The translations under genes and the position numbers were made by a program. A DNA stretch of 64,000 nucleotides from Cinnamomum chago (lineage: Eukaryota; Streptophyta; Magnoliopsida; Laurales; Lauraceae). Location: positions 41,137,501 to 41,201,500 of the forward strand of contig CP142458.1 of assembly GCA_038049695.1 (NCBI GenBank), read 5' to 3'. How positions within the stretch are numbered: position 1 is the first letter of the stretch; every line of letters starts with the position of its first letter. The notes beneath the pieces are model-generated. The model saw nothing but the letters and a program-made list of their open reading frames with translations. It did not search any database and was not told the origin of the DNA. Below are positions 1 through 64,000 of this stretch, piece after piece.

Positions 1-847
1 GCTGTCCTCTTACTTCTTCATTTCCTTTGTCTTTGGAATTTCTCCTTGCCATTGTTCATATTTTATTTATTACTTCTCACTCATGTGTGAATGCTATCTA
101 CAGATCGCAGCTTTCTTCTCTTGAAGCATGAAGGAATCGATGGATATGTTTTTGCTCTTTTTGTGGGTGTCCATCGGTTACTGCTGTTACTGAAGGTGGA
201 TTTTCTACTGTTCATAAGCCTCATTTTCTTAGTGGATTTGGTCTTTTGGATTCTAAGGTACTGAACTCTTTTTGCATTTTCGCATGCATTAAGAGATTGC
301 GTGGTTTAGTTAACTTTTCTTCTGTGTAAAATGGGTTGGTAGAGAGGCCATCATTTTCTCTGAGATTTCTATTATTAGATCAAAGTAAACTCTCTTGATG
401 CTTTTTTTTTATTTTTTTATGTTGTGTTGTTTGGTGTTTGGATTTCTGGGTTCTTTTTTACTTTGTGGGCGTTGCATTAGTATAACTTCCATTTCACCAT
501 AGACTTCACATACTCATATTAATTGTTAGGATAGTGATTCAGGTTTGTGATCTTGAATCAACTTGTTTAGGCTCAAGTGCACTTTTATTTTATAATTTTC
601 TCAGGATTTTATTTTGTATACTTACTTTGCTTTTGATTCCCATGTTTAATTCCAAACAATTTTTTTTTTTTACCACAGGTTGGGACTGAAGATCAATGTA
701 ATAGAGGCCAATTGCTTGAACATCTTTTTGTTTTTCATAAAAATATTGTACTTACACTATTTTGGATGCTACATTTTTACTTGAATCAGTAACAACAACG
801 TTGCTAAACTTGTGGGTCGTATTTAATAGTTATATGTTTCCTAATAT
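1..847. other. AT-rich sequence, no gene recognised
   Basis: This T-rich stretch has many oligo-T runs (around 400-415 and 660-672) and no long reading frame. It lies inside or next to the CACTA element whose right end is at 1765; the left end of that element is not visible, so this could be transposon interior or host DNA. A weak exon-like segment, about 105-260, has AG before it and GT after it, but I cannot assign a protein. Confidence 0.5.
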
Positions 848-1012
848 GTTGAAAGGGCATGCATTGTACATTTTTCATTAGTTAAATGAGCATACTTTAC
901 TGTACATTTTGTTTGAGTTGAATGGCCATGTTTTATTGTACATTTTATTTTTGTTGAATGGGAAGGTTTTATTATACATTTTATTTTAGTTGAATGAGCA
1001 AGTTTTATTACA
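848..1012. repeat. 36-bp tandem repeat, about 4.6 copies
   Basis: Units begin at 848, 881, 917, 953 and 989. The period is 36 bp after a first unit of 33 bp. Each unit starts GTTGAAT or close to it and contains a TTTTATTGTACATTTTATTTT-like core. The array sits just left of the GCGACGA-rich subterminal part of the CACTA element. No function is apparent. Confidence 0.8.
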
Positions 1013-1379
1013 TTCAGCGTAAAGGAGGTTTTTGAGGTAGCATGCGGTAATTTAAAAAAATATATATTATTTTTAGCGACGAATTTTATTTGTCTCCTAA
1101 AAGGAATAAATATATCCTCGACGTATATAATTTGTCGCGTAAGAGAAATTGTGGCAAGGTTAAATATTGGGCGAATTGTCTACAAACTATGCGCGACAAA
1201 ACTAATTCGTCACCTATTATAACTTATGGCAATTCATGCACTATTTGGCGACAATAAAGTTTTGTTGGTAAAAAACTATAATTCAGCGACGACTCCATTT
1301 TGTCGCCTAATTCCTTTTTCACCATTTTTTATCCATTTTCTCGTAATGAATCATGGACATTTGGCGACAAAAAATATCA

Positions 1380-1625
1380 TTTTTGCCGACATAATGTGTT
1401 GTTGTAGAAAATTGATATTTGGCGACGCTAATGTGTTGTCGCAGAAAAATGATATTTAGCGACGATAATGTGTTGTCGCAGAAAATTGATATTTAGCGAC
1501 GATAATATGTTGTCGCAGAAAATTGATATTTAGCGACGATAATGTGTTGTCGTGGAAAATTGATGTTTAGCGACGATAATGTGTTGTTGCAAAAAATGGA
1601 TATTTAGCGACGATTAATTGTGATC
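1380..1625. repeat. 37-bp CACTA subterminal repeats
   Basis: About six tandem units with a 37-bp period carry TTAGCGACGATAATG followed by TGTTGTCGCAG and an AAAATTGATAT tail. Each unit contains an inverted GCGACGA...TGTCGC pair. In CACTA elements such repeats bind the element's own DNA-binding protein; this role is inferred from position and motif only. Confidence 0.8.
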
Positions 1626-1747
1626 GTCGGCAAAAACAATCACCGACACATAATGGGGGACGAACGGGTGACAAAAATGGTTTCGTCGCAGAATATATCT
1701 TGCGATGATTTTGTGATTTTCCGCGACATATATTTGCATCGCGAAAA

Positions 1748-1765
1748 ATGATTTTTGTTGTAGTG
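1748..1765 (-). repeat. CACTA terminal inverted repeat
   Basis: Read on the minus strand this is CACTACAACAAAAATCAT. The CACTACAA start is diagnostic. The partner repeat is not in the window. Confidence 0.8.
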
Positions 1766-4102
1766 ACTGGGCATCTTGTAATGCCTCAATTCCGAATACC
1801 GATTTTACCGCCAAGGTACACGAATTTGGCGCTCTACTTCCTGAAGAAACCGGGAACTTCCAGGATCATAGGTCCGCAGTGAGGTCCGCTTTTTAACAAC
1901 ATTTATAACAACAGTCGAGCACATAGAAAATAGAAGAAGCAAATATCATATAAGCAGAAGTAGATAAAGAGGTATTAGTCTCATAAAGAAAATGTAAAAG
2001 CAGAGCATAAGTCCCTTGAGTCTCAAAGTGGAAATATAAGTGTGTGCATAACTGGATAAATGCCCCCAACCTCACTACAAAGGTCACTCAAAACCACAAA
2101 AAACGAGATATTACTCAAACCCCAAGTACAGGCTCTCCATCCTCTGGTGCCAGCTCTGGGTCAATTGGGCATAAGTATACCCTTACTCCTTTGCTACTGG
2201 CGCCTAAAGGAACTCCTCAACCTCGGGGATGGGGTCGGTAATGATACCTAAGCCCCAAATAATGGGTTAAATCCAAAGGATCTAATAGGCGTAATATACA
2301 AGTAACATAGGATGTATGCATCAAAAGGGAATAGAGACGATAATAAGATCAAATTAGTAACCAAGGCACAATATTAGGCAATTATGCAAAATACAATAAT
2401 AAGAATCATTAGGAAAGTAAAGTAAGCTAAATAATCCTCTATCAATGTGGCACATTCACAGATGCTGGACACCACGAGATATTATGCCGCAACCCTCCCA
2501 TACTGATGACCAGTAGCGGTAGGGAATAATAGTGCAATGCAAGGGATAATAAGCCCCGCCGAATAATATATGTCTATAATAAGCATATATGCATTACCAG
2601 AGTCCGCTGGCCGCGAATACATATATACTACCGAAGTTTGCCGGCCGGCTAATCATACCTCATCTTGATGGCCTTATCTATAATAATTAGCTCTCACCAA
2701 GGATGATCAATCCAAGGCTAAGTTTACAATAACTGAGTGAATGTTCTACACCAACTCAAGGGAACCAAGTGAAAGTCAATGTCTAGATAGGCTATTCTTG
2801 TGTGAGCAAGGTCATCTCATATCCATACAAGGTCCGTATCCATGTCCAATCTATATCCGTAGTCCATAGTCCATATCTATAATCCAATCTACGATCATGA
2901 TCCACCATGTCATGGCCTTTGTCCATTTCCATTGCATTCCATAACCAGCATTATTCAATACATTACGCATCCATAAATGGGTTTCTAAGTAATCAACACA
3001 ATCATCTACTCCAAGGTAATCTCATTCATCCATTCCTAAGTCAATAGGATGGCCCTCCTAGCCACAGACACGGGTAAGCAATCTCCATTCAGAGTCCAGG
3101 TCACTACTAGGACATCCTAGGTTCAGGACCTCCGATTTCAATTTATTAATCATGTTCAAGCAATAGATAAGAACAAGAGTGAACATAAGTAAAGAATATC
3201 AATAATCTCCACCACCATGCCAATCAAGGAAAGAAATAACAATAGTCCATCATAGGTCAATGCTCCCCTTTTCAAGTCCAAGGTCCCTTATCAGCTAATT
3301 TAGTCCCTAACTAAAGTTTCAGATGCCAAGAGATATGAATTTGGTGCTCTGAAGTTACGAGTATCTTTGACGACGTTTAAGGACCAAATCGGAATCAAAG
3401 TCAACACCCTAAACCCTACTTTGGTGGCCTATTGGATCAAGGTAGGCCAAACTCTTCACTCATGTATGGCACATCACTGGAGGTCCACATGGAAGGTCAA
3501 TGGGCCCCTCAAATCATCAATCTCAAAAGGAACACAAATCTGGAAATTTACTGTCTATTGTGTGGTTGGTCGACCCGGCAAAGGGACAGGTCGACCTGCC
3601 ACACGGGGATCATGGGTGTAAGACCCCGACCCGAGTGAACTCGATTAGTACTAATTAAGTCGTGTGTTAGTTCTAAGCTTGATTAGTGATTTTGGCTAAG
3701 TTGGGTTTGGAATAGCTTTTGATATAGTTTTGGGGAATTTTATTACTTGTGATTAGTGGGGCCCTTTGGGGGTTCCTTCTTTATGACCTTGCATGCGCTT
3801 GAGGATTTATCGGAGGTTTTTGCATTCGTTGTTTTAATCCCGTTTTAATTGTATTGTTAATCCCTACAACTTTCATGTTGATCCCGTCCCCATTCGAGAC
3901 CCCGAAACCCGATTTCATAGCCTTGAGGGCAAAACAGTCATTGTGCACTAAATCTGTACCTAAAACTTGATATTCGCGAAACATATACTTTTTGGAAACT
4001 AGATATTTCGACGATCACTTTTCTCTTCTTCGTCGAATTCATTAGAAGCCAAGATTTCAGCCTTTGAATGTCTTAAGTAGTGGGACCCTTTTTCCATTTG
4101 CT

Positions 4103-4110
4103 TATATAGA
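4103..4110 (+). promoter_or_regulatory. TATA box of solo LTR D1
   Basis: TATATAGA lies about 490 bp into the LTR, in TTGCTTATATAGAGAGG. The equivalent sites in D2 (7539) and D4 (40617) read TATATAAG at matching positions, which supports it as the LTR promoter. Confidence 0.65.
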
Positions 4111-4967
4111 GAGGCCCATCTCCTTCATTTCCATTTTTCCAGCACAAAAGGTAGCCTAGGGTTTGTTGGCAACTTTTCTTCTTCTTCTTGCTCTCTCCAT
4201 CTCCAATCCACACCAAACTTGCATCAATCAAGTAATGGAGGTTATCATTCTCTTCCTCTCCTTGCAAGCTTCCTTTTAATACTATTTGTAGAGAAATCCA
4301 TCAACCTTGAGACTCCCTTTGAGCTAACTCTTCTCATTTGAAGGTCATCCCAAGTAAGTAATCCTTCCCTTCTTCTAGATTTGTATTCTTCTAGTCCTAG
4401 AGGAGCTTCATCTCCATTATTGTGAGTTCAATCTTCTTCATTCATTGTTTGACCCATTTTAGGGTTTGTTTTGGGGATCTTGTTGTGCTTGTAGGATTCT
4501 TGAGAAAGCCTTGTTTGGTAGCTTGATTTCCTTGATTAGAAGACCCAAGGCAAGTGGATGAATGGATAAGTTTTGAACACTTACATGTTTCATGGAAATT
4601 CCTTGTTTTTGGCATTAATGGTTCTTATTGACTTTACATATGTTTTCATAGTTTTCTTGTCTTGATTTTAGCACTTTTGAAATGCATATTCATGAGTTGA
4701 TTTCTTTGTTATACATCTTGATGAATGCATCTATTATGTTATTAAGTGTAGATGAATCTTATGAATAGTGGTTTTTGTCTTTCTCTTTGGTGATTGAATG
4801 TGAAGAGAATGGAGGTGTTTGTGGTGGAAGTTTGTGGAAATTTTAATGATGAATTGGAGGAGTCTTGGACTCATTTTATTGCAGGAATGTAGGGGGAGTT
4901 ATGTGAGGAATGGTTTAAGGGTGAAAGGGCTCAAATCTGGACACAGTGGGGTTTTTCCTGCACCTGG

Positions 4968-5197
4968 CGGCTAGCCGCCTGTCAGCTGACCAAACCATCA
5001 CGGTCACTTTTCCAAAGAGCACCTATTTCCCCTGACCCCAGTGGTCACCCTTGCTGTTACCCAGCGGCTAACTGCCGAACACAGCAGCGGCTAACCGCAC
5101 CTTGGCGGTTAGCTATCCAGTAAGCTGCAATTTTGCCGCGGTCAGCTGCGCGGTCAGCCAGCGGCTAGCCGCCGAACCCAGTGGCGGCTAACTGCCA
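4968..5197. repeat. GCGGCTAGCCGC palindrome array in D1
   Basis: Many short near-palindromes such as GGCGGCTAGCCGCC and GTCAGCTGAC recur with spacers. The array lies about 860 bp downstream of the TATA box, inside the probable transcribed leader. Equivalent arrays occur in D2, D4 and the minus-strand LTR at 35897-39167. Confidence 0.75.
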
Positions 5198-6799
5198 GGT
5201 GATCGAAATTTCCCAGAAACATGGAAATGGAGGGAAATGGAGAGAAATGGATAGGATTTCCGTCCCAATCATTTGTGAACCCTTTTAGAGAATGATGGGG
5301 ACCGTTCACCTGGAGATGCTTATGGAGTCTGTTTGAGAAAGAAACCATATTACGAAGATTCATTTGAAGTTTCGAAAACCCCAAAGTGTATAAGGACCTC
5401 GAAATGTCCCCAACCTCAAGGAGTACCAAGTTTTATATATATTGACATACGGGATCCCTATCCACCTTGAACTAGTTTTGAACCCCGATACTTGTCCTGA
5501 GATTTCAAAAGCTCTATGGTATTTCATTGTCCCCGAATTTACACTACTTTGACTTGCTATTCCCGAAAGTATTGAAAGTGTACTTGTAATAATTGCTAGC
5601 CCCGAAATGTATTGCCCGACATGAAATGATAGTTGTGCCTTTGAGCACCCCGTCCCACCCGTTTATTTATTGGTACTTGATTTACTCACACATGTCTCGA
5701 TTTGTTATTTGACCTATGAGTCGGCACCACTAAGCTTGGATAACCCTGTTGGTCTGATCCACTGACTTGGAGATTCCCCTCTTGTCCCGCCAGCTGCAGT
5801 TTGGATCTCGCTACCCTGTTATTACCGTGGTCTTGTCCCGATGCTGCAGATTGCTACTGTGGTTCCCGATGCCCGGCTCGCTACTGTGGTCATGTATAGT
5901 ATATGTATATGTATTTATAAGATCCATTGTTTCTCCTCACCTCGAGTGACTGAGATTAGTGCCTAGTTATTGCTCTATCGCTTAAGTGATAGAGGACTTA
6001 GCTTCGTGTGGTTGCCATCTTGCTTGTTTCCCCGTTCCTTGGTTACTGGTACACGTTTTACATTGCATACTTGTATTTGAATAAATGTTTTATCTCGTTT
6101 ATAGAAATTGTTATTTAAACATGTTTAAATGCTTTTGAAGGTAAATTCATGTATTATCATATTGTCATTGTATTTTACCCATTTGCCAAACTGTCGTGTT
6201 TGACCTACTCTTTGGTACTCAGGTCCCGTTGTTGGTTATCCCGAGGAGGAGCAAGAGGAGGCGGTCGGAGAACCGCAACAGCTAGTTGGGTGGCATGCTG
6301 ACGATGTCATTTAGACATTGGATTGCTAGAGAGAGATAACATTTTGGGAGAACTTATAACTCATTCTTTTGGGATTATATTTTGTTTATATTGGCCTTTG
6401 TTGGCCTTTATTTTTGGGAAATGTAATTAAATGATCTTTGTGTAAACTTTAACTTACTTTTGGGTAACATGCCAATGATCATTGCTCATTCTGATACGGT
6501 ACTAGACTTGTGTTATTATCTTTATGATTTGAGATGGATTGAATATTTGATTTGCTACACGCTTCCGCACTTAATAGAAATGTTCATATATGGTTGTGAT
6601 ATCCTCACCGCGGACACCTGTGGGAAACTAAATAAGTGTGTGCACCTTGTTGACACACTCTACATATTAACCATTCACTCACCACACCACCATCACCATT
6701 AATGTCCCGATCCCGGATTAGGACTTCGGTAACCCGGTCCGGGGTCGCGACAATGGGACTTAGCTTGTTGTCTGTAAAAGGGTTATGCATTTCACCCGG

Positions 6800-7022
6800 T
6801 CGACCGAGTGGTCAGCCAGGTCGACTGGTTACATTGTATCTGTGTCGACCGGCTAAAGGCTAAGCCTCAGTTATTATTGTCCTACAGAGTGCTCGGTCAA
6901 CCTGGCACAGGGGCCGATCGACAGGATACACTGATTTTTGTAACAAACAGGTTACAGCTGAGACTCGATTATCTAAGCTCTGTAGTGTGCCCGGTTGACT
7001 TGGCTCAGGGCCGGTCGACCGG
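6800..7022. repeat. GGTCGACC-type motif array in family B LTR
   Basis: Repeated variants of the palindrome GGTCGACC (for example CCCGGTCGACCGAG and GCCGGTCGACCGGG) occur with GTGTAC/CACACT-like flanks. This is the minus-strand counterpart of the array at 13185-13575. Two more units lie at about 3570-3600 on the other side of the D1 insertion. Confidence 0.7.
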
Positions 7023-7538
7023 GTACAAGTGGAAACTGTAAGACCCTGTCCCGAGTGAACTCAATTAGTACTAATTAAGTTGTGAGTTAGTTCTAAGCTT
7101 GATTAGTGATTTTGGCTAAGTTAGGTTTGGAATAGCTTTTGAAATAGTTTTGGGGAATTTTGATTGCTTTGTGTTAGTGGGACCCTTTGGGGTTCATTCT
7201 TTATGACTTTGCATGCGCTTGAGGATTTATTGGAGATTTTGCACTCATTGTTTTAATCCCATTTTATTCATGTTGTTAATCCCTACAACTTTTATGTTGA
7301 TCCCGTGCCCGTTCGAGATCCAGAAACCCGATTTCATAGCCTTGAGGGCAAAACAGTCTTTGCACACAAAATCTGTACCCAAAACTTGATATTCTCGAAA
7401 CCCGCGAAACATATACTTTTTGGAAACTAGATATTTCGGCGATCATTCCTTCCTTCTTCGTCGAATTCATCCGAGATCCCGAAAGCCAAGATTTCAGCCC
7501 TTGAATGTCTTAACTAGTGTGACCCATTTCCATTTGCT

Positions 7539-7546
7539 TATATAAG
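7539..7546 (+). promoter_or_regulatory. TATA box of solo LTR D2
   Basis: TATATAAG in TTGCTTATATAAGGACAA, at the same relative position as in D1 and D4. Confidence 0.65.
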
Positions 7547-8387
7547 GACAACCCATCTTCCTCATTCCCTTTTTCCAGCACAAAAAGAGAGTCTAGGGTT
7601 TGTTTGGCAACTTTTCTTCTTCTTCTTGCTCTCTCCATCTCAATCTCCTACTAATCTTGCACCAACATCAAAATGGAGATTATCATCTTCTTCCTCATCT
7701 CCATAGCTCTCTATTGATACCATTTGTGAAGAAAACCCTCCATTCCAAGATCTTCATTGAGCTTACTCTTGCCATTAGAGGACCTTACAAGTAAGTAATC
7801 CTTCCCATTTTCTAGATTTGTGTTCTTATAGTCCTAGAGAAGCTTCATCTTCATTATTGTAGGGTTTCCCTTTCTATTTCATTGTTTGACCATTTTAGGG
7901 TTTGTTTGTTTTGGGGATTTTGCTCATAGCTTGGATCTTTGACTTGGAAGAGCATTAGAGTTTGATTTCCTTGAATAGAAGACATAAGGCAAGTGGATGA
8001 TTTGATCTTTATAAGCTTTCATGATTTTTGGTATTTTTCCACTCATGCCTATTTATTGCATTGGTTTGAAATAAATGCTCATGATAGAGTTTGGTAGTGT
8101 ATTTATGGCTTATAAGTGTATTGGTGAATGACATTTATTTTCTTCTTGTTTGTTCCAAAAATACTCTATGGTGAAATGGTTTCCTTCTTTCTTTCTTTGT
8201 ATTGGATTTGATGTTGATGGAGGAGGTGATGTAATGAACCCATATTGGAGTTGTGGAGAAGTGTAGATAGTTGCATTGGAGGAGCTTTTAGCTCAGTTTT
8301 ATGGCAAGGATTAAGTGGAAGTGAGGGGAATGGTTTTGAGGAGGAAAATGGCTCAAATCTGAATACAAAAGGTGTTTCCCGCACCTG

Positions 8388-8770
8388 GCGGTCAGCCAGC
8401 GGTCACCTGTCGGCTAACCGCCAGCTAACCGAACAGTCGCGGTTACTTTTCCAGAGAGCAACATTTTCCACCCGAAAACACAGTCAGCCTCACGGTTAGC
8501 TAATGGCTAACCGCCGAACCCATTGGCGGCTAATCGCCATCCAACCGACCCATTCAGTTGCTTTTCCAGAGAGCAACATTTTCCACCTGATAATACGGTC
8601 AGCCTCATGGTCAGCTAGCGGCTAACTGCCGAACCCATCGGTGGCTAACCGCCAGCCAACCGAACTATTTCGGTTACAATTCCAGTAACCTGTCTTTTTG
8701 TCAGGCCAACTGCGGTCAGCTAGCGGCTAACCGCCGAACCCATCGGCAGCTAACCTCCACCTGACCGCAA
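8388..8770. repeat. GCGGCTAACCGCC palindrome array in D2
   Basis: Successive units combine CAGCTAGCGGCTAACCGCC-like segments with GAACC(C/A)AT(T/C)GG spacers, and GAGAGCAACATTTTCC is repeated within the array. The unit is amplified compared with D1, which explains part of the length difference. Confidence 0.75.
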
Positions 8771-8811
8771 GGCAACCAAAACTACCCCGACAACCCTTCT
8801 GGAGAGCTCCT

Positions 8812-8843
8812 CGCTCTAGCGAACTCTCCGGTTCGCTCGAGCG
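8812..8843. repeat. 13-bp inverted repeat with 6-nt loop in D2
   Basis: Arms CGCTCTAGCGAAC (8812-8824) and GTTCGCTCGAGCG (8831-8843) pair at 12 of 13 positions around TCTCCG. D4 carries the perfect version at 41774-41805. Confidence 0.8.
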
Positions 8844-10959
8844 CTGAGCTTTGTCGGTCAAAGGAGATTCACTAGGTATTGTATGAGGCCACCCGAGAAA
8901 GAAACCTTATCACGAAGATGGCATTCGAAGTCTTGAGAATTCAAAGTGTATAAGGAGCGCGAGATGTCCCCAAACTCAAAGAGTACCAAATTATGATCAG
9001 ATTGACATACGGGATCCCTATTCACTTCAAATAAATCTTGAACCCGATACTTTACCCGAGATTTCAATTGTTTATTATACTTTATCGATCCCGAGATTTA
9101 TACTACATGTCTTGTTTCCCCGAAAGCATTGAATTACACTTATAATAGTTACTTGTCTTGAAGTGCATTGCACGACATGAAACGACAGTGTGCCCTTGAG
9201 CACCCCCGTCTTGCCTGTTTATTTATTGTACTTGATTTACTTGCACATGTCTCGATTTGTTATTTGACCTATGAGTCGGCACCACTAAGCTTGGATAACC
9301 CTATTGGTCTGATCCACCGACTTGGAGATCCCCCTCTTGTCCCGCCAGCTGTAGTTTGGATCCCGCTACCCGGTTATTACCGTAGTCTTGTCCTGATGCC
9401 GCAGATTGCTACTGTGGTTCCCGATGCCCGGCTCGCTACCGTGGTCATGTATAGTTTATGTATATGTATATGTATTTATAAGATCCACTGTTTCTCCTCA
9501 CCTCGAGTGACTGAGATCAGTGCCTAGTTATTGCTCTATCACTTTAGTGATAAATGACTTAGCTTCGTGTGGTTGCCATCTTGCTTGTTTCCCGTTCCCT
9601 TGGTTACCTTACATGTTTTATAATGCATACTTGTATTTGAATAAATGTTTTATCTCGTTTATAGAAATTGTTATTTAAACAAATTTAAATACTTTTGAAG
9701 GTAAATTCACTTATTATCATATTGTCGTTGTATTTTACCCATTTGCCAAACCGTCGTGTTTGACCCACTCTTTGGTACTCAGGTCTCGTTGTTGGTTATC
9801 CCGAGGAGGAGCACGAGGAGGCGGTTGGAGAACCGCAACAGTTAGTTGAGTGGCGTGCTGATGATGTCATGTAGACATTGGATTGCTAGAGAGAGAGATA
9901 ACATTTTGGGAGAACTTATAACTCATTCTTTTGGGATTATATTTTGAGATGTATTGGCCTTTGTTGGCCTCTATTTTTAGGGAAATGTAATTAAACTTTG
10001 TATAAACTTTAACTTACTTTTGGGTAACATGCCAATGATCATTGCTCATTCTGATACGGTACCATACTCGTGTTATTTATCTTTATGATTTGAGATGGAT
10101 TGAATAATTAATTTGCTACACGCTTCCGCACTTAATAGAAATGTTCATATATGGTTGTGATATCCTCACCGCGGACACCTGTGGGAAACTAAATAAGTGT
10201 GTGCACCTTGTTGACACACTCTACATATTAACCACACCACCACCTTCATTAATGTCCCGATCCTGGATTAGGACTTCGGTAGCCCGGTCCGGGGTCGCGA
10301 CAGAAACCACATTTCCATATTTATGAGACTTCACCCATTTCACCAATTCTCCTCTAATTTCCATTCATTTCGACTCCAATCATCATAAAACCGTCACAAC
10401 ACTTCAATCCCCATCCTTCCATCACAAATCCATCATCATTTGGGCCATTGATCTTCCAAATGAGAGATCCCATCCATCAATGGCAAAAAAATCCATAAAA
10501 CAAGGCTTAAAGGAAGAGATCTAACAATCAACACATACATATGAATTGAATTACAGAATTCAAGGAAGAAGTCATGCATTCTATGCTAAATAGGTATATT
10601 GTACTTGCCTTAATCCAAAGCAAAGGGTCTTTTGGCTTGGTCTACAATATCCAAACTCCGATCGCCAATTCCAAGCTCTAATAGCTTCCAACCCCCAAAA
10701 CAGTACCCAAAACCTTATATCTACAGAGATTTAGTCTACCTATACCCAATTCTCACAGAGAAATGCATTTAGGAGATGGAATTCTAGAGAGATAAAGAAA
10801 AATTCAAGGAAATTGAGCTAAGGAGGAAACTAACCTTGTTGTGTAGAGAAATGAGAGATCTAGGAGATGGAGAGCTTCCCCTATGTAAGAGATGGCTGTA
10901 GCTTGGAGAGAACTTTTCTTCTTTGATGTAGGAAACCTTAGAAGTAGGTTTCTTGTCGA

Positions 10960-11067
10960 GATAGAGAGAGAAATGGAGGGAATTCTTGGAGGGGAAATGA
11001 GAGAAATGAGAGGAAAATGAGAGGAGAGAAGAGAAGAGAAGAGAAGAGAGGGGAGAGAGAGAGTGTG
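10960..11067. repeat. Purine-rich GA tract
   Basis: A low-complexity GAGA/GAAGA tract ends in GTGTGTG exactly where the family F LTR fragment begins. It belongs to the minus-strand family B LTR; the plus-strand copy has the matching CTCT tract at about 12700-12740. Confidence 0.7.
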
Positions 11068-12318
11068 TGTAAGACCCCGACCCTTGATTTTCGTGATTAG
11101 TGTGTTTTTAGCTGTGGGTTAGTTGTCTAAGTGAGATTTGAGCCTAATCAAGTTGGTTTGTATTTTAGAATAGTTTTCTTGGGGAATTTTGAGATCCGTT
11201 GGACCCAGTCTAGCAGCCCAAGGACGCCTTGGGGGGCACGTGTCAGTGTGGGGGAATTGTTCTTGATTTTGAAAAATTCAAATTTTGGTTTTTTTTATAA
11301 GTCAAATTAGCCCCAACAAGTTTTGTGTTTAGCCCAATCCCACTCAAAACTCAGAAAATCACTTTTTCAGCCCTAGGGGCAAGACAACCTTTTCACATTG
11401 AAATCTGAGCCCAAATTTCGAAATTCGTGAACCATGTCAAAAGTATACTTTTTGAAAACTAGATTTTATGAGAATCATTTTAATCTTCTTCATCGATCTC
11501 AACTGGGGCCCGCAAGATCATGTTTTAGCCAGCACAAATTTTAGACTTGTTTGAGCCCACTTTCAACTCACTTAAACTCTCCTTCTCCCTCCCTCACGTT
11601 TGCAACCAGCACTTCACCCATTTCTGAATTTAGAGAACCAGTCAAAGAGAGAACCCACCTTTCTTGTACCTTTCTCCTCTTGCATGCCATACCATTAGGC
11701 CTTAAAATGAAAATCTGATCACATATTCCTCTTCCTCTCCTTCCAAGCTTTCCATTCCTGTAATTTGCTTGGGGTTTCCAGCTAGGCAACCACTTCATCT
11801 TCTTCCTTGCTTCTTGTTCGGACATCTCTAGGTAAGAGCTTCAGCCCATCTCTTGAATGGATTCCTTTTGGCTCTTAAGGAACCCATTTTTCATACATGC
11901 AACACCCATTTCGAGATGTGTTCTTTGTTTTCAAGATTTGTTGAGGTTTTGAGATGTTTTCTTGGGGCTTCTTGTAGATCTTGGTTTAGCTGTAGAGAGT
12001 GATCTTTGAGGAGGTATTTGTGTTACATTTTGGACCAAGACAGGTAATTAATCTAGGTTCCTTGATGCATTAAAATATTTTATTTACATTTTGTTTGCAA
12101 AGTGCAATTAATTATGCTTGATAAGCTTTCAAAACATGTGTTTGTCAATTCATCAGAGCATGGTTTCATTTCTACATGCATGTTGTATTATTTACTCTCC
12201 AAAGTTCTTGAATTCTATTTTGAATGGAAGCTCCATCACCTGTCTTGTAAGTGGTTTTGTTTTAGTGTAATATGGGTTTTTGATGGGAGAAATGGAATGG
12301 GTCTGGAGAGAGCAAGAG
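11068..12318 (+). mobile_element. Partial LTR (family F)
   Basis: It starts TGTAAGACCCCGACCC, like family D, but then diverges and continues 1251 bp until the family B LTR begins at 12319. I see no coding domain, primer site or matching 3' end, so it is taken as a truncated LTR of a related Ty3-type family. GTGTG before the start could be a target-site copy but no partner is visible. Confidence 0.55.
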
Positions 12319-12654
12319 TGTGAGGCCCCACCCCTGTGGGCCCTCTATTTGATATTTAATTACTATTTAATACTAATTATTAGCTAATTAGTGGGTTAGT
12401 GAGGGTAATTAGATATATTTTCCTAAGTTTTAGTTAGACTAGCTTAGTTGAGTTAGTAGGGAGTCTTTTTGTAATTTCTAGGGTTAGTAGTGTGTGGGAG
12501 GCCCTTACTAGGGTTTTGTGTGTTCTATAGGGGGTTATCCGTAAAAACCACTATTCTAGAACTTTCCCTACCTAAAGACCTAAATGCCCCTAACCCTAAC
12601 CCTAATCCCATACTAACCTAAAGGGCATTTCAGTCCTTAGCAACCCCCAAATCC

Positions 12655-12662
12655 TATAAATA
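12655..12662 (+). promoter_or_regulatory. TATA box of family B LTR
   Basis: TATAAATA in ATCCTATAAATATAGCCC, about 340 bp after the LTR start. No independent transcript evidence. Confidence 0.6.
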
Positions 12663-13184
12663 TAGCCCATTTCCCAAGTAAAACCCTACTACTATTCATC
12701 TCTCTCATTTCCCCTCTTCTTCCTCTCTCTCATTTCTCCCTTAGAGCTGTGAGTGAGTTGGTTCTTGTGCTGGGAAATACATTAAGGGCTGGGATCTTCA
12801 TCTACTTGCTTTAGCTTGGGTTTTCTCTCCTCTTCTCTATCTTTACAACCTTCTCTTCACAAAGGCAAGTTCAATGTACTCACTTAACATAGGTTGTATG
12901 TTCTGTTTCATTTGATTCTGTGATTTTAGTTCAGTTATGTTATTATTCATGTGTTAGAAACTACTTTGAGCTTAGTTTTATGGATGGTTGGCATTGATGG
13001 ATGGGTTTCATCCCATTTGGAAGATCAATGGGCCTATTTGGTGTTGGATGATGGAGCATTGTAGTGGTTTCGTGTTTTCTATTGATCTGGTGTTGATTGG
13101 GTGAGAATGGAAGAGGTTCGGTGGAAAAATGGGTTGAAGAAGAAGAAACCCTGAATTTGGGTTTCCTGCAGAACTGCGTGTACC

Positions 13185-13575
13185 CGGTCGACCGGCATGT
13201 AGCTCGATCGACTGGGCACACTAAAAATCTGGGAAAACAAGTCCAGGTTATTTTCTGCAGAACTGAGATTTTCAGTGTACCCGGTCGACCGAGCACACTG
13301 TTGCCTGCAGGAATAGCTGGGAGTTGCTTTTTTTTCCTGAAACCCAGACATCCTGTGTGCCAGGTCGACCGAGCCCTGCTCCAGGTCGACCGAGCAAACA
13401 GGAATTTCAATAAAAATGTCTGGGAACTGCGACATCACCTTCTGGGGATTTCAGTATGCCCGGTCGACCGACCAAGCCAGTCGGTCGACCGAGTACACTA
13501 CACCAGGTCGACTTGGGAGTCAACCCTCAGTGTACCCGGTCGATCGGGCCCTGTGCCAGGTCGACCGAGCACACT
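13185..13575. repeat. GGTCGACCGAG palindrome array, about 10 units
   Basis: About ten copies or variants of CCGGTCGACCGAG lie in 390 bp, most flanked by GTGTACC or GTGCCA on the left and CACACTG or CCCTG on the right. The core CGGTCGACCG is palindromic and rich in CpG. The array lies about 530 bp downstream of the TATA box. Confidence 0.8.
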
Positions 13576-13781
13576 GAGTTTCAGTGATTTTCCAGTTTTT
13601 AACATTTTGAAGTTTTGATCATTTGTGGGGCCCATTGACCATCCAAATGGACATTTATTGATGTGCCAAGCCCGAGTCAACGGTGTGGCTCAACCTTGAC
13701 TCGTGGGGACCACAAAGTAGGGTTTTGGTCGTTTAATCTAAGATGATTAGAGCCTTAATCGTTGTCAATGATGCCCGTAAC

Positions 13782-14085
13782 CTCAGGAGCACCAAACACA
13801 GTATCCTTTGGCATCTGAGACTCCATTTAGGGATCTAATTACCGGAGATGGGCCTGGACCTGAACGTGGTCCACTACCTAGGATTGGACTGTTGTTATTT
13901 TCCCTGTTGACTCTCTTACTGAAGTTCATACTTCACCTTTCTTATTTACTGCCACTCTTATATCCTTAGTATAGCTTTTAACTGTTAATTAAATGGAAAT
14001 GGATGACCTGAACTGAGGATATCTTAGAGGTGATCCGATGGTATGATTTGAAGATCATTGACCCATGTCCGTGGCTAGGCGGGAC
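13782..14085 (+). repeat. 304-bp direct repeat, left copy
   Basis: This segment of the family B LTR is repeated at 33805-34108 on the other side of the Athila-like element, with only two mismatches seen by eye (GTGATCCGA/GTGACCCGA and CCCATG/CCCGTG). It ends in GGGAC directly at the element's 5' end. It is far longer than an integrase target duplication. Confidence 0.9.
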
Positions 14086-14533
14086 TGATGAGTGTTAAAT
14101 ATTGCATATTTTACCCCTCATTAGTCCGAGTTTTATCAACATCTCATATGCATATCATTTGCCTTACACAGAGATTTTATCATTCTATCACATTAACGGA
14201 TTATCGGATTATCATGTATAAATCCGATTATTTGTAGCACATTTTTATGAATTTCTCTTGTGTAGGTGGACCCCGTGACTATCCTAACATTCCGGCTAGT
14301 GTCCCAAGCCATCAAGAAGAGATTTCAATAAAGAAATTACATGAAGAAATCTTAGGAAGTGTTGAAGAATTCCAAAATAAGAGGAGAAGACTTTATGGAT
14401 AAAAGAAGTCATTTTCTAGCACAAAGGATTTGTTGGTGTATTGGTTGGAGCTTGGGTTGGTATGGAATAGGTTATGGGTTCAAATCCTAACAATTGCATA
14501 TTATTATTTTTTTTCCATCCAACTCACCTCTCC

Positions 14534-14847
14534 ATGTGAAAGGATATGAGCCAATCAAAGCTTGCCATGGCACAAATCCATGTGAAAGGATATGAGCCAA
14601 TCAAAAGCCTCCAAGTTGAAGGACCACATAAAGCAAAAGGCACATATGCTTTTGGAAGGAAAGTTTGTTGCAACCAATCAAATTGAAGCTATCCATGTGA
14701 AAACAAAAGAGCCAATGAAAAGCCTCCAAGTTGAATTCAAGCAATGCATGTGAAAGCAAATAAGCCAATCAAAAGCCTTCAAGTTACAACTAATCAAATG
14801 GAAGCAATCCTTGTGAAATGAAATGAGCCAATCAAATGTCTTCAATG
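14534..14847 (+). promoter_or_regulatory. Five CCAAT-box repeats upstream of the TATA box
   Basis: Imperfect repeats of CATGTGAAA followed by GAGCCAATCAAA occur with CCAAT at 14551, 14597, 14712, 14765 and 14828, the last 24 bp before the TATA box. Most continue into AAGCCTCCAAGTT. CCAAT is the core bound by NF-Y; tandem enhancer-like repeats in U3 fit a strong LTR promoter. The same set is in the 3' LTR. Function is inferred. Confidence 0.65.
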
Positions 14848-14851
14848 TTCC

Positions 14852-14860
14852 TATAAATTA
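14852..14860 (+). promoter_or_regulatory. TATA box of the Athila 5' LTR
   Basis: TATAAATTA follows the CCAAT repeats. It is conserved in the 3' LTR at 32743-32751. Confidence 0.7.
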
Positions 14861-15896
14861 GAATGTTTTTGTAGAGTGAGGGGGATCTTTTGGCAAGTTA
14901 GTCTTCTTGCAATTTTATTTTTACTATTAGATTGTAATTAGGAGCTTCTTTGTAACTAATCTAGAGAGAGAGAGAGTGTGTATTCGAAAATCATTAATGA
15001 AGATTTGGAGCTCTTTCTTGATGTTTAGTGGCTAAGGCTCTTGGATTAGGCTCTCCTTTTGAAGCTAAGTAATGTGATTAGTTCAATTATATGCATGTTT
15101 TAGTTCAAATTCCTTACTTTTGCCTTCATTGATTAATAGATCTTAAATCTAATTGTGTTAATCTCTCTCATTTTTCATGCTCTATCTCTACACTTGATGC
15201 TTGGATAATCTCAATTGATGCTTTGTAGTTGGATTAAGTTCTCTCACATAGCATGCTCTAGAGCCCTTATCTTTGATCTTTTGTAGCTTGATTTTGATGA
15301 TTTATTGTTAGGGTGGCTAAATAATGATTTAGGATCTTGGCCTTTTGTCTTCTTTATTTTGATCTTCATTGTTATATCATCCAACCCAATTAGGCAAAAG
15401 ATTGCTAATTGGATTGTAGATTTGGGAGTTGAATTAGAACATGCATTGGTTGAATTAATTTCATACTTGGTGGATTTTGGATTGCCTAGTCTCTTCTTTT
15501 ATCATTGTTAATTTAAATCCTTGTTTGATTTGTTATTTTACTTTTTAGATTGTTAGATATACATTTCACATAACTTGTTTTAAAATCCACACATTTCACA
15601 CCACATCTTCACCTTAAATCTTCCATTCCCACCACCACTCATCCACTAGTTTAGTGTAGATCTTATTAATTTCATTGTTAATTAGTTGTTTACATTGCAT
15701 AGTTTATTAGTTTTAATTATTCACTTCATTTGTCTATATTAGCTATATCTTAGTTCAATTCTACATTTATTGGATTCATTGCTTGTTCCATCCTCTCCTC
15801 GTGGGATCGATAATCCGGACTCTTTAGTCCTTTACTACTTGATGACACCGTAGTCTTGCGGTTAAGCGTTACACATCTAAGTGTCGACCAAGTTCT

Positions 15897-15914
15897 TGGC
15901 GCCGTTGCCGGGGA
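15897..15914 (+). other. Primer binding site for tRNA-Asp
   Basis: TGGCGCCGTTGCCGGGGA is the exact complement of the 3' end of plant tRNA-Asp including CCA, the primer typical of Athila/Calypso elements. It is separated from the LTR end (CA at 15889-15890) by the six bases AGTTCT. That spacer matters because it reappears at the aberrant 3' junction. Confidence 0.9.
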
Positions 15915-17087
15915 TAGGCATTGGAAAGCTTTGAATTTCATAGAGTTGAACTAATTTTTAGCTTAGTGTACTTTTTATCTTTCCTTTATTTTCCTTACGG
16001 ATTCTACACATTATTTGTGTTTGTTTTGTAGGAAATTTCTCAATTGGAGTGAAGGAAAGTGGAAAAGTGCTTTGGAGAAACTTGAAGATTTTATTTGCTT
16101 CCTAGTTTAGGAATTAGTTTAGACATTTATTTGCTTCCTTATCATCAAAGTTGTAATAATTTTGGTTGCGGGTCGGCCCGTGACCCATTTACTTTACTTA
16201 ACACACTTTACTTGCTTTAAGTAGTTAGTTGTTTAAGTAGAATTGCAATAAATTGCTTGTAGGGAAGGAGGACGGTTGGGCTATACCGTTGCGGCCCCTC
16301 ACATTCGTACACGGAAATTGGTGTTCGTGGTGTGAGTCGACAACAATTGATTCCTCCCCCGAAATAAATCGGGAGGTTTGCGTTTCCTAACCCCCGCGAA
16401 TCCCTTGCAAGCGGGTTTACTTTGTTGGTTGTTCCGTGCTTTGTAGTGTAATTATTTCAAATACACTTTTAATTTGGTGCACTACTAGTAAAGGGCAAAT
16501 TACCCCAACAAGATAAGGATTCGGATTTCATCACCGTTTTCTTGCCCTTAGGATTTTATTTTAATTCTCACTTAGTTTAGAACCAATAAACCATAATAAA
16601 ATTGAGTAGAAACGTGACCTTAGGTTACGAGCTCACTAGGGAAGACCACTGTGGTTGTGCCAATTGTGTGCCTTGGTGGAATTTCTGGTGCCTAAGCAAA
16701 CCTTGTCCCTTGGCACCATCTTGCCAAATAGGGAGACAACTTTGTTGTTCGAGGAGTTGGTTTTTAAGAGGAGCCTTCGCCTAGAGCGTCGTGATCCCAC
16801 CATCTACCTGGGGGTTAACTGGCTAGAATTTCCATTTCATAGGTTCAAGTTGAAGGCCAGAGTGTCATCTTCACAGTTAGGAGCTGTCTAGAATTCTTTA
16901 GGTAACCTTAGTTTAGATTAGCTTTTCATTTAGTTTTCACACTTTTTGTTGTGTTGCATTCATTTCATTAAGTGGACCATTGCATTGCTGGGTTAGTCGC
17001 AGTTGTATGCAAGTGTGGATACGTGATCAAGGCCGATTAGTGAGGATTGATTACCTTGCTTTACCCGCCCCACCCATAGTACCCACA
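15915..17087 (+). other. Athila leader between primer site and gag
   Basis: A 1.2-kb untranslated leader with GC-richer patches (about 16260-16420). Short frames at 16602-16891 carry no domain I recognise. Long leaders are usual for this lineage. Confidence 0.6.
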
Positions 17088-17792
17088 ATGGCTGCCCAAA
17101 ACCTTCAGCAAAGGACCCTTAATGAACTATTTGCACCATTTTCATCCACTTCACCTAGTTGTATAGTTTTGCCAGAAAATAATGCGAACCAATTTGAGAT
17201 CCGGCCCGCCACCATCAACATGTTACCAAAATTCCATGGATCCGAGTGTGAGCAGCCCTATATTCATGTGAACAAATTTCTGACCATCTGCCACACGTTT
17301 AAGAATCAAAATCTGAATAGTGAAGCTGTGCAGCTTAGGTTGTTTCCCCTCTCACTAGAAGATCATGCAGCCGCTTGGCTGAATTCCTTGACTCCAAACT
17401 CCATTACCACCTGGGATGAGCTTGTGAAAAAGTTTATGTCCAAATTTTTCCCAGTAAGTAAAACTGAGCAGTTTAGGAGTGCCATCAGGAACATTAGGGG
17501 ACGACTCGAGGAGGAGTTTTCCGAAACCTGGGAGAGATTTCATGACCTATTGATCAAATGCCCACATCATGGGATTGACAAAGGAGAGTTGATACATTTC
17601 TTTTATAGAGGTCTTACAAATCCCCAGCGTATCTTGATTGAATCAATGCATAAAGGAGAATTCATGAATCAAACTACTGATCAAGCATACGAATTCCTTG
17701 TCAAGCTTGCAGAAAATTCACAAAATTGGAGCAGTAGTAGGAAAGACTTAGAGAGAGATGAGATAGGGATCCAGAAGCCTGGAATGTACAAC
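17088..17792 (+). pseudogene. gag: Athila gag, N-terminal piece (split by C1)
   Basis: This encodes the capsid part of the Ty3-type gag polyprotein, which forms the virus-like particle. The frame is open from 16980, but the ATG at 17088 (MAAQNLQQRTLNEL) is the likely start because family members begin near this RTL(K/N)EL motif. Visible gag features are LLPKFHG-like text at about residues 48-54, a DHAAAWLNSL core, TWDELVKKFMSKFFP and a C-terminal FYRGL segment, matching the retrotransposon gag domain. The frame ends artificially at TGT TAG, whose bases belong to the LTR of C1. After C1 and one ACAAC target copy, the same frame resumes at 25233, so gag was intact until C1 inserted. Confidence 0.88.
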
Positions 17793-18258
17793 TGTTAGGA
17801 ATTTTCTAGATTGCAATTTGATGGATGCATTTCATTCTAGCTTCATTTGATTTACACACTTGCATTGGTTTTAAATAAACTTGAAATCTTGTTTTATTCA
17901 TGCATTGCTTTTAAGATTTGTAAAAATATTGATGTATGCATGATTTGTATTTTCATCTTGGATGCATTTGTTTTAGAAAAGAGTTTTCAAGAAATCAAGC
18001 AAGCCTTTGTTTTAAAAGTTTTGAATCTTTTTAGGCTTTTTATGTCATGTTTTAAAAACCATTAGAATCTTTAAAACATGTTTTCCAAGCTTGATTTAGT
18101 AGGCAAAAAGGTCCCCCAAGCAAAACCTTCATATATGCAAAAGTTGCATTTTTTGCAAAAAGGGGGGGAGTCCCGGCAGTGTCGCCGGTCGACCGAGACA
18201 CAGGTCTCGGTCGACCGAGACAACTGGAGGTAAAATTTACAGTTTCTGAACTGAAACC

Positions 18259-18340
18259 TCCAACGGTCAGAAATCTGACCGTTGTGCCTTCCCGGTCGAC
18301 CGAGACCTCTTTGCCGGTCGACCGAGAACTAGCCGTTGGG
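18259..18340 (+). promoter_or_regulatory. Two MSA-like (MYB3R) motifs in the C1 promoter
   Basis: TCCAACGGTCA at 18259-18269 and, on the minus strand, CCCAACGGCTA at 18330-18340 both fit the plant M-phase-specific activator consensus YCYAACGGYYA. The first is one arm of an 11-bp inverted repeat (CAACGGTCAGA...TCTGACCGTTG). They lie 10-90 bp upstream of the TATA box. This suggests G2/M-phase transcription, which is inference. Confidence 0.6.
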
Positions 18341-18350
18341 CACTTTTTGC

Positions 18351-18358
18351 TATAAATA
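18351..18358 (+). promoter_or_regulatory. TATA box of the C1 5' LTR
   Basis: TATAAATA in TTGCTATAAATATGAG, directly downstream of the palindrome and MSA cluster. It is repeated at 23568 in the 3' LTR, and C2 has TATAAAG at 45682. Confidence 0.75.
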
Positions 18359-19107
18359 TGAGTTCTTTCCCTTGCCAAAAGTTGGGAATTTTTAACCCCT
18401 CCTTGAGAGGATTTGAGGCATATCAAAAGGGAAAAGAACCAAGGGATGAAGGGGAAGATTAGGAAAGCTAAAGCTTGGATTAATGAAGTTAAACCACCAA
18501 GTAGGCTCTTCCTTTCTTAATCATATGTTTTCATGCTTTGTTTTATTTTTGGTAAATCATTTCTAGCATGATAAACTATGTTTGTGTTGTGTCCTTAACA
18601 TGTGTTATGTTTTGAGTTGATTTATTGTTTTGGATACAACACCATATGATTCAATTCAAGTAGTACTTAACTTTGGTAAATCTAAGTAGATCATGTTAAT
18701 GTAAAAACCTTTGAAATCATATGTAACATGATCCATATACTTGGTTGAATCTTTGGTTGTTGTTTTCCATCATAAGAAAATCACTTTCAAAACTATCTTA
18801 TGTTTTGGACTCAACCTCTTTACAAATCATATGTTTTCATGTTTTGTTTTATCATTGGTAAATCTTTGTAACATGTTAATATATGATATGTTGTATCCTT
18901 AGCATATTCTATATTTTGAATAGATCTATTGTTTTGGATACATCACCATTGATTCATCAAAGTAGTACTTTATTGGTAAATCTAAGTAGATCATGTTAAT
19001 GAAAGATGTAACATGATTCATATACTTTGTTGAATCTTTGGGTGTTGTTTTTCCATCATAAGAAAATCTCCTTCAAATGTATCTTATGTTTTGGATTCAA
19101 CATCATT

Positions 19108-19206
19108 ACAAATCATATGTGTATTATTGTTTTAATGCTTCACAACTTGCCTTACTTTGATTGGTAAATCATTTTCAAGTTGTCCTTATAATTACATATG
19201 ATTTGT
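19108..19206. repeat. Nested perfect hairpins in the C1 LTR
   Basis: The outer arms ACAAATCATATGT (19108-19120) and ACATATGATTTGT (19194-19206) pair perfectly over 13 bp. The inner arms ACAACTTG (19142-19149) and CAAGTTGT (19176-19183) pair perfectly over 8 bp. The inner loop contains TTGGTAAATC, which also lies in the loops of other hairpins in this LTR. Confidence 0.85.
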
Positions 19207-20011
19207 CCCCTCTTTTCAATCAAATCTATTTTTATGTTTTGAGCTTCATTGATGATTTGATTGACATCCCTATGCATCACATGTTTAGAGCTAATCCATT
19301 TCATACAACTTGTGTAACTTTGATATCATTAACAAGTTGTTACTTTTAACATGTGATTGCATTACATCCTCAATCATAAATGTTTTTGAGCTAAAACTTT
19401 CAAAAGCCTTAGGCTTACATTTATGAGCTTTCATTTTCTAAATGATTGAGGACCACACACACACACTTCATTTGTTTTCATCTTTGCATTCATAGTGTGA
19501 GTGTGTATTAGAATTTCACTTCCATATCCGCCTATTTAAGAGGCAATGTAATGAGCTTAATAGAATCTCCATCAAGTGTATTAAAGACACTAAATTAGAG
19601 AGATAACCAACCTTATGGTTGAAGAGGTTATTGCTTAGCCTATAAAAGCATATTGTATAGGTTGATGTTAAGCCTTGAAAAACATCAATGTAAAGGTTAT
19701 TGCTTAGCCTTGGAAAGCATATTGTAAAGGTTATTGCTTAGCCTATTGAAAAGCATAAATAGTGGAAATCCGGTGGGGTGTTGGATCACAAGCCGGTAGT
19801 GGATGTAGGCATTGAGGCCGAACCACTATAAATACTTGTGTGATGGTGCTTGCTTTGTGGTGATTGCTTATATTAGCTTCCGCATATTGTTTGATAATCA
19901 TCACTTGTGACTAGTTTGTTTTAAAGAAGTTAAAATTGTTAAAATTGGTCATAAAAGAAGCTCACCCTATTCACCCCCCCTCTAGGGTTCGGATCCCCAT
20001 GGACTTTCAAG

Positions 20012-20022
20012 TGGTATCAGAG
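20012..20022 (+). other. Primer binding site of C1 (tRNA-iMet)
   Basis: TGGTATCAGAG, two bases after the LTR end, complements the 3' end of plant initiator tRNA-Met for 11 bases. The match stops one base earlier than in C2. Confidence 0.8.
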
Positions 20023-20289
20023 AGGGTTACTCCATTTTAGGGCTTAACAACCCGGAGTTGATCCTTGCTAGATTAGAACCCTAGTGTTGTGATTTAATTG
20101 CATATCTTTTTAAAGATTTCCACTATAATTGAAAATGTTTTTCCCTAGCCTCTTTGCACCACTCTTAGACTTTTCTAAGTTATATCTTCTAGAGTTGGTG
20201 AGTCCTCAAAGTGATCTCTCAAGGACACATTTTCAAGACCTTAGGTTTATTTTCAAAGGTAGACTATTTGAGTAACCTTAAGGCCTTGA
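20023..20289 (+). other. C1 leader; gag region deleted
   Basis: This short non-coding stretch occupies the place of the gag-like gene in C2. Sequence around 20260-20290 (GACCTTAGGT, CCTTAAGGCCTTGA) matches the end of that gene and its downstream flank at 48450-48500, so C1 appears to be a relative that lost the frame. Confidence 0.6.
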
Positions 20290-22440
20290 TACCCCTAGAC
20301 CAACCTTTTCTTTTTAGTTATATCTATTTGTTGGTCATAGTACATTTGCATTTTGTTTCTTTATAGTCATCTTTTAAAATGCAATGTTTCTTTGTGATCA
20401 TTTGATTTTGCCTTCATGAACTTTTAAAGTTATATCTCATGGTTTTCAAAATCCTTTGATTGCAATACTTTCATGATGGATTTGCATTTTGATCATATAG
20501 TTATATCTCTTGTTGTGCATATCTAGTCATGATCAATTGATTGTGATTACAAATGCTTTCATAGCTAGTTTTTCATGATCAATTGATGTTGGAAAATCAT
20601 TTGATGATTGTCATAGTTATATCCTTTTTGCATATCAAATGATTTGAAGCTATTTAAGTTTTCCATTGATTTTTCAAAGTTATATCTCTTGGTATGGAAA
20701 CTTTGTGAGTGTCTATTGTTTTACAATTTGAAAATTTACAATAGTACACTTCGTGTTTTTCAAATTCACTTGCTCTTATTTCTAAATGATTCTTTATTGG
20801 AATTTCATATATTGAAGTGATTTGAGAAACTTTGGAAAATGTTCTATGCTTTATTAGTTATATTTCTAGAAGCATTTTCCTTGAATTTATTTCCTTGTGC
20901 CTAATTATGATTATATCATTTGGAAGGAAATAATTTTTACAAACAATTTGCATCTTTGCTCATTGAGTTACATTCTTTATGCAAATTGATTTTGTTGTCT
21001 TACATTGCATGGTTGGATATGATTTCATTGATTTGCATGTTTGTGCCTAACTTGGTATATTCTCATTAATGCATTTTGATGATTGTTTATGTGCTTTATA
21101 GTAAAATCTTGTATTTGAGCTTTTTAAGTACATATGTGATTTTATGTGCTAAGTTCATTTGGTTTAAACCTCATATCCTTTTCCATTGCATTGTAAGCAT
21201 TAGTACATTTGCTAAGAGTGGAGATGTTACATGATAGATTGATTCCTTTAACTTCATACCTTCTTGTGCTTAAATAGTTATATTCCTTTTTGGATGATTG
21301 GTATGAGTTAGATCTTGAATGTTGATTAATCCTCTCTATGCAAATGTCATATGGTTCTTTGTATGGTTGTGGTATTTATTATATTTGTAGAAACCATACT
21401 AGAACCCAAATCCATCCTCTATGCCTTTCTAGTCATATCTTTTTGGATGGTTATGATGTTGATTCATGTGTATTTTCTAAGTGATTTCATTCTTATACAT
21501 GTTTCAACTTCATAGTAGTGTTCTTAATCATATGAAACTCTTTGAAACCCATTTCTCATATTTCTATATGTTTGATGGATATCTTAGATGTTGAACTCAT
21601 ATGATTTTGACACTTTGTAAATTGCATGCATTACATAGTAATATCCTTTTGCATTGCAATTTACCTTGTTCATCACTATGCTCAATAGTTATATCCTTAA
21701 AAGTGATGAATATGCATTTATGATGCTTGATGGAAGTTTGTCACTTTCTTGCTCTTTATCATGTTATCAAATTCAATTGGATTCAATTGGTATATTGTTT
21801 GATTGATTTGATTTCTTGTGAATGTGATAAACCTTGTGTGCATTGGATTGAACTTGATAAGTAATATGATTGTTCCATGTCACACACCATTAGCATCATA
21901 ATGCTCATGTTGCCACCTCTTTTGCTCATATAGGTATATCTCATGACCACCATGTTTATGTGTTCATAATATTGGTTGGTTATTAGTTGAGGTTGGCTTC
22001 ATGTTTGAATTTCATTTCACTCAATTTGCACTTTAATAAGTCATATTTTTGATTGAATGAAATGATTTTCAAAATCTTACATAGCATATGTTTTTCATAA
22101 GTAATATTGATTGATGCTATGTTTGAGTAAACCCCATATCATGGATAGCTCTAATTTGGATTTCTCATAATAGTTATACTTTTAAATCCATTTTAGAGTG
22201 ATTGATTTATTAAGTAATATCCTAAATCTCAATTGGTATTCTTTGTTTGTCCAATTGATATCCATGATTGCTTTTCTCATTAGACCTAGCTCTCTTTTGG
22301 TAATTTGATCATATTGTGCTTTATAGTTAAATGAATCTAATCTTTTCTTTGAAGTTGACCCTCACTTGGTTAAACCATCTTCTTCTTGTACCTAATAGTT
22401 AAATCTTTGTCAAGAGTTTGACAAAAGAAGAGAATGGATT
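20290..22440 (+). repeat. C1 array of consecutive hairpins with a shared loop motif
   Basis: The region is a chain of imperfect inverted repeats, roughly 20 or more, each 40-80 nt. Examples with perfect stems: 20298-20304/20330-20336 (GACCAAC), 20594-20605/20634-20645 (AAATCATTTGAT), 20887-20896/20924-20933, 20944-20953/20979-20988 (CAATTTGCAT), 21669-21677/21702-21710 (TTCATCACT) and 22079-22087/22114-22122 (ACATAGCAT). The stem 22149-22163/22184-22198 pairs at 13 of 15. Many loops hold AGTTATATC or a close variant. Stems differ in sequence, so this is not a tandem repeat. No open frame is present. Confidence 0.85.
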
Positions 22441-22635
22441 GAGGGGGAGTGTAAACCTTCATAGGAAGTATTAGTTTTGATCAAATTCACCCTTGGATTG
22501 TCTTTGAGCCCTTAGAGACTTCTACCTCACATGATAGCCTGTTATGCATTTCATTTTCGATTTCAATTGTTAACAGGTGCTACTAAAGGTATTTTCTTTG
22601 TTTCATGTGTGTAGGTACCTTTGCAATTTAATGGC

Positions 22636-23009
22636 AAAGGGGGAGAAATTATGCAAGTTCTCAAAAGGGTAAAGAGAATGTCCAAGCTTCCTAAGGGGAG
22701 TGTTGTGTATGATCTTCTACAAGGGGAGAGAATACATACCTTGCCAAAGGGAGAAAGAGGCATGGTCAAAGGGGGAGAGCAAATAGAAGAAAGAAAGCTT
22801 GGAAGCTAAAGAAGATGCTTGGCTAAAGAAAGAAAGATTGAAGAACGATCAAGCTCCAAGCATCAAGAAGAATGAAGAGAAGAAAAGAGCCCAAGCTAAG
22901 AGAAGCATCCAAGAAGATTTCAAGACTTGTCCAGCTGAGGGGGAGCTGAAGACTAAGTGTCTAATCTCTGTGGTGAGTGTGTTTGCCATCAAATTGCAAA
23001 GGGGGAGAT
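22636..23009 (+). other. Multiple polypurine tracts of C1
   Basis: AAAGGGGGAGA occurs exactly at 22636, 22768 and 22998, with shorter versions between. The last abuts the 3' LTR (one T between) and is the functional primer for plus-strand DNA; the others are upstream copies. Multiple tracts are a reported Sirevirus trait. Confidence 0.8.
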
Positions 23010-23041
23010 TGTTAGGAATTTTCTAGATTGCAATTTGATGG
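22986..23041 (+). repeat. Hairpin spanning the C1 polypurine tract/3' LTR junction
   Basis: CCATCAAATTGCAA (22986-22999) and TTGCAATTTGATGG (23028-23041) are a perfect 14-bp inverted repeat. The purine tract and the first bases of the LTR lie in the loop. C2 has a 15-bp version at 50873-50927. Confidence 0.9.
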
Positions 23042-25227
23042 ATGCATTTCATTCTAGCATCATTTGATTTACACACTTGCATTGGTTTTAAATAAACTTG
23101 AAATCTTGTTTTATTCATGCATTGCTTTTAAGATTTGTAAAAGTATTGATGTATGCATGATTTGTATTTTCATCTTGGATGCATTTGTTTTAGAAAAGAG
23201 TTTTCAAGAAATCAAGCAAGCCTTTGTTTTAAAAGTTTTGAATCTTTTTAGGCTTTTTATGTCATGTTTTAAAAACCATTAGAATCTTTAAAACATGTTT
23301 TCCAAGCTTGATTTAGTAGGCAAAAAGGTCCCCCAAGCAAAACCTTCATATATGCAAAAGTTGCATTTTTTGCAAAAAGGGGGGGAGTCCCGGCAGTGTC
23401 GCCGGTCGACCGAGACACAGGTCTCGGTCGACCGAGACAACTGGAGGTAAAATTTACAGTTTCTGAACTGAAACCTCCAACGGTCAGAAATCTGACCGTT
23501 GTGCCTTCCCGGTCGACCGAGACCTCTTTGCCGGTCGACCGAGAACTAGCCGTTGGGCACTTTTTGCTATAAATATGAGTTCTTTCCCTTGCCAAAAGTT
23601 GGGAATTTTTAACCCCTCCTTGAGAGGATTTGAGGCATATCAAAAGGGAAAAGAACCAAGGGATGAAGGGGAAGATTAGGAAAGCTAAAGCTTGGATTAA
23701 TGAAGTTAAACCACCAAGTAGGCTCTTCCTTTCTTAATCATATGTTTTCATGCTTTGTTTTATTTTTGGTAAATCATTTCTAGCATGATAAACTATGTTT
23801 GTGTTGTGTCCTTAACATGTGTTATGTTTTGAGTTGATTTATTGTTTTGGATACAACACCATATGATTCAATTCAAGTAGTACTTAACTTTGGTAAATCT
23901 AAGTAGATCATGTTAATGTAAAAACCTTTGAAATCATATGTAACATGATCCATATACTTGGTTGAATCTTTGGTTGTTGTTTTCCATCATAAGAAAATCA
24001 CTTTCAAAACTATCTTATGTTTTGGACTCAACCTCTTTACAAATCATATGTTTTCATGTTTTGTTTTATCATTGGTAAATCTTTGTAACATGTTAATATA
24101 TGATATGTTGTATCCTTAGCATATTCTATATTTTGAATAGATCTATTGTTTTGGATACATCACCATTGATTCATCAAAGTAGTACTTTATTGGTAAATCT
24201 AAGTAGATCATGTTAATGAAAGATGTAACATGATTCATATACTTTGTTGAATCTTTGGGTGTTGTTTTTCCATCATAAGAAAATCTCCTTCAAATGTATC
24301 TTATGTTTTGGATTCAACATCATTACAAATCATATGTGTATTATTGTTTTAATGCTTCACAACTTGCCTTACTTTGATTGGTAAATCATTTTCAAGTTGT
24401 CCTTATAATTACATATGATTTGTCCCCTCTTTTCAATCAAATCTATTTTTATGTTTTGAGCTTCATTGATGATTTGATTGACATCCCTATGCATCACATG
24501 TTTAGAGCTAATCCATTTCATACAACTTGTGTAACTTTGATATCATTAACAAGTTGTTACTTTTAACATGTGATTGCATTACATCCTCAATCATAAATGT
24601 TTTTGAGCTAAAACTTTCAAAAGCCTTAGGCTTACATTTATGAGCTTTCATTTTCTAAATGATTGAGGACCACACACACACACTTCATTTGTTTTCATCT
24701 TTGCATTCATAGTGTGAGTGTGTATTAGAATTTCACTTCCATATCCGCCTATTTAAGAGGCAATGTAATGAGCTTAATAGAATCTCCATCAAGTGTATTA
24801 AAGACACTAAATTAGAGAGATAACCAACCTTATGGTTGAAGAGGTTATTGCTTAGCCTATAAAAGCATATTGTATAGGTTGATGTTAAGCCTTGAAAAAC
24901 ATCAATGTAAAGGTTATTGCTTAGCCTTGGAAAGCATATTGTAAAGGTTATTGCTTAGCCTATTGAAAAGCATAAATAGTGGAAATCCGGTGGGGTGTTG
25001 GATCACAAGCCGGTAGTGGATGTAGGCATTGAGGCCGAACCACTATAAATACTTGTGTGATGGTGCTTGCTTTGTGGTGATTGCTTATATTAGCTTCCGC
25101 ATATTGTTTGATAATCATCACTTGTGACTAGTTTGTTTTAAAGAAGTTAAAATTGTTAAAATTGGTCATAAAAGAAGCTCACCCTATTCACCCCCCCCTC
25201 TAGGGTTCGGATCCCCATGGACTTTCA
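23010..25227 (+). repeat. 3' LTR of C1
   Basis: Nearly identical to 17793-20009, offset by 5217 bp. Promoter motifs recur at 23476 (MSA-like) and 23568 (TATA). It is followed by the ACAAC target copy. Confidence 0.92.
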
Positions 25228-25232
25228 ACAAC

Positions 25233-27455
25233 ATCAAACAAGACCCTGAGTTGAAAAATGTGATGACTAGTTTAGTTCAGGGAGTGGAAAATTTGAGCAA
25301 AAAGATAGGATCTATGTCTGTAATGTCATGCCAACCCACCCCTCAGCAACATGAGCCCACCTTGAGAAGTATGGGCGAACCGCATCATGTTTGTGTGTTA
25401 TGTGATAGTTGTGAGCACATGGTTGAGAGTTGCCCTAGTTTACCATTTGTCAAGGCCGAGCAAGCCAATGCGCTGAATTCCTACGGAAACTTTCGGAAAC
25501 CAACTGTTAACACTTTCAGTCAGACCTACCACCCAGACAATAGGTTTCACCCCAATTTCTCGTTCCGTCAAGCCGAGCCTATTCAGTCCCAAGGAGGTCA
25601 GCCCGGATTCCAACCGCAGTATCCTAGGCAGCAATACCAGCAACCTGCTCAAACTAATCATCCCATAGTTCCTCATCCTCAGCAACCCATACAGCAGAAT
25701 CAGTTCCAACCACAGAACCAGTGTAGGGCACTAGTCCCAGATCAGATGCCTAACTACTCTACACCAGCACAAGCCCCTCAGCAATCCTCTCATCTGGAGA
25801 ACCTGTTGACCAAATTCATTCAAATCCAAGAGCAGACTAACCAGGCCCAGAACCAGTCCATTGCAAAACTAGAGGCCCAATTAGGTCAGCTCACCTTACA
25901 GTTGTCTGAGAGAGAAAAGGGCCAATTCCCGAGCCAAACCATTCCTAATCCAAAAGGACAACCCAATCAGCCTAGAGGCCAGTGTTCGGTAGAGAGTAAT
26001 GAGCATGTGCAGGCGATCCATACACTGAGATCAGGAAAGACTGTTGACAATAGAGTTGAGATGCCTGAAGAGGATCAAAGAGAGAAGATTTTTTTAGGAA
26101 AACCAGAGAGTTCGAAGAAAGTTGTCCAACCCGAGAGAGAGAATGTGAAGAAAGATTTGAAAGAGAATGCAGAAAGAGAAAAAGTGAAAGAGAGAGGAGA
26201 ATCCATACCAAGAGGAGACCCACAGAGAGAGCAGATTCAGAAGCCCATTGTAGCTGACCCATCATCCTCAGAAGGGGTACCTAGAGCACCATTCCCACAC
26301 CGATTAAAAGAGACTAGGAAGAAGGATCACTTTGAGGGAATCTTAGAAGTTTTCAAAAATGTCCAAATAAACATACCCCTCCTTGATGCCATAAAGCAAA
26401 TTCCTTCCTACTCCAAGTTTTTGAAAGACCTGACCACTGTCAAGCGGAAAACATCAGTACCCAGAACCGCTGTGATGGCAGCCCAAGCATCAGGGTTGAT
26501 CCAGCAGACCATTGCACCCAAATACAAAGACCCTGGCTGCCCTACCATTACCATTCAGATAGGAGACTCCGTCATGGAGAGGTGTCTCCTTGATCTTGGG
26601 GCAAGCGTGAATTTACTGCCGTACTCTGTGTACACGCAGTTAGGCTTGGGAGAGCTGAAGAAGACTGATATTACCCTTTGTCTTGCTGATAGGTCAGTCA
26701 AGTATCCAAAAGGTGTGGTTGAAGATGTGATCGTAAAAGTTAAGGATTTTTATTTTCCAGTTGATTTTGTGGTTCTAGATACCGAACCAGTGGCAGCCCC
26801 CGACCGACATATTCCTGTCATTCTTGGTCGACCGTTCCTTGCAACATCAGATGCAGTGATTAGATGCAGGAATGGGGTTGTGACACTTAGTTTCGGGAAC
26901 ATGAAGTTGGAGTTGAATGTTTTTCGTAACGGGCTCCAAACATCAGACCTAGATGATGATGAGGAAGTAAACATGATTGACACATTAGTTGATCAAATAG
27001 TTCAATCATCATGTTACACAGATCCGCTGGAGGAATGTCTGGCCCACTTCAATGCCAACGTAGACATCGACGGGTCCATATGCGAAGTTAATGCATTATT
27101 GGATTCGGCCCAGCCAATGGATGTTAGCCAATGGAAGCAGAAAATTAAGCCTATCTTTACATCCACCTCTGAATCTAAGGTCGAAAAACAATCAGTTATT
27201 GTTGAGCCACCCAAGTCAGAATTGAAACCATTACCCGAGAATTTAAAGTATGCCTACTTGGGGCCCTCTGCTAGCAACCCAATAATTATCGCCTCAGACC
27301 TTGAGGAAGAGCAGGAAAAGAAATTACTGGATGTGCTGAAAGACCATCAGAGTGCCCTAGGTTGGACCATCTCAGACATTAAAGGAATCAGTCCCTCTAT
27401 AGTTATGCACCAGATTCATCTGGAAGAAGGTGGCAAACCATCTCGTGAACCATAG
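25233..27455 (+). CDS. gag-pro: Athila gag C-terminal part and protease
   Basis: This continues the gag frame after C1. It carries a CX2CX4HX4C zinc knuckle (25392-25433) for RNA binding, a long Gln/Pro-rich linker (about 25550-25980), a charged Lys/Glu-rich segment, and an aspartic protease with LLDLGASVNLLP (catalytic Asp codon at 26592) and a downstream ILGRPFLAT flap-side motif. It ends at TAG (27453-27455) just as the conserved KPSREP text leads into reverse transcriptase. The next codons remain in frame, so this is one nonsense change in a gag-pol frame, not a natural gene end. No ATG is expected at 25233 because it is an internal piece. Confidence 0.9.
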   Translation: MKQDPELKNVMTSLVQGVENLSKKIGSMSVMSCQPTPQQHEPTLRSMGEPHHVCVLCDSCEHMVESCPSLPFVKAEQANALNSYGNFRKPTVNTFSQTYHPDNRFHPNFSFRQAEPIQSQGGQPGFQPQYPRQQYQQPAQTNHPIVPHPQQPIQQNQFQPQNQCRALVPDQMPNYSTPAQAPQQSSHLENLLTKFIQIQEQTNQAQNQSIAKLEAQLGQLTLQLSEREKGQFPSQTIPNPKGQPNQPRGQCSVESNEHVQAIHTLRSGKTVDNRVEMPEEDQREKIFLGKPESSKKVVQPERENVKKDLKENAEREKVKERGESIPRGDPQREQIQKPIVADPSSSEGVPRAPFPHRLKETRKKDHFEGILEVFKNVQINIPLLDAIKQIPSYSKFLKDLTTVKRKTSVPRTAVMAAQASGLIQQTIAPKYKDPGCPTITIQIGDSVMERCLLDLGASVNLLPYSVYTQLGLGELKKTDITLCLADRSVKYPKGVVEDVIVKVKDFYFPVDFVVLDTEPVAAPDRHIPVILGRPFLATSDAVIRCRNGVVTLSFGNMKLELNVFRNGLQTSDLDDDEEVNMIDTLVDQIVQSSCYTDPLEECLAHFNANVDIDGSICEVNALLDSAQPMDVSQWKQKIKPIFTSTSESKVEKQSVIVEPPKSELKPLPENLKYAYLGPSASNPIIIASDLEEEQEKKLLDVLKDHQSALGWTISDIKGISPSIVMHQIHLEEGGKPSREP

Positions 27456-30113
27456 AGGCGACTGAATCCGGTCCTAAAGGAAGTAGTGAGGGGAGAAGTA
27501 ATCAAGCTTTTAGACGCTGGCATTATCTACCCGATTTCTGACAGTCAATGGGTGAGTCCTGTCCAAGTAGTACCTAAGAAATCTGGAGTAGCCGTTGTCG
27601 CCAACAAGGACAATGAACTGGTCCCAACCCGTGTTCAAACAGGTTGGAGAGTCTGTATTGATTACAGAAAATTGAATTCAATGACCAGGAAGGACCACTT
27701 TCCATTACCCTTCATTGATCAGATGTTGGAAAGATTAGCCGGCCATGCTTTCTATTGCTTCTTGGATGGTTATTCAGGATATAACCAGATCCATATCTCC
27801 CCCGAGGACCAAGAGAAGACAACCTTCACCTGTCCTTTTGGCACATTTGCCTACAGGCGTATGCCGTTTGGCCTGTGCAACGCACCTGCGACTTTTCAAA
27901 GGTGTATGTTGAGCATTTTCTCAGACATGGTGGAGAGATTTTTGGAAGTCTTCATGGATGACTTCTCTGTTTTTGGCTCGAGTTTTGATAGTTGTCTACA
28001 CCATTTGACCCTGGTATTACAAAGATGTAAGGAAAAGAACCTGGTCTTGAATTGGGAGAAGTGTCATTTTATGGTCAAATCGGGCATTGTTTTGGGTCAT
28101 ATTGTGTCGAGTAAGGGCATTGAAGTAGATAAAGCCAAGGTCGACTTGATTGTGAACCTGCCCCCTCCTAAAACTGTGCGAGAGGTGAGAGCCTTTTTGG
28201 GCCATGCAGGCTTCTATCGGCGCTTTATCAAGGACTTCAGCAAAATTGTTCGCCCTCTCTATGATCTCTTGGCAAAGAATGCTAATTTTGATTTTTCTGC
28301 TACATGTTTAGAATCATTTGATCGTTTGAAACGAGAGTTGACATCTGCACCCATTATCCGTCCTCCTGATTGGACGAAACCTTTTGAATTGATGTGCGAT
28401 GCCTCTAATTATGCTCTTGGAGCTGTACTGGGACAGAGGATAGACAAATTGCCTCACGTCATCTACTATGCTAGTAGGACCCTTAACGACGCACAACTTA
28501 ACTATACCACCACTGAGAAGGAATTACTGGCTGTCGTCTTTGCGTTGGATAAGTTCAGATCCTATCTCATAGGGTCAAAAGTCATTGTCTTCACTGATCA
28601 TGCCGCATTGAAATATTTGTTGAGCAAGAAAGATGCCAAAGCTCTGCTGATCAGGTGGATACTGCTTTTGCAAGAATTTGATCTTGAGATACGGGATAAA
28701 AAAGGGTCTGAAAACGTGGTAGCTGACCATGTTTCGCGTTTGATTGTAAATTCCTCTGGTGACTATCCGATTTTAGAAACCTTCCCAGATGAGCAATTGT
28801 TGTTGATTGATATTAAAACCCCTTGGTATGCAGATATAGTTAACTATCTGGTGACCGGGAAAACACCAAGCAATTGGTCAAAAAATGACCAATTCCGCTT
28901 ATTGTCTAGGGCTAAATACTATTTTTGGGATGATCCCTATTTATTTAAACAATGCCCTGACCAAATCATTAGGAGGTGTGTACCCGAGATGGACCAGAAG
29001 AGCATACTTGAATTCTGTCATAACCATGCTTGCGGGGGACATTTTTCTGGTAAAAAGACAGCAGCAAAGGTGCTGCAATCTGGATTTATTTGGCCTACCC
29101 TTTTCAAGGATGCACATGAGCACTGTAAGAATTGTGACCGGTGTCAACGATTGGGGAGGATCTCTAAGAGGAATGAAATGCCCCAACAACCTATCTTGAT
29201 CGTTGACTTGTTTGACGTTTGGGGTATAGACTTCATGGGACCATTTCCTGTTTCTTTTGGTTATCAGTATATTCTTGTTGCGGTTGATTATGTGTCTAAG
29301 TGGATAGAGGCCATTCCTTGCAAGACCAATGACCACAAGGTTGTGGTTGAATTTTTGAAAAACCAAGTTTTCGCTCGCTTTGGTATACCCCGCGCAATCA
29401 TCAGCGACGGTGGTAAGCACTTTTGCAACCGAGTATTTCAAGCTTTAATGGGAAAGTACCACATCACACACAAAGTTGCCACACCATACCATCCCCAGAC
29501 TAGCGGGCAAGTAGAAATTTCCAATCGTGAGATCAAGAACATCTTGGAAAAGACAGTCAATCCAAATCGGAAAGACTGGTCTCTGCATTTACACGATGCA
29601 CTGTGGGCATATCGGACAGCCTTTAAGACACCTATCGGAATGTCTCCGTACAGGTTGGTCTTCGGCAAGGCATGCCACTTGCCGGTTGAGCTAGAACATC
29701 GAGCATATTGGGCGATCAAGCGTCTAAACTTTGACTTAGAAAAGGCTGGGGTCCAACGGAAACTTCAACTTGCTGAATTGGAGGAAATGAGGAATGAATC
29801 ATATGAATCTGTGAGGAGTTATAAGGCCAGGACCAAAATGTTTCATGATAAGAGAATTCTAACAAAAGAGTTCCATTCTGGCCAGAAAGTTTTGCTATAT
29901 AATTTCAGATTACACTTATTCCCAGGCAAGCTAAAGTCTCGATGGTCAGGACCCTATGTCGTTCAGATAGTCCATTCCCACGGTGCAGTTGAACTTTTGA
30001 ATCCCAGAGATGGTAGCACCTTCCAAGTAAATGGGCAGAGATTGAAAGAGTACCTTGAGTTCATGGATCACGAGAATGTTGTTGAGGAGGTCCTTCTTGT
30101 GGAACCTGGATAA
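27456..30113 (+). CDS. pol: Athila pol: reverse transcriptase, RNase H, integrase
   Basis: In frame with the preceding protease after the single TAG. Reverse transcriptase shows [23 protein letters not shown] and the catalytic FMDD box (27951-27962). RNase H shows the [12 protein letters not shown] start (Asp at 28398), [20 protein letters not shown] and ADHVSRL, that is D-E-D-D. Integrase shows an HHCC zinc domain (about 29017-29150), DFMGPFP (Asp 29229), ISDGG (Asp 29406) and GQVEISNRE (Glu 29514), so all catalytic residues are present. The order RT-RH-IN is Ty3 type, and text such as [12 protein letters not shown] and [15 protein letters not shown] is typical of Athila/Tat. The product copies the element's RNA and inserts the DNA. 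Translation would need the upstream TAG to be bypassed. Confidence 0.93.
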
Positions 30114-31977
30114 ATGGACCTCATACCCTGTTAGTTACGTCTGGCTGAATAAGTTAAACTTAGCGCTTGTTGGGAGGCAACCCAATATACCCGTGTGTCG
30201 ACACCCTATGGTAAGAAATTCCAATTTATCTTCCTTTTTCTATTTTATTTATGTTATGCATAAACATTGGGGACAATGTTTAGGATAGGTTTGGGGGTGA
30301 GGCACTGCATTTCATGCATTGCATTTTGCATGTACATAAGTCTTGTTTTCCATTTATACCAAAAACCCTAAAATTTTAAAAAATTCCAAAATCACTAAAA
30401 ATCTGAAAAAATTTTAAAAATTGTCCATGGATTTTAGCTTGAAGAGTTGTCAACAGAAACTTTTTACACATTTAGCCACATGAATGTAGTCCAAGAGAAG
30501 AGCAAATCACTTCTGAGATACCTGAAAGAATCATTAGTGGAGACTAGAACCCATTGAGCGATTGAGCCTATCTATATCCGTTTGGGTGAGGACTCTTCTG
30601 TGCTATTCCTGAGTAGAATGAAGAGCTACTCCTAGAGCTTCTTAGTCCAGCATTTCCGATCTCATAAGTGCTATTCCTTGTTCTAACCATAGAGGTGACA
30701 TCAAAATGCGAAGAAACCTTGACTTGTAGCTTATGATGCATTTTGCTGAACTTAGGGGAAGATGATAGGCATTCTAAAAAGAAACCATGGCCAAAATTTT
30801 GAATCCACATTTTATATCCTTAGTAGCCTTCTTGAGCCTATCTTACAAGAAACCTTCCTTCATTGACTCAAGCCTTATCACCCACATATATATCATCCTT
30901 TTTGACCTATTGTTTTTTAGAAGGGTAATGATACATGATGAGAGGAAGGATTTGAGCATTAGCGTTGAAGACTTCACATGGGCTATAAAAAAATAGATGT
31001 TCTACAAAGGGATGACAATGGAATTTGAGAGTTGAAAGTCCAAAGAAAAAAGAAAAAAAAAAAAAAAAGAGAAAAAAAAAACCAAAAAAAGAAAAAAATA
31101 GAGAGAGAGAGAGAAAAAAAAAAATAGAAATGAGAACCAAAGAAAAAGATATGGGAAATCAAAGAAAATCAAGCACAAAAAAAAGAACAGAAAAGATAGA
31201 GTGGAATAAAGAACACAAAGCAAAAGAAGTGAAGACAGTTGAAGACCTTCCTATGAAGACTTGAAGACCCTTACCTTATCAAAAAACTTTAGCCATATTT
31301 AACCATTATCCCACCTATTAAACCCTAACCCCATTACAACCTATGAAAGACCTATTGGATCCTAAGAAAGGTTAGGTGTTGAATGAGTGAGAAGTTGAGT
31401 GAGCATTTCCACCTTCTATTGGTTATATCTTGTTCTATGAGATCAATCCTTCTATACATAAACTCCATTCTTCATCAATTATGTGAGTTCTTAGCCTTGT
31501 TCATACTCACATACTGGGAGTTAGTCAGTAAAATTTGTGTGCTTCCATTGTTGAGAGTATGACCTGTAAGGCTGTAGTCAAGGCGAAATGTATTTCGAAG
31601 GGGATTAAGGTTGTGTGAGATTCGACTTGAAGATTGCATGATTATTGGCTAAATACACACACATACACAGTTGGACTTAGGTATTGACTGTCATATCTTC
31701 AAGAGTTGGCTAGTATTCTTGCTAAGGACTGTTGGACACCAAAAATATTTTCTTTTCAAAATAAAAAGAATTTTGTGGGATTTATTCGCTGAAAACCCTC
31801 ACGAGACAAAACTCGTCCACTAGGGGAAACCTAGGGGTTTAACGGCTTGTTGCACGAGCTAAGTGCAACCGCGATTCCTGCGAAAGTGAGTTAGGATCTT
31901 TATTGTGTTTTCTTGCATATTGTTTAGTTTTTCTTCATAGTTTTGCTCGGGACTAGCAAAATGTAGGTTTGGGGGTG
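30114..31977 (+). other. Athila 3' untranslated region
   Basis: It begins shortly before the GCGCTTGTTGGGAGGCAACC motif (about 30165) common after pol in Athila/Tat. A purine-rich A/GA tract lies at 31035-31200 and makes spurious Lys-rich frames. No env-like protein with signal peptide or membrane segment is seen. Confidence 0.7.
31965..31977 (+). other. Polypurine tract of the Athila element
   Basis: AGGTTTGGGGGTG directly precedes the 3' LTR start TGATGAG. The identical 13-mer also occurs at 30287-30299, 1.7 kb upstream. Confidence 0.8.
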
Positions 31978-33777
31978 TGATGAGTGTTAAATATTGCATA
32001 TTTTACCCCTCATTAGTCCGAGTTTTATCAACATCTCATATGCATATCATTTGCCTTACACAGAGATTTTATCATTCTATCACATTAACGGATTATCGGA
32101 TTATCATGTATAATCCGATTATTTGTAGCACATTTTTATGAATTTCTCTTGTGTAGGTGGACCCCGTGACTATCCTAACATTCCGGCTAGTGTCCCAAGC
32201 CATCAAGAAGAGATTTCAATAAAGAAATTACATGAAGAAATCTTAGGAAGTGTTGAAGAATTCCAAAATAAGAGGAGAAGACTTTATGGATAAAAGAAGT
32301 CATTTTCTAGCACAAAGGATTTGTTGGTGTATTGGTTGGAGCTTGGGTTGGTATGGAATAGGTTATGGGTTCAAATCCTAACAATTGCATATTATTATTT
32401 TTTTTCCATCCAACTCACCTCTCCATGTGAAAGGATATGAGCCAATCAAAGCTTGCCATGGCACAAATCCATGTGAAAGGATATGAGCCAATCAAAAGCC
32501 TCCAAGTTGAAGGACCACATAAAGCAAAAGGCACATATGCTTTTGGAAGGAAAGTTTGTTGCAACCAATCAAATTGAAGCTATCCATGTGAAAACAAAAG
32601 AGCCAATGAAAAGCCTCCAAGTTGAATTCAAGCAATGCATGTGAAAGCAAATAAGCCAATCAAAAGCCTTCAAGTTACAACTAATCAAATGGAAGCAATC
32701 CTTGTGAAATGAAATGAGCCAATCAAATGTCTTCAATGTTCCTATAAATTAGAATGTTTTTGTAGAGTGAGGGGGATCTTTTGGCAAGTTAGTCTTCTTG
32801 CAATTTTATTTTTACTATTAGATTGTAATTAGGAGCTTCTTTGTAACTAATCTAGAGAGAGAGTGTGTATTCGAAAATCATTAATGAAGATTTGGAGCTC
32901 TTTCTTGATGTTTAGTGGCTAAGGCTCTTGGATTAGGCTCTCCTTTTGAAGCTAAGTAATGTGATTAGTTCAATTATATGCATGTTTTAGTTCAAATTCC
33001 TTACTTTTGCCTTCATTGATTAATAGATCTTAAATCTAATTGTGTTAATCTCTCTCATTTTTCATGCTCTATCTCTACACTTGATGCTTGGATAATCTCA
33101 ATTGATGCTTTGTAGTTGGATTAAGTTCTCTCACATAGCATGCTCTAGAGCCCTTATCTTTGATCTTTTGTAGCTTGATTTTGATGATTTATTGTTAGGG
33201 TGGCTAAATAATGATTTAGGATCTTGGCCTTTTGTCTTCTTTATTTTGATCTTCATTGTTATATCATCCAACCCAATTAGGCAAAAGATTGCTAATTGGA
33301 TTGTAGATTTGGGAGTTGAATTAGAACATGCATTGGTTGAATTAATCTCATACTTGGTGGATTTTGGATTGCCTAATCTCTTCTTTTATCATTGTTAATT
33401 TAAATCCTTGTTTGATTTGTTATTTTACTTTTTAGATTGTTAGATATACATTTCACATAACTTGTTTTAAAATCCACACATTTCACACCACATCTTCACC
33501 TTAAATCTTCCATTCCCACCACCACTCATCCACTAGTTTAGTGTAGATCTTATTAATTTCATTGTTAATTAGTTGTTTACATTGCATAGTTTATTAGTTT
33601 TAATTATTCACTTCATTTGTCTATATTAGCTATATCTTAGTTCAATTCTACATTTATTGGATTCATTGCTTGTTCCATCCTCTCCTCGTGGGATCGATAA
33701 TCCGGACTCTTTAGTCCTTTACTACTTGATGACACCGTAGTCTTGCGGTTAAGCGTTACACATCTAAGTGTCGATCA
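31978..33777 (+). repeat. 3' LTR of the Athila-like element
   Basis: 1800 bp, about 99.8 percent identical to the 5' LTR by eye. TATA box at 32743. It ends TCGATCA at 33777 but is followed by AGTTCT and rearranged host sequence instead of the expected GGGAC target copy. Confidence 0.92.
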
Positions 33778-33804
33778 AGTTCTTTGGCATCTGAGACTCC
33801 ATTT
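33778..33804 (+). other. Aberrant junction filler after the Athila 3' LTR
   Basis: Bases 33778-33783 (AGTTCT) equal the spacer between the 5' LTR and the primer site, the end of an untrimmed cDNA. A 22-base copy of host LTR sequence from 13807-13828 follows (33783-33804, sharing one T), then the 304-bp repeat begins. Confidence 0.85.
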
Positions 33805-34108
33805 CTCAGGAGCACCAAACACAGTATCCTTTGGCATCTGAGACTCCATTTAGGGATCTAATTACCGGAGATGGGCCTGGACCTGAACGTGGTCCACTAC
33901 CTAGGATTGGACTGTTGTTATTTTCCCTGTTGACTCTCTTACTGAAGTTCATACTTCACCTTTCTTATTTACTGCCACTCTTATATCCTTAGTATAGCTT
34001 TTAACTGTTAATTAAATGGAAATGGATGACCTGAACTGAGGATATCTTAGAGGTGACCCGATGGTATGATTTGAAGATCATTGACCCGTGTCCGTGGCTA
34101 GGCGGGAC
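33805..34108 (+). repeat. 304-bp direct repeat, right copy
   Basis: Copy of 13782-14085 ending in the same GGGAC. The family B LTR then continues uninterrupted at 34109. Confidence 0.9.
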
Positions 34109-34800
34109 CTTATTGCGCCTAAGTATGGATGTGTTAAACCTTTAGAATTGGAGAGGTGGACTGTATTAGTGTTATAACTCCTTATGGATGAGGATGAGTT
34201 GATTATCAATAGAAATGGATATGTTGCCTCGTTTGGACTGTTTAGACCATGCCATGTGTTGATGGGCCTTGGTATGGATCCAACGAGTGGGCTTGGACTT
34301 GGATTGCGATCCATGGACTATTTGATGAATGAACCTCTTAGAGACTTGGTTAGGACCTTGTTCACGCAAGGCAAAGCCTAGACATACACAGACCCTTAGA
34401 ATTATTCTTGAGTCGGCATAGACATTCACTCGGTTGACTTAAGCTCAGCCTGTGGACTGATCATCCCCGGTAGGAGCTATTATGAGTGATGAGTGATGAG
34501 TGAGCTATCATGATGAGCTATGTTTGTAAACGGACAGTGTGATACCAAATTCAGTCTCCCCGAGTGATGAGTGTGATGAGACTGATGAGTGATTTGCGGG
34601 GTTAGTAATCCCTAGCACTGGTGAGATTCCCCGCCGTAACTGTGTTCAGTATGGGAGGGCCGCGGCATAATATCCCGCGGTATTCCAGCTCGTGTGAATG
34701 TGCCATATTGTAGTAGATTAGATGGTGTATATTTATCCTGATTTCTTATGTTTATCTTGCTCAACTGCCTAGATCATTTACCTTGTTATTCTTTAAACTA
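34109..34800 (+). mobile_element. Plus-strand LTR of family B, second part
   Basis: Continuation of 12319-14085. The segment 34620-34760 is the plus-strand equivalent of the reverse complement of 2400-2520. Short GATGAGT repeats lie at about 34480-34590. It stops at about 34760-34800 where the truncated minus-strand gag begins, so the LTR end and any target duplication are lost. Confidence 0.65.
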
Positions 34801-35735
34801 TATACCTGCCTCTTGTTATGATGGTTCCTTTGATGCTGATAGTTCTGCTGCTGCTGGGCTGGACCCTTGCCTTGCACCTTGAGGATCTTGTTGTGGAAGT
34901 TTTCGAACTTGTAGGCTCTCTTCACAGCTTCATCAAAAGTTACCGGTGGCACCACTCCGGTGGCATCTCTCTCAATGAAGGGATTGAGCCCGTCAAAGAA
35001 TTTAGCAATCTTCTTCTCCACCGTATCTATTAACTCCGGGGCATACCTAGACAATCTCTCAAACTTAGTAAGATATTCCAAGACTGTCATGTTCCCCTGC
35101 ACCAACTGTTGAAACTCTATAGCCTTCTGCTTCTTGACGTGGGCGGGCACATATTTGTCATGAAACTGCCTCTTGAAATTTGCCCAAATCTCAGCATCAG
35201 GCATTGTTCTATATTCTTCTCTCACTGTCTTCCACCATCTATCTGCTGTGCCAACAAAAAGGGATGTTGCAAGCTTCACTCTATCTGCTCCTGTACACTG
35301 AAAGATCTCAAATATGTTCTCTGTGTGCTCTAGCCAATCATCTGCAGCTATGGGGTCCTCTTCCCCAAGAAACTCCTTTGGAGCCCTCTTCCTGAACCGT
35401 TCAAATAAGGCATTTGGATCATTTTGCCTTTGGTTTATGACTATGGCAGGTTGTGGTTGCACCGGTTCGGGTCTCCTCTGCAAGACCTCAAGCAATTGCC
35501 TCTGCATTTCTTGCATCTCTCTAGCATGGTCTTCCTCTCTCTTCAGCATTTGTTCTTATAACCTCGCTTGATTTTCATTAGCCTGACGCTGCTGATCAAG
35601 CATTGCCCTCATCATATCCTGGAATTGGTTAGGTGGATGACCATGGTTCTCAACTATATCTTCTTCTAAAGGCCCTGTATGCTCACTATTGCTTGCAGTA
35701 GGGTTGCCATTCAATGGTCTCTTACGTGGAGGCAT
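34761..35735 (-). pseudogene. gag: Ty3 chromovirus (Tekay-like) gag, truncated
   Basis: The minus-strand frame starts at MPPRKRP (ATG at 35735). It has one TAA stop at 35556-35558, after which the same frame continues from 35555. Recognisable gag features are a Gln-rich N-terminal segment, a FRKRAPKEFLGEEDP motif, DDWLEHTENIF, a tryptophan pair in ADRWWKTV, a FKRQFHDKYVP segment, and LVQGNMTVLEYLTKFERLSRYAPEL typical of the retrotransposon gag domain. The last dozen or so codons (34761-34800) probably come from the adjoining family B LTR. The zinc knuckle, protease and pol are missing. It lies directly downstream (on its strand) of a primer site and LTR, so it is the 5' end of one element. 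Confidence 0.85.
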
Positions 35736-35881
35736 GATGCTGCAAAACAAATGGTTAGCACATAATAATCCAATAAAAGGGTCACACATTGCTCACACGA
35801 TACTAGCTAACGAAAGATCTAACGGATCCTCGCCACGTCCTTAGGATTTCTAGTTTCTTTTAATTGCTTGAAACACGTCTC

Positions 35882-35893
35882 GCTCTGATACCA
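35882..35893 (-). other. Primer binding site (tRNA-iMet) of the Tekay-like element
   Basis: On the minus strand this reads TGGTATCAGAGC, complementary to plant initiator tRNA-Met, three bases after the LTR end ...CGCGACA. Confidence 0.88.
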
Positions 35894-35896
35894 GTC

Positions 35897-38800
35897 TGTC
35901 GCGACCCCGGACCGGGAGACCCCAATCCGGGATCGGGACTAAGGATTGGTGTTATTAAGATGATTATTCAAGAGGATTACCCACATCCTCAAAATAATCT
36001 TATTTAATTTCCCACAGGTGTCCGCGGTGAGGATATCAAAACCTTGCATGGATATTTCTTTTTAATGCGGAAGCGTGTAGCAAATCAAATTGTTAGACTA
36101 TCTCTAGTCATGCAAGCATTTACATCAATATCAAACTGTATCAGAAAGGGCAATGATACATAGCAATGTTTCCCAAAAGTTGTTAAAGTTAGACAAGTTA
36201 TCATTTAGTTACAATCCCCAAAATTAGAGGCCAACAAAGGCCAATATTACAAAATAATAACCCAAAGAATAGTTAACAAGTCCTTCCCAAAATGTTACGC
36301 CTCTTGGCAACCCGATGTCTACATGACATCGTCAGCACGCCACTCAACTAGAGGCTGCAGCTCACCTACCGCCTCCTCCGGCTCCTCCTCAAGGAAACCG
36401 GCAACGGGACCTGAGTACCAAAGCAAAGGATCAGACACGACGGTCTGGCAAGAGAATGACAAGATACAACAACAATAATAGAGGAAATCTCTTGAAAAGC
36501 ATATAAATCTGTTTAAGCAAGAACTCTCATAAAGCAGGTAAATCATTTGCTATAAAACAAGTAAACAAGATAAAACATATGAGGTAACCAAGGAATCGGG
36601 AATGACAAGGTGGCAATCACATAAAGCTAAGTCCTCTGTCACTAAAGTGACAACAGTATCACGGGACGTTGATCTCAGTCACACAAGGTGAGGAGAAACA
36701 ACGTATACATATATACAATATAACTATACGGGAACGGGACCACGGTAGCGAACCGGGTATCGGGACGGGGCCACGGTGGTAAACCGGGCATCGGGATCCA
36801 AACTGCAGCTGGCGGGACGGGAGAGGGATTTCCAAGTCAGTGGATCAGACTGACAAGGTATCCAAGCTTAGTGATGCCGACTCATAGGTTAAAACCAATC
36901 GAGACATATCAAGTATTCAAGTACAGTAAGTAAACGGGTAAAACGGGGGTGCTCAAGGGCACACTGTCTTTTCATGTCGGGCAACACATTTCGGGACAAT
37001 TCACTGTCACTATTGTAGCTCCAAAGCTTTTGAGAAAACAAGTCATGCGGTGAAATTCCTGGGAATGAGGTGAAACAATGCACTATAATGAAATTCGGGC
37101 GAAATATCAATTTAGAAATCCAACTAAGTGAATAGGGGTCCCGTATGTCTACTATAGCCCTTACTTGGTACTCTTTGAGTTTTGAGACATTCCGGGCTCC
37201 TTATGCACTTCTACGATTTTCCAAATTTCGAATGACATATTTGTGATATGGTTTCTTTCACGGAGGCCTTGTACAATGCCTCAAGGATCTCCTTCGACTG
37301 ATAAAGCTCAGTGCTTGATCGAACCATAGAAACTGGCTCGAATGAGGAATTCTCTGAAACCTGGGGAATTTCGGTCACCTGGGGTCACCTGGCGGTTAGC
37401 CGCCGTTGGGGCATGCGGCTAGCCGCTGAGTGACCGCCCAGCTGACCGCCACTGTGCTGCAGGAGATACAGCTTACTGGAAGGCTGGCCGCCCAAAAGCG
37501 GTTACCTGGCGGTTAGCCGCTGATGCATTCGGCGGTTAGCCGCTGGGTAACCGTGGAGCTGACCGGATTTCAGGGGAGATTTCTGATGCTCTCTGGAAAG
37601 GTAACCGAGAGTGGGCGGTTGGCTAGCGGTTAGCCGCCGATGTGTTCAGCGGTTAGCCGCTAGCTAACCGTGAGGCTGACCATGTTTTAAGGGGGAAAAC
37701 GATGCTCTCTGGAAAAGTCACCGCGGTGCGCGGTTAGATGGCGGTTAGCCGCCGATGGGTTCGGCGGTTAGCCGCTGGCTAACCGTGAGCTGACCGCTAG
37801 TTACGAAAATGCTCACTGTGCTCGGTTTTGAGTCATTTTCCTCCTCAAAACCATCTTCCTCACATCCACAAAGTCCTTACAATAATATTGAGCTAATAGC
37901 TCCTCCAATGCACCTCCTTACACTTCTCCAAATCCCCATTATGAATGCTCTCCATCACTTCTTCCATGTCAAGTCCAATGCAAAGAAAAAGGGAAGTAAA
38001 CCATTTCACAAACATTCATCTAGGCTATCACAAGGACAATAAATGCTCTACTAACATGTTTATAAAACCTTGCATGAAACTATCAAAATACATCATGAGC
38101 ATTTATTTCAAACAAACCTCATTAATGAAAGTATGGAAAATCCATAAAGACTATACCAAATCATTTCAAAATTAAAAACATCCAAACATTCACTTGCCTC
38201 TAATCCAAGCTAGCTGAAAACAAGTCTTTGATCACCTCTATTGCTCAAAGCCAAGCTACAATCAAAAATCCCCAAAACAACCCTAAAATGGGTTACACCA
38301 AGCTTGAAAATGAAAGAGCTTCCAATAATGCACATGTAGAATCTCAATGACTAGAGGAACACTAATCTAAGAGATGGAAATGATCACTTACTTGGATGAC
38401 CTTCAAATGAAGAGGACTAGTTCAAAGAAGATCTCAATGTTGATGAATCCCTCCACAAATAGTATCAATGGAAAGCTTGTGAGATGAGGGAGTGATTGGT
38501 GAGTTCCAATGCTTGATCTATGAACTATTGATATGGCTTGGAGATGAAGAAGCAAGAAGAAGAAGAAGAAGCAAGGGAAACCCTAGACTCAAATGTGTGC
38601 TGGAGCAAGGAAGAGTGAAATGAGAAATGGAGGGTTGGGTTCTCCTTTGTAAACAAATGAAGCTTGGGTCCCACAACTCAAGGTACTACATTAGCTGAAA
38701 TCATCTCTATCGGGGCTTCTAATGAATTCGACGAAGAAGAAATAAATGGTCGCCGAAATATCTAGTTCCCAAAAATTACATGTTTCACAGGTTTCGAGAA

Positions 38801-39167
38801 TATCGAGTTTTGGGTACAGACTTGGTGTGCAAATGACTGTTTTGCCCTCTAGGCTATGAAATCGGTTTTCGGGGTCTCGAATGAATACGGGATCAACATG
38901 AAAGTTGTTGAGATCTACAAGATGCATGCAACGGGCCAAAAACACAATTCACAACAAATCGGGAAATTCCTCGAGAAAATACAAAGCCGAAAAGGGAACC
39001 CCCAAAGGGCCCCACAAGTTACCAAAGCAAATCAAGACGATCGAATCAGCCCAAAACCAAAATCAAGGCTAATCCAAACCCATCTTAACCAGGAATCACT
39101 AATCAAGCTTAGCACTAACACGCAACTTAATTAGCACTAATCGGGATCACTCGGGTCGGGGTCTTAC
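35897..39167 (-). repeat. 5' LTR of the Tekay-like element (family D)
   Basis: The minus-strand start reads GTAAGACCCCGACCCG with the first T altered or lost, and it ends GGTCGCGACA. It contains the palindrome array at 37380-37800. Its D-family identity is clear from the same end sequences and from internal text such as GTGCCGACTCATAGG (36870-36890). Confidence 0.88.
37380..37800. repeat. GCGGTTAGCCGC palindrome array, minus-strand LTR
   Basis: Repeated GGCGGTTAGCCGC units with (C/G)A(C/T)G(T/C)(G/A)TTC(A/G)GCGG links and GCTCTCTGGAAA spacers. Same family as in D1, D2 and D4 but independently amplified. Confidence 0.75.
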
Positions 39168-40116
39168 TGTTGTGGACCTAGTTTTGGACCTTAGCATTGG
39201 ATCCTTGAAACTTAACTTGAGCCCAATGGACTCCTTATGTTAGAGGGTGTCCTTTGCGCACCGACTACTTGGAAAATGGGACTTTTGATGGAATTCTGTG
39301 CCGATGAAAACCCATAATATGTTGAGGGTCTTTTAACTTGATATTGTGTACTTGAAAATCTGAAATGTTGTTTAGCTTCAGGGGCACCAATCCGCTTTTA
39401 ATCCCAATATTTGGGTTTCAATTACACAAGAATCAAATGAAGGGTCTTAGCATATACTTGAGAGTTCGTTTTGAAAACTTAGTTTTGACGCGAAGAATAT
39501 CTTTTTGCACCTGTTTTGACTTATAACTATCAAGTTTTGCTTTGGTATCGGTTTGCACTAGTTTTGACTTATAAGTACCAAGTTTTGTTTTGGGTATCTG
39601 TTTGCACTCATTTAGACCATAAGTATCAGCTTTGTTTCGAATGGTTTTAAGAACCAAAAAGGGGACTACTTTTGTGCTTTTACATGTTAATAGCTTATGC
39701 TGTCTTGTCTTGTCTTGCTTGCACCATCCACCTTGTGTGGTCAATGAGGGAAATGTAAGAACTCGGTCTGGGCGGCACCCTTAACCATGGGGCAAAGCGT
39801 GTCAACCACGGGCTTCAAATGACGAGTCTCCACTAGCCCTCATTGAAAATATTCAGGTTGCTTGCTCCGTCCACCTCGTGTGGCGGAGGATATATTGTTT
39901 TGTCTTGTCTTGATAAGTAGTTTCCCCTATTTTCAACCTGTTTTGTATATGTATCGCTTTGCTTTGTGCATTCATGGATTCAAGTGAATACCACTGAGCT
40001 TGGACTGCCCCTTCAGTCTGATCCGCTATTCGGGGGTCCTTAAACATGTGGACTATCTGCTGATTAGTCGTGTATTATATTACACATCGTGTTTTGTTCC
40101 CATTCCCGGCCGGCTC
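39168..40116. mobile_element. LTR-like region E, left part
   Basis: Non-coding sequence with LTR-like text: AGGGGCACCAATCCGCTTTT resembles family B, and TGAGCTTGGACTGCCCCTTCAGTCTGATCCGCT resembles family D. It probably belongs to a related Ty3 LTR. It is split by solo LTR D4 and resumes at 43313. No ends identified. Confidence 0.4.
39507..39640. repeat. 48-49 bp tandem repeat, about 2.7 copies
   Basis: Units begin GCAC at 39507, 39555 and 39604 and contain GTTTTGACTTATAA and a TATCAAGTTTTG-like segment. No function apparent. Confidence 0.7.
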
Positions 40117-40616
40117 TGTAAGACCCCGTCCTGAGTGACCTCGATTAACATTAATAAAGTTGTGTTTTAGTTTTAAGCGTGTTTAGTGGATTTTGATTAA
40201 GTTGGGAATATAATAGATTTTGATATAGCTTTGGGAATTTTGATTTGCATTGTGATTAGTGGGGCCCTTTGGGGGTTCATTCTTTATGACCTTGCATGCG
40301 CTTAAGGACTTATCGGAGATTCTTGCGTTTTAATCTTTTTTTATTTGTATTGTTAACCCCTACAACTTTCATGTTGATCCTGTCCCCGTTCGAGATCCCG
40401 AAACCCGATTCCCTAGCATTGAGGGCAAAGTAGTCATTGTACACTAAATCTGTACCCAAAACTTGATATCCCCGAAACCTGAGAAATATATACTTTTTGA
40501 AAACTAGATATTTCGGCGATCATTTCTTCCTTCTTCGTCGAATTCATCCGAGATCCCGAAAGACATGATTTCAGCCCAAATGGTGTCTTAAGTAGTGGGA
40601 CCCATTCCCATTTGCT

Positions 40617-40624
40617 TATATAAG
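40617..40624 (+). promoter_or_regulatory. TATA box of solo LTR D4
   Basis: TATATAAG in TTGCTTATATAAGGAGAA, aligned with the D1 and D2 sites. Confidence 0.65.
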
Positions 40625-41461
40625 GAGAACCCATCTTCCTCATTTTCCTTTTTCCAGTACAAGCTTTAACCTAGGGTTTCTTGCAACTTTTTCCTTCTTC
40701 TTGCTCTCTCCATCTCAATCTCCCACCAAACTTGCACTAACATCAAAATGGACTTCACCACTCTCTTCCTCATCTTGAAGGGTACCTTTTGATACCATTC
40801 GTGAAGAAAACCTCCCATTCCAAGATCTTCTTTGAGCTAGCTCTTGCCATTTAAAGGTCATCCAAGTAAGCAATCTTCTCCATCTTCTAGATTTGTATTC
40901 TTCTAGTCCTAGAGAAGCTTCATCTCCATTATTGTGAGTTCTATCTTCTTCATTCATTGTTTGACCCATTTTAGGGTTTGTTTTGGGGGCTTTGTTTGTG
41001 CTTGTAGGATTCTTGAGAGAGCTTTGTTTAGTAGCTTGATTTCCTTGATTAGAAGACCCAAGGCAAGTGGATGAGTTAATATTATGAGCTTTCAATGGTT
41101 TTCATGAGGAATGTGGTCGATTTGTCATTTCCATTCATATTTATTGGCTTGCATTGATTTTTGAAATAAATGCTTTGAATGAACCTTGCTAAATCATTTA
41201 ATATTTTGGAAACATGTTGGTTATGGTACTTGTTGTCTTTTGGTTATATCTTAAATGGATGTTTGTGATTTGGTTTCTCTTTCCTCTTGTGGTTAAGAAG
41301 GAGGTGATGGAATGAACACATATTGGAGTTTTGGAGAAGTGTAGATAGATGTATTGGAGGAGCTCTTAGCTCAGTTTTATTGCAGGGATTAAATGGAAGT
41401 GAGGAGAATGATTTTGAGGAGGAAAAATGGCTCAAATCTGAACACAGTAGGTGTTTCCCGC

Positions 41462-41740
41462 ACCTGGCGGTCGACCAGCGGTCACCTGTCGGCTAGCCGT
41501 CTGGTGACTGACGGCTAACCGCCAGCTAGCCGAACAGTCGCGGTTACTTTTCTAGAGAGCAACATTTTCCTCCTGAAGGCACGGTCAGCCCCACGGTTAG
41601 CAAGCGGCTAACCGCCAGCCAACCGAACAATTTCGGTTACATTTCCAGTAACCTGTTTTTCTGTCAGGCCAACTGCGGTCAGCAGTGACTAACCGCCTAA
41701 CCCAACGGCGGCTAACCGCCATCTGACCGCTAGGTAACCG
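41462..41740. repeat. GCGGCTAACCGCC palindrome array in D4
   Basis: Same repeat type as 8388-8770, with fewer units. CACCTGGCGGTC, GGCTAGCCG and GGCTAACCGCCAGC-like units recur. Confidence 0.75.
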
Positions 41741-41773
41741 AAATCACCCAGACAACCATTCCAGAGAGCTCCT

Positions 41774-41805
41774 CGCTCGAGCGAACTCTCCGGTTCGCTC
41801 GAGCG
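41774..41805. repeat. Perfect 13-bp hairpin in D4
   Basis: CGCTCGAGCGAAC (41774-41786) and GTTCGCTCGAGCG (41793-41805) pair perfectly around the 6-nt loop TCTCCG. Confidence 0.9.
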
Positions 41806-43312
41806 ATGAGCTTTGTCGGTTGAAGGCTTTGTTAGGGACAATGACGAATTGTTTAAACGTTTTGGGGTTATTCATTGAGAACCCCTTTATATCAGGGAGA
41901 CTTACTAGGCAACGTATGAGGCCATTCGAGAAAGAAACCACATCACGAAGATTTCATTTGAAGTTTTGAAAATTCAAAGTGTATAAGGAGCTCAGGATGT
42001 CCCCTAACTCAAAGAGTACCAAGTTGTTATTAGATCGACATACGGGATCCCTATTCACTTTAAACAGATCTTGAACCCCGGTACTTGTCTTCAGATTTTG
42101 AAAGATTCATTTGTATTTTTCTATTTCTCGAACTTCCCATGTATTCTCGAAAATGTTGAAATTGCAATTGTAGCATCTTGTTAGCCCGATAAGCATGCCC
42201 AAATTGATATGACAGTTGTGCCTTTGAGCACCCCTTCCCGTCTATTTATGTACTTGCACTTGATGTATTTCATACATGTTTTTAATTTTGTCATTTGACC
42301 TATGAGTCGGCACCACTAAGCTTGGATAACCTTGTCAGTCTGATCCACTGACTTGGAGATCCCCCTTTTGTCCCGCCAGCTGCAGTTTGAATCCCGCTAT
42401 CCGGTTATTACCGTGGTCTTGTCCCGATGCCGCAGATTGCTACTATGGTTCCCGATGCCCAGCTCGCTATTGTGGTCATGTATAGTATATGTATATGTAT
42501 TATAAGATCCACCGTTTCTCCTCACCTCGAGTGACTGAGATCAGTGCCTAGTTATTGCTCTGTCACTTTAGTGATAGAGGACTTAGCTTCGTGTGGTTGT
42601 CATCTTGCTTGTTTCCCCATTTTCCTTGGCTACCTTTACATATTTTATAATGCATACTGGTATTTGAATAAATGTTTTATCTCGTTCATAGAAACTGTTA
42701 TTTAAACAGGTTTAAACGCTTTTGAAGGTAAATTCATTTATTATCATATTGTCAATTGTATTTTACCCATTTGCCAAACCGTCGTGTTTGACCCACTCTT
42801 TGGTACTTAGGTCCAGACGTCGTGTTTCCCAAGGCGAAGCCTGAGGAGGCGGTCGGAGTACCGCAACACTTAGTTGAGTGGCACACCGATGATGTCATTT
42901 AGACATTCGTTTGTATCGAGATGTGATTCATTTTGGGAGTTTGTGGATAACTCATTCTTTTGGGATTATACTTTGAGATGTATTGGCCTTTGTTGGCCTC
43001 TATTTTTGGGGAATGTAATTAAATGATCTTTTGTTTAAACTCTAACCTTACTTTTGGGAAACGCTAATGATCATTGCTCATTCTGATACTTGGTTATTCA
43101 TGCATTATTATCTTGTGGCATGACTTGAATTATCAATTTGATTTGCTACACGCTTCCACACTTAATAGAAATGTTCTTATATGGTTGTGATATCCTCACC
43201 GCGGACACCTGTGGGAAATTAAATAAATGTATGGCATTAAACCGATGTGGTACATCATTAGTCCCGATCCCGAGTTAGTCCTTCGGGCTCGGTCCGGGGT
43301 CGCGACAGGCTC

Positions 43313-44150
43313 CCCGTCTATCTTGTGTGGCATGGGATCGTGTTTTGCGTGTCGTGCTTACTCTTGTCATTATGTATGATGAAGAAAGGATGGGCTCATT
43401 GTGGATTTACTATTCATGATATTATATGTATTCATGCTAGTTTGGTTTCGAATATCGTTCATGGACTTTTGTTTTTCTTGATAAGCATATTGTTCAAGCA
43501 TTGTTTTAAATTCTGTAATTTGTTTAAATTCAGTAAATTGTTTTAAACTTTATTTCCTTTCGAATTTTAAATTATTTATACTCATGCCTAAATTGATCAC
43601 CTGGGCCCCCGTTGCCCCCTGGGCCCCTGCTAGAACCTTGCCGGGGGACACCCCCGGACCCCCTTTGCGAATTGCATGTTTTAAAAGGGTGGGAATCTTT
43701 GGCATCTTATTTTTTCCATTGTTATTTGGTAACCTCGTTTTGTGAGATGCTTTGTTGTATGAGATACTAACTTGCAGGTGATAATGTCCTCTCCATGTGG
43801 CCCATAAGATTTTACTTTCTTTTTTATGGTTATTGGTTTATTTGAGGCTAAGTGTAAAGGGCATCATGGTTTTCTTGGTTTCCTGTGAAAGGGCATGGCA
43901 TGGTGAATTTCCCTATAGCCCTTTTATTTCCATGTTTAGATTGCCATGTAAGTCTCATAATAGCGACATAGGAATTTATGTAATTTTTTTTCAAATTTTG
44001 TAAATTCTAGAGATGTTTGAGATGGAGGAAAGTGAAGATGGACTCCTAATCAAGGAGTTTGAAGACTACCAAAAGGATCTTGGAGATGCCCAAAGAGTTT
44101 GAGGAATCCCTAAGTTTTGGATAGTCTAGAAGTCCAAGAAGTCTATTCCG
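43313..44150. mobile_element. LTR-like region E, right part
   Basis: Continuation of 39168-40116 after D4. It includes a GC-rich patch at about 43600-43670 with GGGCCCC and CCCCCGG runs. No domain recognised; a short frame at 44011-44100 is rich in Glu/Asp but unassigned. Confidence 0.35.
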
Positions 44151-44652
44151 CATGGGCCATGTGGAGGAGAGGACTAGCTTCTAATTTTAACACTTTCTAT
44201 GTATGGATGAATGCTTGATTTAGATAGTATCCAAATCTGACCCAAACATAGCAATTACAAAAATTGGTCAAATCCAATTAATTTTTGGAAAGAGTTCTAA
44301 TTAGATTGGTGGGCACATGAGATGGATCCATTGGTAACACTAATTTAAGAAACTGGACTTTCCATGAAATAATTTGACTTGGAACCAATCGTTGGACATA
44401 TCATGAGATGATTTAATGTCTATATATGTGGGCCCAATATACCTAAAAGGAAATCCTCAATTCTAAAATATTAAGTGGGAGCGGGGCATTTATATTTAGA
44501 AATCCCCATGATTTTCCACCATAAGTCCATTGTAAGGAAAGTATTAGCCTCGCGCCATCTTGAGAATGGCCGTTCCCCACGGAGGGTTTTTACTTGTCTG
44601 GTTACTAGATATGGATCTCCTATGGATAGTGTTGGTGAGACGGGGCGGGGGC
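44150..44652 (+). mobile_element. 5' non-coding part of the Ty1/copia element
   Basis: The segment before the solo LTR insertion (ACGGGGCGGGGGCCCACT) joins across it to CTCTCCAAGGAGGAGC at 60141. I recognise this as the region upstream of gag in a common plant copia family. The element start was not located. Confidence 0.5.
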
Positions 44653-45009
44653 CCACTTGAAAGTCCTGGGATCCTAACCCTAGAGGGGGGGGGGGGTGAA
44701 TAGGGTGAGCTTCAATTATGACCAATTTTAACCAAATTTAATTTCTTTAATTTAAATTAGTCACAAGTGATGATTATCAAACAAAATGCGGAAGCTTAAT
44801 AAAAACAATCACCACAAAAGCAAGCACCATCACACAAGGATTTATAGTGGTTCGGCCTCAATGCCTACATCCACTACCGGCTTGTGATCCAACACCCCAC
44901 CGGATTTCCACTATTTATGCTTTTCAATAGGCTAAGCAATAACCTTTACAATATGCTTTTCAAGGCTAAGCAATAACCTCTACATTATGCTTTTCTTAGG
45001 CTAAGCAAT

Positions 45010-46841
45010 TGTTAGGTATTTTGTATTTGCAATTTGATGGATGCATTTGCACTTTAGCATCATTTGATATTTCACACATGCATTGATTTAAAATATCTTG
45101 AAATCTAGCTTTAGACATGCATTGGTTTTTAGATTTGGAAAAGTTTGTGTTTTATGCATGGTTTGGTTCTAAACTTGGATGCATTGGTTTTAGAACCCAA
45201 AACTCTTTTGAAAACCTAATTCCTTGTGCATTATATTTGGAAAATCATGTTAGGTATTTAGGTTTGAGCTTTGCATACATTCATTACAAAAAGAATCATT
45301 TTTGTATGCTTGTTCACTTGAAAAGAGTTTTTATCAAATCAAGCTAGCCTTTGGTTTTAAACCTTTGAATCTTTTTAGGCTTTGTGTGTTTCATGTTTTT
45401 AAATGTTTTAAAACATGTTTTTTTTAAGCTTGGTTTAGTGACCCACAAAATTCCACAAAGAAAATCTTCAAAATGCAAAAGTTGGAATTTTTGGGGGTGT
45501 CCCGGCAGTGTCGCCGGTCGACCGAGACCTGGGTCTCGGTCGACCGAGACCACTGCAGGACAAGTGTACAGTTTTTGAACTGTAAGCCTCCAACGGTCAT
45601 TTTTATGACCGTTGTGCCTTCCCGGTCGACCGAGACCTCTTTGCCGGTCGACCGAGAACTAGCCGTTGGCAACTTTTTGGCTATAAAGTCCATTCATTTC
45701 CAACCTTCTTTGGTGCTTGAAACTTGAACCTTTGAGAGCCTTTTGGAGCCATTGAAAGGGGATGAAGTTGGAAAGGCTAGGAGGCAATTAGGAGAGCTAA
45801 AGCTTGGATTATTAAGTTAAACCACCAAGTAAGCTCTACCTTTATTAATCATAGTTATGTGCTTTGTTTAAACTATTGGTATATGATATTTAGCATAATA
45901 ACTATGATGTGTTGAATCCCTTCTTTTTCTAATCTTTGGTCTAATTAAGATTGGATTCTTCACCTTTGTTTTCAATCCAAGTTGTTAACTTTGTTAATCA
46001 TGCTTAGACAAAATCCTTGTTTTTCTTTCATAGCATGAGTCTTTTACTTGGTTGAAACATTGCTTGTTGTTTTCATTCATTTAAGCATTAGTAAAATTTA
46101 TTTGGTTTTGAAAACAACATTGCACATGCATCACATGTTCTAAGTTAGTCATTTTCATACAACTTGTGATTCTTTGATTTTCATATCATTAACAAGTTAT
46201 TAATCATACATGTGATTTGCATTAAACTTCAATCAAGTCTTTTATGAGTCTTAAACTTTGAAATGCCTTGGGCATACATTTGATTAAGCTTCCTTTTTAA
46301 TCTTGATTGAAGTCATCACACACACACCTCATTAGCATACATCTTTGCATTCTTAGAGTGTTTGTGTGAGTTTGTTTTAATTTTCATATCCGCCTTTTTA
46401 GAGGCAAATTAAATTGAGCTTAAATTGTATCTCTTGGAGTGTTCTTTTGTGAAGACACTTTCTTTGAGAAATCTTGATTTGTAAAGGTTATTGCTTAGCC
46501 TTGAAAAGCACTTTGTAAGGTTGTTGTTTAGCCTTTGAAAAGCAACATTGTATAGGTTATTGCTTAGCCTTTGAAAAAGCATACATAGTGGAAATCCGGT
46601 GGGGTGATTGGATCACAAGCCGGTAGTGGACGTAGGCATTGAGGCCGAACCACTATAATCATTGGTGTTGTGGTGCTTGCTATTGTGGTGATTGTTTTAT
46701 TAGCTTCCGCATTTTGTATGGTTAATCATCTCATTTGACTAGTTTAGTTTAAGAATTTAAAATTGGTCTAAATTGGTCACAATTGTAGCTCACCCTATTC
46801 ACCCCCCCCCCCTCTAGGGTTAGGATCCTCGTGGACTTTCA
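45010..46841 (+). repeat. C2 first LTR (1832 bp)
   Basis: It starts TGTTAGGTATTTTG and ends GGACTTTCA. It has GGTCGACCGAGAC palindromes (45512-45655), an MSA-like TCCAACGGTCA at 45589, TATAAAG at 45682, a hairpin CATAGTTAT/ATAACTATG (about 45850-45915) and a poly-C run of 11. Confidence 0.93.
45589..45688 (+). promoter_or_regulatory. C2 LTR promoter: MSA-like motif and TATA box
   Basis: TCCAACGGTCA (45589-45599) fits the mitotic MSA consensus and forms an inverted pair with TGACCGTTG. Two GGTCGACCGAGA palindromes follow, then TATAAAG at 45682-45688. The layout matches C1. Identical copies lie 5887 and 11774 bp downstream. Confidence 0.6.
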
Positions 46842-46843
46842 AT

Positions 46844-46857
46844 TGGTATCAGAGCCA
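46844..46857 (+). other. Primer binding site of C2, first interior (tRNA-iMet)
   Basis: TGGTATCAGAGCCA complements plant initiator tRNA-Met for 14 bases, two bases after the LTR. Confidence 0.88.
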
Positions 46858-46957
46858 AGTGCTCTAATCCCTTAGGATCAAGTGTTTGGAACTCTTGATT
46901 AGGTGTAAAAACCTAGAGTTAAAACACTAGAGTTGTGCTTATTTGAAAATCATTAGA

Positions 46958-48493
46958 ATGGACTCCACTAGGCTAGACTTTGTAGATTCTTCTAGACCTC
47001 TCACTCTTCCTTCTATTAGAGATTCAAACCATCAATTAAATGAATATCAATTTGACTCAAAAGAGGAAGAAATTGAGTATGATGAAGATGATCTTCAACA
47101 AGCCTACAATGAATTATATACATTATCTACAAAGCTTGATAAAAGAAACAAAAGCTTAAGAGAAGAATCTATGAATCTAACCAAAGATCTAGCCTCTTCA
47201 AAAGATGAACTTAGAGAGAAAGAAGAAGTAATAAATTGTGTAGAGTCTAAGTTCATGATCTCTTTAAATAACCTATCCAACATTCAAGATGAACTAAAAG
47301 AATTAAAGATGGGTTATGAAAATGTCAATAAGGAAAATCTAAAACTAAGAGATCAATTACAAAGGCAAGATAAAGACTTTAACAATCTTGAATCTAATTT
47401 GACTATCTCTAAGGAAAATTTATCTAATGCTCAAGATGAAATAAATGAGATTAAGATAAATTATGATGAGCTTAAAAATGAAAATTTAAACCTAAGAGAT
47501 ACAATTAAAAGACAAGATGAAGACCTTGACAATTTAGAAGCCAAGTTGATCAAAAGTAAGTTAAAAACCAAAGAACTTGGATCTAAAGTTGTTAATGAAT
47601 TAAAACTTGCCAATGAAGAGCTAATCAAATATAAGGAAATTGAAAATGAACTTTCAAAAGTCAAACATGAAAATTCAATCCTTATAACCAAAGTCACTCA
47701 ACTTGAAAGCTATAAACAAAAGTATGAGTGCAAGTTTACCCAAAGTGAAGAGAAACTTGAAAAATTATTCAAATTGGGTAAATCTCATGGAGATAGGACG
47801 GGTCTTGGATTTAATAGGAATATGACATATGACCCTAAATTCACCAACACTTTTGTGAAAGGTGAGTCCTCATTCTCTAGCACTCTTTCTCTTTTGCCCA
47901 AAACCAAATGCAATTATTGTGGCATAGAAGGGCATTTTATGTTTGAGTGCAAACTAAGAAAGAGAAGCCATGTGTCTAAACCCATCTTTGAACTAAAAAA
48001 TGGAGAATCAAAACCTATGAAGGGTAAGACACTAAAAATCAAGAAAGACTCCAAAATGTCTAAACAAGTTAAATCTCTTAAAAAGGAGTCTCCCAAGATA
48101 GATTCTAAAAAGCTTAAACAAGTTAAACCAAGCTTGAAAGAATCTAAAAACAAAAAGCTTCTCAACCTACCTCCCTTATATGAACCCATGAAAGAACTTT
48201 TGAAGAAAGTTGCTAAGTTAAATCTAAAATTCAAAAGTCAAGTAAAGGGAGAAAGTAAGAAGAAAAGAAAAGTGAAACAATCCCCAAAGAAACAAACTCA
48301 CCAACATCAAAAGACTAATCACCATTCTAAGCCAAATTTAGTAAAATCTAAATATCATGGTGATAAGTTCAAATTGAAAATTTATCAAGTTAAATCTCCT
48401 ATAGTTGGTGAGAAGTCCAAAATAGACCTCAAAGTTCAACCCTCTCAAGACCTTAGGTGGATTCCTAAAGTTATTTACCTAGACAAACCTTAG
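46958..48493 (+). CDS. gag: Gag-like coiled-coil zinc-knuckle protein, copy 1
   Basis: The first in-frame ATG (46958) gives a 511-residue protein. Residues about 30-265 are highly charged heptad-like text (repeated KLRDQLQRQDKDFNNLE-type blocks) expected to form a long coiled coil. A GDRTGLGF motif and a CX2CX4HX4C zinc knuckle (47909-47950) follow, as in the C-terminal half of Ty1/copia Sirevirus-type gag. The tail is very Lys/Ser-rich and ends near RWIPKV, resembling the WVPK text that usually precedes protease. The usual N-terminal capsid domain and all enzymes are absent. It may package the element's RNA into a partner's particles. This is inferred. The identical copy is at 52845. Confidence 0.85.
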   Translation: MDSTRLDFVDSSRPLTLPSIRDSNHQLNEYQFDSKEEEIEYDEDDLQQAYNELYTLSTKLDKRNKSLREESMNLTKDLASSKDELREKEEVINCVESKFMISLNNLSNIQDELKELKMGYENVNKENLKLRDQLQRQDKDFNNLESNLTISKENLSNAQDEINEIKINYDELKNENLNLRDTIKRQDEDLDNLEAKLIKSKLKTKELGSKVVNELKLANEELIKYKEIENELSKVKHENSILITKVTQLESYKQKYECKFTQSEEKLEKLFKLGKSHGDRTGLGFNRNMTYDPKFTNTFVKGESSFSSTLSLLPKTKCNYCGIEGHFMFECKLRKRSHVSKPIFELKNGESKPMKGKTLKIKKDSKMSKQVKSLKKESPKIDSKKLKQVKPSLKESKNKKLLNLPPLYEPMKELLKKVAKLNLKFKSQVKGESKKKRKVKQSPKKQTHQHQKTNHHSKPNLVKSKYHGDKFKLKIYQVKSPIVGEKSKIDLKVQPSQDLRWIPKVIYLDKP

Positions 48494-48499
48494 GGCCTT

Positions 48500-50290
48500 G
48501 AACCTACTTGACCAACCTATTCTTTGTAAGTTAAATCTCTTTGTTGGTCATGTTGCATTTGCATTTTGTTCTTTATAGTTACATTTCTTGAAATGCATTG
48601 CTTCTTTATGATCAATTGATTTTGTCTTCATGCACCATTTCAAGTTACATGTCATGGTTTTCAAAATCATTTGATTATAATTTCATCATGTTTGATTTGC
48701 TTTTTGCACTCATATGCCTTGCATTGCATTTCTTTACATGATTAATTGATTGTGATGTTAAAAGCTTTCATAGCTAGATTTATTCATGATCAATTGTTGT
48801 TGAATCATTTGTAAGACTATTTGAACAAATGATTTGACTCAATTCAAGTTTTTCCATGGACTTCTAAGTTATACTTGTATATGGAAAATCATTGTTTTGA
48901 AAAATCAACTTGTATGTGTTTTAATGAAGTTATATCTTTTCAAATACAATGTTGATAATTGATCTTCAAAATCATTCCTTTTATGCTCATTGTTGAATTT
49001 TGTTTATTGAAATGATTTGAAGATTGGATGATTGGAAATGCTCTATAACTTCATTAGTTAGATTCATCAAAGCATGTTCCATGATTCTCATTTCCTTTTC
49101 TTTTGGTTGTATTATCTTTAGAAATGGAAATGTATGTTGTTTGCATCTTTGCTTATTTAGTTATTCTTTTTATATGCAAATGACAATTGGTTCCATGTAT
49201 GGTTGTGATATTGGTAGTATTTGTAAAAACCATACTAGAACCCAAATCCATCCTCTATGCCTAATAGTCATTTCTTTGTGGATGGTTATGATGTTGATTC
49301 ATGTGTATTCTCTTGATATCATCCTTATACATGTTTCAACCTCATATTAGTGTTCTTGATCATATGAACCTTTTTGAAATCCATTACTTGTATTTCATAG
49401 TTATATCTCTTGTTTGATGGATTTCTTAGTGTTGAATTCATATGATCTAGACACTTTGGAAATTGCATGCATTACAAAGCTTTATCCTTTTGCATTGCAA
49501 TTTGCCTTGTTCATCACTATGCTCTTTAGGAATATCATTAAAAGTGATGAATATGCATTTATGATGCTTGATGGAAGTGTATCACATCCTTGCTTTTACT
49601 CATGTTATCATATTCAATTGGTTTCATTTGGTATAATGTTCCATTGATTTCATATCCAATTGATATCTTATCTTGTGTATGTGATAGACCTTGTGTGCTT
49701 TGGACTAATCTTCATAGTTATATGATTGTTCCATGTCACACACCATTAGCATCATAATGCTCATGATTGCCACCTCTTTTGTTCTTATAGTTATATCTCA
49801 TGACCACCATGTTTATGTGTTCATAATAGTGGTTGGTTATTAGTTGAGGTTGGCTTCATGTTTGAATTTCATTTCACTCAATTTGCACTTTAATAGTCAT
49901 ATTTATTGATTGATTGAAATGAGTTCAAAACCTTACATAGCATATGATTTTCATAAGTTATATTGTTTGATGCTATGTTTGAGAATACCCCATATCATGG
50001 ATAGCTCTAATTTGGATTTTTCCTAATAAGTAACATTCTTGAATCCATTTTAGAGTGATTATGTTAATAGTCATATCCTTTAATCTCAATTGATATGTTT
50101 GTTTCAATTGATATCCATGATTGCTTCTCTCATTTGTCCTAGCTCTCTTTTGGTAATTTGATCATATGTGCTTTATAGTTATATGAATCTAATCCTTTCC
50201 TTGAAGTTGACTCTCACTTGGTTAAACCATCTACTTCTTGAATCTAATAGTTATATCTTGTCAAAAGCTTGACAAAAGAAGAGAATGGAT
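48500..50290 (+). repeat. C2 hairpin array, first interior
   Basis: Homologous to the C1 array at 20290-22440. Stems include 48803-48812/48825-48834 (AATCATTTGT/ACAAATGATT), 49089-49095/49126-49132 (CATTTCC/GGAAATG), a GGTTC...TATGGTT pair around 49190-49250, TTCATCACT/AGTGATGAA near 49513-49553 and ACATAGCAT/ATGCTATGT near 49935-49980. Loops often hold AGTTATATC or variants. No coding frame. Confidence 0.85.
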
Positions 50291-50486
50291 TGAGGGGGAG
50301 TGTAAACCTTCATAGGAAGAATTAGTTTTGATCAAATTCACCCTTGGAATGCTATTGAGCCCTTAGAGTTAACTTACATACATGATAGCCTGTTATGAAT
50401 TTCATTTTCGATTTCATTTGTTAACAGGTGCTACTCAAGGTATTCTTCTTGTCTCATGTGTGTAGGTACCTTTGCAATTTAATGTC

Positions 50487-50896
50487 AAAGGGGGAGAGAG
50501 AGTTCAAGTGTGACTCAAAGATCTCCTACTCTTCAAAGGGGGAGAGAGTTCGAGAGTTCAAGTACTCGAAGATCTCCTATCCATAAAAGGGGGAGAAAGC
50601 CTTCAAGTTCTCACGAGGAAGAGAAAGAAGCATGGTCAAAGGGGGAGAGCAAATAGAAGAAAGAAAACTTGGAGCTAAAGAAGATGCTTGGCCATAGAGA
50701 GGAAGATGATAAGAAAGCTTGAAGAATGATCAAGCACCAAGCATCAAGAAGATTGAAGAAAAGAGCCCAAGAGCCCAAGCTAAGAGAAGGAGCATCCAAG
50801 AAGATTTCAAGACTTGTCCAGCTGAGGGGGAGCTGAAGACCTTGGTGTGTTATTTCAATGATGAGTAAGTTGCCATCAAATTGCAAAGGGGGAGAT
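50487..50896 (+). other. Five polypurine tracts, first interior of C2
   Basis: AAAGGGGGAGA occurs exactly at 50487, 50535, 50586, 50638 and 50885. Only the last touches an LTR. The second interior has the same set, from 56374 to 56783. Confidence 0.85.
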
Positions 50897-50927
50897 TGTT
50901 AGGTATTTTGTATTTGCAATTTGATGG
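50873..50927 (+). repeat. Hairpin spanning the C2 polypurine tract/LTR junction
   Basis: CCATCAAATTGCAAA (50873-50887) and TTTGCAATTTGATGG (50913-50927) are a perfect 15-bp inverted repeat with a 25-nt loop that holds GGGGGAGAT and the LTR start. Repeated at 56760-56814. Confidence 0.9.
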
Positions 50928-52728
50928 ATGCATTTGCACTTTAGCATCATTTGATATTTCACACATGCATTGATTTAAAATATCTTGAAATCTAGCTTTA
51001 GACATGCATTGGTTTTTAGATTTGGAAAAGTTTGTGTTTTATGCATGGTTTGGTTCTAAACTTGGATGCATTGGTTTTAGAACCCAAAACTCTTTTGAAA
51101 ACCTAATTCCTTGTGCATTATATTTGGAAAATCATGTTAGGTATTTAGGTTTGAGCTTTGCATACATTCATTACAAAAAGAATCATTTTTGTATGCTTGT
51201 TCACTTGAAAAGAGTTTTTATCAAATCAAGCTAGCCTTTGGTTTTAAACCTTTGAATCTTTTTAGGCTTTGTGTGTTTCATGTTTTTAAATGTTTTAAAA
51301 CATGTTTTTTTTAAGCTTGGTTTAGTGACCCACAAAATTCCACAAAGAAAATCTTCAAAATGCAAAAGTTGGAATTTTTGGGGGTGTCCCGGCAGTGTCG
51401 CCGGTCGACCGAGACCTGGGTCTCGGTCGACCGAGACCACTGCAGGACAAGTGTACAGTTTTTGAACTGTAAGCCTCCAACGGTCATTTTTATGACCGTT
51501 GTGCCTTCCCGGTCGACCGAGACCTCTTTGCCGGTCGACCGAGAACTAGCCGTTGGCAACTTTTTGGCTATAAAGTCCATTCATTTCCAACCTTCTTTGG
51601 TGCTTGAAACTTGAACCTTTGAGAGCCTTTTGGAGCCATTGAAAGGGGATGAAGTTGGAAAGGCTAGGAGGCAATTAGGAGAGCTAAAGCTTGGATTATT
51701 AAGTTAAACCACCAAGTAAGCTCTACCTTTATTAATCATAGTTATGTGCTTTGTTTAAACTATTGGTATATGATATTTAGCATAATAACTATGATGTGTT
51801 GAATCCCTTCTTTTTCTAATCTTTGGTCTAATTAAGATTGGATTCTTCACCTTTGTTTTCAATCCAAGTTGTTAACTTTGTTAATCATGCTTAGACAAAA
51901 TCCTTGTTTTTCTTTCATAGCATGAGTCTTTTACTTGGTTGAAACATTGCTTGTTGTTTTCATTCATTTAAGCATTAGTAAAATTTATTTGGTTTTGAAA
52001 ACAACATTGCACATGCATCACATGTTCTAAGTTAGTCATTTTCATACAACTTGTGATTCTTTGATTTTCATATCATTAACAAGTTATTAATCATACATGT
52101 GATTTGCATTAAACTTCAATCAAGTCTTTTATGAGTCTTAAACTTTGAAATGCCTTGGGCATACATTTGATTAAGCTTCCTTTTTAATCTTGATTGAAGT
52201 CATCACACACACACCTCATTAGCATACATCTTTGCATTCTTAGAGTGTTTGTGTGAGTTTGTTTTAATTTTCATATCCGCCTTTTTAGAGGCAAATTAAA
52301 TTGAGCTTAAATTGTATCTCTTGGAGTGTTCTTTTGTGAAGACACTTTCTTTGAGAAATCTTGATTTGTAAAGGTTATTGCTTAGCCTTGAAAAGCACTT
52401 TGTAAGGTTGTTGTTTAGCCTTTGAAAAGCAACATTGTATAGGTTATTGCTTAGCCTTTGAAAAAGCATACATAGTGGAAATCCGGTGGGGTGATTGGAT
52501 CACAAGCCGGTAGTGGACGTAGGCATTGAGGCCGAACCACTATAATCATTGGTGTTGTGGTGCTTGCTATTGTGGTGATTGTTTTATTAGCTTCCGCATT
52601 TTGTATGGTTAATCATCTCATTTGACTAGTTTAGTTTAAGAATTTAAAATTGGTCTAAATTGGTCACAATTGTAGCTCACCCTATTCACCCCCCCCCCCT
52701 CTAGGGTTAGGATCCTCGTGGACTTTCA
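50897..52728 (+). repeat. C2 middle LTR (1832 bp)
   Basis: Same length as the first LTR and apparently identical. It serves as 3' LTR of the first unit and 5' LTR of the second. Confidence 0.93.
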
Positions 52729-52730
52729 AT

Positions 52731-52744
52731 TGGTATCAGAGCCA
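52731..52744 (+). other. Primer binding site of C2, second interior (tRNA-iMet)
   Basis: Same 14-base match as at 46844, shifted by 5887. Confidence 0.88.
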
Positions 52745-52844
52745 AGTGCTCTAATCCCTTAGGATCAAGTGTTTGGAACTCTTGATTAGGTGTAAAAACC
52801 TAGAGTTAAAACACTAGAGTTGTGCTTATTTGAAAATCATTAGA

Positions 52845-54380
52845 ATGGACTCCACTAGGCTAGACTTTGTAGATTCTTCTAGACCTCTCACTCTTCCTTC
52901 TATTAGAGATTCAAACCATCAATTAAATGAATATCAATTTGACTCAAAAGAGGAAGAAATTGAGTATGATGAAGATGATCTTCAACAAGCCTACAATGAA
53001 TTATATACATTATCTACAAAGCTTGATAAAAGAAACAAAAGCTTAAGAGAAGAATCTATGAATCTAACCAAAGATCTAGCCTCTTCAAAAGATGAACTTA
53101 GAGAGAAAGAAGAAGTAATAAATTGTGTAGAGTCTAAGTTCATGATCTCTTTAAATAACCTATCCAACATTCAAGATGAACTAAAAGAATTAAAGATGGG
53201 TTATGAAAATGTCAATAAGGAAAATCTAAAACTAAGAGATCAATTACAAAGGCAAGATAAAGACTTTAACAATCTTGAATCTAATTTGACTATCTCTAAG
53301 GAAAATTTATCTAATGCTCAAGATGAAATAAATGAGATTAAGATAAATTATGATGAGCTTAAAAATGAAAATTTAAACCTAAGAGATACAATTAAAAGAC
53401 AAGATGAAGACCTTGACAATTTAGAAGCCAAGTTGATCAAAAGTAAGTTAAAAACCAAAGAACTTGGATCTAAAGTTGTTAATGAATTAAAACTTGCCAA
53501 TGAAGAGCTAATCAAATATAAGGAAATTGAAAATGAACTTTCAAAAGTCAAACATGAAAATTCAATCCTTATAACCAAAGTCACTCAACTTGAAAGCTAT
53601 AAACAAAAGTATGAGTGCAAGTTTACCCAAAGTGAAGAGAAACTTGAAAAATTATTCAAATTGGGTAAATCTCATGGAGATAGGACGGGTCTTGGATTTA
53701 ATAGGAATATGACATATGACCCTAAATTCACCAACACTTTTGTGAAAGGTGAGTCCTCATTCTCTAGCACTCTTTCTCTTTTGCCCAAAACCAAATGCAA
53801 TTATTGTGGCATAGAAGGGCATTTTATGTTTGAGTGCAAACTAAGAAAGAGAAGCCATGTGTCTAAACCCATCTTTGAACTAAAAAATGGAGAATCAAAA
53901 CCTATGAAGGGTAAGACACTAAAAATCAAGAAAGACTCCAAAATGTCTAAACAAGTTAAATCTCTTAAAAAGGAGTCTCCCAAGATAGATTCTAAAAAGC
54001 TTAAACAAGTTAAACCAAGCTTGAAAGAATCTAAAAACAAAAAGCTTCTCAACCTACCTCCCTTATATGAACCCATGAAAGAACTTTTGAAGAAAGTTGC
54101 TAAGTTAAATCTAAAATTCAAAAGTCAAGTAAAGGGAGAAAGTAAGAAGAAAAGAAAAGTGAAACAATCCCCAAAGAAACAAACTCACCAACATCAAAAG
54201 ACTAATCACCATTCTAAGCCAAATTTAGTAAAATCTAAATATCATGGTGATAAGTTCAAATTGAAAATTTATCAAGTTAAATCTCCTATAGTTGGTGAGA
54301 AGTCCAAAATAGACCTCAAAGTTCAACCCTCTCAAGACCTTAGGTGGATTCCTAAAGTTATTTACCTAGACAAACCTTAG
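52845..54380 (+). CDS. gag: Gag-like coiled-coil zinc-knuckle protein, copy 2
   Basis: 511 residues, identical in translation to the product of 46958-48493, with the zinc knuckle at 53796-53837. The identity, together with equal spacing of all other parts, shows that the duplication is recent or ongoing. Function and limits are as for copy 1: coiled coil, zinc knuckle and basic tail are seen; an RNA-packaging role is inferred; no enzyme domains follow. Confidence 0.85.
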   Translation: MDSTRLDFVDSSRPLTLPSIRDSNHQLNEYQFDSKEEEIEYDEDDLQQAYNELYTLSTKLDKRNKSLREESMNLTKDLASSKDELREKEEVINCVESKFMISLNNLSNIQDELKELKMGYENVNKENLKLRDQLQRQDKDFNNLESNLTISKENLSNAQDEINEIKINYDELKNENLNLRDTIKRQDEDLDNLEAKLIKSKLKTKELGSKVVNELKLANEELIKYKEIENELSKVKHENSILITKVTQLESYKQKYECKFTQSEEKLEKLFKLGKSHGDRTGLGFNRNMTYDPKFTNTFVKGESSFSSTLSLLPKTKCNYCGIEGHFMFECKLRKRSHVSKPIFELKNGESKPMKGKTLKIKKDSKMSKQVKSLKKESPKIDSKKLKQVKPSLKESKNKKLLNLPPLYEPMKELLKKVAKLNLKFKSQVKGESKKKRKVKQSPKKQTHQHQKTNHHSKPNLVKSKYHGDKFKLKIYQVKSPIVGEKSKIDLKVQPSQDLRWIPKVIYLDKP

Positions 54381-54386
54381 GGCCTT

Positions 54387-56177
54387 GAACCTACTTGACC
54401 AACCTATTCTTTGTAAGTTAAATCTCTTTGTTGGTCATGTTGCATTTGCATTTTGTTCTTTATAGTTACATTTCTTGAAATGCATTGCTTCTTTATGATC
54501 AATTGATTTTGTCTTCATGCACCATTTCAAGTTACATGTCATGGTTTTCAAAATCATTTGATTATAATTTCATCATGTTTGATTTGCTTTTTGCACTCAT
54601 ATGCCTTGCATTGCATTTCTTTACATGATTAATTGATTGTGATGTTAAAAGCTTTCATAGCTAGATTTATTCATGATCAATTGTTGTTGAATCATTTGTA
54701 AGACTATTTGAACAAATGATTTGACTCAATTCAAGTTTTTCCATGGACTTCTAAGTTATACTTGTATATGGAAAATCATTGTTTTGAAAAATCAACTTGT
54801 ATGTGTTTTAATGAAGTTATATCTTTTCAAATACAATGTTGATAATTGATCTTCAAAATCATTCCTTTTATGCTCATTGTTGAATTTTGTTTATTGAAAT
54901 GATTTGAAGATTGGATGATTGGAAATGCTCTATAACTTCATTAGTTAGATTCATCAAAGCATGTTCCATGATTCTCATTTCCTTTTCTTTTGGTTGTATT
55001 ATCTTTAGAAATGGAAATGTATGTTGTTTGCATCTTTGCTTATTTAGTTATTCTTTTTATATGCAAATGACAATTGGTTCCATGTATGGTTGTGATATTG
55101 GTAGTATTTGTAAAAACCATACTAGAACCCAAATCCATCCTCTATGCCTAATAGTCATTTCTTTGTGGATGGTTATGATGTTGATTCATGTGTATTCTCT
55201 TGATATCATCCTTATACATGTTTCAACCTCATATTAGTGTTCTTGATCATATGAACCTTTTTGAAATCCATTACTTGTATTTCATAGTTATATCTCTTGT
55301 TTGATGGATTTCTTAGTGTTGAATTCATATGATCTAGACACTTTGGAAATTGCATGCATTACAAAGCTTTATCCTTTTGCATTGCAATTTGCCTTGTTCA
55401 TCACTATGCTCTTTAGGAATATCATTAAAAGTGATGAATATGCATTTATGATGCTTGATGGAAGTGTATCACATCCTTGCTTTTACTCATGTTATCATAT
55501 TCAATTGGTTTCATTTGGTATAATGTTCCATTGATTTCATATCCAATTGATATCTTATCTTGTGTATGTGATAGACCTTGTGTGCTTTGGACTAATCTTC
55601 ATAGTTATATGATTGTTCCATGTCACACACCATTAGCATCATAATGCTCATGATTGCCACCTCTTTTGTTCTTATAGTTATATCTCATGACCACCATGTT
55701 TATGTGTTCATAATAGTGGTTGGTTATTAGTTGAGGTTGGCTTCATGTTTGAATTTCATTTCACTCAATTTGCACTTTAATAGTCATATTTATTGATTGA
55801 TTGAAATGAGTTCAAAACCTTACATAGCATATGATTTTCATAAGTTATATTGTTTGATGCTATGTTTGAGAATACCCCATATCATGGATAGCTCTAATTT
55901 GGATTTTTCCTAATAAGTAACATTCTTGAATCCATTTTAGAGTGATTATGTTAATAGTCATATCCTTTAATCTCAATTGATATGTTTGTTTCAATTGATA
56001 TCCATGATTGCTTCTCTCATTTGTCCTAGCTCTCTTTTGGTAATTTGATCATATGTGCTTTATAGTTATATGAATCTAATCCTTTCCTTGAAGTTGACTC
56101 TCACTTGGTTAAACCATCTACTTCTTGAATCTAATAGTTATATCTTGTCAAAAGCTTGACAAAAGAAGAGAATGGAT
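54387..56177 (+). repeat. C2 hairpin array, second interior
   Basis: Copy of 48500-50290 shifted by 5887. No difference noticed. Confidence 0.85.
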
Positions 56178-56373
56178 TGAGGGGGAGTGTAAACCTTCAT
56201 AGGAAGAATTAGTTTTGATCAAATTCACCCTTGGAATGCTATTGAGCCCTTAGAGTTAACTTACATACATGATAGCCTGTTATGAATTTCATTTTCGATT
56301 TCATTTGTTAACAGGTGCTACTCAAGGTATTCTTCTTGTCTCATGTGTGTAGGTACCTTTGCAATTTAATGTC

Positions 56374-56783
56374 AAAGGGGGAGAGAGAGTTCAAGTGTGA
56401 CTCAAAGATCTCCTACTCTTCAAAGGGGGAGAGAGTTCGAGAGTTCAAGTACTCGAAGATCTCCTATCCATAAAAGGGGGAGAAAGCCTTCAAGTTCTCA
56501 CGAGGAAGAGAAAGAAGCATGGTCAAAGGGGGAGAGCAAATAGAAGAAAGAAAACTTGGAGCTAAAGAAGATGCTTGGCCATAGAGAGGAAGATGATAAG
56601 AAAGCTTGAAGAATGATCAAGCACCAAGCATCAAGAAGATTGAAGAAAAGAGCCCAAGAGCCCAAGCTAAGAGAAGGAGCATCCAAGAAGATTTCAAGAC
56701 TTGTCCAGCTGAGGGGGAGCTGAAGACCTTGGTGTGTTATTTCAATGATGAGTAAGTTGCCATCAAATTGCAAAGGGGGAGAT
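56374..56783 (+). other. Five polypurine tracts, second interior of C2
   Basis: The same five AAAGGGGGAGA copies as in the first interior, the last adjoining the LTR at 56784. Confidence 0.85.
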
Positions 56784-58614
56784 TGTTAGGTATTTTGTAT
56801 TTGCAATTTGATGGATGCATTTGCACTTTAGCATCATTTGATATTTCACACATGCATTGATTTAAAATATCTTGAAATCTAGCTTTAGACATGCATTGGT
56901 TTTTAGATTTGGAAAAGTTTGTGTTTTATGCATGGTTTGGTTCTAAACTTGGATGCATTGGTTTTAGAACCCAAAACTCTTTTGAAAACCTAATTCCTTG
57001 TGCATTATATTTGGAAAATCATGTTAGGTATTTAGGTTTGAGCTTTGCATACATTCATTACAAAAAGAATCATTTTTGTATGCTTGTTCACTTGAAAAGA
57101 GTTTTTATCAAATCAAGCTAGCCTTTGGTTTTAAACCTTTGAATCTTTTTAGGCTTTGTGTGTTTCATGTTTTTAAATGTTTTAAAACATGTTTTTTTTA
57201 AGCTTGGTTTAGTGACCCACAAAATTCCACAAAGAAAATCTTCAAAATGCAAAAGTTGGAATTTTTGGGGGTGTCCCGGCAGTGTCGCCGGTCGACCGAG
57301 ACCTGGGTCTCGGTCGACCGAGACCACTGCAGGACAAGTGTACAGTTTTTGAACTGTAAGCCTCCAACGGTCATTTTTATGACCGTTGTGCCTTCCCGGT
57401 CGACCGAGACCTCTTTGCCGGTCGACCGAGAACTAGCCGTTGGCAACTTTTTGGCTATAAAGTCCATTCATTTCCAACCTTCTTTGGTGCTTGAAACTTG
57501 AACCTTTGAGAGCCTTTTGGAGCCATTGAAAGGGGATGAAGTTGGAAAGGCTAGGAGGCAATTAGGAGAGCTAAAGCTTGGATTATTAAGTTAAACCACC
57601 AAGTAAGCTCTACCTTTATTAATCATAGTTATGTGCTTTGTTTAAACTATTGGTATATGATATTTAGCATAATAACTATGATGTGTTGAATCCCTTCTTT
57701 TTCTAATCTTTGGTCTAATTAAGATTGGATTCTTCACCTTTGTTTTCAATCCAAGTTGTTAACTTTGTTAATCATGCTTAGACAAAATCCTTGTTTTTCT
57801 TTCATAGCATGAGTCTTTTACTTGGTTGAAACATTGCTTGTTGTTTTCATTCATTTAAGCATTAGTAAAATTTATTTGGTTTTGAAAACAACATTGCACA
57901 TGCATCACATGTTCTAAGTTAGTCATTTTCATACAACTTGTGATTCTTTGATTTTCATATCATTAACAAGTTATTAATCATACATGTGATTTGCATTAAA
58001 CTTCAATCAAGTCTTTTATGAGTCTTAAACTTTGAAATGCCTTGGGCATACATTTGATTAAGCTTCCTTTTTAATCTTGATTGAAGTCATCACACACACA
58101 CCTCATTAGCATACATCTTTGCATTCTTAGAGTGTTTGTGTGAGTTTGTTTTAATTTTCATATCCGCCTTTTTAGAGGCAAATTAAATTGAGCTTAAATT
58201 GTATCTCTTGGAGTGTTCTTTTGTGAAGACACTTTCTTTGAGAAATCTTGATTTGTAAAGGTTATTGCTTAGCCTTGAAAAGCACTTTGTAAGGTTGTTG
58301 TTTAGCCTTTGAAAAGCAACATTGTATAGGTTATTGCTTAGCCTTTGAAAAAGCATACATAGTGGAAATCCGGTGGGGTGATTGGATCACAAGCCGGTAG
58401 TGGACGTAGGCATTGAGGCCGAACCACTATAATCATTGGTGTTGTGGTGCTTGCTATTGTGGTGATTGTTTTATTAGCTTCCGCATTTTGTATGGTTAAT
58501 CATCTCATTTGACTAGTTTAGTTTAAGAATTTAAAATTGGTCTAAATTGGTCACAATTGTAGCTCACCCTATTCACCCCCCCCCCTCTAGGGTTAGGATC
58601 CTCGTGGACTTTCA
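56784..58614 (+). repeat. C2 third LTR (1831 bp)
   Basis: Differs from the other two by one C in the poly-C run (10 instead of 11). It is followed directly by the GCAAT target copy and the rest of the minus-strand solo LTR, forming an inverted pair of related LTRs. Confidence 0.93.
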
Positions 58615-60142
58615 GCAATAACCTCTCCAACCAATGGTTGGTTATCTCTCTAATTAGTGTCTATAATACACTTTATGGAGATTCAATTTAGCTCATTACA
58701 TTTGCCTCTAAAATATGTGGATATGAAAATGAAAATCTAACTCACACAAACACTCAATGAATGCAAAGATGTATGCTCATGATGTGTGTGTGTGATGTCC
58801 TCAATCATTTTGAAAATGAAAGCTCATAAATGTATGCCTAAGGCTTTTGAAAGTTTTAGCTCATAAAACATTTATGATTGAGGAAAGGATGCAAGTCACA
58901 TGTTAAAAATAACAACTTGTTAATGATATGAAAATCAAAGGCTCACAAGTTGTATGAAATTAATTAGCTCTAAACATGTGATTCATAGGGATGTCAATCA
59001 AATCAACAATGTAGCTCATAAACCATAAAAATAGATTTGATTGAAATTAGGGGACAAATCATATGTAATTATAAATTCAACTTGAAAATGATATACCTAT
59101 CAAAGCAAAGCAAGTTGTGAAACTTTAAAACAAAGTTACATATGATTTGTAAAGATGTTGAATCCAAAACATAAGATATATTTGAAAGTGATTTTCTTAT
59201 GATGAAAAACAACAACCATAGATTCAACCAAGTATAGGAATCATGTTACATATAATTTCAAAGATTCTTTCATTAACATGATTTACTTAGATTTACCAAT
59301 TAAAGTACTACTTGGATTGAATCAATGGTGATGCATCCAAAACAATAAATCAATTCAAAACATAAAACGTGTTAAGGACACAACAACTCATAGTTTATCA
59401 TGCTACAAAAGATTTACCAATAATTAAGCAAAGCATGAAAACATATGATTAAGGAAAGTAGAGCTTACTTGGTGATTTAACTTCATTTAATCCAAGCTTT
59501 AGCTTTCCTAATAACCCCCTTCACCCCTTAGTTCATTCCCCTTTGATTTGCCTCAAAACCTCTCAAGGAAGGTCTAAAAATCCTCCACTTTTGGCAAAGG
59601 AATGAACTAGTATTTATACCCAAAAAGTGAGTTTCTGCGCCTCCCCGGTCGACATGCCATACCCCCGGTCAACCTGGCCTTTAACGGTCATAAAACTGAC
59701 CGTTTGAAAAGAGCTCAACGGCTCTTTACCCGGTCGACCCGCAGTGGGCTCGGTCGACCGGGCCTAGGGCCAAAAATTCCCTAAACATCATGTTTTCAAA
59801 GAATTTCTAGAGGGGAACTTATGGGCCATTAAATTAATCTTTGAAAACATGTTTTAAATCATTCTAAGGGTTTTAAAACATGAAACATAAAAAGCCTAAA
59901 AAGATTTGAAAGATTTAAACCATAGGCTTGCTTGATTTCTAAAACTTCTTTTTCAAAAACAAATGCATCCAAGATTAAAAACAAATCATGCATAAATCAA
60001 TATTTCTTCAAGTCTAAAAACCAATGCATGTATAAATCAAGATTTCAAGATTTTCTAAATCAATGCAAATGTGTGTAAATCAAATGATGCTAAAATGTTA
60101 ATGCATCCATCAAATTGCAAATACAAAATCCCTAACACCACT

Positions 60143-60517
60143 CTCCAAGGAGGAGCTGCTCGCAACGGTTGTCATGCAATGCTAGTTGGTGGGTGGTCAC
60201 ACTTAACTAAAATAATGATGTAGCATCCCTAAGGATTTGCCTCATTTATTTTAGAAACCGAAGCTAATCGGGAGTCATTCATTATTTGGTATGAGATACC
60301 AAGATAATAATGAATGAAGGGGATCATGGATAGTTAGTCTTAATCCTAATTTTGACCAACTTTGATCCGCACCAATCTAGGTGGTATTCGCACTCCCCAA
60401 GGAGGCATACCCCGGAGATTGGGATTCCAATGTATTCTAAATTTTAGTGGTTATGAGGATTCCCACATAAATTTGGTAGAATACTAAACCCTAATGTCAT
60501 TTAAATTCATTAATTGA
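60143..60517 (+). other. Copia sequence upstream of the gag remnant
   Basis: Continuation of 44150-44652. Non-coding, with text such as GGTGGTCACACTTAACTA and CCTAAGGATTTGCCTCATT. The N-terminal half of gag is absent, so the element has an internal deletion just before about 60530. Confidence 0.5.
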
Positions 60518-63460
60518 ATGTATGGTCGAGGGAACCCCACTAAGATGGCCGAGGGAACCCCAGTACAAAAACATTTGTTGAAAATGAGTCTCGCACTGAA
60601 TGAGTTAGATGTACTGGGTGTTACGATTGATACAGAATCGCAGATCGACATGATCCTTCAGTCACTACCGTATTCTTTCAATCATTTCGAGATCAATTAT
60701 AACAAATTGGAAATGACCATAGCTGAGCTATCTCGCCAGCTGGTAGTGACTGAGGAAATCACGAAGAAATAGCAAAATCCCCTCATGACAGAAAAGTCAT
60801 TTGCTAGGACCAAGCCGAAAGGCAAAGACCGAGATAGCAAGAAAAAATCAGTCATCAAGGGTCCTAAGGTGGAGAATGGTTCTACTTGTAGTATGGCCAA
60901 TGCTAAGGGTACGAGAGTAAAAGGAAAGTGTTTCCATTGTGGTAAGACAGGACATTGGGAAAGGAATTGTCCAGAATATCTGTCTAAAAAGAAGACCTCA
61001 AGAATGATTGAGTCACTTATTTCTGAAGTTAGTTTTGCAACTAGCACTTCAGAATCTTGGTGTATGGACTCCGGGGCAACTAATCACATATGTAATTTGT
61101 TGCAGGGGTTAAGGGAAACCAGGAGGCTCAGTGACGGAGAAATCATTGTCAACCTAGGATCTGACGCTAAGGCAGAAGCTGTTTCAGTGGGAGTTATTAC
61201 TTTATGTTTTTCAAACAATAAATTGGTTTTGTCAGACACATTATATGTACCGTCTTTATGGCGGAATTTAATTTTAGTTTCTAGTTTGGTACTGAAGTTG
61301 TCATAAAGAGAATGGTACTTTTATATGTTCTTGCAAGGTAACCAATGAGCTTTATTTGTTAACTCCTACAATGTATGAGATACATGATACTGAAAAAAAT
61401 TAATAGACCATCATTAAAGAGGAAGTCACCTTCATCTAATCCAACAAAACTTTGGCACTTGGGGTTAGGTCATATAAACCTAAACAAGATTGATAGGCTA
61501 GTGAAAGATGGTACCTTGCCTTCATTGGTGGTAGAACTAATGCCTGTCTGTGAGTCCTGTCTAGAAGGCAAAATGACCAAAAAACCATTTTCATCTAAGG
61601 GCAATAGGGCCAAAGATTTATTGGAATTAGTGCATACTGATTTGTGTGGACCCATTAATGTCAGGGCCAGAGGAAGATATGAGTATTTCAGCACTTTCAC
61701 AGATGATTACTCAAGATATGGATACATATACCTTATGCACCGCAAGTCCGAAGCTTTTGAAAAGTTCAAAGAGTTTCGAGCAGAAGCGGAAAAGCAATTA
61801 GGTAAAAGTATCAAGACTCTTCGATCATATCGAGGACGGGAATATCTCTCTGCTGATTTTATGGGATACTTATCAGAAAATGGGATTCTATCCCAGTTGT
61901 CTGCTCTTGGTATGCCTCAACAGAATGGAGTAGCGGAAAGAAGGAACCAGACTCTTTTAGATATGATTAGGTCTATGCTGAGTTTCTCAGGATTACCTAT
62001 ATCCTTTTGGGGATACGCCTTGGATACTACAATGTACATACTAAATCTCTACCATCTAAGTCTGTATCTAAGACTCCCCGAGAGTTGTGGTCCGGGCGAA
62101 AGCCTAGTCTACAACATTTATATATTTGGAGTTGTCCTGCACATGTGCTAAAGGTTAAGACGGATAAGTTGGAAACGAAGTTAGAAGTGTGCATGTTTGT
62201 AGGATATCCTAAAAGAACTAAAGGTTGGTTATTCTATAATCCCAGAGAGCAGAAAGTGTTGGTGAGCACTAATGCAGTTTTTCTGGAGGAAGATTATATG
62301 ATGGACCGGAAATCTTTAGAAAAGGTGATCTTGGAAGAAATTCAAGAGCAAACAATTCCAAATCCAAGTATGACCGAACCTGAGGAAGAAACGCCCTTAC
62401 TGGACCCAGTAGTTACACCAGTACCTCGTCGTAGTGGGAGGATTGTCAGACCCCCTGACAGGTTCTCGTTCTTGGGAGAGTCTTACGAGGCAGTCCCGGA
62501 AGAACCGGAACAAGATCCCTATAACTATGATGAAGCAATTAATGACATAGATTCGGGGCGTTGGGAAGATGCTATGAAAGCTGAGATGGAGTCTATGTAC
62601 TCCAATCAGGTCTCAACACTTATGGACTTGCCTGCCAATATTAAACCTATTGGGTGCAAGTGGGTCTACAAGAGAAAGAGAGGACCAGATGGTAGAGTGG
62701 AGACCTTTAAGGCCAGGCTTGTTGCGAAAGGGTATACTCAGAAAGAGGGTATCGATTATGAGGAAACCTTTTCGCCGGTAGCCATGCTCAAGTCCATCAG
62801 GATACTCTTATCCATTGCGGCTCATCTCGATTATGAGATTTGGCAAATGGATGTCAAGACGGCGTTTCTCAACGACCTTCTTGAGGAAGACATCTATATG
62901 ATGCAGCTAGACGGTTTTGTAGCTAAAAACCAAGAGCAAAAGTTTGCAAGCTGCAGAAGTTTATTTATGGACTGAAGCAGGCATCCCGAAGCTGGAACAT
63001 CCAGTTTGACTAGGCAATCAAGTCATTTGGTTTTTGTCAAAATCCGGATGAGTCATGTGTGTACACGAAAAGTGAAGGTGATAGGGTAGTCTTTCTAATT
63101 TTATATGTCGATGACATCCTACTCCTTGGGAAAGACGTGGGAATGTTATCAACGGTAAAAGTTTGGTTGGCCAAGACTTTTGATATGAAGGACTTGGGAG
63201 AAGCTAGCTACATCCTAGGGATCAAACTCCATCGAGACCGGAAAAATAGGATGATTGGCTTATCCCAAGCTTCATACATAGATAAGGTACTAGTACGATT
63301 TGCTATGCAAGACTCCAAGAAGGGTATTACACCTTTCAGACATGGAGTGCACCTTTCCAAGGATCAGTGTCCTAAGACACCCGAGGAAAAGGAGCAAATG
63401 AGGTCAATACCAAACACTTTGGCTATTGGTAGCCTCATGTATGCTATGCTTGTTGACACC
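60518..63460 (+). pseudogene. gag-pol: Decayed Ty1/copia gag-pol polyprotein
   Basis: In order: the end of the gag capsid domain (60540-60770), a CX2CX4HX4C zinc knuckle (60929-60970), a protease with DSGATNHI (Asp 61067), an integrase with WHLGLGH and CESCLEGK zinc text, HTDLCGP and a VAERRN glutamate region, then reverse transcriptase with KWVYKRK, MDVKTAFL and YVDD (63104-63115). The order protease-integrase-RT is Ty1/copia. It is broken by a TAG at 60770, frame changes near 61300, 62045 and 62945, and a stop near 63010. The second integrase Asp is replaced by Tyr (codon 61828-61830), so the integrase would be inactive even without the frame changes. Similarity stops in the RT/RNase H border at about 63460. 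RNase H and the 3' LTR are missing. Confidence 0.9.
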
Positions 63461-64000
63461 AAAAATGTCACTTTGCCTCCTCACATCAAAAGCTACACGG
63501 AGCCGCATCCTACCAAAAATAGGCAGGCGCTACTTCAAGCATCAGATCTTGTCAGAATCAAACAAAAACTGCAAGGTCATTCAAAACAACCAAAAGAGAG
63601 GTGCACATGAAGTTTCGGGCCATTCCAACATCATTCGACCGAAAGGCGGCCAAAAAAATGGGCCAAGGCCCATGGTCGCCGGCGACCATGGAGGTCCGGG
63701 CCGCCGGACCTCGCCCAAAAACCCCATTTTTCGGGTATTTTTCGCGTTTCGAGTTGATTGGCCCCTGTGATTTTTCCAAAATCTAATTTTTTGTGCATGA
63801 TATCCGTCGATCTTCATCAACATCACGGATCCATCACTGGAATCATTAGATCATCATCGGACGCCTTAAGATCGTCAAACGGCTAACCAAGAAAGCACCC
63901 TTTCTGCCCGCCCGATCGCGAAATCGACTGGACAGATGTTGCTGGCCCGCTGACATCAACCAATGTTTGACATTGGATCACCATCCGACATCAAATGGTA
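63461..64000. other. Unassigned GC-rich sequence
   Basis: After the copia break the sequence becomes GC-richer with GGCCATGG, CCGCCGGACC and TTTTTCGGGTATTTTTCGCG. It resembles retrotransposon LTR or leader DNA but I cannot assign it. Short overlapping frames on both strands reflect the palindromes and are not called. Confidence 0.35.
63670..63691. repeat. Perfect 22-bp palindrome
   Basis: Centred between 63680 and 63681, with half-site CCATGGTCGCC. A second inverted pair AGGTCCGG/CCGGACCT follows directly (63692-63711, overlapping by context). Both lie in the unassigned 3' segment. Confidence 0.9.

Follow-up and report, generated by a model that had tools for sequence, protein, structure and literature searches.

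The window analyzed here, a 64,000-nt stretch of Cinnamomum chago DNA, contains two related LTR retrotransposons, C1 and C2, and a reverse-oriented LTR of the same family, S3 (Table 1). C1 is inserted in a Ty3-type element, whose gag fragment lies upstream and whose protease and pol ORFs lie downstream. The two LTRs of C1 differ at only 2 of 2216 aligned sites, and C1 has therefore moved recently; C2, with no substitutions between its repeats, is young by repeat identity. The interior of C1 had been described as non-coding where gag-pol would be expected. Consistent with this, no ORF of 100 aa occurs between positions 20010 and 23009, and degraded coding sequence was rejected on this ground as the identity of the interior.

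The cis-signals of both elements were compared with those of Sireviruses (SIRE1, Maximus, OPIE), with which C1 and C2 have polypurine tracts, attachment site, inverted repeat, C-rich signal, TATA box and 5' junction in common. The marks given in PMC2829016 are several AGGGGGAG tracts, an AT/TG attachment site, an inverted repeat at the last tract, CGG-CCG palindromes before the TATA box and a C-rich signal. Multiple AGGGGGAG tracts are present upstream of the 3' LTR (seven in the C2 unit), as are a C-rich signal and TATA boxes downstream of the palindromes (CTATAAA at 45681 in C2). In both elements the AT/TG site comes after the last tract (at 23000 in C1), and an inverted repeat surrounds that tract. 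The Sirevirus 5' junction reads CA/A(T or G)TGG-TATCAGAGC (PMC2829016); the junction of C2 is exact, while that of C1, TATCAGAGA, has one difference. The palindrome CGGTCGACCG is the Vitis motif in Table 3 of PMC2829016, where 13 of 21 elements bear the motif and each motif-bearing element has at least eight copies; C1 has four in each LTR and none in its interior when exact copies only are counted, which agrees with the Sirevirus mark in sequence and place but gives fewer copies. Unlike Sireviruses, C1 and C2 lack pol and C1 lacks gag. The cis-signals suggest that C1 is a gene-less, LARD-like derivative of a Sirevirus-type (Copia) element.

Table 1. Features of C1, C2 and S3 in the window. 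L009, L010 and L011 are further copies from the same genome.
Feature	Position	Strand	Details
C1, complete LTR element	17793..25227	+	target duplication ACAAC
C1 5' LTR	17793..20009	+	CGGTCGACCG palindromes at 18186, 18208, 18293, 18315
C1 TATA box	18350	+	CTATAAATA; downstream of palindromes in 5' LTR
LTR (R-U5) hairpin	18531..18571	+	TCATGCT/AGCATGA; loop TGGTAAATC; identical 7-bp stem in S3
LTR hairpin	18828..18885	+	loop TGGTAAATC; 12 nt before motif, 5 nt after
LTR hairpin	19142..19183	+	ACAACTTG/CAAGTTGT; loop TGGTAAATC
C1 C-rich signal	19974	+	near LTR end; mark as in PMC2829016
C1 primer binding site	20012..20022	+	TGGTATCAGAG
C1 hairpin array	20290..22440	+	22 stems of at least 7 bp
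Hairpin	20298..20336	+	GACCAAC/GTTGGTC; loop AGTTATATC
12-bp hairpin	20594..20645	+	loop AGTTATATC
Hairpin	20834..20880	+	loop AGTTATATT
Hairpin	20883..20937	+	with 10-bp stem 20887/20924; loop GATTATATC
10-bp hairpin	20944..20988	+	loop AGTTACATT
10-bp hairpin	21617..21664	+	loop AGTAATATC
11-bp hairpin	21667..21712	+	loop AGTTATATC; arms identical in 6 of 6 aligned elements
Hairpin	22012..22065	+	loop AGTCATATT
9-bp hairpin	22079..22122	+	loop AGTAATATT; outer A-T is T-A in L009
Long hairpin	22148..22199	+	loop AGTTATACT
Hairpin without loop motif	22229..22258	+	inner G-C is A-T in C2, L010, L011
C1 polypurine tracts	22442..23007	+	five copies of AGGGGGAG
C2	45010..58614	+	LTR-internal-LTR-internal-LTR; target duplication GCAAT; inside reverse LTR S3
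C2 gag-like ORF	46958..48493	+	511 aa from ATG; CCHC knuckle, basic tail, predicted long helix
C2 ORF hairpins, four, 3' end	48046-48091, 48099-48146, 48196-48238, 48313-48369	+	loops in order AGTTAAATC, AGTTAAACC, AGTTAAATC, AGTAAAATC
C2 hairpin array beyond ORF stop	48495..50320	+	
S3, larger part	58615..60137	-	reverse-oriented LTR of C1/C2 family

The interior of C1 contains an array of short hairpins. Between 20290 and 22440 we counted 16 stems of 8 bp or longer (loop 8-45 nt), whereas 100 dinucleotide shuffles averaged 2.5 and never exceeded 8; at 7 bp or longer the count is 22, and 50 shuffles averaged 6.8 and never exceeded 11. This agrees with the string of about 20 hairpins reported in the preliminary description, and all five stems named there were recovered where it had placed them. 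As the real stretch exceeds every shuffle, chance pairing in sequence of this composition fails as an explanation in C1. The stems are mostly perfect, and the summed local folding energy lies far below that of shuffled sequence on both strands (z = -7.7 on the plus and -7.3 on the minus strand). Compared between hairpins, the arms resemble each other about as little as random segments do (likeness 3.15 vs 2.97, p = 0.145), so they are unrelated as had been claimed, and a tandem repeat with shared arms was rejected. Repeat finders tuned to sequence would likely miss a structure that is repeated without repetition of its stem sequences. Folding excess was also found in the R-U5 region of C1, which we placed from the position of the TATA box (z = -6.0 on the minus vs -4.3 on the plus strand), and in the C2 chain (z = -6.9 on the plus vs -4.6 on the minus strand). 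At the end of the C2 ORF the values are -2.4 (plus) and +0.6 (minus), the former not lying beyond all 60 shuffles.

Stem excess by itself is not specific to the C1/C2 family. When the window was divided into 32 bins of 2 kb, 14 held more stems than every one of their 30 shuffles; ten of these overlap the family and four lie elsewhere (starting at 12001, 26001, 36001 and 60001). Two control stretches (1-2150 and 4000-6150) have no folding excess, and a decayed copia stretch (60200-62350) has one (z = -4.4 and -3.4). By eye, the copia stretch adjoining S3 looks like a decayed element, and it was dropped as a helper candidate. A search of C1 (17700-25300) against Rfam 15 returned nothing at the gathering score, the two sub-threshold matches scoring 19.9 bits vs 117, and a known RNA family was thus rejected as its identity. 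No relatives were found in viral and bacterial collections.

The motif AGTTATATC, which the preliminary description had seen in many loops, occurs at 14 sites in the C1 array when one mismatch is allowed, and 9 of these are wholly within stem loops (expected 2.9, p = 0.0006); with two mismatches the figure is 14 of 25 (expected 5.3). The motif is thus enriched in the loops of C1. We refined the loop core to AGTNANATY, of which the C1 chain has 17 exact copies vs 0.5 in shuffles. Its place in the loop is fixed and off-centre: most commonly 12 nt separate it from the 5' arm and 5 nt from the 3' arm. The loop as a whole measures about 26 nt and is closed by a stem of 7-16 bp. In C2 the association is weak when judged by strict stems (4 of 9, p = 0.11; 8 of 19, p = 0.035); an anchored motif test gave p = 0.34 for exact matches (n = 4), p = 0.06 for one mismatch (n = 9) and p = 0.0017 for two (n = 19). 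Motif sites are predicted to be unpaired more often than GC-matched 9-mers in C1 (0.58 vs 0.46, p = 0.0005) and C2 (0.61 vs 0.46, p = 0.0035), and the C2 gag region gives 0.75 vs 0.62 (p = 0.054).

To these we added orthologous loops, taken from 14 hairpins in up to six elements with loops under 14 nt dropped. AGTNANATY with at most one mismatch is held by 74 of 83 such loops vs 16% of shuffled loops, a share that is biased upward since the hairpins were chosen for having the motif in C1 or C2. The G of the core is kept in 78 of the 83. Orthologues differ most at motif positions 4 (0.31), 6 (0.25) and 9 (0.20), the other six positions ranging from 0.06 to 0.14, and the 9-nt motif taken as a block varies about as much as other loop sequence; constraint rests on its fixed letters. 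Matches of the motif to PUF, U1 5'-splice-site and tRNA-anticodon sequences were considered and dropped, as positions 4 and 6 are free. The reverse complement of the motif is not enriched in the C1 chain (0 copies), C1 R-U5 (1), the C2 post-gag chain (1) or C2 gag (2), where shuffled means are 0.4-0.8. Kissing loops through the motif therefore have no support and were rejected.

Scanning for the complete module (WGKTAWATY allowing one mismatch, preceded by 8-15 nt and followed by 3-10 nt, with a stem score of 7 or more) revealed 17 modules in R-U5 and interior of C1 (5 + 12), compared with a shuffled mean of 0.39 and maximum of 3 in 100 shuffles. Three of the R-U5 matches read TGGTAAATC; the other two, at 19928 and 19937, overlap one another and are poor matches to the motif. 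C2 has two modules in the LTR and 12 in one interior, and antisense modules are absent both from C2 and from R-U5 and interior of C1. A 15-bp inverted repeat around the last C2 polypurine tract matches the module geometry (module match at 50901), a single case that may hint at how the array originated. S3 has three modules, all on the minus strand, which is its own sense strand: two at 59090 and 59411 and a third, with a poorer motif fit, at 44735 in its other part. The remaining sequence is poor in modules, with one each in 1-17792 and 25228-44650, at the same duplicated place, and one on the minus strand of 60138-64000. The same scan of 19 other loci, totaling 166 kb of the same genome, found 9 and 16 modules on the two strands. 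The preliminary description was therefore borne out in part: the hairpins, their unrelated arms and their common motif stand, but the array is not unique to 20290-22440 of C1, since it occurs also in its LTR, in C2 including the ORF, in S3 and in four more copies.

Over the whole genome, AGTTATATC occurs 28,199 times, compared with 11,136 for the reversed, uncomplemented control. Half of the C1 array used as a query returned 5643 candidates at first look. The 40 that were scored are 94-100% identical, and 29 of these are spaced regularly, in runs with intervals of 4.95-5.32 kb; LTR-internal-LTR tandem units like that of C2 are probably present elsewhere in this genome too. The C1/C2 family may number thousands of copies.

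Selection on the stems was assessed with further copies from the same genome, one C1-like (L009) and three C2-like (L010, L011 and L015). L010 is a deleted copy, missing most of the 5' LTR together with the primer site and gag, and was discounted as evidence for gag loss. Counting only alignment columns in which five or more of the six elements have a letter, we found that the arms differ less than the sequence outside them, both over the whole array (0.079 vs 0.159 per site in C1, p = 1e-7; 0.100 vs 0.145 in C2, p = 0.003) and in the well-aligned half of C1 (arms 0.044, outside 0.116, loops 0.150; p = 3e-5 for arms below outside). Arms thus evolve 1.4-2.6 times more slowly than their surroundings. 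The four hairpins at the end of the C2 ORF, also present in L011 and L015, behave similarly: their arms are variable at 2 of 74 sites and the rest of the ORF at 169 of 1208 (p = 0.0015). Third positions alone give 2 of 27 and 73 of 402 (p = 0.12).

Compensation was measured by placing the two arms of each stem independently, a stem being dropped for an element if either arm matched at less than 60%. Changes on both sides of a pair kept pairing in 9 of 10 cells with C1 as the reference, 12 of 17 with C2, 9 of 11 with L011 and 7 of 11 with L015, where permutations averaged 0.7-1.6 (1.3 for C1) and none of 1000 reached the observed value for any reference. As the elements are related these cells are not independent events, and the distinct compensated pairs number 5, 5, 4 and 3, respectively, with overlap between references. 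For example, a pair near the loop of the 20594 hairpin is A-T in C1, L009 and L011 and T-A in C2, L010 and L015, and the outer G-C pair of the 21617 hairpin is A-T in L009; the pair next to it is broken in C2 (T-A to G-G). An earlier pairwise test of C1 and C2 also gave an excess (13 vs 6.3, p = 0.0065; 12 vs 5.4, p = 0.0035). Column covariation over six rows of one alignment was not significant (3 vs 1.3, p = 0.13; 3 vs 2.4, p = 0.43) because MAFFT misplaced gaps between the arms; the arm-anchored test replaced it, and both are reported. Slow arms together with two-sided changes that mostly preserve pairing make the stems of the array look selected.

Whether the structure acts as RNA or DNA was addressed through one-sided changes of Watson-Crick pairs. 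On the plus strand, G-T exceeded A-C by 25:15 (p = 0.10) and 25:12 (p = 0.14), and in the six-element set the ratios were 18:4, 8:5, 7:7, 18:6, 10:11 and 11:2. The G-U vs A-C counts lean to RNA but are inconsistent, and do not separate RNA from single-stranded DNA. The way the motif is oriented speaks for its being read in single-stranded form, and the array likely works as RNA.

No Pfam match at 1e-3 was obtained for the ORF of C2. When about 5.8 billion proteins were searched and the 8000 candidates with most words in common were scored, two homologues of similar length were identified among these (69 and 60% identity). With only three sequences as input, AlphaFold2 gave a model of low overall confidence (mean pLDDT 53.5, pTM 0.22), in which residues 48-203 form a mostly confident helix, 213-260 a less sure one, and the remainder is of low confidence. 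The dN/dS ratio of 0.46-0.50, from three copies of which one has a shortened frame, indicates purifying selection on the ORF.

Because pol is missing, C1 and C2 would depend on an autonomous helper, and since both are young, selection should act on cis functions. No gag ORF was detected in C1 or in L009, the examined part of the latter having no ORF as long as 80 aa; the array is kept nonetheless in these C1-type copies. This fits a cis-acting role in replication, and the selected function of the array is probably in cis. Stems that evolution has kept paired suggest that the hairpins are probably a repeated landing site for a protein. Among the roles first proposed, we infer Gag binding to be the best: the array may, as a tentative first choice with a chance a little short of even, be a multivalent binding site for Gag or truncated Gag that aids packaging. 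In this reading C1 derives from a Sirevirus-type Copia element, has no genes and moved recently; its transcript would carry stems of free sequence and loops of about 26 nt presenting AGUNANAUY with its nearly constant G. Exposed G residues in loops are known nucleocapsid targets. Loops that are exposed and AU-rich, and that show a constant G many times over, would be readable by a zinc-knuckle protein, and the array could be read as RNA by a CCHC nucleocapsid-type protein, either the helper's Gag or the truncated Gag of C2-type copies. The many copies would raise avidity, allowing the parasitic RNA to compete well for packaging into helper particles. Counting against packaging are the minus-strand folding, near-equal in the C1 chain and stronger in C1 R-U5, the inconsistent G-U test, the variation of the motif as a block, the column covariation that was not significant, and one antisense module inside the L015 array.

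As packaging is the step at which a parasitic RNA gains most, we place it first and a host factor second. A host RNA-binding protein could bind the array without Gag and mediate nuclear export, stability or escape from silencing, much as constitutive transport elements serve export in some retroviruses. Module counts, slow arms and compensation fit such a protein equally well, and modules extend along most of the presumed transcript, beyond the 5' leader in which packaging signals usually lie. However, no host factor with AGUNANAUY specificity was identified, and gene-less C1 has the array in common with copies that keep a zinc-knuckle ORF; we regard this explanation as possible but unlikely. 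Less probable still is that the array is an ordinary linker of autonomous Sireviruses left after deletion of pol, with a role in compaction or plus-strand synthesis that is not an adaptation of a parasite. Sirevirus linkers are long (0.52-3.96 kb) and contain several polypurine tracts (PMC2829016), and the arrays of C1 and C2 stop just before five and seven such tracts, but hairpins occur also in the LTR and the gag ORF, beyond a linker. Moreover, the Results of PMC2829016 mention no such array and the word hairpin is absent from its main text.

A purely mutational origin, in which template switching at the recurrent motif generates the inverted duplications and goes on correcting them, with selection playing no part, would account for mostly perfect stems, for arms that differ between hairpins and for two-sided changes. 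It is very unlikely given that arms evolve more slowly than their flanks, even inside a coding ORF, and that correction alone neither lowers divergence between elements nor fixes the place of the motif in the loop. The least probable explanation is a function in DNA, with a DNA-binding protein or nuclease recognizing hairpins formed in single-stranded cDNA or as cruciforms. In its favour are the minus-strand folding excess, which nearly matches that of the plus strand in the C1 chain and surpasses it in C1 R-U5, and a G-U preference that is not established. Against it, motif and loop geometry are one-stranded in C1, C2 and S3, though single-stranded cDNA could likewise be read one way, and at the C2 ORF end only the plus strand leans to an excess, within its shuffled range.

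Returning to packaging by Gag, a more specific and doubtful extension is a two-part parasite system, in which C2-type copies would supply a Gag-remnant adapter (predicted helical rod, zinc knuckle, basic tail) for the cognate array, while C1-type copies would no longer have the adapter and would persist through the array alone, as parasites of a parasite. The question touched is how retrotransposons without proteins compete with their helpers' own RNA, and a repeated, compensated hairpin with one loop code offers a defined unit for binding and packaging assays.

C1 also resembles LARDs, for which PMC7215508 gives a large core, no protein, presumed trans-complementation and conserved RNA structure. 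C1 has such a core without coding capacity, whereas C2 retains a truncated gag-like ORF of 511 aa; the core structure is conserved, its action as RNA being likely. Unlike LARDs, the elements appear to be of Copia/Sirevirus type, and their structure is a repeated unit with a common loop motif. The tandem LTR-internal-LTR organization of C2 is also found in arrays of the TRIM element Cassandra, which differs in containing 5S rRNA sequence and almost no core (PMC7215508). Hairpins of a Copia-type element whose loops matter for dimerization and packaging are known from the Ty1 5' leader (SL1a/SL3a and a pseudoknot), a structure also supported by compensatory changes (PMC5454406). Ty1 uses two complementary kissing loops in the leader, whereas C1 has about 20 like loops and no enriched complementary partner in cis. 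The titles and abstract openings of the literature surveyed describe no array of loop-sharing hairpins in any retrotransposon. In MS2 and other RNA viruses of this kind, dispersed packaging signals combine varied stems with one loop consensus recognized by a coat protein. The C1 array, as known from its sequence, has the same design of many hairpins with one loop consensus.

A search with half of the hairpin array of C1, the gene-less LTR retrotransposon, yielded 5643 first-look candidates, 40 of which were scored. Among these 40, copies of the C1 interior recur at a regular spacing of 4.95-5.32 kb in five runs in the searched genome, G000. Judged from the spacing of the hits, these runs look like long LTR-internal tandem arrays, and the related element C2 represents a short array of this kind within the window.

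Runs of C1-interior copies in G000 (prefixes are sequence names, distinct from elements C1 and C2)
Position	Hits
C3:73322727-73382283	12
C10:42503328-42535660	7
C9:30393140-30409837	4
C6:42487973-42498976	3
C6:41998840-42010578	3

An intron-like stretch running from AACAGGTGCTACT to GTGTGTAGGTACC is conserved in both C1 (window 22577-22615) and C2 (50427-50465), where the array precedes it and most polypurine tracts follow. In C1, a 21-nt pair that is 95% complementary (window 22618-22638 and 22982-23002, 343 nt apart) brackets the region with multiple polypurine tracts. On a larger scale, two copies of one repeat (window 13782-15897 and 31978-34108, 99.3-99.6% identity), with two segments in opposite order between them, flank the Ty3-type ORFs and C1, one on each side.

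The window also holds a decayed copia coding stretch (60200-62400). Here folding exceeded that of shuffles, with z of -4.4 and -3.4 at 60200-62350, and 7 stems of 8 bp were found versus 1.6 in shuffles.

In L010, a C2-like copy from the same genome, an LTR segment comprising the initial ~165 nt is fused to the array, so that the copy lacks gag, the primer site and the greater part of its 5' LTR. The ORF of C2 (window 46958-48493) is truncated and Gag-like, with a CCHC knuckle and a predicted long helix. At least two homologues in other public data (60 and 69%) are of comparable length, which suggests that the truncated form may itself be old.
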